A stretch of 64,000 nucleotides of DNA from Mesaphorura yosii (taxonomy: Eukaryota > Arthropoda > Collembola > Poduromorpha > Tullbergiidae): NCBI GenBank assembly GCA_009869945.1, contig WIXG01000002.1, positions 248,001-312,000 of the forward strand, given 5' to 3'. The notes beneath the pieces are model-generated. The model made no database searches and had not been told where the DNA came from. It saw only the letters and a list, made by a program, of their open reading frames with translations. A program made the position numbers and the translations under genes. Of the stretch, positions 1-64,000 are shown piece by piece. Each line of letters begins with the position of its first letter. Positions within the stretch are counted from its first letter, which is position 1.

Positions 1-1613
1 TTTAAAAGAGCGTTTTCACAAAATTGACGATGAAATTGAACACATTCGGTGCTTAGTGCTTAGCTCACTCGCAATTTCAAGTATTTGGTTGAGGAATTGG
101 CTTTGGCTTGATGCGTGAGATTCTTTTACAGCGTAAGCTAAAATTTTTACCATTCTACTTTATACAATTTTCACTAAAAATCTTTCCAGTTTCCATTTTT
201 GGTATAGATTACATGTTTTAAAGCTTCGTGTCCCAAACCGGCCTTCGGTGGCCTCCGCTGCTTTCCCGTTACAATTACAATTACGATTTTGTACACAAAC
301 CTTAGCTTGCTACCATGCATTATTAAAGCCACGTCACGCTTTAACCAACTCTTAAAGCAATTCTCTACACAATGTACAAAAGATGTAAATGTAAAGTAAC
401 CAACTTAGCAAAACCAAGCCAAAAATTAACGTACTCGTAATAAAATCTGAATTTCTCAAACACGTCGTTTAGCAAACGTTAAATATCCAATTCTTTAAAC
501 TTTGTACAGCACCCTCCAAATCAGCTGAACCAAAACGGTTTTCGTCGTACAGTATCGTAAATATTTTGTCATAAGTCTAATTCGTTAATTACATTATTAA
601 GAATTATCCTGACAAAATACTCGAATCGAGAGCAAATGCAATGCAATGCAAAATGCAAAGAAACGCTAAACTAAAGAGAATTAAACTGAATTGAGGCGAC
701 TATGCTACGAATGCGTTAAAGAAGAGAGAAAGACAGCCAGCATGCGCTAATTATGCTACATTTTGTACCGACGTTTAATCTATGTAAAACTACTCAATTG
801 CTAGTCAATTGTGAATGATTTTTTGGTACATTTTCAATTTAAAGCCTTTTAGCAAATATCCGAATTCGAGAATTCACAGATTTTATTGCTTAATGGAATT
901 CGACTGACGAATTTTCCCAACCTTAGCCTTTAAATAGTAATTCTGTACACATTTACAACGATTGACTTTACGCTTTAAGCTTGACGCTTTAAGATTTTTG
1001 GTGTGGTACAGGAAATTTAAAGCCTACGGTTACGCTCTTATTAAAGTTTAGACAACTAGTCTTTTAGTAAAACAAGAATTACGTTTAAAGCTCACAATTT
1101 AATTCAAGTCCAACACGAATCCAAACTCACCAGCTTAATTGTACTCTTTCTGTGCTGCTGCAAGTAAAATTTGGGCTTTGCCAGAAACTGCGCGACCTTC
1201 AGTGTTTAGTCCATTCATTAATTGGCCGCCTTTTCAACCAGTCTTAAGCCATACGATGCCACCATGTGAAAAGATAGCGTTATCTGGTTGAAAGTGATCG
1301 TTAAAGAGCGGAGCCCTGCGATAGCCCAAAAATAAAGAAGTCGAGCTGATAGCAGAAAGATAGACGACAGTTTCCGTTATGAAAATAGACGCATCTTCGA
1401 CGTTATTCCAAGAATAAATATTTTGTCTGCATATTTCGAGTGTTTGCTTGTTCGAGGTACAACATGCAAGGCCTTTACACGTGAATTCAGGCAACAATAA
1501 AGTAGTGTAGTGAATTAGCAGTAGGTAATAAGTAGTTCATAAATATTGAACACATTCGTTTCGACCGACATGAACACCAACAAGATCAGGAATCAGGACA
1601 GGAGTTTATCAGT
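1..1613 (-). other. Presumed Kr-h1 3' UTR and downstream DNA
   Basis: I see no supportable coding region here. The stretch is AT-rich and lies directly 3' of the Kr-h1 stop codon on the minus strand. A minus-strand AATAAA (plus-strand tttatt at 882-887) lies about 730 nt past the stop and could end the transcript. That the region is 3' UTR is inferred from position only. Confidence 0.4.
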
Positions 1614-4358
1614 TTATGTGCACTTCTCTGCGTACTGAATGACTGACGAGAGTCGGAGCCTCTGCGAGAGGATCGACTCGGATTTCTCCGATTCCGAGTC
1701 GTCCGCTGCACGCGTTAATGGCGCAGCTGGAACGCTTTCCTGGGCGTACTTCTCAAGAATGAGGCTCGACCTCTTCCTCGGGCCGCCTAGTGAAGGTCGG
1801 CTTCGCATCGGGCGCCCGCCGTCCTGGCACTCGTCGGACAGCTCCTCGCACGACCCGTCGCTCATGCCGCTCGGGCTCGATTGCCGTGGCGGTGGGGAGG
1901 GTGAGAGCGAGACGGACTCAGAGTGCGAGAGTGGGCGCCGTGAGAAATCAATGCATAGCTCCTGCGGACTGTCTGACCTTGGCGAAGAGGAAAAGGAGTG
2001 GTGGTGGATCGGGGTCACGGAGACCGTGTGAGGCCCCAACTGGCTGGCTGCCCGTGCCTCCTTCGAGCCACGAGTCAGGGCGAGTGCGAGCACTCCACCC
2101 GACGGGTACATTGACTTGAGTCGGTCAAAACTCTCGTTACTCTCATCGTTACTGCTGTGGCTGTCACGATCGTGATCGTTATAATGCCTTTGATGCTGCG
2201 GCTGATTAACGAGTGGACTAACAACGGCGGATCTGTGCTCTTTCATCATCGCGATAGTTCGGAGCGACGACGAGCCGCCACTGCCACGAGCGTACGGATT
2301 GTAATAATGCTCGTTAACGTTACGTACTTTGCTGCTACTCTGCTGAGACTGCGATTTGAACCCGTTTCCATTCGCGATCGACAGATTTTCTGGAATGCAA
2401 TTCCTGGCTTGGCCCATTGCGTTACGCGTGTGCGTCTGCTGGTTGAACGAGTTTGAGTTTGTGTAGTGACTTGAATTAGATTTCTGCTCGCTCCTACCAA
2501 TTAGCTCAATATCATTTAGCCCGTACCCAAATTTCTCGATGGATGCGAGCACTTTGTCTCGGATGCTTGCACTCTGCATAAAGTGCTTGTCACGCTCATC
2601 AAAACTACTGCCACTTCCATTGCTCGTTTTGTGGTTAAAGCCGAATGTTTTAAAATTGATGTTTGAGTGCGAGCTACCAGAGTTAGTTCGAGTTGGAAGT
2701 ACTTGGTCACCTGACGAAGAGGCGTTGCCGTGCTGCTGAGGAAGTTTGGAGGTCACGTACAAGAAGGTCGTGCGTGATTGCGGGGCCTGGTGGACTTGCA
2801 CCGAAGGAGGCAGCATCGGGTACGGAAGTTGGTTGCCCGACGAGCTCGATCCGCCGCTGCTGCCGCCGAAGTGGTACCCATGCGACTTGGACGAAGACGA
2901 CGGGATCGTCGTCGGAAGAATGTACTCGTCTCCGGGCGAATGTGATCTTGGCGGCGAGGGCGAGGTCGGCGTCGTCAGCGGGGAGCTCTGCGATAGCGAG
3001 GATGAGAGGTCTGAGTCGCTCAGCTCCCGATTCTCCTTGTCGGAGCTGATTGGGGTCAGCGAGGTGAGTGACGACGAGGGCGAGTGCACGATGCGCTGTT
3101 CCGGGACGACGGCCACGTCATCCAGCGAATTGTGCGGTGAATCCCCTCCTGCATGCGTTTTGATGTGCGTTTCCAGTGCCTTCTTTGAGTTGAAGGTCGT
3201 GTTGCAGAGTGTGCACTTGTAAACTTTCTCGCCGTAGTGCGCAACCTGAAGAAAGGAGCCAAGCAGTTCAGCGATTGCGAATTTTCCATAATTGCGAGAA
3301 TGAGAATGAAGAACGAAGAGTGCAAAAGGAGTCGATGTCTTACCTGATGCAGTTTTAGCACGTGATTATAACCAAACGACTTTCCGCATATTTCGCACGA
3401 GTACGGTTTTTCGCCGGTATGTGTCCTCGTGTGTACTTTGAGTTGCTTCGAGCACGTGAAGCCTTTGTTACACACTTTGCATACGTACGGTTTCTCGCCT
3501 GTATGTGTTCGCATGTGGATTACCAGCTGCCCGCTCTGGATGAACGTCTTCTGGCAGACTTGGCACTGGTGCGGCCGTTCTCCAGTGTGAATCCGCATGT
3601 GGCGATGCAGCTTTCCGGAGTGCTCGAAGGCCCGCTCGCAGACTTCGCACTTGTATGGGCGTTCTTTGGTATGAATGCGACGGTGCACCGACAAATTTTC
3701 CTTCACCGAGAAACTCTTGTTGCAGTACTCGCATTGGTATGGCTTTTCTCCAGTGTGAGTGCGGTAGTGACGAGTGAGTCGTGCTGGCACTGAAATAAGA
3801 TAGGGCCATGCAATCGTTAGCTAAGAGCCTCAGTTTGGTCTATTTGCTTTCGCGAGTCTATTTAATATTAATTAGGAACCTACCAGCAAAGGTTTTGTTG
3901 CATATGTCGCACTGATACGCATCCGGGCCATTCACGTCACGATGTGAGCGAAGATGGTTCTGAAAAGTGTTTTTCTGCTGGAAACTCTTGCCGCAGAATC
4001 CGCACTGAAATCCGGTGCCGGCTGAGCCACTGCTGCTCAGCGAATTGCTTCGGTTGATGGGCGAGGCGGATCCGTGCGGACTACTCATGTCGAGTTCGGT
4101 TGACATCTTCGACAGAATTCCCATCTGCTGCTGCTGCAGCGTCGTGATTGGGTTTGGGACCATGCTGTCGTTTTTGTTGTATTGATAAAGGCTGACTTCT
4201 GGCGTGCAGATTACTTTCTGACCCTGGCCGCCAGCCGAACGTTTTGGTGACGACGATTCGTCGATATCAGCCTTGAAGAGAAAGTTTGGCGAGTGAAGAC
4301 GAACTGATGATCCTGGCGAGGTTCTGCTGCTGTTGTCGATATCGCTGTTGCTTGTCAT
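1614..4358 (-). CDS. Kr-h1: Krüppel homolog 1, C2H2 zinc-finger transcription factor
   Basis: Kr-h1 is the nuclear early-response factor that carries the juvenile-hormone signal and represses metamorphic genes in insects. The coding exons are 3884-4358, 3344-3789 and 1614-3245 (minus strand), joined by short GT-AG introns; they give 2553 nt, 850 aa. Eight C2H2 fingers are visible: residues 117-139 (FQCGFCGKSF start), 148-170 (ending PARLTRHYRTH, split by intron 1), then six more to about residue 340 joined by TGEKP-type linkers. Fingers such as SVKENLSVHRRIH, EHSGKLHRHMRIH, IQSGQLVIHMRTH and CSKQLKVHTRTH are the family signature. The long C-terminal half is rich in Ser, Asn and Gly and ends in a basic segment (GGPRKRSSLILEKYA) and a final RLRLSSVIQYAEK block. 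The start is the first ATG in the open frame of the first coding exon. Non-coding 5' exons probably lie further upstream, as is usual for this gene. Confidence 0.95.
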
Positions 4359-7300
4359 TCTCCGTTCTTAATCCAGCAAGGTAAAATTGCTCTTGCATTT
4401 AGCGCCGCCAGATTGACCATTTACGATTAAATACCTGTAACGCACGTAAAAAGGGACTTCTGTTAATAAATATTAACCATATTAGCATTGTGATCGAATG
4501 AATCCTTCTTTAATGAGGAATTCGTGCCTACGTGCAAAAAGGCAGACCAACAATCGCAATCAAAACGTACGTGTTGTATGAATCTAGGTCGTGGTTCTCT
4601 CTATTAAGAGTGCAAACGCAATTGGCAATTGGGCACGCTCAAATTCGCTGCTGCTGTTGCAGCATGACAAGTTTTGAAATTCGAATTGACATGTGACCGA
4701 CCCCTTCATAACAATGCTCAATGCTCTTCTGCAATGGCGCTTGTGATGGGGTAAGGTTAGTTTCTCGTTGCCTTTCGCAAACTTAAACTAACAATGGCAA
4801 TGGCAATAATAATGATAATGACTAATGAAGCTGAATGAAAACGTGGTTGACGGTTGTCGCTGAAAGACCCCGCGATTTATTTGCCGAGTGGTACTGACTC
4901 GTAGTACAAACGTATTTTTTTTATGGAATTTGATATTTCCCTTTGTATTTGGCAGTTGGCTATTTACATTTGCCGATTTACCCAAATTTCATGTGTAAAA
5001 TAGAAGGCTATGCCCTGTGAAGCGTGCCAATGAATGAAACAAACGCAATGTCTCCACAACGCGACGCAAATGCCATTGGACTATGTACTAGGAACGCTCT
5101 GGTCACGCTTGGTGAAAAATTACGATCACCACATTTTCCTTGAAATGAGCAAAGGTAATTAGCTTACAGCTGAAGTAGCGTCAGTAGTGACGCTCAACTG
5201 AGTGAGTCAATTTCTATACTTAGAATGCTTATCGCTTAGCCACTAAGCCATCACCTGATTCATTTACTACTAATATCGACTTCTGTCATTCTGCCATTTT
5301 CAAATGTCATTATCACGTAACAGTTCAATATAATCACCCAAAAGTGGTGGGTGTGCTCTGTGCAAGCCTTTAAATGGGTGGATTAGCAATTCCATGTAAT
5401 GCAAATGCAAGTCTGGGAAGTTTCATTTTTCAGAATTTATCGCTTTCGTTTTACGACACGCCATGAAGTCGAAGCTAAAGTCTGTCTGATACATTTTTTG
5501 TTTACCCTCCCGTCAAAACGAGGTACTTTCATACTTTGTGAGAGTAATATTTGCTCTTGACGTATAAAGCTTTGAATTGTCATTGCCTTGCATGGCCATG
5601 GACTCATGGCCGAAAGAACCCCAGCAATTCTGCGAAATAACGACATTCCACGCAGACGTAATTAACAAGGCAAGTGGTAGGGCAGGGCAGGAAATACTCT
5701 GCCTTTGCCAGGTGTTGCCCGAATGTCGAATTTCATGCAGAGCCAAAGGCATAGACAATAAGACAATATTTATTGGCAAACACAATATAGTTGCAAATAC
5801 GAAATGTGCAGTGCAAAGGGGAAGCGCGAAAGGCGAAACACTTAAATACACCCTCAAAAGCAATACCGGAAAGACCATTAAAATTCGTAGAAGCATTATC
5901 TCCAGTGCAATTCACGCAGCAAACTGCAGACGCACGGAGGTTTTATGCGTCTGCTTGCGACGAACACTGGGCTAGGGCATGGTTTCTATGTTGCACCCAC
6001 TGCATTGCTTGAGCTGTGCACAAAGAGTGAAATAGCACAAGGTTACAAAAAACAGAACTGCCAAGTCAAGCCAAACCGAGTCAAATGTGCAAAAACACAT
6101 AGAGTGATGCGAGTCAGTATTTGCAAGGGGATCGCGATTGCATGCAATGAAAATTCACAGGGGAAGATTCGCGGCTCGCTTAGCTCGTACAATGAATAGT
6201 GAAGGGCGGTGTGGGGCGAAAGCCGTGATCAGAAGTGAGTACCAAATTCGCACAGTTAAGAAGACGGATCACGAAACTTAATTTTGGTTCGCAAGGCCTT
6301 CTCTGAAGCCAATAATAGTAGTACTCTACTCTACTCGCCGAACATTACCAGCTCAACACGAAACTGGCAACCCAATCCCAGCGTGTCGCGCGTCCTCCAT
6401 TTCGCAATGCAATGCCAAAAGTACCTGAAACTAACCTCATACAAGTCTGTGCGCTAACTGTGCAAATTGATGGCTGCGCCTGGACTCAACTCAACCACGC
6501 TCATGTTAAGTGAGGTCAAGACGCAGCAGCCAGCCAAGCCAACAAGAAGGCACAGAAAAAGCTAAAGCCGGAGCTTTTGCGAATTGCGAGTATCAAACAG
6601 GCCAGACTTCGTGATATTTTACCATGGCTTTTCTCCTTTGCTTGGCGTGCCCATCTTGTCTCAATACAAATGCATGTTTACCAGTGGAATTCAATACGAA
6701 CAATTGTCGTGTGATTGGCAGCAAAAGCAACAATGCTTCACCGTTGCGGACTCAGAGCCACGATCCTTGCACGATTTTTGCATGAGTAGCATGCAAATCA
6801 TGTCAAGCCAGACGGTGTGATGGAACGGATGATTTGCACATTCATTTAGCTGTCCGAATGACTTTCGGACTTTGTACGTAAACAACGAACACGAAACTAA
6901 AATTGTTAAGAGTGTATGAATTGAATTGCCTGAAATGGTGCTCTACGTGATGGTGATGATCGTCCGTCTTTCTGCGTCATCTCATGCATACGAATGATGT
7001 ACTTCACACTTTGAATCTTTGAATTGGAAATGAACCGAATCGAAGGAGTTACAACTGACTTGACTCACGACCATGAAAAATTCTCAATGCATGAAACAAT
7101 TGAGTCAATGAGTCAAATTACAAATATTGTGCATGAATTCGCAATCGCAAATGGCATGGGCATGTCCTTTCCTTAAGGCCTCGTTTTCGTCATCAAAACA
7201 TGTACACATTGTTTTTCTTTCACGAAAACGAAGGCCATCAGCAGGCAAGCCATACTTCAGTGTGCTAAATCTCAATTCCAAAATTGCCTAGCAGCAGCAG

Positions 7301-8188
7301 CACGAATGAGGAAAAGGCTAAAGCGACCAGGCCAATCGTCGTAAGTACTTCACACAACCCTCAATCAATGTATCCTGGCGTGGCAGTGGCAATGACAAAG
7401 TCCTTCAGCTTCAGAACGTCGTGGTACCTGCCTGACTGCATGCAATTTTGAAACAATGTGCAGATGAATTTAAAATGAGTAAACAAGATTCAGCTGACTT
7501 CGACTGCTGCTTCTGCTGCAATGCAACCGTCGTTCATCACGAGAATTTTAAGTAAAGACTCCTTTCATAACCTCAATTAACATAAAAACGGCTGATCAGA
7601 CATGGCCAGTATTTTTCCATTCAGCAATCTTGCCAATTGCCACTGCCATTAATTCCATGCCCAACAAGTGACCTGCTAGCGTACATTTAATTCCAGACTT
7701 CTAATTTATTTTTGCATACAAATGTAACGCGAGGCAGTCCGGCTACTCAATGAATGAGGTGCTAATTCGCTAATTCGTTAATTGCCGTTTTCCAGTACCA
7801 ACTCAAAGTCCAGTTCTTGGACACAATTTGCATTTTGTACTTGGAAAATCCGGTCTTGCGTCCGCTGCTGCTGAAAAATGCACCTTTGACTTGTTTCAAC
7901 GCTCACAAATGACGCCGAGGCAGTTTGAGACGCTTTCACCGAATTTCATTTCATTACCGCATTGCATCACTCCAGACTTGCACCAGACGACCGAGATGAG
8001 GGACCACCGAGCGAGATTTTTATTCAGGCTTGTCCAGCCAGTGAAGCGCTCATCGTTCCAATTTTCTCGTGCATTTTACATTCCCTGCCCTGCCTTGGAG
8101 TATCGTATCACGGCTCCCGTCATCATTAATTCCGTGCACAACCCAATATAGCCACAGCCAGGGTGCAATCCTCTTTTTTAGAATTCAG

Positions 8189-8200
8189 GGCCTCCACGTG
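8189..8200 (+). promoter_or_regulatory. Putative juvenile-hormone response element (GGCCTCCACGTG)
   Basis: The 12-mer GGCCTCCACGTG contains an E-box (CACGTG) with the CTC extension. This matches, as I recall it, the core of the kJHRE bound by Met/SRC at insect Kr-h1 genes. It lies 3.8 kb upstream of the Kr-h1 start codon. Function is inferred from motif and position. Confidence 0.5.
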
Positions 8201-11200
8201 TAGGAAAACAATTTTTTTTAACTTGTTTTTCTCAACCCGTGGTACGACGAATTCTGTGCAACTACGACACGACCTCATGCTTGCCTACATTGTAACAGTA
8301 GTGAATAGTGATTCATAACCACAGTGAACTCCGTCCTCGTACTCGTACTGTGCGGATGCTTAATGCTGGGAAAATGCTGAATGCAACGTAGTCAGCGTAC
8401 ACTTTTAACTCGGCGCAGCGTATTACAGAAAGTACCTAACTATACTGAGTCTAAACATTCGTAAATAGACTGCACTTCGTATGTACACGCTGAGCTGTGA
8501 GGAATCCAAGACTCTACCCCGACCTCTCATACTACACACAAGTTTATGCTACACGTGCCGTCGACTGCCCCGGACAGAGCATTTCGGCCCAGAAAATGTT
8601 CAACTCTCGGCTCTACATGGGACAAAAGTAGGCCTTTCCCAATGTAATCTTTTATAATACCTTCACCCCAACAAAACACAGTCACTATGCATGCACGTAG
8701 TAAACACATTAAAACCTTCGCCAATGCAATGCGGGCAATTGCTAATGCTATAAATGCTACTACAGTTAATTGTGATCAGTTACCTAATTGAGCTACCAGT
8801 TCAGGTTATTTACGTATGATTAATTCAAAATGCATGAATGATGACCGTTCTAAAAATAAGCCATGAAATCCAAATTCCAAAGATCATCTGCAATCATCCC
8901 GTAGTTAATTGTGAAGGATTGTGAGGGATTGTGTGATAGCTGAGCCTGAGCCTTGGCCTTAAATGCCTCTGCTTTCCGCCTATTTGTCAATTGCCCTTGC
9001 CCAAAATTCTTTGTAAGGCGATGCGGTGACCCCGTTGAAGGGAAAATTCCGTAGCGAACGGTGAAAGTCTGAAGACGCGACGGTATGAGACTTGACATTG
9101 AAATGGTACTTACCGAAAGATTCTGAAAGTTGTGATGGAGCTTAAAGCAATTGAGTTGATGAGGACTTCCAAGATTTGCTTGCCTTCGAATAAATTGATG
9201 AGGCTTGGGCTCGTCTCTTATCAGAAAAATATAGATAAAGCTCTGTTTGTCCTGTGCGGCACAATTCACATTTTGTCTAGCCTTTCACTTAATTGTCACT
9301 GATTACTGGGCAGGGCACAATGTCAACTGTGCGAATTGCCCGTGCACCGTTCCGAAAGGTTCTCACTTGTGCGGATCCGGGGCAACAATGGAAAGGTGAG
9401 AACTTGCCAGCCAAGTCAAAGTATGAGACGGTAAAAATGCTGCGCGTCTGTAGGAGAAGCGGATCTCACGTCGTCGTGTTGTGTTGTGTGTGGACTTGAC
9501 CAACGTTGTATTCTGACTGAGTTGAGACGACTCGACTGCCAAAGCCAAAGTCGCTTGTACGGCTCGTAGGATGAATGGGATTTTACTACAGACAAACTCT
9601 TCTACGTGGCTCGTTGCTCCACTGGCTGGTGGCTTGACGCTCGACTCGACAATGTTACTCTTTCTCCTTAGTCGCTCTGGTCTGATGCGTTGCGTTCTCG
9701 CTATTACATAATTCGCCTCAGCCTCGTCTTGAACATGCACATACGAAATGTTTTGAAATTCTCAACAGTGCAGCGCAGCAGCGACGATGCGATGCGTTTA
9801 TGCGTCTGAAAGAAAGGTAAATAGCACAATGATAATTAGCGATTTAATTCCGGCTCAATTCGGTTACTCAGGTCAATGACGAACACGAGACGGCACTTCA
9901 ACGCTTTAATGCCTGCAATGTGCCTTTCCCTTTGCCCTCGCTTTGCTGTGCCCGTGCTTGCCGTGTGGCAGTGACAATATGGGCATGGACAATCTGACAG
10001 TTGTCAATTGCTACTACACTGCAATTGCCATGAAGTGGCCTAGTGTTCTAATGAGATTTCTATTTGCACAAAGTTCAAGTGTACTTACTTCAAATGACAA
10101 CGAAAGCGGCTCGTGATTTTGTCTCGCACCTAGCGCAGATGCAGAATTGACGAAATTGGCTAAATTCTCACTGGATTCTTGACTTTTTTAAATGTAGACT
10201 GGAAAAATAGACTTTAGACTTTATTTTGCTGCACCAAATTATTAATTTTGACTGAAAACGTGTATTTTACTTTCTCTACTCGAAAATAGACTCTGTCAGG
10301 TTTTCACCGTCTTTTTGTCTCAGGTTAACTGCTAACGCTTATAGTTTAGTTTCTCTGCAAATATTGACTGAATGCACTAATCGAGCACTGGACCACGACT
10401 GGATCCTTGCGACCCGAGTTGAGTTGGTTTTAACGTAATTTTGGCCGTAGCCGCAGTGTGCAGTCGTCCGTGCGTTACTAGAAAGCAAATTGTGCGTCTG
10501 TCTCAATCTCGCCTTGCCTTGCCGATCTGATCTGAACTGAACGCGTTGGGAGCCGACGCATTTATGCGTTCGTTCTTGGGTTGATTCAACTTTTTCTTCG
10601 TTGCCGTGCGCTGGCAGTAAGAGGCCAGGCTTGGGCTTGGCGTTCTATGTTGATGCGTATGAGAATGGGTTCTTCGTTCTGCGTAGCCCCGTGCAGTGCG
10701 TAGAGATTTTGCTGTGGAGTGGCAGTGGCAGGCATTCTTCCTCGGTCTCCATACATAGCCAGCAGCCCTGGCGTGGCGTGGGTTTGGGTATTTGGATAAC
10801 CCAGAGTGTCAACTTCCCCAACGCCACGCCACGTCAAGCCAAGCCATACTCAAAGTAACTTCATACATTAAATGTTGCCGTATGTGCGCCTAAAAAGGAG
10901 TCAGTCAGTCAAAGGGGTCATCCACATGCCAGGCCAGCACGAAACTTTCCATAGACCTGAATTTTGGCATTGTACTGCTCATTATAAGGCGGTGGTGATA
11001 TGCCAATGTCTAAATTATGCGGGTGCGTGTAAGCTGTACACATTAAACGCACATGCACTATTCACTATTGTATTTGTACACCAGGACGTACCATTTGCTA
11101 TGAATCATGTATCGCCATTTCTAAACGCATTACGCACAAAGTGCGTGCACTGCTTGAAAATCTTGCCAAAATCACACCATGGTCAAATGAGTTAAGCTAT

Positions 11201-11988
11201 CATATGCTTATTGAAAGCATGCTCGATTCTGATTGACTGGTTGCAGACCTAATGACTTGAACTTTATTGAGACTCGTTGCTTGCTTGTTGCTCTCTCTTC
11301 CTCAGACCGCCATATCAATTTGACGAAAATTCATTGTGTATGACGCACAAGTAACAAGTGCATGTCTAACTCAATTGTGAGTATGTTTGAAGATTTGATG
11401 ATATTCCACTTTTTTGCTGCGAGTTGACTTAATAATTAAAGCAAGCCGATCGAAATTGGATCAGGGCACGGGCACATAAATTTCTCAGGTAGGCAGGCTC
11501 AGAATCATGCAACGTAAAGTCGAAGTCGTAATCAAAGTGCAGTTCTGCAGGCATCTACACATTCGCATTGTGGGTCCGCGTAACTTCTTAAAATTTCGGT
11601 GCAGAGCTTATGAAGCCATGAAGCCGAGTTCATTAGTTTTTTAATTATAAAGCGGCCTGTTATTTGCGTGCAAGATCCAAGCATCCAAGTGTATGTTTCG
11701 AGTTCCATGACATTTATCAAAGCCGGCAAACGCACAAGATGAGAATCTGGCCTCGCACGCACTCCGCCCAACGCGGGGCAACACCTTCACCTTTGCTTAT
11801 ACGATGGCTTGGCTATAATAATGAAGCGGTTATCCGTACAGAGATTTATTTCAGCTTTGGTTCGCGTTAAATGCAGAATAGAGCAGAGAGTGCCAGGCCA
11901 GGCCGTGGAACGAGTTGTACTACTTTGTCTACTGCTGCGGTGATAGTCTTCAGAGCGAGACTCCTCCTCAGACACGTTCCGGACTCTT

Positions 11989-11997
11989 CTCCACGTG
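11989..11997 (+). promoter_or_regulatory. CTCCACGTG motif upstream of Kr-h1
   Basis: Second copy of the extended E-box, here within the near-palindrome TTCTCCACGTGGAA, 7.6 kb 5' of the Kr-h1 ATG. A possible Met binding site by motif only. Confidence 0.35.
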
Positions 11998-14299
11998 GAA
12001 ATCCACGACCTTCGACCTCAAATTCAAAGCTGTGCTATTGCACTCTCGAAAACTCGTCTTCTCTTTTCACACTCTTGGCATTTTTTGTTAACTATGCAGC
12101 TCAACTGAAACTCAATGCTCTGCCTGCCTGCGTGCACGCACGCATGTATGCAATCGTCGCTTCATTCTCAAGCGTTCGCTGTATCGCATTCCATATTCCC
12201 TTGCCATACAAGAGCAAGAAGCAGATTTCGTTCCTTCGTACTCGTACACGAGATTCGCGTACATTTTATTATTGTTGCCCTATTCGCTTATTCGCCCTGA
12301 TGCTGTGCTAATAAATGTTGTGATGTTGGGTTTATGAAATAAATTTCACACGTTTGGCTAGCAATCTAGCCTAGAAAAGTACAACGCGAACTTGATTGTA
12401 GCAGCGTTAGCGTCAACGATGAGTTTTGTTTTGACAGCGCTTGTAACAACTGGAATTTTTCCATGAAGGCCACGATTCACGAATCACGGGTTTCAGATCG
12501 TGATCGAAGTAATTATTCATGTAACGCGATCGCGATTCTGTGGTCCGGTTTGGCGGAAAGTCTGGTTAATAGCTGAAGTCCGTCGTCCAATCATCGCCTG
12601 AGCCTGAGCCATACGTAATCTCAAAGTTCAGGGAGATCGACATCGGCAACTCATTTTCGTCGTTGATGATCGCCACAGATGTTGCAGCTGTAATTAAAAC
12701 CGAGACCATTCGTAGTATTGTTATGCTGCATGTTTAAGGAACAGTGTAATTGTAATTACAGGCAAGGAATTTGTGCCTGCCTATTTCTTCGTCCAGCAAG
12801 CTTACTGAAACAAAATTCCTCAGGTAAAATACGAAATACAGGAATAAATCAAGAACAAGACTGCGAAGAAGAAACAGCGTTTGGTCCTGTTTCTTAATTC
12901 TTCTGCGTTCTGAGAGTTGAGCGAGTCAGACACGCACACGCAAGATGCAAGATATAAGACACAATTTCAAACGTCCTGAATATTTTCCCACACATCAGCT
13001 TTCACGGGTCAAGCCCGCCAAGGTTCAACCTTGCTCCTACTTCCATTTTTCATTTTCCAATCTCGGTCCACCGAGACACCAAATGGTCAAATAATTGGGC
13101 CTCGATCTCTCGATGAGTTCATTACCAAAAAGCACGTACGCGGCTGGGCAGAGAGAATTTTCAACCTTAAATCATCGACATTCCTGGGAAAGCCAACCGG
13201 CCAGATTTAAGCCTGAATAATGGCCATTACTCAGTTAAATTTAACCTGCTCACCTAAAACGAACGAGCTTTTCACGGCGCAAACGCAAATTATGATATCA
13301 TACACCGATACATTAATCATAATCAATTACGATCGAGTATTAATCACTGGCAACAGTAATTCCTAATTCGTACTTAGATCGACAGCGACGGCTTCAAGTT
13401 GTCAATTTGCATTTGACAGAAAGACTTTGTGTCATGTACCTCCGCCTGCCAAGCTGAAGTGCTTTCAATTAAATCACATGAGGACTGCACGAATGCATGC
13501 GCCTGCACTTTGAAGTCGCATTCGTCAACACTCAAGACTTGGCAGTCAGAAGTCAACATGGATCATTGAAATGATCAATGTATTATGGGACCTGCTTTCC
13601 AGGTCTGTCAATGTTGAGAGCTTGCACGTACTTCGTACAGGAACTGGCGAACGAGCACTGATGATTGATTCGTGATGGTGCTTACTTTACCTGAATGAAC
13701 CCGCATCAACGTTGACATCGACTGCCGACGTCATTCGCAAATAATTTTGTGGATACGTGCGGCAAAATCTGTCTAGTCAGTATCCAGTCAGCTCAAATTT
13801 ATAATCATTCAACCCGAAAATAATCTTTCCAATCGCACGTACACACTGCATTGTCCACTTTTTGGAATTTTGGTTGTTTCAGGTATTTTATTTTCGATGC
13901 CAGCAGACAGAGCATCAATCAGCGATCTGTTTAGCATTCGAGCAACACGTGCATCGACCTGGACTCTGAACTGAATAAACCCGGCGCTTGATTGCATCAA
14001 CATCATCATCCAAACAGGCAGTAAACAAAGGAAAAGTGGAGCAAACACAAAACTCTGTCTGCATTGTACAAGAAAGTCAAAGGGTTAAGTAATCTTTTCT
14101 GGAAAACTTCGGGGAAGTTTTTATGCGTTTGCAATGAATGCATTGCATTCGTACGCTTACGCATACGCATCGCTGCCAAAGATGCGTGGCTTCTTCCTCT
14201 TTCTTGCGTATGCCGCCGACACAATGGGCCGCGTACGTTGGAAGACGACAGGCAGGCAGAAAATAGTTGAGAGAGCATAGAACTCTGGTGCGGTGCTTA

Positions 14300-14308
14300 C
14301 ACGTGGAG
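14300..14308 (-). promoter_or_regulatory. CTCCACGTG motif (minus strand) upstream of Kr-h1
   Basis: Third copy, read on the minus strand (same strand as Kr-h1) as GGACTCCACGTGTAAG, 9.9 kb 5' of the Kr-h1 ATG. Motif-based inference only. Confidence 0.35.
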
Positions 14309-17300
14309 TCCTTGGACTTATTTCTACGATAATAATAATATTTTCGTGGCCTGCTTTTATTTTGGTTCTTCTTGGTTTGACTCGACTTACCAACGCATTT
14401 GCATTGGGTGCGTACGCGTACGCGGCAACGCGCGTAAATCATGTTCCATTTCAGGACGAGCAAAGCTAACTAACCGTAATCGTAATGAAAGTGTGTTAAT
14501 TCCTCACCACGAGCAGATTAGCAGCCGTATTGCTTGCTTGCACCTACCCATTAAAATATCCATTACACGAGGCGATGGCTCGGCTCATCTCTTGACGACT
14601 TTATTTTAGTGTCAACGTGCTCTAGTTTAGCTTTAGCAGCTTTGGCTTCTAGCTCTGGCTCTTAGCCGCTGCACGCGTTATTTACGCGTGCACGCGCCTT
14701 CGAGATAGAGAAAGTAGGCCAGGCCAGGCTGCTTCGGGTGCGTGCGTGTGCGTAAGTATGAATTCATTGGAATTATCCACGGTGCCGTGCCAATTTGCTT
14801 GCCAGAAGCAAAGCGTACAGAAGGAGAAGTCATAAATAAAAATGTGTCTTGATGAAGTACGACAGTGAGAGCAACAAGGCAAGGCTCTCTTTAAAGAGCC
14901 AAAGGATGTAATTACGATGACACTTTTATGAGGTAGCTTCTTTCATCTTCCTGTCGCATCTTTTCTCCATTTATTAGCATTACAGCTCTGGATTATGATT
15001 ATGCCAGGCAGGGAACAGGCAGTAGAGTTTTGTTGACCTCAAATCCTTGCCACGCCGCAGATTTTGCTTTACTTCCTCGGGCCTGGGCCAAACCCATCCA
15101 CATCCAGTCACACGCATTTTTTGGCATTTATTTCCGTATTGCACGCACTACGCACGCATAAATCTGACTTGGCTTGGCTCGATTCGGCTTCTTTTCTTGG
15201 CAAATGCGCTCGGCCTGGCTTTTAATTATTGCATTACTCAGATTTCACTTTCACTCTTTTCTAATGCCGGTCGGTTGCCTTTGCGTAAATTACACACACG
15301 CATCATGCGTATGAAAAGAATTCTTTATCCACTCGATGATCAATGGCTTCGCTGGCTGTCTGATGGCGGACCTTGGATTCTCATGACTCGCAAAGCATCT
15401 CATTGTGCATCGTATCAAAATGTAATGTAATCTCATCTTGACTCTTGAGAGATGAGATTTGCCTTTGGCAATTCTCTTTAAAAGCCACGCCATGTCCTTC
15501 AACTTGATGCTGTCGGTGCTGGTGCTTCCTTATTCTTAACTCTTTCTCTTCTCTTCTCTTGTTTCCTTTGTCCGTCCATCTTTTAATGTATTACATAATT
15601 CTTCAGCATTCACTTGTACTCGCATTTATGTCTTCACCGTGTTGAGCCTCGACCTTGAAATGAAGTATTTTGGGTTGACCGACCGAAGAAAGAAAAAGTT
15701 ATTTCATCGATGCAGCACCGACACGTACAATGCATGCATACAAATGCGTACAATGCTAAAGTGATTCGAATTACAAATTACTCGTGTATGGCTACAATAA
15801 ACTCTTCTACACGCATACAATTGCGCGTCCGCTGGATCAAGAATCAAGGAATTGTACTTTTCCAAAAATAGATTAACGATCATGAGACCGGTCCACACAC
15901 TCGTGGCCATCACAGGCATAGTGGTAGTAGAAACGCGCAGCGTATAGGTAAGAATGCTTCTAGAAGAATTTAATGCAGAGTTTATCCGTGATGTGATTCC
16001 ATTCCTGCTGTTGCTGTTTCTGCTGCTGCGTTGTTGCATGGTTTCAATGAACTCGACTCGACAACACGAGCCGAGCCTCTCGAGATTTGCTCTTGCTTTG
16101 CTCTTGCTCCACTTCTTCTTTCCTCTTCTCGCATCAACAAAACAATAAAACGTCCCAAAACTTCCAGGACGAATTGAGACGCATTTTATGCATCCACGCG
16201 ACGACCGGAGAAGTAAACAAACCAGGTTCAGGCTCTTTACTGTAAATACATTCAGCGCCTTCTTCCGTATGCAGGTGCTTAATTTGTTGGCAGTAGCAGT
16301 TAATACACACGAGCTTTCGATTGAATGGAATTTTCTATTTATTGGAACGGAACTAACTTGACCTTTTACCAGCCTATCTCTTTCATTGCAACGAGTTATC
16401 AAATCGGTTTGCCATTAATTGCTTGCACGAGTCGAGCGCCTGCCTGCTTAAATGCACTACTTCAGTCTCTCTTATCAGGTTGAAAGAAGGCGTGAGCACG
16501 ACCGACCCGATGATGGAAATATTTCGTTCAAAGTGCAGCAGGCCAGGCGAGGCCAGATGATCAGAATGCAAAATAGCCACGACACAGTCACGAGTTAATT
16601 TAATCAAACGACACATGAGTCAAACTTGACAAGTGCCCTGCTATGCCACACAGGATCCTGAATTCTAAAACTTCTACAGGTCGCAAAGCCTCGCACGCTT
16701 TTTAGTCACACGAAGAAATTCAATGATTCGCATGGATGCAAAATGCAAATTAGAATTTGTTATTTCCGGTTGCCCTTCTACTGTCTACCTCAAATCATAT
16801 TTGCAATTTGCAATTCACAATTTCAAGATGAGTAAATTGCAGACTGCGACTTTGGCAAGCGAGCACACGCATTTTTTCACGCAAGGCACAGGCAAACTTT
16901 TGGTAATGGCATTGACAACTTGCTTGCTGCTACTTGTACGTTGAATGAAATGAGATGACCTTTACAGCAAATTAGGTGAGCAGCATGAGCACAGATGCCA
17001 AATGTGATGCGCTGTGTGTAGTGCGGATGCGAAAGGTCGCCATCGCCAATTTAAAGGGATGCACTGTAGCAACGCAAAATTTACAGTTAACATTAACCCA
17101 ATCAGTGTGTAATTGCCAATAATCGCTGGCAGCCAGGCAGGCTAATGTGTCTGCTCTTGAATTTTGCACGCAAAAAGCACGTCGGCATGGCGTGCGTGTA
17201 CACTTGACATTGTAGACATGAGCCTAACTTTGACCCTGTGCGCAGTGTCAATGAAATTTTCGCAAACTGATGTGAATTTTTGCTGCTCGGGACAGGAATC

Positions 17301-17725
17301 GCTCAAGATCATGTACGAAATAGCTGAGCTGAGTTTCTTTTGTTCTCTGCTCGTGTAAATACGCGTACGCATGGGACAAGTTCTGGTTTGGTTTCTCGCC
17401 CTGTACGCTTTGTATTTATGCGTAGCCTACGCACGAGCCGAGCTCTGACCTTTGAGCAACAGGAATTAAGCCGTCGCAGGCGTTCTCTGTTTTCTATTGC
17501 ATTGAACTTTATTTTTTGTAAATGGTAAATGGAAAAACGGCGAGTTTCATAAATATTCATAATTTATTGTGAAATCCACTCTTCATTAGTGTGCGGATAT
17601 TATTTATGACTGTAATAACGCCATTTTGGAAGGTTAACCCTCGATTCAGACAATAAATTAGATTCTGAGCGAGCAATGTAATGCAATACGAGCAAGTCCA
17701 ACATTCCAAACACGCTGGTGCACGA

Positions 17726-17734
17726 CTCCACGTG
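17726..17734 (+). promoter_or_regulatory. CTCCACGTG motif upstream of Kr-h1
   Basis: Fourth copy of the extended E-box in the Kr-h1 upstream region (GACTCCACGTGCCGCG), 13.4 kb from the start codon. Motif-based inference only. Confidence 0.35.
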
Positions 17735-20700
17735 CCGCGACCTGACCTTTCGTTCAATACGGCAGACGGCAGTCACATTATGACCAACATGTTATCCATG
17801 CAATCTGCAATGAAATCGAAGGAATTCAATGCAAAAACTGGTAGGGAATTATGAAATAATTGTTTACATTGATTTCTAGAAGAATTGCTTCACAATTTCG
17901 GAATTCGACATGAAGGGCAGGCGCAGTTCGAGCATGAGCTCCAAGCCAATGTCAATCGGAATCCATAAATCTGTTAATGAGAGAAGCACCTGTGATGCGC
18001 GTGGAGATGTGCTGAAGATTCTCGAAATACGTGTATAGACCACGGAATTATGAATCATAGTAAATAATATTAATAATAATACTACGAAATACGAAATATG
18101 AAATTCAGGAATTCTCAAATGCTAGATACACGCACACGCAAGACGAAATGTAATAACTGCCACGATGCCATGCCGGTTTGCATTTCCCGAACTGCCAGTG
18201 CATTGCATTGCTCTTTGCAGCGTCCAGCGCAGCAGATGTGCATCGGTGCATTTTGCGGTGAGGCATGCATGGGAAAGGAATTCTACGTCCACGTACGTAT
18301 TTCTTATTCGTATTTACATAATTTAATCTTGAGGCTGGAGAAAGAGACATAAAATTGATGATGATGAGTATTTTTATTCATGCAAATGCCTGCGAGCTGC
18401 GAAGAATTAAACTCTACTCGAGCGAGAACAGAGCACCAAGACCGACCAAATTGAACTTGAACCGAACACCTTTCAGCCGCACCACGTCGAGAGTCGAGTG
18501 CTCTTCACTGCTCATCTTAACGAATTCAAATTCTTGGTCTGGTCTGGCCTTCCAGCAAAGCAAGTAAATTACATTTGTCATTCCATTCCATCTCATTTCG
18601 GAGCGACAGATTATGATAATCTTCTCCAGTCGCCTTCGCCTTGGTCTTTGGAATAACCGCAAGCCAAGCCAACGAAACCACGCAGTTAATTATTGGTGGC
18701 TCAGACCAGACGATTCTAATTACCTGCACTGTGCTCGTCAAACGCAGTGCAGCGTAGCAGCGCAACCGGATCATAAACGGACAACTCAGTTTTTATTCGT
18801 GTCTTGTTCATATTCATAATTCAAAACTTGTATATTGTAGAACTCTCGCATTAATTAAATTGCATTTTCTTTATTTTATGCAGTACGCATAGTAAACGTG
18901 CGTAGGCTCGCTCGAGTGCTTCATTAGCTTCAGGTCATGGCCACGCCATTGCCAGAGTCACGCCAAAGCCTGAATGCGTTGTACGCAGGTCAACTCTCCG
19001 CAAGACACACGCACGCACTTTACTTGACAAACCAGAAAATTAAAAACGAGCTCTTTTCTCTTTGTAATAATTTAATTGAGATTATGTCCAAAGTGCATCA
19101 TTTTAGTAAAAGTGCGTAGATTAGAGCGCCTGCGACTGCGTGAAAAGAAACAGGTTTAAGGGAATTAATTCTAATCGAATTGTCTGTGAACCTCGCCTCA
19201 TTTTCTGTGGCGTGGCTGCCACAATTCTGCTCTGGCTCATTATCATTTGCAACCAGATTCGTTCGTATTCACGCATTCATATATTTTAATGAGTGAAAAG
19301 AATTTCATACAGAAATTACGCGTAATGTGTGAGGTAAAGGCAAAGAGGCATTATTGTGATTGGTACGTGGAACGTACGCGTACGTGTACGTGAAACATGT
19401 TGCGTTTCGCACTCGCAATGAATAAATCCATAAAAAATTCTAATGAGTGGTGGAAGAGGAAAGACAGGCTTCACAAAGATTTTATTAACGCCAGCTCGAT
19501 AAGCGATACGTGAACGCAATGCATGTGGAGCGATGAGAGATGAATTTCGAAAACCAGCACCAAGCCAAGCCGCCGACTCGAAGTAGAAGAGAAGTTGTTC
19601 CATGTTGTGTTACGACTGCTACGCATAAACAATGGTGCGTAATGTGAAATGAGTTTGTCAAGCCCTGCCATGCAGCTTGTCTTGTCTTGTGATGTAATAA
19701 CCCTTTCGAAACCAGCAGCATAGCCGTGCTAAATGGCAGCCTGTAAATGCTTGATGGCTGCTGCATCGCAAAGCTGAATAATAAATAACCAGGCGAGAGA
19801 ATGTTGTTTTATTTAAATAAAAGAGAGTCCAGGGACATTGAACTCGACTTTGAGCCGACACGTGCGGGGGAGGAAGGATCCGATCGACTAGTAAGGAGCA
19901 TTGCATTGCAATGGAAAGTGCGTACGAGAAAATGCATCAAACTGCCAAGCGAATAGCCAAGCCAAGCAATGAATTGGCTGCCACTGCACTCGCGTTGCTG
20001 TTGCACTTTGGATTGTTCTCTGATGCTTCCATTCAGCCGAGCCGAGCCAAGGATTTCCATTTTCTCTTTGAAAGGGGATGTGGAGTGTGGAATGAATGTG
20101 GGAATATTCTCGGGTTCATGGCTGTACGAACGCGTACTCGTACGCACTTCCTCCAGTCTGTATGCGTATGCGTGGATTGTCTCCAACCCTCTTCGAGAGT
20201 GAGTGGAGTCGACCGCGACGGTCTTCCAAAAAATGGTTCCTTCTTTTCACCTTCAATGTCCTTTACCCCTCCGATTTGATCTTCATTTGACTTTGAGCCG
20301 AGTCCGAGCCATGGATTGTGAATTCCGCCCTGCCTGCGTGCCCTGATCATTGTTGTTGCTGCTCTTGTTGTTATACTGTATTCAGGGTTCTGGTGTTGCC
20401 ACATCCGCAGCGCAGACACGGACACGGTCGGTATTCATGTTCTGCCATTATTTCAATTATTTCACCTTTTACGTTCATGGATCGTGGAACTCGAATTTGT
20501 AAAGTTACGAATACGATAGGATTTTATGGATCCATTACATTTTGCTGCTTTTGACTTGCTTGCAGGCTTCGCTTCACGAAACTGCAAACTGCGAGTCACG
20601 AACATGATACGAGAATGCAACACGTGAAACTGAAACTTCAAAAATGAGGACTGCACAATTTTAATGACCATTTCTACTATTTTATGGCTTTCCATTCCTT

Positions 20701-21172
20701 TTTGCCTGGAAACTTTTTACATGTAAACGAGCGGAGAAGATGATTAATTTCTTTGTTCGTTGTTCCTGATCGTGGTTTCAATGTTCTGAAGGTCCTGAAT
20801 TTTATGAGCACTGTGCCAAACCCCTTCGCAATTTGAAGGTATGAAAACCACCTCTTTTACTGCATCTCGATGCGGCGAACGAATTTGTGCGTGGGATTAC
20901 GAAATAGACATGACAGAAGAATTGAGAATTTTTGAAGCACTGAAGCTCAATTTCTTTTGCATAACTTTTGCTTCTTCCATCTGGATTTGAATTGATTTAG
21001 CTTCAAATTGACTTAAATTGCCTCCATCCGAATTGATTAATGGAATTCAATCCTCGAGAAATGCGTCAAATCTAAAATCATCATTGGCATTCACACTTTC
21101 ACGCTTGTTCCGAGAAACAGTCATAATTAATGGCGTAATAAAATTATTATTAGAATCAACATGTTTTAGATA

Positions 21173-21720
21173 CAGGGTTGGAAAAAATCAATAAATCGGA
21201 TTTTTTTTATTTAATCATGATTTTTTTTTATTTGATTTTTTCCCAATTTTTTTTCAAAAAACGCTAAAATACGGCATTTCGCGCATAATTTGGTCTCCTT
21301 ATAAAGTTTTTCAATGAATCAGGTCATCGAGAAGCTATTATTGTGATAATAAATCCAAAATTTTAGCGAAAACAATCTGAATTAACGTCTAAAAATTTCA
21401 ATGGCCACGAAGATTTCATTTTTAAAAAGATGTTAGGCTATTAATAAATGCTTTTATTCCATATTTGGAGTGTTTCTTTTGCAAACATCACTCAACTTTA
21501 CAGAAAAAGTTTTAAAAATTGCCCAAATATGGGCAAATTTTCTCATTTTCCGGGATTTTAAAAAATCAAAAAAAACCCTGATTTTTTATATTTTTTCCCG
21601 GTTTGGGCCTAAAAGCAGAAAGAATTACGTCTTACCTTATTTAAGATCGATTTACGAAAAAATCATAAAAATAAAAAAAATCGTTGATTTAATCGTTGAT
21701 TAAATCAGGTGCCAACCCTG
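21173..21720. mobile_element. Non-autonomous hAT-type DNA transposon (MITE), 548 bp
   Basis: The element begins CAGGGTTGG and ends CCAACCCTG, a perfect 9-bp terminal inverted repeat. It is flanked on both sides by TTTAGATA (21165-21172 and 21721-21728), an exact 8-bp target-site duplication. An 8-bp duplication with a CAG-starting terminus is the hallmark of the hAT superfamily. The subterminal regions are AT-rich and partly inverted (runs of gattttttttattt near both ends). No transposase is present. One 77-codon open frame (21470-21703) is Lys/Ile/Phe-rich with no recognisable domain and is probably chance. The intact termini and duplication suggest a fairly recent insertion. Confidence 0.9.
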
Positions 21721-21728
21721 TTTAGATA

Positions 21729-23188
21729 TATATTAATTTTCACTGAATAAATTAAATAGTCAATTCAAAGGCTTGCGACAGAGGAAAAGACTGAAAAGAA
21801 AAGGCGCATCTGCCGACTCGGTTCCACCACCTCGCCGCTGATGCGATGCAAGATGCAATGAAGGGCAGGGCAGGACAGTACAGACCCGAGAAAACACATC
21901 TGAAATCTGAAGAATTGTGCATTGCATCGAATCGAGGATGAATGCATTGCATTGAATCAATAAAATTGTGCAACTGAAACCGAATCGGAGCGTGTGCATG
22001 TGTCTGGAAGAGAAAGGTCTCAAAGAAAGGAGACAGTCAGACAGTTTTTATTATTAGCAGGCACAAATATCATATTTAATGTGGTAATAATGTTTAATGC
22101 ACGTGCAATACACGGTAATAAATGTGCGAGTGAACAGAGAATTGATCATTTAAGAATAGAACGCGAATATGATGCACATCACATCGATTTTTAATTGCGT
22201 ATCAAGTCCTAATTCAATTACTCGATTCAATTTTTATTTTTGGAATAATTCGATACTAAAATACTGAAATTTAACGAGTCTGCGTTCGCATTCTAATTCT
22301 AATTCTGAAATTGTAAACTTTGAAATAGAATTACAAACGACGGATGTGGCTGTGATTGAGAAAACCTGAGTTGTGTTGAGTTATGAACGTTATGAGCCTG
22401 ACTTCTCTGATTACAATGAGTGTGAGCATCGTGAGTGGCCCTCTGTGTGCTCTCACAAACACTCGAATCTCCACTCCAACCAAGCCTTGCGGGTCTCTCC
22501 ATGCTCTTCCGCAGCAAATGCACGCTTTAGAGCAGGATTTCAATGTTTTCCAGTGATTACTGGCTCCCGGGACCCTTAATACCATATCTCAATACAAATT
22601 ATCACGCGCATAAGTATTTTACATCAATTTTAATCAGTGCCCGTTCCTGTCGAGGTTCCGGCGCCGAATTACTTTCAACGGACGGCCGAAAGCCAAGCTG
22701 CATTCTTGCCTTCCCAGCACAAGGTACAGACATTGAGCGTTGAACCTTTGCCATTTGGTAGGGTCATTGTTGACCTACATGGAAGCCCATGATGCTCAGA
22801 GCGTATGAATTCTATGAATTACACGCTCTCCACACAGGATACGACCATGTCTTGCTGTGGACGTCTGAGGCTTTCTACCTTCATGGCACTTTTACGCTTA
22901 AGTTGGCTTCGAGCCTTCAGTTTTACATACAATGAAAGGATGTAGTGTCGTTGATGAAGTATTGCTTGCTTTTACCAGACAGTTGATGAAGATAAAACAT
23001 CGACTTGGCATGACATGAAGAAAGTAATTAATTCCCAATATTGTGTAATTCTAAAAAGCATCTTGTATTTTATTCAACCAACATGAAGAAATTTTCATAA
23101 ATCCATTTTCATATGAAGGAATATGAATCAGGTTTACATATAATGAAATCAGATGAAGGGAGAGAAAAATATTTCTAAGATCGCTATC
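21729..23188. other. Gene-free spacer between hAT element and SmB
   Basis: No coding region, RNA gene or strong repeat that I can support. It lies 3' of SmB (minus strand), so the right end may hold the SmB 3' UTR. Confidence 0.45.
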
Positions 23189-24283
23189 TTAAAAATTTCC
23201 GCCTGGTCCAGGAGGTCTGAGCATGCTTGGAGGCGGTGGCCCACGAAGTCCCTGCGGCATTGGAGCGCCTCGACCCATCATACCTGCAATATAAACCAAA
23301 AGATTACTGTGTTATTTCTGATTTTATTTTCGAGTAGGTGGTGGGATGGACAAAATAGAAAGGAAAGAAGTTGCCACTAAATTAAAAATGGAAACACGGA
23401 ATCTAATAAAATCTAATAACTCCTATTACTCCATAACGTACCTGGAGGCATTCCGGGTGGCGGAATCATTCCTGGTGGCGCACCTCTTCCAGGTGGTGGG
23501 ATCATTCCAGGCGGCATGCCTAAAACAGATCACAACAGCAGTTTAACGGACTTTCTCGATTGCGATGTTGCTAATGATAAGTAGAAGCCATACCTGGTGG
23601 ACGAAGCTGTGGTTGCGCCGCAATAGATGGACCACCAGCGCCCCTTCCAGGTGCCATCATTTGTGGAGAGGGTCCGCCAACACCTCGAACCGGACCTTGC
23701 AGTCCTGGAGCGACTGGACCTGTAATGAATCAGATTTAAGAAATTGTGCCTTCCCTTGAAAGCAAAATAATGTTATAAGTCATACCTGTAGGTAACGGCA
23801 TGCCGCGTCCCGCAGCTCTGCCCATGCCAGGACCTGGAATTGCACCAGGAATCGGAACCCGTGGCAGGCCCTCATCTGGAGGCGGAGGACCTTCAACCGT
23901 AATCGAGACAATTCCTTCTCCTCTTAATAATACAAATCCAAGCGTTCTTTTCTCCTCTCTGTCTTGGCCTGCTTTTGTCTTCGATTTGATTTTACGAAAT
24001 TCTTCACAATCTCCAAGGATTAGATTCATGTGCTTATCAAATGCTGCAAAACACAAAATGAAAGATCTATTCCTAATTCACTAACAGTTTAAGTGAAAGT
24101 ACCTTTAAATGTGCCAATAAATGTTCTTGAATCCTGGAGCATGACACGGATTCTATAGTTGATGTGCTGAAGCATCTTGTTATTCTTGCTGATCGTCTGT
24201 AATAGCAAAAGAAGTTAACACAACACGTATCACATTTCGGAAGGAAAATGATGGATTAGTGGGTCGTACTCGTAACTTACCAT
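23189..24283 (-). CDS. SmB: Small nuclear ribonucleoprotein SmB/B'
   Basis: This is the core Sm protein B of the spliceosomal snRNP heptameric ring that binds U-snRNA Sm sites. Coding exons (minus strand): 24281-24283, 24103-24196, 23786-24043, 23594-23719, 23442-23519 and 23189-23283; total 654 nt, 217 aa. The first coding exon is the ATG alone, followed at once by GTAAG. The N-terminus reads [18 protein letters not shown], then the Sm1 motif, then [20 protein letters not shown], and Sm2 with [18 protein letters not shown]. The C-terminus is a proline/glycine/methionine-rich tail with PPGM and PPPGRG repeats (exons 4-6), as in animal SmB, which serves as a platform for GYF and WW domains. 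All five introns are GT-AG. Its length is close to that of the animal family, and nothing is broken. Confidence 0.95.
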
Positions 24284-26304
24284 TTTGGCTGAATTTGATG
24301 CTTAACCGATCCCAAAGCTAGAAGAAAGATCCTTCGTAAACCTAAAAAGACAAAAGACGTCGAAAATTCTTGATTAGATTCAGTTCAGCATCACCACTTC
24401 CGAAGCCACAACGCAACTACGAAATCTCACCTTCCAATTAATCAGTAGCTTCCCTGATAACGTCCAGATCACTTATCACTGCTTTAATCCAACAAAGGCG
24501 CAATCACGACACCAAATCGGCTGAAGCAAGAACGACGGATGCGGCTTCTGTGTGTTTGAATACTTGGCTCGTGAATCGCGAATGAGGCAGGCACGCGTCT
24601 CTTTCACCCCCTTCCTTGGCTGGGTCTCAAACTGACGCTGAACAAGTGAACGCCTTGTCAGATCCGAAAAATCGGAGGCTTTCATTTCGGAAATGACTGT
24701 GAACTGTATTAAGTCGAGTATGATTGGAATTACTTTTCTTCTTTGATTAGCTTGGTCAAGTGAGCCTTCAGTGTTTAACGTTAACATTCACATCAAATGA
24801 ATCATGAATCAAAATTCCTTTAACTTGGTGTCTGAGAGCCGTTGATTCATCCATAAATTTTCGCAAGCAACCGGTACTTCTTTCAGATCTCATAAACTTT
24901 TGCTGCTTGAACACGAACCTGGAACTGATCATTTGATTTCCAGCATTTAGTGTGAATTCAATTCCCACAATTCCAATGAATTTCAAGGCTGAATTTGTGA
25001 AACCGTGAAAAGGATGATTGGAAAGAACGAGAACCGATAACAGCAGTCAACAAACCCCCGCGGAGCCTCAACGAGCCGAGTCAAGCCAAGCCAAACAAGC
25101 CGCCGACACCCGAGAGCCGGGTGAGACGCGGCGCGGCACGACCAGTCAGGCATTTTACTCTAAACATGATTTGCGACATGACAAACGAGGCTTTATCTAC
25201 TTCATCAGTAGCATAGCGTTTCCTGGCAGTCTGGCATGGCAGCTTAAAAGCAAATTCGGATTCGGATTCAAGAAACCCATAAACTGAATAGACTCATCAG
25301 AGCCGTAGTCGGAGTCTCTTCTTTTCTCTGCGTCCTGTCAAACATTTACCACTCAAACGTCTAAAAACTAAAACCCAGCCAGTAAGTTCCATATCGCCGT
25401 AATCCGAAATCTCTTCCGTTTTATTGCTTTCTCGCATTAAGGCGAACATAAATTTTCTGTTTTCAGAATTTGTGTGGAGAATTGCATTTGGTCCAACAGA
25501 TTTTTGCACATGTCTCACGAAGATCACTTTTCAAGCCCAGATCAACTTTAATTCAATCCGAGTCTTTCGCATATACTCGAATTATCGTCCAGTGCATTTC
25601 TGAGCATTTTCGTTCGATCCGCAGCCAGAACATATAATTAATGGCTAAACTAAGCAGATTTGAGCATTTTGACGGTGTCGATACTCTGAATAACAAATTT
25701 GCCAAGTCAAATTGAAGCCCGTCGCCAGCCAAGCCAAGCTCCGCGAGTTGTGAAATGGTTTATTTTTGTGAATTACGCTCCCAGTGGAGTTGTTTATTAT
25801 GCTATCACGTCACATCAGATGGGCATTTGCGCTTTCTCGATCTAAAATAGAACGTTTAGGGAGTTTAGGCTTATTACCGGCATAATGATGTATTAGTATC
25901 GTGGCAGCAGTTTATAACTCGACACAAGCCAGTCTGACTCCACGCACTTCGTGCAATCAATCTTCGAGGAGCGTCGGAGTCGAAGGCGACGGTTTTTGTA
26001 TTTTGCAAAATCCATGAGGGTGAGTTACACGAAGTGAGAAATCAGTGCAGGACAGACTTCCGACAGTTCAGGCGTTATCGCGGACGCTGAATTCTTGCTG
26101 CACGTGGGTGTGACCACCCAACTAACTAGAAATCCATGTGATTGCCGTGATTAGTTTAAGTGATTAGTGGTTAGGACGAAAGACCTGAAGTCACTTCGCA
26201 ATAGTAGTGTGATAATGTCAGTCCACACGGCATCTGAGCTCTAACGCCAAGAAATTCACTGCGATCCATCACTATTCACGCTTTACATTTCACAACAAGG
26301 CCAA
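24284..26304. other. Divergent intergenic region between SmB and K2P-1
   Basis: About 2 kb separates the start of SmB (minus) from the start of the potassium channel gene (plus), so both promoters and 5' UTRs should lie here. I could not identify a TATA box or place a transcription start. Open frames on both strands lack domains and look random. Confidence 0.5.
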
Positions 26305-29300
26305 ATGAGCCCTTACAACCAACGCCTGCCCCGACGAATAAGTTCTGCAGACTACGGCGGTAGCGGCAGCCACCGATCCAGCCAGGACAGTCACCGTCGA
26401 AAGTTCAGCGTCGCGTACACCGGGCCTCCGATCGGCGACGAGGCCGAAGACGAGTTTGACACGGCAGCGCAGAGCGACGATGACAACCTCGAGGGACTGG
26501 ACGAATACCACGGAGGAGACGGCAGAAAACACCAGAAACCAAAGTCCAAATGTGTGAGTTGCTTAAGTGGACTCTGTAAATTCGTGACATTCATCTTGTC
26601 ACGAGCCGGACTCATTTCGCTGGTCGTGCTTTACTGTCTGCTGGGTGCCGTTACGTTTGAGAATCTGGAGAGAAATTATGAAATCGCTGTAAGCAGGTTC
26701 GTAAAGGGCTTTAGTGGTTGGACTTTTATTGGGAATACATGCACAGGTCAAGAAGAATATGAGCAAAGTCCGAAATGCGGTCTCGGAGTATTTGTGGGAG
26801 ATGACCGACCGAAGTTTGATGATAAAGGATGACGAGTGGATTCAGAATGCCAGCATGAGGCTTCAGGTACGAAACTCGTTCGTTACTTGAAATCTGAGAC
26901 TTGAACATTGGACTTCAATTTCAATTAATTCGACTGCGTTTAGACTTTTGAATGGGAAATCATCCGACTAATGCGCAAGGAGGGATGGGACGGGGTCGAC
27001 AGCCTCGACCAACGCCAGTGGACCTTTGCCGGTGCCCTGTTCTACTCAATTGTCGTGATTACAACAATCGGTAAGCAAGCACAGCCTGTCGACAGTCACA
27101 ATGGCAAGGTCTTCGTTTTTTTTATTAGAATAACTCAATTCAAGCTTAACTTATGGTGTGGGGTTAATAAATTAGATTCATAACAATCCTTTGCTGATGT
27201 CAAAAGACAAAGTCTACCGGCCATTGTTGGCAATTCGGTTCGCTACTTTCTGCTGATCCTCTTGCGTGAGCCAGGGATGCAGTACCAAATCCAGAGCGTC
27301 ATCCAGCACGCTAGAAGAGCCTCGAACGATGTTTTCTAGCAGACCGACCCGCACGTCCGTAGGCGTCAGAGTCTTGGTCGAACCCAGTCGGTTGCCGTTG
27401 GCCAACAGCAGGTCGTCTGCTGAAATGGCTCTGGTACTTGACGACGTTAAACAGCAGTTTGTGTTTCCGCCAGCACAGTCACCCTGAAAAGACGTTATAT
27501 TTCAGAGTTAAATTCCTGAAGGCTTTTGCTTTTACGACATTACACCTCAGTTAGTTGAGCAGTTAAGCCAAGTCAGTGCGGTATTTATTGTTTTAAGATC
27601 AGTCAGTCACTCAAAATGTCGAAATACTGCACACGAACGAGCCAAAATATCGCGATTTACTAGTCTTGTTTACAAACCGTCAAACGAGCGTCGGGTTTAA
27701 CGTGACAGCAAAGAAATCCTTCGTACTTTTACCGACTTGACTGGCACATGTACCCGGCTCGGCATGAGCTTGAAACTGAGATCACTGAGATGAAGCGGAA
27801 AACTTACGCTGGGACGATTTGGCAGAAAGCACTGGTTCAATGGAATGCATTTGCAATTGCCACCACCACCGTCGCCACCACTACCCAATCCTGGGCCTAA
27901 ACCTCCAGAAACGACAGGTGTACCTCCGCCACCTCCGTTCGGGCTGCTCGGGAATGGCTGAATGGTCGGGAAGGAGGCTGTATTACTGCTTCCGCCATTG
28001 TTGTTGGTGCTCGTGCTAGTGCCAGGACTCGGATTTCTGTTAAACAGCAACCCAAGGACACCACTAGCTAATTGCGGCAATGAGCCAATTAATCCACTTC
28101 CAATTGATACTGAAATCAGGAGAAAATAGTCAATAGCCTAATAACACGAAATATTATTACTTTGCGAACCGGCAAAGTTGTCTCAAACTTACGTAGTCCG
28201 CCACCACCTCCCCCAGTTCCTCCCGAGCTACCTCCTCCGCCTGGGTCTCTGCCGACGAGGTTATTTATCGCAGTTGACACAAATTGGGCAGCTCCAGGAA
28301 TCAGGCGAGCTTCGCCTTGAGTGTTGACGACGCGGATTACTCCAGGCGGCAGAGCGTCAGAATTGCCAGAACTCGATGCTGTAAACAAAGACAGAAATAT
28401 CATCACTTAGCCACATCACCTAATAGTTGTACTTTTCTTGATGGAATGTGATGGGTTGGCTGGACCAACTTACGTCTTGGCGGTGACTCTGGAAAAATGG
28501 TATTGCCGCTGCTCTGTCCAAACGTGCTGCCACTGCCACTGCCGCCGATGTATGGCTGGCGATTCTGGCTCCATACCCACTGCGTCTCACTGACCACAGA
28601 ATAAATGCAGGCTGTCACAAACACGAAAACACTGATAAGAGACAGTGAAGTGCCAATGTGGAGGGTTTTGCTGGAGTGAGATCCAAGTGATTGCGATTGC
28701 GATCTCGCGCTGAGCCGGGACCGGGACCAAAATATGGCGAGTCTCATTTTCATGTTCGTGTTACGGGTTCACACTTCACTTTGTTGTCCACACATTTCTT
28801 CGTTACAAAAACACCTGGGCAATTAAGAAAATGTTTTCGATTTCAGTGCATCGCGACTCGCGAGTGACTGCGACTGTATTTTGCTAAATGTGGGAATGCA
28901 ATGTAAAGAAAAATGAAGGGAATTTTGCGTAATTACTTAATAGGCTCTTGCTCTTTGCACTGCGCTGCACTGTTCACAATTTACAGACTGCACAATCGTT
29001 AATGGTATGAGCTTGAGGTTAAATTAATTATTGATACTATCGCACCGCCGCACCGCTGAAGCTGAACTACTTTCGACTTCGAGACTCTTTTGCTGTACAG
29101 CACAATTTGAGGTGCAATTGGCAATTTGTAATTAAGACGCCGACGCTAACGCTGAGAATGTGAGAATTTTAAGGAGTTTGGTACTCGCATTTGCAGTGCA
29201 GATCCTGAATCAGATTCTGATTCGTACACACACACTTCACACGCATCATAATTACAAGCGTAATTTACGCTTACGATTACGCGTATGAACAATGCGGCCA

Positions 29301-31657
29301 GCCCGTCGCGTACAGGAAATAAGATAATTACGTGCGGCATGGGCACGGCGAGACGCGAGACAAGTATTGTTGTGTGAGTGTCAGTGGTCAGGCCACGCTA
29401 CTGCTTATGACAATATTTCTGGCTTTGTGTCATGTCATCAGGGCGCATGCGAATGCGCACATGCACACAAGTCCTCAATGAAGGCTGCAGTAAGGAAGGC
29501 AATTGGCAAGGTTTGTTTTGGGGCATTTCGCACGTTGTGCCAAAAACGCAAAAGCAAAAACCAAAATAATGCAAATGAGAGTGGCGAATGGCGAATAAAT
29601 GCTAAATACAATGCGATACGATTTATTTGGGCTGGGAGTTATGTAATCTCGGTCAGTCATTTGCGTCAACGTAAAGAAATGTATACGCTCACGGTACGCC
29701 GGCCACGCCATGATTTGGGTCAACTCATCCTTTTTGCATTTGCGAAGGAGTTTTATTGCGCATGCGCACAAATCCACGCTGGATATGGACAAAAGTGAAA
29801 GGAGTCAGCGACACAAAGTTGGACATTATGACTGATGGGTTTATATTTATGTCAAAGCAGTCCAAGTCCACATTTTATTGTTAAGAATGTAATACGAACT
29901 CTATTATTCGCTGAATCAATGGAAGGGAATTCCAAAATCCGTCCCAATTTTGTCCAATAATGGGCATGACTCCTGAGCAAAATGCCTGTGTTTTTAATGT
30001 GTCAGGTTATGGCCACATCACTCCGAAGACAGTTTATGGAAAAATTGTCACAATTTTCTATGCCGTGTTGGGAATTCCGCTTATGCTGATTTGCCTGTCG
30101 CACATCGGTGACTTCCTGGCCACCGCGTTCAGGATTCTTTACTGGAAAGTCTGCTGCTACGTGTGCACGAGAAGGTCGAGAGCTTTACGTCGAGCGAGGA
30201 ACCTTCGAAATTTAACAAGGTAACGGCTTAATTGCGCCGTTCGCATTTAATGCGCTTGTCTTTAATTAATTAATGTGCATATATGAATTTGACATTTGAT
30301 TCCTCCCTTCCCTGCGCCTGCGTTCAGGGTGGGAACTCCGAAGCGGTCTCTTCGCCGTTCCAAGTCGTACCGAATGCCGGGGTCGAGCCATCGGTCAAAA
30401 GACTCCCCAATCTCAGACTCCTTCGTGACGGACAGCTGGGCACAGAAAAGGTCGCATTTCCGGTGCGTGTTTTTGCATATCTATTCGCGTAGTATGTATA
30501 TTATTATGAATTTTGCAATTTTGTAATTTACACACGCAGAAGGACATTTTCTCATGAGGATTTTCGCAGCTTGGAAGTACCCAACCTGAACAGGGAGAGG
30601 TTTCCTTCGCCTTCGCCATCATCATCGCTGCGACGTGACGCAGGCGCAGCGCAACAACAGGCGAGAACCTTCGACGAATCTGCGACGATGAGCTTTCATG
30701 ACGAGGCGCAGGTAAACAATGCAATGAATGGCCGATGGCTTCGAGCGCATTAGCAAAGGTCGTGTCGCAGCTCGTATTTATGATTTGTGTACATTATGTA
30801 ACAAAGTGCAGGAAGGTTAATTACGAATGCGAATTACGACGGCCGTATTTTTATAGTTATGCGCTGACACGCGATGCATACGACGAACGACCGAGCATTG
30901 AATTTTTGAAATGTCCAAGCATTGTTTGCAATTTTACCTTGCAGAACCAAGAAACTGGGTCAAGTTTACAACGAGCGCAGCTGAACCTTCTGAGTAATAC
31001 CGACAAACTGCCAATTTATGTAAATAAGTACGCCGTAGATGACATCACGCCCAGATCGTCATTCAGAGGACGAGACAAGTTTCAGAGACGAGCAAATCCG
31101 CCATACTACCACGGCCATTACGGCGGCTACGGCGGACCAAGCCACCATCGCATCGAACAATTTGTACGACTCGACTTTCAGTGTAGCGGCTTTTTACTGA
31201 ATGCTTTGCTCCAATGCTTTGGCTTGGCTCGTTTCAGGTTCTTGAAGAAGATCTGGAATACTCTTACGACTACGACGATGAGTACTTCATGGAGGAAGAC
31301 GAGCTGGACGAGCAGGAAGTCAGGAAACGACCCGTGCCCATCTGGCTCTGTATTCTCCTCGTTCTGAGCTATATCGTCGGAGGCGCCTTTCTCTTCTCAA
31401 ATTGGGAGGGCTGGAAGCTCCTCGATTCGGCGTACTTTTGCTTCGTGACGCTGACGACGATCGGCTTTGGGGATTACGTCCCTGCACAGAAGGTCAAGCG
31501 AGACGTGGAAGTGAGCATTGCACTCTGCAGCATTTACCTACTTTTTGGCATTTCACTGCTTGCGATGAGCTTCAATTTGGTGCAGGAGCAGGTCATCAGC
31601 TCGATAAAGAACGTGGCGACCAAGTTGGGCATTATTAAGGAGGAAGAAAATTCGTGA
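26305..31657 (+). CDS. Two-pore-domain potassium channel (TWIK/K2P family), copy 1
   Basis: K2P channels form dimeric K+ leak pores in the plasma membrane that set the resting potential. Coding exons: 26305-26688, 26747-26866, 26944-27070, 30006-30219, 30328-30462, 30540-30711, 30945-31163 and 31238-31657; total 1791 nt, 596 aa. The first transmembrane segment is near residues 100-119. The first pore has TTIGYG at 208-213, split by intron 3 (phase 1). M2/M3 includes GIPLMLICLSHIGDF. A long basic and Ser-rich loop of about 200 residues precedes the second half, where the second filter is TIGFG at 531-535 and M4 contains LLFGISLLAMSFNLVQEQ. Both filters are intact, so the channel should be K+-selective. 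The donor of exon 5 is ambiguous: 30450 also keeps frame. A poly(A) signal lies at 31711-31716. Intron 3 (2.9 kb) holds a nested antisense gene. It most resembles invertebrate TWK-type channels; I cannot assign a specific orthologue. Confidence 0.9.
27214..28753 (-). CDS. Nested gene: Gly-rich signal-anchored protein with CLIP-like cysteine motif
   Basis: Complete four-exon gene inside intron 3 of K2P-1, on the opposite strand. Coding exons: 28474-28753, 28193-28378, 27808-28109 and 27214-27483; total 1038 nt, 345 aa, all GT-AG with matching phases. The N-terminus is basic (residues 1-30) followed by a hydrophobic segment (about 32-54), so it is probably a signal anchor or uncleaved type II membrane segment. 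The middle is rich in Gly, Ser, Pro and Asn. Near residues 240-267 the motif CKCIPLNQC, then DCAGG and a terminal NCC, gives the spacing C-x-C-x5-C...C...CC seen in the CLIP-like domains of arthropod serine protease homologues, but no protease domain follows. The C-terminal 70 residues are acidic/hydrophobic and unfamiliar (LDDALDLVLHPWLTQED). Function is unknown; a secreted or membrane-tethered extracellular role is inferred. Confidence 0.72.
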
Positions 31658-31710
31658 GATCCGCATGCAGTTGTTTTCATTGCGTTTTATTTATTCAAAT
31701 TAGTTTTGTA

Positions 31711-31727
31711 AATAAATGGTTTTTATT
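31711..31727. terminator. Facing poly(A) signals of K2P-1 and peritrophin-like gene 1
   Basis: AATAAA on the plus strand at 31711-31716 is 54 nt past the K2P-1 stop. AATAAA on the minus strand (tttatt at 31722-31727) is 30 nt past the stop of the convergent gene. With usual cleavage 10-30 nt downstream, the two transcripts would overlap at their 3' ends. Confidence 0.65.
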
Positions 31728-31756
31728 GGCTAAATCGGTTCTACCAGACATAAGAC

Positions 31757-32099
31757 TTATTTTCCTGAAGGAGACACCGGCACCATGCACTTCTTAGCAG
31801 CCTCGCTGTATTCCTGGCCTGTGGCGCAGAACATTTGGAACATCATCCAACGACCGCCCGTGAAAACGCAGTAGTAAAAGCCATTTGGTGGTGCCTCGGA
31901 TTTGAAGTATCCTGGGTCTTTGCAGGTATCCTGGCCAGCTGCTGGAAGTGCCAGCATCGCGAGTGATGCGATGACCAGCAGTCCAACAAGAGTCTGAAAA
32001 TGGAGACACGAAATTCTAATACCAGCAGTCTGGTCAGGGCCAGGCGAATAAGCTAACAAAGCTTCTTTTCGCACTTACAACTCTGAAATTCCACTCCAT
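31757..32099 (-). CDS. Small secreted peritrophin-like (modified chitin-binding type 2) protein 1
   Basis: Two coding exons, 32079-32099 (seven codons, MEWNFRV) and 31757-31993; 85 aa. The signal peptide (residues 1 to about 28, TLVGLLVIASLAMLALPAAG) is interrupted by the intron. The mature part is a single domain beginning DTCKDPGYF with an aromatic pair FYYC, a W, and a final C-x-TGQEY...KC pattern. This is the shape of a chitin-binding type 2 (peritrophin-A) domain but with only four cysteines. A TATTTAAA box sits at 32176-32183 (minus), 77 nt before the ATG. It belongs with the two genes downstream (33450 and 34785), which share exon structure and domain. An extracellular role is inferred, and chitin binding is not proven given the missing cysteine pair. 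Confidence 0.8.
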
Positions 32100-32175
32100 T
32101 TCGGGTAGCACTTCTTCGTTCTTCGCTTCAGCTGTTTGCAATTTGGAAATGATCCGACCAGCCCCAAATTGGTTG

Positions 32176-32183
32176 TTTAAATA
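32176..32183 (-). promoter_or_regulatory. TATA-like box of peritrophin-like gene 1
   Basis: TATTTAAA on the minus strand, 77 nt upstream of the ATG at 32099, a fitting distance for a short 5' UTR. Confidence 0.45.
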
Positions 32184-33311
32184 GGTTACCCATCTTAAAA
32201 ATTGCGCAATTTACAGAATTAACGAAGCCAGATTGCGAAAATGTGCGGCTCAACTTTAGTCGGTGTAACACCTCCCGGATTAATTGCAAATTGCAAAGCT
32301 TCTGTTTTGATCAATGGTCAGGCGGAAGCAAACGCAGTTGCGTATCGAAAAGTGTGTATCAGAACTTTTGAAGGGCCGGTTTTTCTCGTGAAGCGTATTG
32401 CTCCATTTTATGATATGTCTAAGTTAGTTGTCATTTATGGGCCATGGTATGGGCCTCATCTTGTCGGGTAATCGGTCATAACTGTTGGACTGGACTGAAA
32501 GAAGACTGAGCGACCGACAAGCAGCAGCTAACAAATTTTAGAACCGGAGACTTACGAAATTAAGCCTCTGCCTGGCCTGAGCATTATCATCATACGGCAA
32601 TAATTACCTTCAAATAGACCTTAATGATATATCGTTCGTGGAAATTCTACAGTTTATGGCCGCCGCGAACAAAGCTAATGCCTCCTTATCATCCATAATG
32701 TATATTGCTTTTCTGGTGATAAGCTTCGCAATTACCCAATAATCATGCTTCATTCTGTAATAACGAGCAAACGATACACAAAAATATTTACAAGAGGATT
32801 TGCAACAGAACTCGCATCGCTGTCATCGCTATTTGGAATATGGCAGCGCTGATTCGATTCGTCATAATCATGACAGAACGCACTTCGCAATAGGCAATTG
32901 GCGAATTACCACAGTTTTCCTGACGATCATGATCTGCAGTCATGATTTCTTCAAAATAATGAGCTGTTAGGCTATATTTACAATCCATGCACGTGAAAAT
33001 GACTAAACTCACAAGAATTTGGAATAATTTTGCGAAAATTCACGAGCTTCATACAATTATTGCCAGTGCTCGTTGTAGTAAGAATGAATAGTCGAAAGTA
33101 TGGGATTCGGTAATCTTGGGTCACGACCACAGGCCACAGATACCATGAGTACCGTCCAGCTTGTGATTCCAAGAACTAAAAATGCCAATTGCCGACAAAC
33201 AAAGTTACAAGAATTTATGATGACTTTTGGGGTTATTTTGGTTGCCTGTCAGCGTGCCAGCCATTAAAATAAACCAAAATTAACTTGCTGAACCTTGAAA
33301 CCTCAGAAGCA
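32184..33311. other. Intergenic region between peritrophin-like genes 1 and 2
   Basis: Just over 1 kb with no gene I can support. The right end is the promoter of gene 2. A 76-codon open frame at 32241-32471 has no domain, signal peptide or splice context. Confidence 0.45.
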
Positions 33312-33319
33312 TATAAAAG
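33312..33319 (+). promoter_or_regulatory. TATA box of peritrophin-like gene 2
   Basis: TATAAAAG, about 130 nt upstream of the ATG at 33450. Transcription would start near 33340-33345. Confidence 0.7.
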
Positions 33320-33449
33320 GACTGTTGTTTGGCAGTTGAACCTAATAGTTTTCAAGTTCAATCGAACGATCGTTTGTTCGGAGTCGGAGCTTGAAACTTC
33401 ACGAGTCCAGTCCTTGATTCCGCATTCGCCGTTGGAAACTTTAATAAGC

Positions 33450-33860
33450 ATGAAGCTGATTACGTTTGTAAGTTAACTATTTGATAGTGAATTAACTTTC
33501 CAAGAAGGAGTCGATTTGACCTTCCCGTTTCCTAAATTGCAGTTGAGTCTCGTCGTTTTCCTGTCGTTCGGGGCGTCGATGATTCCTGCAGTTCGAGGCC
33601 AGACTGACACGTGCTCGGCTGCAGGCTACTTCAAGAGCTGCTGTATTGAAGGAGGCTACTACATGTGCATCAGGTACGGAAATCTATGGCTGTTGTACAA
33701 TCTCCAATGCCCAGCTGGCCAAGAGTTTGATGAGCCCCAGCAAAAATGCGTGCCGTCGGCATCTACACCAACCACCACGACTGCGGCGACAACGACAACT
33801 GCAGCTACAACGACGACGACCGAAGCCACGGTGACGAGCGAAGCCACGGCGACGACCTAA
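33450..33860 (+). CDS. Small secreted peritrophin-like protein 2 with Thr-rich tail
   Basis: Exons 33450-33467 (MKLITF) and 33543-33860; 336 nt, 111 aa. The signal peptide LSLVVFLSFGASMIPAVRG is split by the 75-nt intron after six codons, the same design as the neighbours. The domain runs from DTCSAAGYFKSCC through YYMC and LQCPAGQEFD to KC: six cysteines with a vicinal CC pair. The tail is a TTTTAA-type threonine/alanine repeat, probably O-glycosylated (mucin-like). Poly(A) signal at 34025-34030. It is presumably secreted and could be associated with cuticle or peritrophic matrix; that role is inferred from the domain family. Confidence 0.85.
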
Positions 33861-34030
33861 GCCACGACGACGACGACCACGAGCACACCAGCGCCATGAA
33901 TTCTTTCGGAGTCAGGCAAAATATTTGCTATGCTGGCATTTGATTGATTGATTCATTATTAAATTGTCGATGGCACAACTGCCGGTATCAATCAAATTAT
34001 TGGTGATCAAGCATTGCTGTAACGAATAAA

Positions 34031-34616
34031 CTGCTAATCCCGAATTTCCACAGTCAAGCACCGAGCTCCCAATCTCTAAAAACTGAGTTCCTTATCCGCG
34101 CACCGACCGACGGAGCGGAGTACGATTCTTATATGCAACATTTTTCATTAATCACGTTGCATTTCGCATCAGTTAAAAATTCTGTCTTACTCGCTTTTAA
34201 TGCGTTGCATCGCACGTTATCTAGGCTTATGCGTGCAAAAGCACTATATGTATTTGCAAAAGGATTAGGCATTCTGAACGCTAACCCAAGAAACCATTAA
34301 TTGTCAACTGACACAATTCGATACCAGAAACCTGCGGTAATTTGCAATGCAATCAATTTCCGCTTTGTGATTCGGGATCTCATCACACTTCACGAGCTCG
34401 CACAGCATGTAGGTATGTATGTGAATAACAATTCCCGGGTCATGGTCGGATCAGAGACTGAGCAATGCAATCCAGCTATGGAACTGAAATGCAGACCCAA
34501 ATCAAGTAGGCTGAAGCTTGGAATCTAGATCAGGATCCCAAATCCGTCATCGATGAGGACGCGCACACTGCAATTCGCGCCTAATCCCATTTGGAAGATT
34601 CCCCAAATTGTGCAGA
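34031..34616. other. Intergenic region between peritrophin-like genes 2 and 3
   Basis: No gene seen. It ends at the TATA box of gene 3. Confidence 0.45.
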
Positions 34617-34624
34617 TATAAAAG
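34617..34624 (+). promoter_or_regulatory. TATA box of peritrophin-like gene 3
   Basis: TATAAAAG, 168 nt upstream of the ATG at 34785, identical to the TATA box of gene 2. Confidence 0.65.
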
Positions 34625-34784
34625 AGCCGGCGGTGGACACATAAGTTAGTTGGCTTCGAGCACTCCAAGAAACGTAACGTGTAAGTCAGATCACAGCAAA
34701 AATTTCCGACTCGGACAAAGTTTTTGACATACGACACTGGAGAGCACAAGAAGCGAGCGCCGCTTAAAGACTTGCATTTCAAAC

Positions 34785-35443
34785 ATGAGGCACATTGAAG
34801 TAGTAAGTTTTCGTGCTTCTGCCTGCTCATTCTTTATTTCGCTTCGATCTCGAGCTTCTCTCAATAATCACTCTAGATTGCTGCCGCCGCCCTCGTGGTG
34901 ATCGCCGCTGCGCTCATGCCCCAGAGCGAGGCTACGGACACGTGTCAGACTGCAGGCTACCACAAAAGCTCCGGGAATGACCCTGCAGCGTTCCACCTCT
35001 GCGTGTACTCCGCAAGAAGGTGGCTCCTGTTCCAGCTCAAATGTGGTGCGGGTAACATGTTCAGTGATGCTCAGCGAAGGTGTATGACAGCACCAGCGAC
35101 AACGACAACCACCAAAGCCCCTGGCACGATCAATCCCGGACGAGCAGACTTTGACTTTAACGAAGACGAAGGCGAGAACGAGAACGAGGAGGAAGAGTTG
35201 GCTGACGGCGATGCCCGCGAAGGCAGGGCTTTGGCATTGGAGGTCACATCCGAGCCGTGCCCCTGCGTGGATACTTGCCCGACCACGGGCTACTTCCAGA
35301 GCTGCTGCAAGAACGAAAAATTCTTCTACTGCATCTGGAACTCGAGAAACAATCGCTGGCTCCTGTACCCACTCAGCTGCAAGCCGGGCTACGAGTTTGA
35401 CGACTCGAAGCAAACTTGCGTGCTCATGCCAGCGAGTAGGTAA
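34785..35443 (+). CDS. Secreted protein with two peritrophin-like domains (gene 3)
   Basis: Exons 34785-34802 (MRHIEV) and 34877-35443; 585 nt, 194 aa. The signal peptide IAAAALVVIAAALMPQSEA is again split by the intron. Domain 1 (DTCQTAGYHKSS ... RRC) has four cysteines and lacks the CC pair. An acidic linker rich in Glu, Asn and Asp (DFNEDEGENENEEEE) follows. Domain 2 (CPCVDTCPTTGYFQSCC ... TC) has the CC pair plus two extra cysteines before it. The reading frame ends AGG-TAA inside AG|GTAAGT, a perfect splice-donor consensus, so an alternative C-terminus is possible, but I find no convincing downstream exon. Poly(A) signal at 35567-35572. Family as the two genes upstream. Confidence 0.85.
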
Positions 35444-35572
35444 GTTTCTGGCAGCAATAGGCAGCAGTAAGCAGAAGTATTAAAGCGCATTTTGATTCCT
35501 GGGCTTATAAATCTATGCGAATGCGAAATTGTAAATAGTGAATGAACTTTTTGTTGCCTATCGTTGAATAAA

Positions 35573-36055
35573 CACTTCGATCGATCGAAAAATATGGTGT
35601 GCATACGATTTTCCGATTCACGCTGTTGCTGTCCAAAGAATTTTGTCTACTTTACATTTCTCAGCTCGGACGCGAGCTCATCATCATTATTTCCTATTCA
35701 GCCGTCCGTAAACACTCATTACAAGGCGAAGTGGTAGGAAGGAAGAATTCGGACAAAAGAAGAGAAAAAAATGGCAATACGTGAAGGAACACCCATGAAA
35801 AATGCCTTCAAAGCTTCAAGTGCACCTGTTCTCGTCCATTATCATGTTGATTCTCCGTGAATTATTGATGCTCGCGAATAATTTGCAATTTGCACGTCCA
35901 CTTGTCATCGCCACTCAACCACGCAGCATTCCAAATTCCATTGAATGCCTCTCCATGCTTATCCATTTTGCAGATTACACACAGGAACAGGAACACCAAG
36001 CAAGCATGCGGGATTTGCTTGTTCAGTTCCAGTTGAGCAGTTTGTAATTGTGAAC
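35573..36055. other. Intergenic region before Ir25a-like gene
   Basis: No gene seen. It should contain the promoter and 5' UTR of the receptor gene; no TATA box was evident. Confidence 0.4.
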
Positions 36056-39000
36056 ATGGCCGCGACCGCAAGGCTGCAAGCGGAGGAAAAAATGTCCAGT
36101 ATGCTGATTCTTTTCGGACTCGTTTTGTCCTTCTGCTTGGAAAGTTGTTCTGCAAAATTCTGTAAGTTGTCAGGCAGAAAATTGCAAGGTTTACGAAGAA
36201 TTTTAGCACATTTCTTGTTTTTCCTTGCCCTGCAGTACTCCTCGTCGACGACAATTCGCCCACTTTGGTTTCCGCCTTCGGACTGGGGATGAAGGAATAC
36301 GAGGATTCTAAAGGGAAAAGCGTCGACTTTATCCATGTCGCGTACAAGAACGACAGCAATTGGGACGAAGGTTATTCACGGATAATCATGAGAATGCGAA
36401 ATGGCAGCCTAATTAATAAATTGAATTCACCCTGCCGCTGTGACGCTTAACTTTTAGTCTGCCAAGCCGCATCGGCTGGAATCACCGCCGTGCTCGACGC
36501 AACATACTCAAAAGACTCGGAAACCAAACCCCAAACCTTCTTCACGTCGAAGAATGTTCCCTACTTCAAGGTCGATGTTCCAATGGACAATCTGATGGTC
36601 GGAGCAAAAGAAATGCTCGAGTCGAAGGGAGCGAGCAACGGATTCTTGATTTTTCACAACCAGAATGGTGACAAAAACCTTATGAATGCATTTTCTTTGC
36701 AAATTCGTTTTATTATTGAATCTTGTAGATGTAAGCCGAGGAATTCACAACATTTTGGGCCACACGCTGATTCGCTTTGCATTTCTCGACGCGTCAACGA
36801 TGAGCAAATTGATTGACGAGAAGTTTGAGTATCGAATTCCGTCTGCAGTCGTGCTTTTTGGTAGGGATCACAATTCTATGCGTGTGTTAATTCGTTGGTG
36901 AAGACGATCAAAAGCCAATCCGAGGCCTTTCCGTCAATTTTGCAGGCACGGGGAAAGAGTTTGATGACTTCATCCGTACCAGACCACAGGTCTTCAAGCG
37001 GGATTTACTGGAATGGGTCTTCATGTACAACGGGTTCCCGAAATCCACCAAACACCTCAACATCTCGTTCCCGACCATCAGAGGGTACTTCGATGGCGCG
37101 CTGTGCTGCAAACTACAGCCGGGAGCCGGTTCGGCGAGTTCTGGTTCCGGTGGGAATTGTGACCCAAATCAATGTTCTGGCGATCCAGCCGAGTTGTACC
37201 TGCGGAAGCTGGCCGTCGTTTTCTCTGCCGTCCTCGCCGAGGCAGACCCGAATGGAAGCAACCTGGTGAAGTTGGGCTGTGACGCAAATAACAAGGCGTC
37301 GGGCAATGCGGCCTTCAAAACCACTTTCGGAGCTAAATTAAGCGAGGTAAAACGTAACGTACTCCATCAATAGTCGCAAGAACCCTAATTTTTGTGGATG
37401 ACAGCAGCTCAGGTTTTCATTCGTGACAGCATTTGCTTCTTCGTTTATTCGCGTACATTCATATACAACTTTTAATCGTCACCCATTAAATAATCTTCTT
37501 TGCAGAAATCTGAAGGGTTATTCTCCTTGAAAGACGATCACATGAGTTTTACGTCCACCGTGAAATTCGACCAGTCTTTTAACAATTCTGTGACGGCCGT
37601 CGGAGCCTTTGATTCGGCAACCGGATTTACGAAGGCTTCCTCCTACGCCTTTCGGACCCGGCAAAAATATTACCGAATCGGAATCGTTGACGTAAGCCCA
37701 ATCAGTCTAACGTGCATTCAATAACTATTCAATTCTTGGTTGTTTGCTAACGGTCACCTATTCAGTAATTAAATTATCTGTTATGTTAAAGTACCCACCC
37801 TGGACATACTGGGACGCGGCTGCGGGAAATTGGACGGGCTACTGCATAGAGCTGGCGCGTGGTATTGCGGAGAAAATGAACTTCACGTACGACTTAGTCG
37901 TAAGCGAAGGATTCGGACATCGAGATAATGTCACAATGCGATGGGATGGTCTGACGGGCGATCTAATTCATGGAGTAAAGTCCAAAGCCAAAGCCTAAGT
38001 CGCACTTTCCATTTTTCACATATGCCTAATCATAATCTCTCCCGCAGAAAATCGACATCGCTGTCGCCGCTTACATAATGACCTCCGAAAGAGAGGAGTT
38101 TATTGATTTCGTGTCGCCGTACTACGAGCAGAGTGGACTCATCATAAGTAAGTGCTTATATAATTGTCATTATTATTGTCATTCATTATTGGGAGTTTCA
38201 ATCTACACTTGAATGAAAATAATTCATGAACCCAATGCGTGAAATATTCCTTAATATGTAATTGATTGGAGTAATTGCATGTGCGAATGCGAATTTCTGC
38301 ATTGCAGCAATGAAAAAGCCTGTTGTCAAGAATTCGCTCTTCAAGTTCATGACTGTGTTACGACCTGAGGTAAGCTTAAATCGTATTTACCGGTGAATCG
38401 TTAAATCTGAAGCCAGCAATTTTATTGTCAATGAATTAATAAAATGCTTTCTTGCTCACGTAATTTTCTCAGGTTTGGTTTAGCATTGCTGGCGCGACAA
38501 TTGCGACTGGATTCATGCTGTGGTTTTTGGACAAATTTTCGCCTTACTCAGCGCAGAACAACCCGCACAAATACAAAAGCTTCAGGTGCCAACGATAATA
38601 ATGACTGAATTAACATGTATTGAATTGTTGAATTTGACAACTCGACTTGAGTACAGGAAATTCACGCTGAAGGAAAGTTTCTGGTTTGCGTTGACATCAT
38701 TTACACGTAAGTGAAGAACTGTCTCAAAATACTAATTGGAGTAATCAAAATACTAATATGACATCGTCACACGCAATTTAGCTCAAGGAGGCGGTGAGCC
38801 ACCGAAGGCATTTTCAGGCAGGACCCTCGTAGCGGCGTACTGGATATTTGTGGTGCTGATGCTCGCGACCTTCACGGCAAACCTCGCGGCATTTCTGACC
38901 GTTGAGAGAATGCAAAGTCCAATTCGGAACCTGGAACACCTGGCTGGACAGTCGAGCGTGAAGTATTCGGTCGTGAATGGCTCGACAGCGCAGAGGTTCT

Positions 39001-39920
39001 TCAACAACATGGCCAAGGCGGAGGATACCCTTTATCAGTGAGTGTCACACCGAAAGTAGACGTATTTACCGTATATGTAAAATGACGGTTTGTCGTGTTC
39101 CATGAAGAATGTGGAGGAATCTGACGTTAAGCGCCCCATCATCGGCAAAGGAGTACATCGTTTGGGAATATCCAATTAGAGAAATGTACATCCACATCAA
39201 TTCGGTCATTCAGAAGACGGGAGAAGTGGAGGACGCCAGAAAGGGATTTGATAAAGTATGAAGAAATACGAATTCAACTTCCAGTTGTGTTTTGCTGAGG
39301 TATTTTTGTCTCACAGGTTCTCGCTGACGAATACTACGCATTCATCCATGACGCGGCTCAAACACGCTACGAAGTATACCAGAATTGTAGCCTGACACTG
39401 ATTGGCGAGGCATTTGCTGAAAGCCCATACGCAATTGCAGTGGCTCAGGGAAATCCACTTCAAGACGACATCTCGATGGCCATTCTCGATCTGCAAACGA
39501 ATCGATTCTTCGAGTCTCTCTCGTCGAAGTACTGGAATTCAAAGTGTCAGAGCTTGAGTGACGGCGAGAGCGATGGGATTTCGTTGGAGAGTCTCGGGGG
39601 TGTCTTCATCGCGACAATCATTGGTAAATGTCAATTTTATCATTCGTGCCAAATGCCAAAGTGCGCAAAGATCCAAGTTATTGTGTCCTTTTCGTCCGTC
39701 GTTTCTTGTAGGACTTGGAATTGCGTTCATTTCACTGGCAATAGAAGTATTTACAACGGCAAGAAACCGAAGGAAGGCGAAGATCGAAGCTGAGAAAATT
39801 GCGAACAAAACGCAGTTCCTTGGGCCGATGGACTTTTATGGGACAAAGATTAAGAAAGCTGAAGCCATCAATGCCTTGGCCATCAAAAGAGGACATTTCA
39901 TGCCTGAAGTCATCAACTAA
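36056..39920 (+). CDS. Ir25a: Ionotropic receptor, IR25a-type chemosensory co-receptor
   Basis: Fifteen coding exons: 36056-36161, 36236-36370, 36458-36667, 36729-36860, 36946-37346, 37506-37691, 37792-37974, 38048-38147, 38308-38369, 38473-38585, 38657-38706, 38782-39037, 39108-39255, 39317-39623 and 39712-39920; 2598 nt, 865 aa. A signal peptide (SMLILFGLVLSFCLESCSA) is followed by an amino-terminal domain of about 350 residues, present in IR25a/IR8a but absent from most IRs. Ligand-binding S1 starts at YPPWTYW (391); M1 about 506-526; the pore loop has TPQGGGEPPK (559-568); M3 has TFTANLAAFLT (589-599); S2 follows, then SDGISLESLGGVF and M4. Glutamate-contact positions are all kept: R466 (TSEREEFIDF), T628 (NGST) and D706 (HDAA). 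Weak points: the exon 7 acceptor (ttaaag|TAC) has a poor pyrimidine tract, and the exon 2 donor is GTTATT. Poly(A) signal 40058-40063. IR8a is the main alternative identity. Confidence 0.85.
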
Positions 39921-40370
39921 GTCGTTGTACATTTGAATGTCTTTAACATGCCACCCTATCTTCACACTTTACCTGATCTCATCCTGAATTTTAGTGATGC
40001 ATTGTGCACTGCTTCAATAACATGTTTTCGACACTTCTGCATTATACACGAATAATGAATAAAAGTATTGCATTTTGCTACAAATTCTTCTGACCAACTT
40101 CCGAAGCCGAAGTCCGTTAGAGCAGCAGTGCATTCAGGATTTTCCGCAGACGGTACAGTTTACTCATCAAAATGTCGGGCACGAGCGAACGCTCATCACG
40201 CAGAGGTTTTGTTTTGACGGGATTTCTGTAAAATCTGCAAAAAGAGCAGGCAGCAAGATGAATTTAACACAGAGGTGTTAATTAGTTTGAGAGTAATTTA
40301 CCGAGTGACTGCCACCGCCACGAATTATTTAGCTCAAGTTCATTAAATAAGGCAATCAAATGCTCGCACT

Positions 40371-40377
40371 TATAAAA
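40371..40377 (+). promoter_or_regulatory. TATA box of CUB-protein gene
   Basis: TATAAAA, 107 nt upstream of the ATG at 40484. Confidence 0.6.
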
Positions 40378-40483
40378 TGCATGGCCGACATTGCCAGATC
40401 TTCCCACTCGATTGGCGCGTTTGCAGGAGCGTCTTCGTCACCAGAGTATTCGCGTGTTTTTTTTCAGCATAATTTCAGTCACA

Positions 40484-42658
40484 ATGAAGTTCCAATACTG
40501 TGAACTTCCTATTTCCACTTTCGTCTTGGTCGTAATTGGGGCAATTGCCGCCCTTATCAGCTGTGAATCGAATAAGACCGATGTTGACACGGACAATGAG
40601 AAAGCAGTTGTACCAGGCTCAAGCAAAGACAGAAGCTCAAAGGGTTCGCCACAGTTTATTAGTAGAAATGAGGTGCCAAGAATTTAATTTAATGACTTAT
40701 ATTTGCATTTGCTTACAGTTTTGCCATTTCCGTTCCTAGCGGTGGTCTCCTTCCCGAATGAGATGTGCCTCTCGCCTTACGGAGTCGGAGCTTGCTACTC
40801 GGCGTAAGTTAACTAATGCACTGAACTTGTGGGTCTTGTGGACTTAAATCAGTCGTACTGTTGGCCGGAATATTAACCACATCAGTTGTGCCATTATTTA
40901 GGAAGCAGTGTTCACGAAATGGTGGATTTGATACAGGTGAAACCTGTGCATTTGGCTACGGAGTCTGCTGCTACTGTATGTCTTTAAACAAACCAGAAAA
41001 TCATATTAATAGCAGATCTACGAATAACAAGTTTAATTAATTATTGTACTCGTCGTTTGTGTTTCAGATTCTCAAACCTGTACATCAAGCACCAACACTG
41101 CCACTACGATCACCCACAATCTGACCCATATTATCACTCCGCCAGTACTTCCCCAGCAGTGTCGGTATACGATTCCAAGGGTAAGTTGCAGGTCGGATGT
41201 CGGTCAAAGCGTGAAAATAAAACGCTGCGCTCGCTGATCGCTGATTTAATTACTAAAACCGTTCATCCCAATGCTGCGCCACAGCAAAAGGGTGTCTGCC
41301 AAATTCGGGTGGATTTCCTCACGTTTTCGCTGTCGAATCCAAACCCGGAAGGCAACTGCGTTCAGGACACACTGGTAGTCAGCGGACAGGACAACTTTCC
41401 TCATTTGACTCTCTGTGGGACCGCATCGCCACCGGATCATTGCAAGTTTCCACATGAAACACTCAAGTTGAAATCAGCTGTAACTTTTTGTGGTTTTGTG
41501 CTTGTAGTGTATTTGGATTATGGACAATCGGACATTGTCACCCTTAACATGGACCTCCTCAACATGACCTCAATGCACGACCTCCTCATAACAATGATTA
41601 AATGCGATTCGCCCGAAAAAGGTAAAATTTGTAAATTAAGATTCGTCAGTTCCTGTTTGCGCTGTGTTCCGCATTGCTTTAACCACGGTTAAAGTCACGA
41701 TACGGTTGAGTCATACTGGAAAATTTGAAGGGTTAATTCCATTTCTTCAACATTACCACGCAACCGTAGTTAATCGGTGAAGGTGATTAAATTTTCTCAT
41801 TAGAAATCTCCATTGGTGGAAATTTTTCGCCAGTAAGTAAAACTAAAGTTTTGGAAAAAAAAATTTTATTTCTTCAGTATGACTTAACCGTATCAATATA
41901 TTTGTCCCATCAATCCTGGCTTTAACACTAACGCCAGCGTATTTAAATGAACCGCTCCTCTTGCCTCCCTGCCATTGTCTCAGCTCCTGACGGCTGCGCC
42001 CAGTACTACACTGACCAGCGCTCGGACGTGAAGAGCTTCAACTTCCCGCAGCAGCAAATGAATAATGAAATGTACATGGTCTGCGTCAAGACCTTTTCTG
42101 GCTCGGACGGAATTCGGTGGATGCAATGCACGGACACGGGCTTGACCCAAAACTTCTTCATCACGGGGATTGTGGGGCTCAACACGACGGGGCTGAGTGG
42201 AAGCTCCTGCGTGACTGACTACGTCGAGATTTATGGGACGCAAGGTGGAAAATACTGCGGCGCCGATTTCGGGACAGTCGACAGTAAGGCTTTTGTGAAT
42301 TTTACCCTTCAGGCTCTCGAGGCAGGCTAAACTCTGGCTCTTTGATTTGATTTTAGGCATCGCAAAGCCGTACACAATGTGGGTGAACTTCGACGAGGCA
42401 GAATTCCCGCAGCCGACTGGCCCAATCAACATGACGTCGGGTTGTCCGATCGGTTGGATGTGCGCAGACACGGAACCTTGTCAAAGTGGTAAATCTCTCT
42501 GTCGGAGGACATTTCCCAAAGTGATAGAAGCCTCTGAATTCGGAATTAACATGTTTTTGATCTGCCCTTCAGGTGGAACGTGTGTGGCGCCTCCGGAGCT
42601 CTTCCAAATTACCGATGTCGGGAACACCGGCTTCTGCCTTCGGTATATGATTGAATAG
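40484..42658 (+). CDS. Secreted CUB-domain protein
   Basis: Nine exons: 40484-40661, 40719-40803, 40902-40975, 41068-41180, 41285-41441, 41508-41621, 41984-42283, 42357-42488 and 42573-42658; 1239 nt, 412 aa. After a signal peptide comes the N-terminal cysteine block FPNEMC ... GACYSAKQCSRNGG ... CAFGYGVCC, which precedes CUB domains in a large arthropod family. The first CUB begins QCRYTIPR and continues VCQIRVDFLTFSL and NCVQDTLVVSG to CGT. A second CUB-like part starts APDGCAQYYT and includes SSCVTDYVEIYG and YCGADFG. Intron 5 (41442-41507) appears to use a GC donor (CATT|GCAAGT...TGTAG|TG): splicing restores DHLYLDYG after CGT, as in relatives, while retention would add 22 residues without breaking frame. 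Donor 1 (A|GTAGAA) was chosen by phase. Poly(A) signal 42744-42749. Exact role unknown; CUB domains mediate extracellular protein interaction. Confidence 0.82.
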
Positions 42659-42749
42659 AAGCGACGACCAATGCATAAAAGTAAGCAGGATATGTCAAAC
42701 AACACGAAAGATGGAATGCCCATAAAGATAACGAATAACGAGCAATAAA

Positions 42750-44209
42750 AGTTTTTACTGCTGCTCATGAAAAGCGCTGAATATTCATCTTTTCATCGTC
42801 ACATGCAATTTACAATAAATTGCAAGGTTGTTGCTGTCAAACGGTTACTCTTTAGGTACTTTCTATTTATAGCTAAAATCCAAATCCAACAATCTTGCAT
42901 GTCTCAAGAAGAAAACAAGACTAAGTTAGCGTGTTTATGCTAATCAGTTGAATCCACTTGCTTCAAGTGGCTATGGCTGTGACTGTGGGAAATGTCATTC
43001 ACACGCTTTTCCAGTGTACAACACATAAGAAAGTGCTTGCTACATCAGCATCTGAAAATCGCAAATATTTGCCAGCCAATTCGAGCCTTCATGCCTGTCT
43101 CCCTGTTTTGTAACGGGAAATGAATTGCGAGAAATCTCCTAAAATGAATATTTTAATTGCCTGCCGCAGTGCATGTCGAAATGCATGACATGAAGCCCAA
43201 AGGTTCGTTTTCAATCCTGAACAATGACAATGCCTGCCACACATGGCACAGCTCTGTACTACGTAATCATAATCCTTCACAGCCACACCACTGATACTAA
43301 TTGACATTGGCTAAATTGGCTTCTTTCACCACATGCGATCAGCAACAGCAACGGAACATGATAATGATAACATGAACTACTACACGAACATGAATAAAAT
43401 GCAAGCAAGCATCGTACATTTGTTCAGTCATAAAACACATGTAGAAACTATTTTTATTTCAATCTCATAATTTCATTCCACTGCACTGTGCCGAGCGAAG
43501 AGGGAAGAGATTCTCATCCCTCATCATCATGCCGGAAGATAAACGCAAAGCGATGCAGGACGGCGAGCCCTGAGTTATGACTTACACTTTTTTCTGCTAA
43601 TAATAAAATATATTAACGGACATTACGTGGCTGTGGCTAAACTAAACGCTGGCACAGGAATTCCTTCTTCGGGGTGCTGCACTGCACTGCTGCGGTGCTG
43701 GGATCCTGTCGCAATTCATTACGCAATCTAATGCAATGAAGACACAATGCAAGAAGCAATGGCAATGTCAATGGTAATTGTTGCCATGTTTTTTTACGTC
43801 TGCGTCTGCCAAGTCTTTTACCCAAGCACCTTAGGCCACGCACACCGGTATGGCATGGCAAAGGCAGTAACTTTCCTCTTCCTCTTCTTCCTGTCTACAA
43901 TGTCTTCTTTGTCCTCCAGTCATTGCATTGTCAAGTCAAGCAGTGCCGATGATTTGCAGTAATAATTGGCAATTGCTATATTAGTCCTGCAATTGTATTC
44001 GAGCGCCTTCAGTACAGATTCGGACTTCCGTCGGTCGGCATTGATTGACACTGACATTTTGTCACGTTGCGTTCGTTCGTTCCCTTGTCTTGATCTTAAC
44101 GCGAGTTCTTCAGAATTCTTGTGCCTTGTGTCTTGTCATTATCCTTTGTCACAAGACTCACGCACGACGCGCAAATTTGCGATTTGTGTCTCCCTACGCT
44201 GCTACCGCA
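42750..44209. other. Intergenic region
   Basis: No supportable gene between the CUB-protein gene and the large chitin-binding-like gene. Short open frames on both strands overlap each other and have no domains. Confidence 0.45.
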
Positions 44210-46060
44210 ATGAAGTTGCAATTGCAATCGAACGTGCTCTTCCTCTTTGTCGGAACAATTCAGGTGAGTTAATTTCTTCTTCTATTCTGGTGTCGTGTTC
44301 AATTAACGCTGCAGCAATTCCAGTATGTAGCGTGCAGTATTTTACCAACTTTACACCTGTCAACTGTTTCGCCGTGTCTTTGCTTTTTGCAGTCGATGTG
44401 GATTGAAGCCAACGCGCTTCCTGCCATCGCCTTTCCCAAGTCTGGGCGTGCATCCGCGTCCACACCTGGATCTTCTTCATCTTCGTCTGCCAAGCAGCCG
44501 CAGCAGCAGTTTTCGATACCGATCATTGGAACAAAAGTCCCAGCGGCTTCCGCACAAGTGACGACCTGCAGCAAAGGGAAGAAGCTGCCGCATCCAGACA
44601 ACCCAAACAAATTCTTCCAATGCCAGTTCATCTCCAAGGCCGATGTTTGGTTGACACAGCCGTACAGCTGCCCTTCTGCGGGGCATGTGTTTGACGAAGC
44701 GAAGCAGGCCTGCATCGACAGGGAGACAGGCAAGCCGGCGGATAATGACGGCGGTGGTAGTGGTGGCCTTAGCCTTGGACGAATTGATACAGAAGTTGAG
44801 CCCACAGCACGGAGCCCAGCAGCAACATCAGAAACCAGCAAAGACCTGAGAGGAGCCGGCAAAACCGCTGCGAAGGAAGACGCAGGAGATTCATTAGGCA
44901 TAATTGCGAAATTAGCGAGCGCTCTCGAGAGCCTGGCTTCCACTGTGCAGACGCTGAGCAAGAACAATGAGAATCTGGCGAAAGTCACCGTTATCAAGAG
45001 AAAGGACGAGGCTGACGAATTCAGAGAAGTGAACATGAATAAAATGAGCTCAAACGCAATTGAAGATAATGAGCGGGATGAATTCCTCGATAATCACGTC
45101 GACGCTGTTTTTAAGCCGATACGGGGAAATGCAAATGCCCAAGACTCAATTCCCAGCACGCAGCTTCCGTCTTCATCTTCAGTTTTGAAACCTCACACGA
45201 TCTTGCTCAATAAGAACCCTGAAAAAGAACAGCGGCCATTCCTTCGACCTCAGCAGCAGCTCGAAGAGGAAATCTTAAGCAGTGAAAGCACGGAAGAAAA
45301 TATTTCGGCATCCGCCGAGGATAACAAGAATCCGTTTGAAAACTCACTCCTCAAAATGTGGATGATGAATTTCTTACCCAAACCCAAAATCATGCACCCA
45401 TTCACAAATTCTCACTTGCTCACTCCAGCCACGCTTCAAAATATGAAAAGGTACGAAAACTTGGGTCCGGACGATTTCCCTTCGACGACAACGACGAAAT
45501 CCACGACCGAGCCAGTCACTCCCTTAGTCACTTCTTCAACAGCTCCTTCGACGACGACAGCCTCGACTTCGACGTCGGCTTCGACCGCTCGATTCCCCGC
45601 ATTTGAATACCACTACATTCACCAACCACAGCCAAAGCCAACTACCATCCGGCCACTAATCCAGCCTCTGCCCAATGCAAATGCGAATTCCAACAATGTT
45701 GGGGGCAACCTGATAAATCTGTTCTCGCTCTTCAAGCGGCTTACATCTTCACGAGATGAAGACGGATCAAATGAAGATCGTGATCATGATCACAGATTCC
45801 CATTTTCTAATCCACCCTCGCCAGTGTCTGTGCCGGTGCCCGCACCGCAGAGGTTAATAAATTCCAATTCAAATCCGAGCCCATTCATTTTCCACCGAAT
45901 TCCAATGTCAGCCTCCTCCACGCCTTCCGAGTCGCAGCCCAACAACAGCAACGACAACCACGTCTCTTTGCTGCAGCACACAGTCGCACGCACCCCGGAT
46001 AAATCACCGGCTGATGACAGCAGCTTAAGACGACCACGACAGCCAAGAAAACAAAATTGA
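44210..46060 (+). CDS. Large secreted protein with one chitin-binding-like domain and Ser/Thr/Pro-rich tail
   Basis: Exons 44210-44263 (18 codons, MKLQLQSNVLFLFVGTIQ) and 44393-46060; 1722 nt, 573 aa. The signal peptide is split by the intron, as in the small peritrophin-like genes. Residues 77-125 form a chitin-binding type 2-like domain: C77, FFQC95, SC111PSAGHVFDEAKQAC125, with four instead of six cysteines (the second consensus cysteine is replaced within HPDNPNKFFQC). A short helical segment follows (about 172-205, LASALESLASTVQTLSKN), then a long low-complexity region rich in Ser, Thr, Pro, Asn and Gln, including a TTTTKSTTEPVT stretch that suits mucin-type glycosylation. It is probably an extracellular matrix or cuticle-associated protein; that is inference. 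A 245-codon open frame on the opposite strand over exon 2 is a shadow. Confidence 0.83.
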
Positions 46061-49000
46061 GCAAAAAGTAGTCGTTAAAGTAAAGCAGAAGCGATTCACT
46101 TCTACAAATCATGTTGCCATTAAATTAAATTTGAGCAATGCAATGCAAAGCGATGCAGCAAGCAAAGTAATTTTAGTCTCTCATTATGTTTATGCCCTAC
46201 GCATGTTTTATACTCTAATAATTTATCTGTTCCAAGTACCAATTTACTTTATGCAGGAGTAAAAAATCACATTTTCACGTAAAACATGAAAATTGCATTT
46301 CTCCTGTCGCCCGGTTCATTGAAATCGAAATGAAATCAAAGTTGCAACGCGTACAATATAAAAAATGCGAGCAAAGCTGAAAAACGTGGAATTTGGATTT
46401 GGAATTTCGAGTCGTTAAAAAGATTCGCATGAGATGAATTCAATCTCAGGGCAAAAAATGCCAAACGCCAAACACGAGTGCAAGTTTGTTGCATTCATTC
46501 CTTTCTTGGACCCACGTTACGTGCCATTGAATGAAGTTCGGCGCGAGCTCGCAAGACAACAAACTAGCAAATAAAGTTATTTGTCATTTATGATTGTGCA
46601 ACATCATTGAGATTAATCGCGGCTCATAATTTAACTCGGCGCAGGCAGAGCAGTGCATCAACGATCAAAATTCCACGCCACGTCAGGAAATGCGAATTGC
46701 TCACTTTCGCGTTCGCGTGCAGGCGGGCAAGCATTCTTGTCATTGCAAAAGAATTCGCATACTCGCAGTCGCATTTGCCCGCTTTTTGCTCTTTGCTGTT
46801 GTTCATTCACCCACACAAATAACACACATCATTTCCTCTTCCACGCGATCATTTAATTGGACACGACAAATACCGGTGCGATGCGGTACGAATTCGTTTG
46901 AGCAAATGCAAGAAGCAAGATGCACAAAAGACCGATTCACGAGCCAAAATGTCTCTGCTTTCGATTTCTCGGGTCATAAAATCGCTCAGCTTCAGAAATT
47001 CTTAACTGCTCATTAAAATTGTGTACGAATTCTTTCCACATTGTGAATCTTTGCCATGCAACAATCTGAATTGTGCTTTTTAACGTTTTCGCATAGTTTT
47101 TTAATGAGCGAGCAATAACTCGAAATTTGAATGACGAAGTCTGGAACCAAGCAATGAGATATGAAATCATTTGGACTGATTTTGGTTTTAGTTTAGGAAA
47201 TAGCTGGCTTAATTCAAACCCGATGCTTGCCAAAAGCAGCGTAATTAAAATAGCTACCAGTCAGTTCGGAGCAGACGAAAATTGGAGCCGGCAGACGAAG
47301 TGGAGTGGAGGTCGAGACGGCAAGACTCCGCGCACGCCAGGTTCACGGAAGATCTCAGAATTACAAAAATAAAGTAATGAAAAGTGTCGTTTGCAAATAC
47401 CATGGCCTGGCGTGTCATGAATTTGTAGGTGCTGTGCTGCTTTCCATTCAGTGATCGAGATTCAAGTGTGAGAGAAAAGAATGTTTTTTTAAAAGATGTG
47501 ACATATTCTATTATTAGGCCACGGGGCTGCCACTGCCACGCCACGCCACACCACGTAAACTTGTTTCGATTTAGCACGATCGAGTCTTCCTTTTTGGCTT
47601 GGGTGCTGCTCCCAAAGGCCGGCTCGTATTCGTACTTGGTACTTCGTATTTTGGGTCCTCCTCGTGTCAATTCTTCTTTCCTCCTTGCAATGCAGCTCTG
47701 CGCGAGCGAGTGAATGTGAATTTGTGAACTAAGCACTTTCCATTCCAAAAATCTGTTCGTATCGCTATTGACTCGTTACAGATTGATTTATTTCTTTGTA
47801 AATAGAATCTGGCCGTAACTCGAACAGAAATCGCGTTTGAATAGCACGTGCTTGCTGTTTTTGTTGAGTTGACAAAAAATAAGTCCACGGACCAAGTTTT
47901 CATATGCACGGAAGCAATTCCGAGTTTTGTCTTCGTGAGTCGAGTTTTGATGCGAATCCAAGAAAGGAGGAGAAGAATGAAGACGAAGACGAAATGAAGG
48001 CTGTTGGAGCAGCTCCGCGAGCGCAAACTGCATTGGGGCGATAGACGATATGATACACGGCTTAATGAGTATTTACAACAACTGATTTCACACAACACAA
48101 CGCAGCGGTCTAGATCTCGATTTCGTATCGTTATCGTGCTTACGTGTGCTCGGTCGGAGACAAAAGTAAAGTACGGAACGAAGCACGAGTAGTATTTGGC
48201 AACTGAGCCTGTGGTCTGCTAGAATTACGCACGTGGGATCATATTCACATCACTGCTCACTCGAGCCTCGGCCCGGCCTCGTCGGCTCATCATTATCATC
48301 ACATTATTATCTCGACGAAATCTTATTCTTCTTTCTTCTCCAATTCACTGCACACAACCGAAACCGAAACACTGCAAAATACAAAACAACGAATGACTTC
48401 TTTCTTCGGAGGAGCAGTGAAGCTAATTTATATTTTATCTTCATCGTTCTCGTTCTCGTTCTCGTTCCAGTTCCTGGTTCCTGTGATTGTGAATTGTTAA
48501 TTGTGAACTGAGCCCAAATGTGTTCAATGGTTCAATTGTCACGAGCGCATGCGCGATTTCTGACACCGGAAAACTTTAAAGATTCATTGTGTGCATGTGT
48601 TTTGCGAAAGATTGCCAAATTGAACGGCTTTGACTGATCTCTCATGTTTCGATGTACGTCGAAGATGACGAAGAGTAGACCGGTACAACAAAGGCAAATA
48701 TTTTGAAGTGTAGACCCGTCAGGCGTCAGGTTTCCAAACTGCAGTGAACACTGAGAAGTTCTTGAACAACGAATCTCTTTTGCGGAGGGCGGCGATCTGT
48801 CCTTTGTAGATTCATGACGTTGTTATTTTGCAGGCTTCCGGTTTTGCGAGTTCTCCTTTTAGTTCCTGAGAGCAAGACCGACCCGCATGTGAATGGTCTC
48901 ATTCTTTTCCGTGAGTGGTGAGTCTGCGTCTGCGTGGTTCGTAAACTGTCGATCAAACTGACCAAACTTGGTCGGATCACATGGGTGAAAAAGTGCGATT

Positions 49001-49144
49001 ACGGTTACGAGTAGTGCATTGTCTCCGTTCTCCGATAGCGGCGGCGGCGGCAAGCGGAAGATCTTCAGGGGTTTAGTGGGGGTGCAGAGATATTCAAGAG
49101 TGAGTGTGACGTGAACGCAGAGCAGTCAGAAAACAATTACAACA
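46061..49144. other. Gene-free region upstream of K2P-2
   Basis: About 3 kb with no gene I can support. The left end holds the 3' UTR of the large secreted protein (ATTAAA near 46122). The right end must contain the K2P-2 promoter. CG-containing purine-rich sequence just before the ATG (tagcggcggcggcggcaag, about 49036-49054) looks like a 5' UTR. Confidence 0.4.
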
Positions 49145-51301
49145 ATGGATGACGACCTTGACGACGATGAAGGGGAGAGGACCAAGTGCCAGATCTGCCT
49201 CAGCGGATGCAAGCAGATGACAACCTTCACGCTGTCCCACATTGGGCTCCTAACGCTCGTCATCTGCTACTGCACGCTGGGCGGAGCGATCTTCGAGGTT
49301 CTGGAAGCAGAAAATGAATTGCAGGTAACTTGTCACTGTCAACCTTACCGCTCCTCTTCGATATGTTTAGGCGTTACGCGTTAGTAATGTCATGTTCATT
49401 TTGAGCGCAGGTCAAGCGTGATATGCAGATCATCAGGAAGAACGTGTCGAATGAGTTGTGGGAAATGACTGACAGATCGCTGTACATCGACCAAAAAGTG
49501 TGGCTCAAGAATGCAACGAAGAAACTTGAAGTACAGCCGTCTCAGATTAGCAGATTTTGTCCCTGTCGTTTATCTCTTTTTATCCCATTTCAGGAGTTTG
49601 AAAACGAACTCGTGAACGCGATGAGAAACAAAGGCTGGGACGGGCGAGAGGAAGTGGAAGTACAAAGCTGGACTTACCTGGGCTCGCTGTTCTACTCAAT
49701 CATCGTAATCACAACGATCGGTTATGGACACATCGCCCCAAAGACCATGTGGGGAAAGATTGTGACCATGTTTTACGCGATCATTGGAATCCCTCTCATG
49801 GTCGTGTGCTGGTCCCACATTGGAGATTTCCTCGCAAATGCCGTGCGGTGGCTGTACTGGAAAGTGTGCTGCTACATTTGTACGAGGAACCCTCGGAAGA
49901 AGAGGATTGAAGCCAGAAACAGAAGAAGCATGCGAATTCCTGCCACACGAGCAGGAGGGTAAGCCCCAAGCCCAATTTTCTCGTGGGAAGATGTAGCATT
50001 GGCAAAAGTTTGATTTGTGTTTCCTGTACTAATTTGTAGCAGCATGCGAATGAGAAATCGATCAATCAGGAGATCTCAAAGAGCCTCTCAGCGATCGGGA
50101 GACTCTGCGCTTTCGGACTCCGGAGCCTCAATCGCTTCTGATCCTGGAATGTGAGTGATTCAGTAATAACTTCGTTATCACCACCATTACCACCTCGGTT
50201 TTTTTTTCAGGCGCCACATGGGAACAATAGGATCTCAAGGCCACACTTACTCCCAGCCTCACTATTCTCAAAGCCCGCACGCGTCCACACTGCCCAGAAG
50301 CCAATCCCACCAGCAACGGTCTCACGTAAGTCTGATTAGTCGTCCGAAGCAATTTTTCCAATTCGATTACCACTATTTTCTGAAACTCCTTCACAGAGAA
50401 CGACCAAATCAGCGGAACCGGAAATGATGTTGCCCATTTCTCTAAAAGACCTGCCCGTTCTCTATAACCGCTATGCCGAAGATTTCCCACCCAAGCATGG
50501 ACGGGGAATCATTTCAACGCAACCTCTGCAGGCACAGCCCGAAGCAGACGAGGATGAGGACGAGGAAGCGGACGGCCATTATTCGAAGCTGTCGAGGAAT
50601 AGAATGAGATCGGTCCCGCCTGCTCTAGAATATGTAAGCGCTTAATGAACAACATAGCACAGAGCACATAGCCATCATTCAGTGTGTAATTTAACTGATT
50701 AGGCTCAAACACGAATTGAAGAAGGTCCAGAAGGTTATTTTGACGACGAAGATGACGAGTACTACGAGGAGTACGAGGGAACCAGCGCCAGTGGTCACAG
50801 GCGAGGCCGAGGCGAGCATAGACCCGTACCGATTTGGCTCTGCGCCTTCCTCGTCGTGGGCTACATCGTTGGCGGTGGCTTTCTGTTTTCTAGCTGGGAA
50901 AATTGGGACTACCTGGACTCGGCTTATTTCTGCTTTATTACGCTCACGACCATTGGCTTTGGTGATTTTGTTCCAGCTCAAAATCTGTCTAAAGAAGACG
51001 AGGTAACGGCAGCTCATTCTTTCTGCGTTACACGTTTGATTATACGCGTTTAATCCCATTTCGCCTCTTCCTGCAGGTTTCCAGTATTGCTTTATGTTCT
51101 TTGTATCTGCTATTTGGCATTGCACTCCTCGCCATGAGTTTCAATCTTGTACAAGAACAGGTACTCCTATTATACATTCCTATTATAAATCCTAATGTTC
51201 ATGTTCCTAATGTTCCTAATGTAAATCAGGTACTGAACGCGTTCAAAGAACTAGCCATCAGACTTGGAATAATTCCAGACGAAGAGGAACAATATCAATA
51301 A
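49145..51301 (+). CDS. Two-pore-domain potassium channel (TWIK/K2P family), copy 2
   Basis: Paralogue of K2P-1 on the same strand. Coding exons: 49145-49324, 49411-49530, 49594-49958, 50040-50150, 50211-50325, 50397-50633, 50703-51002, 51077-51160 and 51230-51301; 1584 nt, 527 aa. First transmembrane segment about 31-50; pore 1 TTIGYG ending at residue 145; GIPLMVVCWSHIGDF; a long Arg/Ser-rich loop; pore 2 TIGFG at 459-463; M4 with LLFGIALLAMSFNLVQEQ. It matches copy 1 closely around both pores (VKRDM/VKKNM, WEMTDRSL, RPVPIWLC). It lacks the copy-1 intron inside the first filter and has two additional introns near the C-terminus. The last intron (51161-51229) is 69 nt, in frame and without stops, so retention would insert 23 residues. 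Exon 4 has a NAG-NAG acceptor (tagcag). The stop codon overlaps AATAAA (51297-51302); a second signal is at 51486-51491. Confidence 0.92.
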
Positions 51302-52515
51302 AAAGTTTTATTATTTTAATCTAAAATGAGCCGTGGAGCTCCGCGCGCAGAGTGAATGTCTTATTTTCGAGTGTGAAGCATCTTGTAAGAGATTTATGCC
51401 AATAGTCACGGAAATCTTAAAGTAAACGTAAAAAGCGACTATTTTAATTTAGCTCAACGTAAAGTGTAATGTACGTACTTAAAGCAATAAAATGAAGCTC
51501 TTGTTCTGCCGATTCTTACCACACCAAAACCGTACACTTGCTTCACAGATGATTATTATTATTTTCGCTATTTCATGGACCACACTGACGCATTCATCGA
51601 AATTAAACGAAAACCGGAGAGTTAGTCATTAATTAAATAATCCGACCACAAACACCGACTGCACTCTAAATCATCATGATAATAATGAGACACTGTCACA
51701 AGATGAGATTTTCCAATCGTAAAGTACGGTTTTAACGTCTGCTTGAGCTCTTTTGAAACTTCGTGTTGAATCAGTGCTCAGAACGAATTCCGACCACCAT
51801 ACTTCAATGAGTTACCTGTTCGCCTGCTAATGCGCATTAGCATTACGGTCTTAATGACCAAAATCTAATATCAAAAATTTGCAAGGCACTCCTGCATCGT
51901 CGTATCGGCGCGGCCGGAGCACTGCGCGTGTAGTTCCACTTAAAGGAGAAACATCAACATCTGTTGGCACAAGTGTTCTTGCTCAAACAGATTAGCGAGT
52001 GCACGCCAGTATCTAGCTATCCAGCAAATCCAGTTTGTCATTCGATCGAGAAAGCAGCTTTTAATTATTCCTAGTCTGGCTGTCAGTTGCGATCCGCTCA
52101 AGTCAGTACGTATTTGTGGAAATTATTGTCCTTGCGCCGTTTTACTGTGGCACAATCACAATTCAGCTCTAAGGTGAAGATTAGTTGTTCAGTACTTCAC
52201 AAACTTATTGCAATTGGAAATCTCTGGTGTGTCGTAAAAGTAATTAAATGCAACTCAGTCTTGGTCTTCAGTGCTGAAGATGTAGAAGTGGTGAAATCAG
52301 ATAAGTTAAGGCATTGTTTGTGCTGCTAGCCAGGCAAAACACACTGGCACAGGCAAGGTCGAAACTACCACACATTATTCAGCTGCATGAGCGGAGCTTG
52401 GACCATGAAGATTAGAGCTAGAGCTAGACAGCAGATGTGAAGGAGGTGATCGAATGAAGTATAATCTGCGTCTCCGCGTCGATGTACGACTGCGTACGGG
52501 TTTCCGCTGTGAAAA
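51302..52515. other. Intergenic region between K2P-2 and C2-domain gene
   Basis: No supportable gene. An 80-codon open frame at 52087-52329 has no domain or splice context and may lie in the 5' UTR of the next gene. Confidence 0.45.
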
Positions 52516-54350
52516 ATGGGCGACTCAATCATAGAAATCACGGACCCGCCACACCTGCCGATTTACTCCAGAACCACGACAATGGCAACTTATCCAATAA
52601 CAAAGTCGCCAGTCTTCGATTCCTCGTCCACACCCACGCCAAGCATTCTCGAGACATTTAGAAGCAGTCATTACTTCTTCCATTCAATGCGTGGTCTGAC
52701 AATTCTGTTAAGTATTGGCCTGATTACTGTTCTGGTTGTGACTGCACTCGGGTACTTGCTTTGTTGCTGCTTGCGCCGTTACAAGCGTGTTAAGAAACAG
52801 TACGGTATTGTCTTAAGTGGTACCGGTGGCAGTGATTACGGTGGAGGAAGCTCAAGCACAGCATCGAATTACAATGGCAATGACAGAAACAGCGGTGGTG
52901 GATACTGGAATCGAGCATCAACTGGAAGCGTGAGTGGAAGCAAGAAATTGCTCATCTCACACAAAAATATCATCACGCCTGATAAGAATTTACCTTTTGT
53001 GGTGCCAATGGTAAATTTATACAAACATTGACTTCTGTCTTGTGTATTTTAAATGCATTCTAATTGTTTCACACAGATTTCACTCCAGCAAACGCAAACC
53101 CAAGCCGGATCACCGTCGACATCCGTATTTTATGGAAGCGGCGGCGGTGCGATGGCGATGCCGAAGCCCCCACTGCAGGAAGAGCAGTACTTCCCCCAGT
53201 ATCACTTGGAAGACTCGACGGCACCACAGATTGGATTCTCCCTCTCCTACCAGGTGTCCACACAAATACTCAAAGTTCTAATAATCGGAGGGAATAATTT
53301 CCCGTACGAGTCTGAAGGGGTCTGTCACAGTATTCATGTGAAAGTGTACCCTGGCCGCGGCAGCAAGCACAGAACAAAGGAGTTTCCCGGCGGTTGTCCA
53401 ATCTACAATCAGGAATTCAGTTTTCATGTACGCAAAGACACGCTCAAGACGAAGGTGCTCAAGCTGAGGGTGATTGGACAGAATTTCTCAATGAGTGCTA
53501 ATGTCGGGTCTGCAGCGTCGGCAGGCAAATCGTCCCAGGCAGGAGTCCGCAGTAGTTTCGTTGGCAGCAGCTCCATCACATCGACAGGCAGTAATTTGAG
53601 CAGCATCTCCGCCGGCAAGGCGCTCGTCGGCATTGTCAACGTGGCACTAAAAGACTTGCCGATGGTCGGGCAATTCGATGATATCAGGCAAGACTTCAAA
53701 ACTGGGCCGGTGTGGAAGATCTTGGAACACCCGTCAAGTTTTGGGGAGGGCATTAAACTGGACGTTTCCCTCAAGTGGAGCGAGGAACCGAGCCCCGGGC
53801 TGTTGGTCATGAAAATACGGGAGGCGTACGGGCTTCATGAGATCACAGAAGCAGAGTACAGTAAGTGAAATTAATTCTCTATACCGGCACCGGCAATTTC
53901 TACAATTTAGTGCATTACTCTCTTATCTCGTCTTACAGCCACAACCTACGTGAAGGTCACACTTCAGGAGCAAGGACGGAGTATCAAAAACAGGAAAACT
54001 CGCCTCATCCGCTGGGGAAGTCAACCAAATTACGACGACACGTTTGTGGTGACGATTCCTTATGATCTGCTCAGTCAAATCTCTTTCACATTGGCGCTGA
54101 TAGCGCGCGGAAAATTAGGCATGTAAAATTTTGCGTTGTGCCTTCAAATTCACATGCGCCATGTGCAGGAGGTCGTTAAAGAGAGCTTTAAATTCCAGGT
54201 TCGAAAGTCATTCTTGGAAGGATTAGCGTCGGCCCCGTCCCGTTCGTGAGCCCTCAAAGTGGATTTGCGGCTGGCGCAGAGATTTGGGAGGACATGTGCC
54301 ACCAGAAGAACGTAGAAGTCGGTCGCTGGCTACCGCTCATGATGCCTTAA
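52516..54350 (+). CDS. Synaptotagmin-like membrane protein with two C2 domains (calcium ligands degenerate)
   Basis: Exons 52516-53010, 53077-53860, 53939-54118 and 54199-54350; 1611 nt, 536 aa. A short N-terminal luminal/extracellular part precedes one transmembrane helix (60-85, LTILLSIGLITVLVVTALGY) followed by a cysteine-rich palmitoylation-type and basic stretch (LLCCCLRRYKRVKK). C2A spans about 214-380 with a Ser/Gly insertion at 308-345; C2B spans about 388-530 with GLLVMKIREAYGL, TYVKVTL, PNYDDTFVVTIP and VILGRISVGP. The aspartates that chelate Ca2+ in loops 1 and 3 are not evident, so a Ca2+-independent membrane-trafficking role is likely, as in synaptotagmin 12/14/16-type proteins. 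The third intron seems to use a GC donor (TTAG|GCATGT): the only nearby GT gives the wrong phase. Poly(A) signal 54453-54458. The specific synaptotagmin class is uncertain. Confidence 0.83.
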
Positions 54351-54458
54351 CGGTGCTAACATGATACGACTGTCATAATGTTCTATTTTTGGAAGTGAGA
54401 AGAATTACACGTAGTCTTATTCTTGACTTGACTCGACTTAACTTGACGCGTGAATAAA

Positions 54459-55421
54459 ATTAATGGCTCCGAACACGCAAGTGACGCAGGGAACTGAACT
54501 TAAACTCAATTTACAGTTATTGCTATCAATTTACGAACCTGTCAAGTTCATCCGCGCTGCAACAAAGTTATGAATTCCATAAACGAGCAGATTGAGTTAC
54601 GTGTCTAAATATAGTAATTGTAATTATGATAAATGCATTTCACTAACCCGTGTCGGTGTCTTGTTTTTGCATTCATCTTCACATCGTTCTCATATTTTAG
54701 ATTTGGCGTTCTTGGCTTTGGCTTCGGCATCTGCCGCAAGTCATTTAACTCGAAATCCTTACAGCACGCACGAAAAGATGAGCCACGACACAGCCGCAAA
54801 GATGAGGTTTTATGGTTAGTTAAATCATAAACGCGACTGCCAAGAATAACAAAAAGAATTTTTGAACTTTCTCCTCTCATGCATGGCATGTCGTATGCAT
54901 GCAATGCGTTTGTGTTGCAACAGATTCGAGGTTGATGAACACGGTCGTCGAATGTCGAATATCTCGGACCGAATTTCTCGGGTATGATGAGATCACGAAT
55001 GCGGTGTAGTGCAAAAGTACAAAATTAGGCATCAAAGGAGCCCATTGAGCTGTTATTACTTTTGCGAGTATTGCTATTGCGAGTACCCGTTGATGTGAAA
55101 TGAAGTGAAATGCGATGCAGCCAGCCGGTTGATGGTTGATAGGTTCGTTCATCTGTAATGACTTTCATGTACCAAAATATTTACAACTCGTCCCGATCTA
55201 GACGAGCTGATGCACTCTTTCTTGACTCAGCCCTGGCTTGTGAGTTGGACTCCTTTTCCAACTAAATTTTGGGCTGAATCATTCGATTTCGGAATTTCAC
55301 AATTTCATTCAAACAAATGCGTTCGAAGAAGGAAACCGCGGCAGTTCGGCAGACCTTTCTTGGAGAACTTGAAGGCTAATAATAAAGTTTTAATTGCTTA
55401 GTTGAATTTTAACGTGGAATC
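54459..55421. other. Intergenic region before the protease gene
   Basis: No supportable gene; contains the presumed promoter and 5' UTR of the protease gene. Confidence 0.4.
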
Positions 55422-57940
55422 ATGAATTTACTCACGGGCATCGTGTTACTCCTTTACTCCTGCCTGTTTTTCTTCAATTTGACCATCGCTCAAGGTGCTG
55501 GCACTTATGGCAGGACGAAACGTGTGTTGCGAGGATACCAGGCAAGTAATTTGCAATTAATACACATCTGATTCAATTAATAAGACTCAATTAACACGGG
55601 TTTACAATTCCAGGTGTGCTCTGGTGCGAGATGCGAGTCTCTCAAATCCCTGGTGTCACCTTTCACTGGATTGCTTGGGCTTGGAGCTGACAACATGGAC
55701 TTTCTGCATTACAGCCGCTGGACGCGGTGGTCGACCTGCAGCAGACATTGCTCGACCCACAGATATCGGTAAGTGTGCTTCATAGCCGGCCGTAATTTGT
55801 CAACTGCGTACCACGCGGACGCGGAGACAGAATATTGAACTTTTATGTTGATGATTCTGATCCTGCTTCTTCCTCATTGCACGGCACGAACGAACGCCTT
55901 CGATTTTGGCAACGGCTCTACATAATTTGTAGAACTGATCATGCATGAAATTATTCTGCGAGGAGACGAGACAATGAAATATTTCGGTGTCTGCACTCTC
56001 CTTTGCTCAAAAATGTTTGTGTTTATGAATCTAGGGCATGTCGTTTTCCGTTGAGTTGTGGGACAACAATAATTCACGAAGAAGCATTCTGCTATCGTCG
56101 CGGCACTCATTGCGAACTGATTTACCAGTCAAGTCTTGGAGATTTCTTTGCACAAGACGATCAGCAGTACAGTAAGCTTGCTTTGTCTTTTGCACTTGCA
56201 TTCTGGGAGGCACGCTGAGATATTTTGGTCCTAAATGCTCTGACAGTGACTGAATTTACAGATGAAGATGCCCACACCAATGAACTCACTGGCTATGAAT
56301 CGCCACCGCCGGAAATGCACACGCATATCCATGGCAGTTCTGAATGGATCCCACATTACAGCGAATTGCTCGCTCCAGCAGCTATTCCTCCGGTCCCGAA
56401 AGTATCAAAGAAGAAAATTCGCCGGCAGCCAAAGAAGTACGCACCGTTTCTCGAAGATGCCCGGGGAAAAGGAAGGAGGAAAATTAAACCACCATGGAGC
56501 AGGGACCGGGACAGGCCCATGAGTCCGAACAGAACGGTGGCAGCACCAACGCCCATCACTTATCACGTGGAGCGTACCCAAGACGAACCACTGCGAAGAA
56601 ATTCTCATTATCTTGGACTCGATGGCCTGAACAATTATGAATACAATGGCCCATTTCCCATTCACATCGACGACTACACTGATGACCGAAAGCGAGAACC
56701 CAGTTACAATTATAATTACAACTACAACGCGTTTAACCCGTTCTTGCTCTCAAATACAAATGGGGGCTCAAATGAGGAAGAATTTACATGCGGAATTGCT
56801 AAAACGCCGCCGTCAAGTAGGTCGTACGGCCTCGAACGGAGGATTCTCGGTGGAAGCGAGGCACAGAAGGGAAGGTGGCCGTGGCAGGTCGCCATTCTGA
56901 ATCGAATGCAGGTCAGGCCAGAATTATGAATTAAAAATGCCGTTAAGATAGCCTGCGTTGAATTTTCAATAACTTGTTCCGTACTCGGGCAGGAAGCGTT
57001 CTGTGGAGGAACTTTAATTGCGCCGAGGTGGATCTTGACTGCAGCACACTGCGTCCGTCGGAGGATTTATGTCACAATTGGAGAACATCATTTACACCGG
57101 AATGATGAAACGGAGAAACATTACCGAGTAAATTCCATCACGGACGATTTACCTATAAAATCGATCTCTGTTTATGTTCTTTTATTTTTAGATTGAAGCG
57201 GCGTTCATTCATCCTGACTTTGAGACAGACACCGTTGACTCGGTTAGACAATTAACCAAATTAGCCAAGCGAGCTAGTTAGGTAATTGTGCTCATACTAA
57301 TTTTAATTGTATGTAATTAGGACATCGCCCTGCTTCTGCTGCCCGAGCCCGTTCCAACTCAATTGGGCCTGGCCTGCCTCCCCTTCGAAAATCAGCCGCT
57401 GCCATCCCCAAGCACGATTTGCACAATTCTTGGGTGGGGCAAGCAAAAGTACAATCATGTCTTTGGAACTCACGCCTTGCACGAAGGAAAGGTAAAGCAA
57501 AACCCCGACAACCACGTCTGAACCCTTCAAGCCTTTGACCATAAACTTGGAAACTCTGTTGTGTTCGGCGCCGCAGGTGCCGATTGTCAGCAACGGCGAG
57601 TGTCGGTACGCGTATGGCCAGTACGAGATCACGAGCAACATGTTTTGTGCCGGGTACAGTGGAGGCACGGTCGACAGCTGCGCTGGTGACTCGGGCGGTC
57701 CCCTCCTTTGCACTGATAACGACAACAGGTCAGCTATTCAATAAGCGCACACGCACAGGTACAGTCGGCCGACTGTTGGGTTAATGTTCATGTTGCACTC
57801 GTTTTAGGTGGACTGTGCACGGAGTGACGAGTTTCGGAGATGGCTGTGGTCGCAAGGGGAAGTACGGTATCTACGCCAAAGTCTCGAATTATGTGGCGTG
57901 GATTAAGAAAGTGATGCAAGTCAACGTCAACATGTACTAA
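55422..57940 (+). CDS. Secreted trypsin-type serine protease with N-terminal TSP1-like segment
   Basis: Nine exons: 55422-55541, 55614-55768, 56035-56171, 56262-56911, 56993-57127, 57192-57242, 57321-57491, 57577-57728 and 57808-57940; 1704 nt, 567 aa. Signal peptide 1-24. Residues 76-120 hold a cysteine-rich segment starting [11 protein letters not shown], like a shortened thrombospondin type 1 repeat. A linker of about 150 residues, rich in Pro, Arg, Asn and Tyr, follows. Zymogen cleavage is predicted at R291|ILGG. The catalytic triad is complete: H333 (TAAHC), D377 (DIALL) and S472 (GDSGGP). D466 six residues before the serine, with SFGDGCG later, indicates trypsin-like cleavage after Lys/Arg. 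C-terminus VAWIKKVMQ. Intron 1 appears to be GC-AG (CAG|GCAAGT), since GTAATT four bases on breaks the frame. Poly(A) signal 58106-58111. The substrate is unknown. Confidence 0.88.
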
Positions 57941-58860
57941 ACGAAAAAGACGAGCTAGACGAGTATTTCCCGTCCATGACTGCCATTTGTAAGATAAATC
58001 ATTAAATTGTTGTTCTTGTACGGCAAGATGTCAGCCTCACTGCCTCTAATCACTCTAAGCTTTAAGATAATCAATGTTTCAATTTAATCTGATCGCTATG
58101 CTATGAATAAAATGAAACCAAATGAGCAATTCAGCATTGAATTGACCCTCAAATTGAAACCTTTATGTTTACCACACTTTAATTAAGATTCCGTAAAGAT
58201 TTAAGCGGCGGAGATCCCTTGAATCACTTGAATGAATGAATCCTGACATTATGAGATTACCAACCACAGCGTGCGTGCAAGTGAGCAAACTCCACAAACG
58301 AAAGCTGAATGCTGTCGTTTCTCGTCTCGAACCGCATCTGTCAATTGCGGCTCTTATAAAATAGTCAGTAACGCGTGATCGACGACAAGCGACACTGGGC
58401 TGGTTGGACACTGCACTGAACAATTGATTCGTTTATTCGGAATTGATTACGTTAAATAAACTGATCAAAGGCAATGTAACGAAGGTTGTACATAGAAAAA
58501 AAAGAATAATCTTGTGAAATCGGCACTATTGCCGATTTTGATTACTCACTTTACGACAAGAATATGTGCGTTCGGTTCATGTAGACAAAAAGAGGACGGC
58601 CAAACTTCACCAGGTCAAGTAAGTGTGATTATCATTCATCAGCCAGCCAGAAGTCACTGACAAGAGCAAACTGTAATTAATTAAATCTTTCTCAGATAAA
58701 GAAGTCGTTGACAAGGAACTTATACTACTGGCGCACTACACTAACAACAATTCTCGTCAATTCTAGAAAAATTCAAGTTCAAGAGGAGAAGACGGAAACG
58801 GAACCTGGTAAATCCTTGAATAGCGTACGAGTTTTTTTAATATCCGACAGGCAGTCCAAA
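57941..58860. other. Intergenic region 3' of protease and 3' of small membrane-protein gene
   Basis: Convergent 3' ends. No gene seen apart from the protease poly(A) signal at 58106-58111. Confidence 0.45.
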
Positions 58861-59229
58861 TTAATTGTCCAAAGTAAAGATGCTTGCCATTGAATCTAAT
58901 CTTCGGAATAATCCTTCCGTCGCGTTAAACACCGTAACCGTGTTTTGATTGAGAGGCACGAACGCGTAAAATTTTCCAGGCGGATAAATGATTTTGAGCC
59001 AGATCCACGCCAAGGGTATCACCACGAAAGGCACCATTATGAAAAAGAAATTAATATTAAAGTTAGGACTGATCCAGTACAAGAAACGAGACGATGTCGA
59101 GTCGATGATTTGGCTCTTTTGAAGCAGAACATCGTGACCGACGTGATCTTTCGCTGAGGTCGTAGCTCCTGTCGTGAAATCAGTGAAATGTAAGATCAAT
59201 ACGACAAACAGGATCAGAAAGTCTTTCAT
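58861..59229 (-). CDS. Small putative secreted/membrane protein, unknown family
   Basis: Single uninterrupted frame, 122 aa. I start it at the ATG at 59229 because the open frame further upstream has no ATG and because this start gives a good signal peptide (MKDFLILFVVLILHFTDFTTG). A second strongly hydrophobic segment (about 60-80, FFFIMVPFVVIPLAWIWL) suggests a single-pass membrane protein with a short C-terminal part after YPPGKFYAF. I do not recognise the family. No introns, no paralogue in the window. A TATTTAA-like box lies near 59450 on the minus strand. It could be a real lineage-specific gene; confidence is limited because evidence is only the frame and the two hydrophobic segments. 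Confidence 0.5.
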   Translation of the reverse strand: MKDFLILFVVLILHFTDFTTGATTSAKDHVGHDVLLQKSQIIDSTSSRFLYWISPNFNINFFFIMVPFVVIPLAWIWLKIIYPPGKFYAFVPLNQNTVTVFNATEGLFRRLDSMASIFTLDN

Positions 59230-59554
59230 TTGAGCAGGGTCAAGTTTGACGACTAGGCTACTGAGTTCAGTTGTTAGAGAGTTTTTGCCGTAGTTCGTTT
59301 CGTTGTTTAGTTTTCTCAGTAGGTTACTCGTAAGTGTGAGTTGAGGTTTCGACACAAATTGATGGGCTCATTTGGTTAAATATGCGCATGCATTATTCTT
59401 TTTCCATTCCCATTATTCTGAAGTGAGGTGGTGGCCACCAAGGGAGCTTAAATAGCTTTCTATAGAAAACCTTTGATTCTATTCTATGTTATGTTCCTAT
59501 CTGCCATGTCATTCGTCGTTCTCTTTTTTAAATGTAGGAACTAACGTCGCAAAG

Positions 59555-60714
59555 ATGGCTCCAACTCCAACTACGTCGAACCAACCGGACTCCTATCGTA
59601 ATAACTTATGAATTTATCGCTGAAGATATTCGATATGTTCGAGTTACAACCTCAGTTAGTTAATTCGGTTGGTTAATCAGTTTTGCTTCTTGATCTCATA
59701 GAACTTGACGGAATAGTCCGAGGCTGGGCAAAACTTGGTGGAGCTCTCCGCTCGAATGAACTCACCGATTTCACGGTGAAAGTTACTGCCGTCATTGGAC
59801 CGGACGAAATTTACATCGTCAAAGCAGACGCTGAAACAGTCATAGATGAATTAAACGAAAAGCTGAACTACTACATTTCTGAAAGGAGTTATGGCGGAAC
59901 AGCTTTTGCTGACGCCTATCCTGCCGGCGCTTTTGTGGCCGCAAAGGATATGGAAAACAGGTTCGCTTCATGATTTTACAAAAATGTCGGTAGAAAGAGC
60001 AGGGCGAATTATTATTATAGATGCCTTTTTATTAAAAGATGGGCCAGAGCTGTCATTTTGAATGAGTTTTACGATGAGAAAGGGGAACGCCGTGTTGACG
60101 TCTCCTTTATCGATCACGGGGACACTCGACTTGGGATGGATTTGGCCGATATATTTCCACTGAGTTCGGAATTCACCACCCTGGAATGTCAAGCGATTGC
60201 TTTGAAATTGGGGCACGTCGAACCGACCCACCCACAAGGAATTTGGACTAAGAAAGTGGCAAAGTTTATGGAGCGAATTCTTATTAGAAAGGGAGTGACA
60301 ATGAGACTTGACGTCGTGGTAAGTCGGTTAAGTTTTTACGGTTACGCACGATTAAGTTTACTTCAAGATGTTTTTTCCATCTTTTTTGTATTATTAAAGC
60401 CGCTGGCCAAGATTGGATCAGGAGGAAGTGAAGACGACATGACGCCCAAATGCAACTGGTACGAAGCACTAGTCTTCACCGATATGGACCACGAGCTCGG
60501 GGAAACTCTTGTTCGCGCAAAACTGGCTCGCTTCAAAGATGAGAAAGCTTTCCTGCGGAAAAAGACGGCCTTGTTCGCTCAACTCGAGACGAAAGTTAAG
60601 AAGGTGGTGGACCAGATGCTAGAAAACGACGATGAACGGGACGATGGGCTACGTCAAGTGGGTCAACTGGATGAGATGATGAAGCGCTTTGATGTCTTTG
60701 GTTTTGAAGATTGA
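59555..60714 (+). CDS. Single-Tudor-domain protein with C-terminal charged helix
   Basis: Four exons: 59555-59597, 59702-59960, 60039-60318 and 60400-60714; 897 nt, 298 aa. A Tudor domain of the extended (Tudor-SN-like) type spans about residues 37-165: FTVKVTAV and PDEIYIV, then GAFVAAKDMENRWARAVI, VDVSFIDHGDTR, and FTTLECQAIALKLGHVEP. Such domains bind methylarginine/methyllysine partners, often in germline RNA-silencing complexes. The family consensus D-Y-G-N of the binding loop is D-H-G-D here, and the aromatic cage looks incomplete, so ligand binding is doubtful. The C-terminal 70 residues are highly charged and probably helical/coiled (FLRKKTALFAQLETKVKKVV). Exon 1 encodes only 14 residues and was placed by splice phase. 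Poly(A) signal 60818-60823. A specific orthologue is not assigned. Confidence 0.78.
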
Positions 60715-61359
60715 ATGACACCAGGCTTATAACGGAATTGTTAACTTCACTTTGAGCAGAGGAAGCCTTTAGGATACGCTAAAATTAATTACAAGATGGA
60801 GAGTACAGTTTTCTAAAAATAAACTTGATGTTTAGACGTTTATGCTTTGAAGAATCCAAGTTGGTGCTAATTTTTGCTGCATTTGCATTTCATTTCAGTC
60901 AGCGCAGCATCTGCATCTGCTGCGTCACAAAAGTTTAATTCCGTACTTGCTTGAGTAGCACGTACATCCATTCATTTTGAGACCTTTCTTGCATGCGCCA
61001 CTGTGGAGAAATTGGACGGAATTGGTGCGGACCCATGTATGCGGTTATGAGAAGCCCTAACTTTGCGGGCCTCCTGCGCAGCCTCCGTTTAACGTAGGAA
61101 GTTGTACAATGACACGCAACCTGATAGGGGTCATCATGGGAGTACCGGACCTCTCGCCTCCTGCAAAAGTGGTAGCCAATTTCCGCGGATATGAGTACAT
61201 AAGTATCCGTTGTACCACCATGCAAAACCCCAGAGTGCGATTTTGCAGGACACGGGAAGAGGAGATCCCAAAGTTCGGTCCCATATCGGGGCAAAAAATT
61301 TTCTAAGACCCAGATTAGAACCGGGCTATTGCGAGACATTTAGGGTAAAATTGTTAGGA

Positions 61360-61390
61360 TAAGCGCAATGGTAGAGCAGTGTCTTGTAAG
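61360..61390 (+). repeat. tRNA-like 5' fragment (A-box/D-arm and anticodon-loop-like)
   Basis: The segment AAGCGCAATGGTAGAGCAG resembles a tRNA D-arm/A-box, followed by CTTGTAA, like the anticodon loop of tRNA-Thr(TGT). The anticodon stem does not pair and no T-arm follows, so this is not a functional tRNA gene. It may be a tRNA pseudogene fragment or part of a tRNA-derived SINE. Confidence 0.35.
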
Positions 61391-61534
61391 TGTTACTGTA
61401 TTGTTTATATGTTGCTGCTGGAGTGTTACCGTACGGCACTGTGGTGTTGACGTTCCATCATTACACTAACTTATCAATAGCTTCACTTAGACAATGTCAC
61501 TCTACAAAGGTAGACTGACTCTATTCAATTTTGT

Positions 61535-61645
61535 CGGGTAGCAAATTGAATGGATTGCAAACCTGCCGGGTAGCAGCCCTGTCGAGTAGCAATCCGCCAG
61601 GGTAGCAAAAATCCGGTAGCGTTCTTCCGGGTAGCAAAATTCCTG
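61535..61645 (+). repeat. Degenerate tandem repeat, GGGTAGCAA every about 16 bp
   Basis: Copies of (g)GGTAGCAa begin near 61536, 61568, 61584, 61600, 61615 and 61629, i.e. spacings of 32, 16, 16, 15 and 14 bp. The spacer bases vary. No known element recognised. Confidence 0.7.
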
Positions 61646-62206
61646 TTACGAAAAAACGCCTTCAACAAAATTTTTTGAACTGGAGTCATAGGCTTGTCAA
61701 ACGTTTTCATCCTTACAGGAATTGGCACTTCGCAGTCAATACCTTCTATAACTCTCCATTTGTTTCCGCAATTGTGCCACTACTCAATCGAGATAAAAAT
61801 AAATAGAAACGGGGATTAAGCGGATTTGAATCCATTAATCTTGACAGTGATCACCCAAAAGCTGTCGTCAATTTGAAATTCATGCTGAAACGTACCTCAC
61901 TAATCCTAATCTACTGGAAATCTCTTCAAAGCTTTATCAGTATCACCACTTGAAATTCTGTAACTCTTATCATCGTTAAACCGAAATAATTTTTCCCATG
62001 TACTTATTACTACGGATTCTATTCGGATTTTTCATCCCGTGTTATCTCTAGTCTAAAATAAGTTACCTAATCAAGTACCCATCTTTCATAAGGAACGAAG
62101 CATAATCCCCTTTGAATCATAACTACCTGTGGTTTCAACCTAACGTCAACTGATTTCTTTGGCAATCTAATTTTTGGAATATTGAGGAAGCACGAAACGC
62201 CTTACC

Positions 62207-62854
62207 ATGAAACCAATACTTGCTGCGACTATCCTATTGCTTGCGATTTTCTCAAGTTCTACAGGTTAGTTACTTAGGCTAGTGTAATTGCCTTGTAATA
62301 TAACAAACGTCTGTCCGTCTGGTATGGTAACTCTCGCAATTTTAAACACAAAGTTCCTTGAAATTCCAAAAGGATCAAATAGCTTACAAAATTCCGGTGT
62401 TATTTAATACGTAGCACACTCAGGCCGTTGAAGGAGCCATCTACAGTTAATTTTCTGTCTTTACTCCTGGTCCAGACGATTTTTGTGTTTACTAGGTCAG
62501 AGTACGTGTCCCGATGATGAAGAAAAGTTAAGACAAGTCTGCAGATCAATATGGGAACCGAGCATGGTAGATCGATGGAATATGAATAATGAGGTTCAGC
62601 GTTTGGTAACAATAGCTGTTAACGAAGTTGTCACTTGTTCGGAAAGGATTTCAATAGGGACGTGCGTTGTTGTACATACATTGAAAGCGGCTCTCGAGGG
62701 TCTTACCTTGCGAAGTATTATCAACAACTCTATCGATGCTGTGCAGTGCATACTGGATGCCACCACGGGCAATACTGCAGTTCGAGCATGTGTTACTACT
62801 GTGGCTGCCTATTACCGAACTCCGATTGAGATTGCATCCCAAACAGGATATTAA
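62207..62854 (+). CDS. Small secreted six-cysteine protein, unknown family
   Basis: Two exons, 62207-62264 and 62496-62854; 417 nt, 138 aa. The signal peptide is clear (KPILAATILLLAIFSSSTG), cleaved before QSTCPDD. The mature protein (about 117 aa) has six cysteines (STC, QVC, VTC, GTC, VQC, RAC) and looks all-helical from its hydrophobic pattern. This size and cysteine number recall arthropod odorant-binding-like or other secreted helical proteins, but the spacing is not one I can assign, so I give no function. The single intron is phase 1 right after the signal peptide. It stands alone between repeat-rich stretches. Confidence 0.62.
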
Positions 62855-63833
62855 ACTGAAAGTGTAAAAGGATTTTAAGTTGCAAAAGGTTATAATTTTA
62901 AATTCTGTATAGTTATTTGTTGATTAAACTCATTTCGGGTCATCATCTTCAGCAGCATCATACGTTTGAAATACCTCAAATATTCCTGGCATAAACGGTA
63001 CGTTTCAAGGAGATCATGGTTCATTGTGTTATTTTGAAGTATCCTGATTATTCTTCCATACGCTATTGCCATTAAAGTTTTAAAAATGCGGCACAATAGC
63101 AACAGCATATAATCAATTGCGGAAGTCTGCAACTGTGCAACTGTACAACTGCGTTTTTTGTGACATGTCACACTTTAACACGTATTTTCCCTAGTCCTAG
63201 GCGAATACATAGCGATTTACTATATAACCCTAAGTTAACCTAACCTGCCTCGTGAAAAGAAGATGGATCTAGCCTAAAAAGGCTACGCCTACGCGTGCGT
63301 CCGCGCCGCGCAGTTGCGCCTCGCAAAAAAATGTTGGCCTCCCACGGGAACACGCATGGGGTATTGATAGTGTCATGGTCAAGCTACGATACGACAGTTT
63401 TCTCGTAACAGTGGTTCCACACTGCTTGTCTCAGCCAGAAATATGAGACTTGTCGAGTTGCCTTTTGTCCTTTTCGGCCCGGCACAGCGAATTTTATGAT
63501 CCATTACATTTTTATGATGTAGAGACGAGACCACAGAATCGAGTCCCAACACCAAAAAGCAAGAAGGAGAAGGAGCATGGGCACGACAACAAGTTGTGTA
63601 AATATTACTAGCATTTGTAATTTCAGGGGCAGTCCGCTTTCGTCTTTTACTCTGTAAAGTTTGATACCTAATAAAGCCTTGTGCACTGAAAGTAAATCTC
63701 GAGACTGTGTTCACATTGCACTAATCTCTTAATTTCACCTCACTGTATTGTCATGAGAGAAATTTCAGATCGGACAATTCCTGCTTCTTTTTACCTGCAG
63801 TCTGCGTCTCCGTACGAATCCGTCACTCTCGCC
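62855..63833. other. Intergenic region with one candidate exon
   Basis: No complete gene. The stretch around 63260-63370 (GC-rich, ctacgcctacgcgtgcgtcc) looks unlike its surroundings and may be a transposon remnant. A candidate terminal exon on the minus strand is listed separately. Confidence 0.35.
63504..63685 (-). CDS. Candidate last exon of a membrane-protein gene (partial)
   Basis: On the minus strand a good acceptor (gatttactttcag|TG) opens a frame of about 60 codons ending TAA, starting HKALLGIKLYRVKDESG and containing a strong hydrophobic segment (MLVIFTQLVVVPMLLLLLA). No start codon or upstream exon is secure; a possible donor (GACTGCAG|GTAAAAAG) lies near 63791-63798 just before the satellite array. 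It could be the 3' end of a gene that starts beyond the window, or chance. Confidence 0.22.
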
Positions 63834-64000
63834 CTCCGGAATTAGCTAAAACCGGCATTAGCCCGTGGAAGAAAATCCATAATTCCGGAATTAGTTAAAC
63901 ACGCTTTTAGACGGCGGAAGAGAATCCTAAATTCCGGAACTAGTTAAACCAGTTTTTAGCTGGTGTAAGGGACTCCCGAATTTCGTAATTTGGTAAATCC
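63834..64000. repeat. Tandem repeat (satellite), 49-bp unit, running off the window end
   Basis: The motif ttccggaattagttaaa recurs with starts at 63834, 63883, 63932 and 63981, an exact 49-bp period, with variation between copies (for example tttcgtaatttggtaaa in the last). About 3.4 copies are visible and the array continues past the window. Confidence 0.88.

What the first reader, a model, noticed from the sequence alone, without database searches (positions are those of the whole stretch)
8189..17734. Four CTCCACGTG motifs in the DNA upstream of Kr-h1: candidate juvenile-hormone response elements
The 9-mer occurs at 8192-8200, 11989-11997, 14300-14308 (minus) and 17726-17734, all in the 19-kb gene-free interval 5' of Kr-h1. 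By simple base odds about 0.14 copies are expected there on both strands. The first copy is the full GGCCTCCACGTG that, from memory, is the core of the Met-bound kJHRE of insect Kr-h1 genes. The only other copy I noticed in the window is inside a protease exon (56564-56572). If real, a distributed set of four sites would show the hormone input of Kr-h1 conserved in this species.
Basis: partly seen in the sequence, partly recalled or inferred. Interest (0 to 1): 0.78.

Follow-up and report, generated by a model that had tools for sequence, protein, structure and literature searches.

The report
Likely hormone switch sites beside Kr-h1
The DNA in front of an arthropod growth-control gene (Kr-h1) carries four copies of a short word that in a beetle is part of the landing site of the juvenile-hormone receptor, more than chance predicts, which suggests the same hormone switch here but does not prove it.

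Summary
CTCCACGTG lies at 8192+, 11989+, 14300- and 17726+, all in the ~18.8 kb between the Kr-h1 start codon and the stop of the next gene (SmB-like), plus one copy at 56564. The 93.0-Mb genome holds 752 copies, so about 0.15 are expected there (Poisson P about 2e-5). E-boxes without the CTC flank are not in excess (5 against 3.8). The gene fits Kr-h1 (eight C2H2 fingers), and the genome encodes a Met-like bHLH-PAS protein and a Taiman/SRC-type protein. The 9-mer is inside the Tribolium Kr-h1 element bound by purified MET-TAI and inside an oligo named Kr-h1 in a Helicoverpa paper. Site 8192 shares 14 bases with that oligo, site 17726 shares 12 with the Tribolium element, and a further E-box (19859) shares 12 with an Aedes MET-FISC selected site. 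Best reading: a dispersed kJHRE-type set through which Met-Tai switches on Kr-h1; a new member of a known kind. Binding, hormone response and conservation were not testable. GCCTCCACGTG is not enriched genome-wide, and other bHLH factors bind CACGTG. The species is unknown.

The parts
8188..8201 (+). Site 1: GGGCCTCCACGTGT (CTCCACGTG at 8192-8200), 3.8 kb upstream of the Kr-h1 ATG
   Evidence: 14 bases identical to the Kr-h1-named oligo in the H. armigera paper PMC4944123
11989..11997 (+). Site 2: CTCCACGTG, followed by CGACCTTCGACCT (tandem nuclear-receptor-like half-sites), 7.6 kb upstream
14300..14308 (-). Site 3: CTCCACGTG (next base T), 9.9 kb upstream
17726..17737 (+). Site 4: CTCCACGTGCCG followed by CGACCTGACCT, 13.4 kb upstream
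   Evidence: 12 bases identical to T. castaneum k-JHRE; 20 copies in the genome, control 7
19856..19867 (-). Further candidate E-box, CCGCACGTGTCG, 15.5 kb upstream; 12 bases identical to the selected Aedes MET-FISC site MFBS1
   Evidence: (7 copies in the genome, control 9); noticed after the fact
8552..8557 (.). Other E-box in the interval
13946..13960 (+). Other E-box in the interval, CACGTG-N3-CGACCT
3884..4358 (-). Kr-h1 coding exon 1 (ATG at 4358; finger 1 and start of finger 2)
   Evidence: intron borders inferred from GT/AG and open frame, chosen among eight open combinations by finger completeness
3344..3789 (-). Kr-h1 coding exon 2 (rest of finger 2 to finger 7)
1614..3245 (-). Kr-h1 coding exon 3 (finger 8, C-terminal region, stop)
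4359..23188 (.). Interval between the Kr-h1 ATG and the stop of the SmB-like gene; no Pfam match in any of the 19 open frames of 100 codons or more listed there; of the two flanking genes only Kr-h1 has its 5' end facing it
23189..24214 (-). Neighbouring SmB-like snRNP gene (LSM domain, Pro/Gly/Met-rich tail), same strand as Kr-h1; exon borders approximate
   Evidence: the name SmB is recalled

Best explanation
The four CTCCACGTG copies, perhaps with the MFBS1-like E-box at 19859, are a dispersed set of kJHRE-type response elements for Kr-h1. Proposed working: a sesquiterpenoid hormone (JH or methyl farnesoate) binds Met; Met pairs with Taiman/SRC; the heterodimer binds the CTC-flanked E-boxes 3.8-13.4 kb upstream of the Kr-h1 start codon (15.5 kb for 19859) and raises Kr-h1 transcription from a promoter in the same interval. 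Shown here: the sites, their excess, the gene, the two receptor-type genes, and word identity with published elements. Inferred: binding, hormone dependence, which sites act, and the promoter position.
For: Excess over the genome: 4 against 0.156 expected, P 2.2e-5. The excess is in CTC-flanked E-boxes: 4 of 18 E-box sides against 1.98% genome-wide, P 3.8e-4, while the other 5 E-boxes are near the 3.8 expected. The C-box CACGCG is not in excess: 3.1 per 10 kb in the interval and in the 200-kb sample. Published MET-TAI-bound Tribolium k-JHRE contains CTCCACGTG; a Kr-h1-named oligo pair in a Helicoverpa paper contains GGGCCTCCACGTGT. [quoted passage not shown] Contiguous flank match to the three published sequences is better in the interval than in background: mean 3.9 against 2.1, Mann-Whitney P 0.013; 6 or more matched bases in 3 of 9 against 2 of 53, Fisher P 0.019. 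Met-like bHLH, PAS-A and PAS-B domains, and a bHLH_NCOA (Tai/SRC) domain, are in the genome. Both neighbouring genes point left, so of the two only Kr-h1 has its 5' end facing the interval.
Against: The longer GCCTCCACGTG is not enriched genome-wide (31, control 26). Sites 2 and 3 match the published sequences by 3 and 4 flank bases only. CACGTG is bound by many bHLH factors (general knowledge). The sites lie 3.8-13.4 kb from the ATG and the promoter is unmapped. The 200-kb sample had a higher density than the genome average (P 6.9e-4 at that density). CTCCACGTG is common genome-wide: 752 against 290 for the permuted flank CCTCACGTG; I suspect partly from coding sequence, not tested. No relatives were available for a conservation test.
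Confidence: 0.58

Rival explanations
1. The E-boxes are real regulatory sites but serve other bHLH proteins (Clock-Cycle, Myc-Max, Hairy/Hey, USF types), so their presence says nothing about hormone input.
For: CACGTG is shared by these families (general knowledge). An ARNT-type bHLH-PAS gene is in the genome. E-boxes of all kinds are 2.3-fold dense in the interval (9 against 3.95, P 0.02).
Against: The excess is confined to the CTC flank seen in a published Kr-h1 JH element, and Kr-h1 is a known Met-Tai target in insects.
Confidence: 0.25
2. Chance cluster: four ordinary copies of a word that is common in this genome.
For: 0.05 such clusters are expected in the genome by chance; 88 distinct 9-mers reach 4 copies in the interval and with the flank left free P is 0.015. 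The 200-kb sample held 4 copies against 1.6 expected. The 11-mer is not enriched.
Against: The word was named beforehand from insect Kr-h1 elements and the cluster sits at Kr-h1 itself: P 2.2e-5 by the genome rate, 6.9e-4 by the sample rate. The outer sites match two published sequences over 14 and 12 bases.
Confidence: 0.15
3. The copies came in with a repeated or duplicated element.
For: One ~550-bp dispersed repeat does lie in the interval (about 21160-21723).
Against: None of the four sites is in that repeat; the 25 scored matches (of 26 candidates) of the interval in the genome all fall on it, though the tool scores only the best candidates and skips very common words. Flanks of the four sites do not resemble each other by eye, and the few 20-25-nt repeats found inside the interval do not cover them.
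Confidence: 0.02

Closest known systems
kJHRE of Tribolium castaneum Kr-h1 (TCGCCTCCACGTGCCGTTTCA; PMC8683598, passages)
   Same: CTCCACGTG core beside the same gene; kJHRE in promoter region and first intron of that gene (PMC4214675, introduction passage); site 4 shares 12 bases
   Different: Here four copies over 9.5 kb; binding unproven; only site 1 has GCC before CTC
Oligo pair named Kr-h1-F/R holding GGGCCTCCACGTGT, in a paper on Helicoverpa armigera (PMC4944123, abstract line and primer-table passages)
   Same: Site 1 is identical over 14 bases
   Different: Only the oligo letters were seen; the other searched terms EMSA and ChIP do not occur in the text, so its use and its place in the gene are not known to me from the paper
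MFBS1, selected Aedes MET-FISC site (PMC8683598, passages)
   Same: E-box 19859 shares CCGCACGTGTCG
   Different: An in vitro selected site, not a Kr-h1 element; match noticed after the fact
Candidate JHRE in the Daphnia vrille promoter/enhancer (PMC5667737, passages)
   Same: A JHRE proposed by sequence in a non-insect arthropod

Membership tests
kJHRE (Kr-h1 juvenile hormone response element) | Canonical E-box CACGTG with CTC 5' flank | tested here: met
   4 of 9 E-boxes in the interval
kJHRE (Kr-h1 juvenile hormone response element) | Longer core, GCCTCCACGTG | tested here: inconclusive
   Only site 1 of 4 has it; the 11-mer is not enriched in the genome
kJHRE (Kr-h1 juvenile hormone response element) | Located upstream of, or in the first intron of, Kr-h1 | tested here: met
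   All four between the Kr-h1 ATG and the next gene; promoter against intron not resolved
kJHRE (Kr-h1 juvenile hormone response element) | Bound by Met-Tai | not testable with these tools
   Needs EMSA or ChIP
kJHRE (Kr-h1 juvenile hormone response element) | JH- or MF-dependent transcription through the site | not testable with these tools
   Needs a reporter assay
kJHRE (Kr-h1 juvenile hormone response element) | Conserved in related species | not testable with these tools
   The tool states that this genome has no relatives held (note)
Kr-h1 protein | Eight C2H2 fingers (insect form; seven in the crustaceans of PMC12897451) | tested here: met
   850-aa model; eight fingers counted by eye in the translations; finger numbers
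Kr-h1 protein | KxFSVKNLxVHRR motif (as printed) in the third finger of insects | tested here: met
   KSFSVKENLSVHRR in finger 3 (motif); our sequence has one more residue, E, than the printed motif
Kr-h1 protein | Orthology by tree | not tested
   No arthropod protein set is held; overall likeness to insect Kr-h1 is recalled
Met (JH receptor) | bHLH, PAS-A and PAS-B in one gene | tested here: met
   Three frames within 1.5 kb on C398: HLH 4e-9, PAS 2.8e-9, PAS_11 3.9e-9; that they are one gene is inferred, and the assignment to Met rather than another bHLH-PAS is by recalled resemblance, no tree
Met (JH receptor) | Hormone binding | not testable with these tools
   Needs a binding assay
Taiman/SRC | NCOA-type bHLH with PAS | tested here: met
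   bHLH_NCOA 7.8e-23, about 1.2 kb from a PAS_11 match of 3.5e-19 on C12

The most novel reading that the evidence does not exclude
The kJHRE core at Kr-h1 is older than winged insects. In an arthropod without detected insect odorant receptors, Kr-h1 is governed by a spread-out array of Met-Tai sites of mixed type (Helicoverpa-like, Tribolium-like, Aedes-selected-like), some of them paired with nuclear-receptor half-sites (CGACCT/TGACCT) that could let Taiman/FTZ-F1 or ecdysone signals act at the same elements.
Probability: 0.22. Interest if true: 0.68.

Novelty: new member of a known kind. Interest (0 to 1): 0.42.

Why it matters
The Met-Tai to Kr-h1 step is central to juvenile-hormone action in insects. 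If these sites work, the DNA side of that step is recognisable by sequence in an animal that may lie outside the winged insects, and Kr-h1 would be read by several dispersed elements. That gives a short list of exact sites to test for hormone response in a non-model arthropod.

Tried and rejected
Repeat origin of the sites: disfavoured. Hidden genes in the interval: none of the 19 open frames of 100 codons or more listed there gave a Pfam match (6, 10, 3), and Rfam at gathering threshold gave nothing in the window. C-box CACGCG clustering: none. Genome-wide enrichment of the longer GCCTCCACGTG: none. Genome-wide enrichment of CACGTG-N3-CGACCT: none (10, control 17), although 2 of the 10 are in this interval; the pairing was picked after looking, so it is kept as an unexplained note only. 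FTZ-F1-like sites near E-boxes: 3 against 1.1 expected, not convincing. Lineage: no 7tm_6 odorant receptor match (the tool's control genomes had none either, so absence is not proven); four weak odorant-binding-protein-like matches; no COX1 match in the assembly, so no mitochondrial placement. Eight fingers point to an insect-type Kr-h1; lack of odorant receptors points away from winged insects; unresolved. Kr-h1 peptide strings were not found in the paper library. The sigma-70 scan near the ATG is not informative for an animal. A PDB search with the Met-like PAS-B frame hit CLOCK, BMAL, ARNT-like, Cycle, Period and HIF-type chains and does not single out Met.

Full report
What is there. CTCCACGTG occurs at 8192-8200 (+), 11989-11997 (+), 14300-14308 (-) and 17726-17734 (+), and once more at 56564-56572 (-) inside an open frame of 236 codons. 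The window is C2:248001-312000 of a 93.0-Mb assembly in 1127 contigs. A further copy lies at C2:245791, 2.2 kb left of the window, on the 3' side of Kr-h1.

The gene. The minus-strand stretches 4358-3884, 3789-3344 and 3245-1614 join with GT/AG borders into an 850-residue protein; one search gave eight open combinations and I took the one that keeps the fingers whole. It has eight C2H2 fingers, counted by eye. Its third finger holds KSFSVKENLSVHRR; a 2026 paper gives KxFSVKNLxVHRR as a Kr-h1 motif in the third finger of insects, with eight fingers in insects and seven in crustaceans including Daphnia (PMC12897451, passages). Likeness to insect Kr-h1 beyond that is recalled; no tree was made. 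The next gene to the right has an LSM domain and a Pro/Gly/Met-rich tail ending near 23189, SmB-like by recall, on the same strand. So of the two genes beside the ~18.8 kb, only Kr-h1 has its 5' end facing it. A possible splice acceptor just above the ATG (around 4435; sequence printed) suggests a separate upstream non-coding exon; this is inference, and the promoter is not mapped.

Is it more than chance? The genome holds 752 copies (334 + 418; reversed string 372) and 19,000 CACGTG. In 4400-23735, 0.156 copies are expected and 4 are seen, P 2.2e-5; 4 of 18 E-box sides carry CTC against 1.98% genome-wide, P 3.8e-4; the other five E-boxes are near the genome rate (5 against 3.8). In the stricter 4359-23188 P is 2.0e-5. 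With the rate of the first 100 listed copies, about 6.8/Mb over an interpolated 14.7 Mb, P is 1.1e-5, and among those 100 of 752 no other three lie within 10 kb. Against this: a 200-kb sample of 20 stretches held 4 copies where 1.6 were expected, and at that density P is 6.9e-4; 0.05 clusters like this are expected in the whole genome by chance; 88 distinct 9-mers reach four copies in the interval, and if the flank had not been named in advance P would be 0.015. CTCCACGTG is commoner than the permuted flank CCTCACGTG (752 against 290). I did not separate coding from non-coding copies.

Match to published sequences. The k-JHRE of Tribolium Kr-h1 used in EMSA with purified MET-TAI of Tribolium and Aedes is TCGCCTCCACGTGCCGTTTCA; the same passage gives MFBS1 GCCGCACGTGTCGTTGG (PMC8683598, passages). 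An oligo pair named Kr-h1-F/R in a Helicoverpa armigera paper holds GGGCCTCCACGTGT (PMC4944123, table passage; species from the abstract line); the terms EMSA and ChIP do not occur in that text and the use of the oligos was not found. Site 8192 is identical to the latter over 14 bases, site 17726 to the Tribolium element over 12, and the E-box at 19859 to MFBS1 over 12. Against 53 background E-boxes (43 of 43 from loci L017-L041, and 10 from the rest of the window), the nine interval E-boxes match these three sequences better: mean contiguous flank match 3.9 against 2.1, P 0.013; six or more bases in 3 of 9 against 2 of 53, P 0.019. Sites 2 and 3 match by only 3 and 4 flank bases. A random-flank simulation gave a far smaller P (none of 200,000 draws reached the observed sum), but real E-boxes match better than random flanks, so I rely on the former. 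Genome counts: GCCTCCACGTG 31 (control 26), CTCCACGTGCCG 20 (control 7), CCGCACGTGTCG 7 (control 9). The 19859 match was noticed after the fact.

The receptor side. A PAS_11 search returned 16 places. On C398 three frames within 1.5 kb give a Met-like bHLH, PAS-A and PAS-B; on C12 there is the NCOA-type bHLH of Taiman/SRC (E 7.8e-23); C46 holds an ARNT-type bHLH. These take up 5 of the 16 places; the other 11, most on short contigs, were not classified, and the family also rings in bacteria, so some may be contaminants. No CTCCACGTG lies in the 10 kb fetched around Met or around Tai.

How it most likely works. Hormone-bound Met pairs with Taiman/SRC and binds the CTC-flanked E-boxes, raising Kr-h1. 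[quoted passage not shown] Every step after the presence of the parts is inferred.

Extra pattern, unexplained. CGACCT or TGACCT starts 9-21 bases after the E-box start at 11992, 13946 and 17729: five half-sites within 30 bases of the nine E-boxes where 0.6 were expected, none beside the ten other E-boxes of the window. CACGTG-N3-CGACCT occurs 10 times in the genome (control 17) and two of these are here. [quoted passage not shown] The pattern was picked by eye after the fact, so it is a lead only.

Lineage. No 7tm_6 match (not a proof of absence), four weak OBP-like matches, no COX1 match in the assembly. Eight fingers favour an insect-type Kr-h1; lack of odorant receptors argues against a winged insect. 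I could not settle this.

Print search. In the listings, abstract starts and passages seen I saw no report of a kJHRE at a non-insect Kr-h1. These are partial: listed were 4 of 4, 30 of 160, 24 of 25, 40 of 64, 20 of 118, 11 of 11, 6 of 7, 12 of 71 and 15 of 19 papers, and most subscription papers, including Kayukawa 2012, are not held.

Verdict. Real, correctly read, and plausible; a likely new instance of a known element type, awaiting a binding or conservation test.

Noticed in passing
window 11992-12018, 13946-13960, 17729-17748: CGACCT/TGACCT half-sites just downstream of three E-boxes, twice as CACGTG-N3-CGACCT (10 such in the whole genome); possible composite bHLH plus nuclear-receptor elements.
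   Followed up: partly
window about 21160-21723: A ~550-bp dispersed repeat (25 scored matches, 73-99% identity) with 25-nt inverted arms inside it at 21209-21233 and 21669-21693, 80% complementary; may be a small non-autonomous mobile element.
   Followed up: partly
C2:245791 (L019:7791): A further CTCCACGTG near Kr-h1, on its 3' side, followed by CCTG; beside a mitochondrial-carrier-like frame (recalled name).
   Followed up: no
window 23189-24214: SmB-like snRNP gene (LSM domain) with a Pro/Gly/Met repeat tail (18-bp tandem repeat at 23449-23515).
   Followed up: partly
window 31187-31657 and 49405-51301: Potassium-channel-type genes at two places: Ion_trans_2 match for the first, the second by eye from the translations.
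   Followed up: no
genome G000: PAS-domain matches on several short contigs could be bacterial contaminants; no COX1 match and no 7tm_6 odorant receptor match in the assembly.
   Followed up: partly
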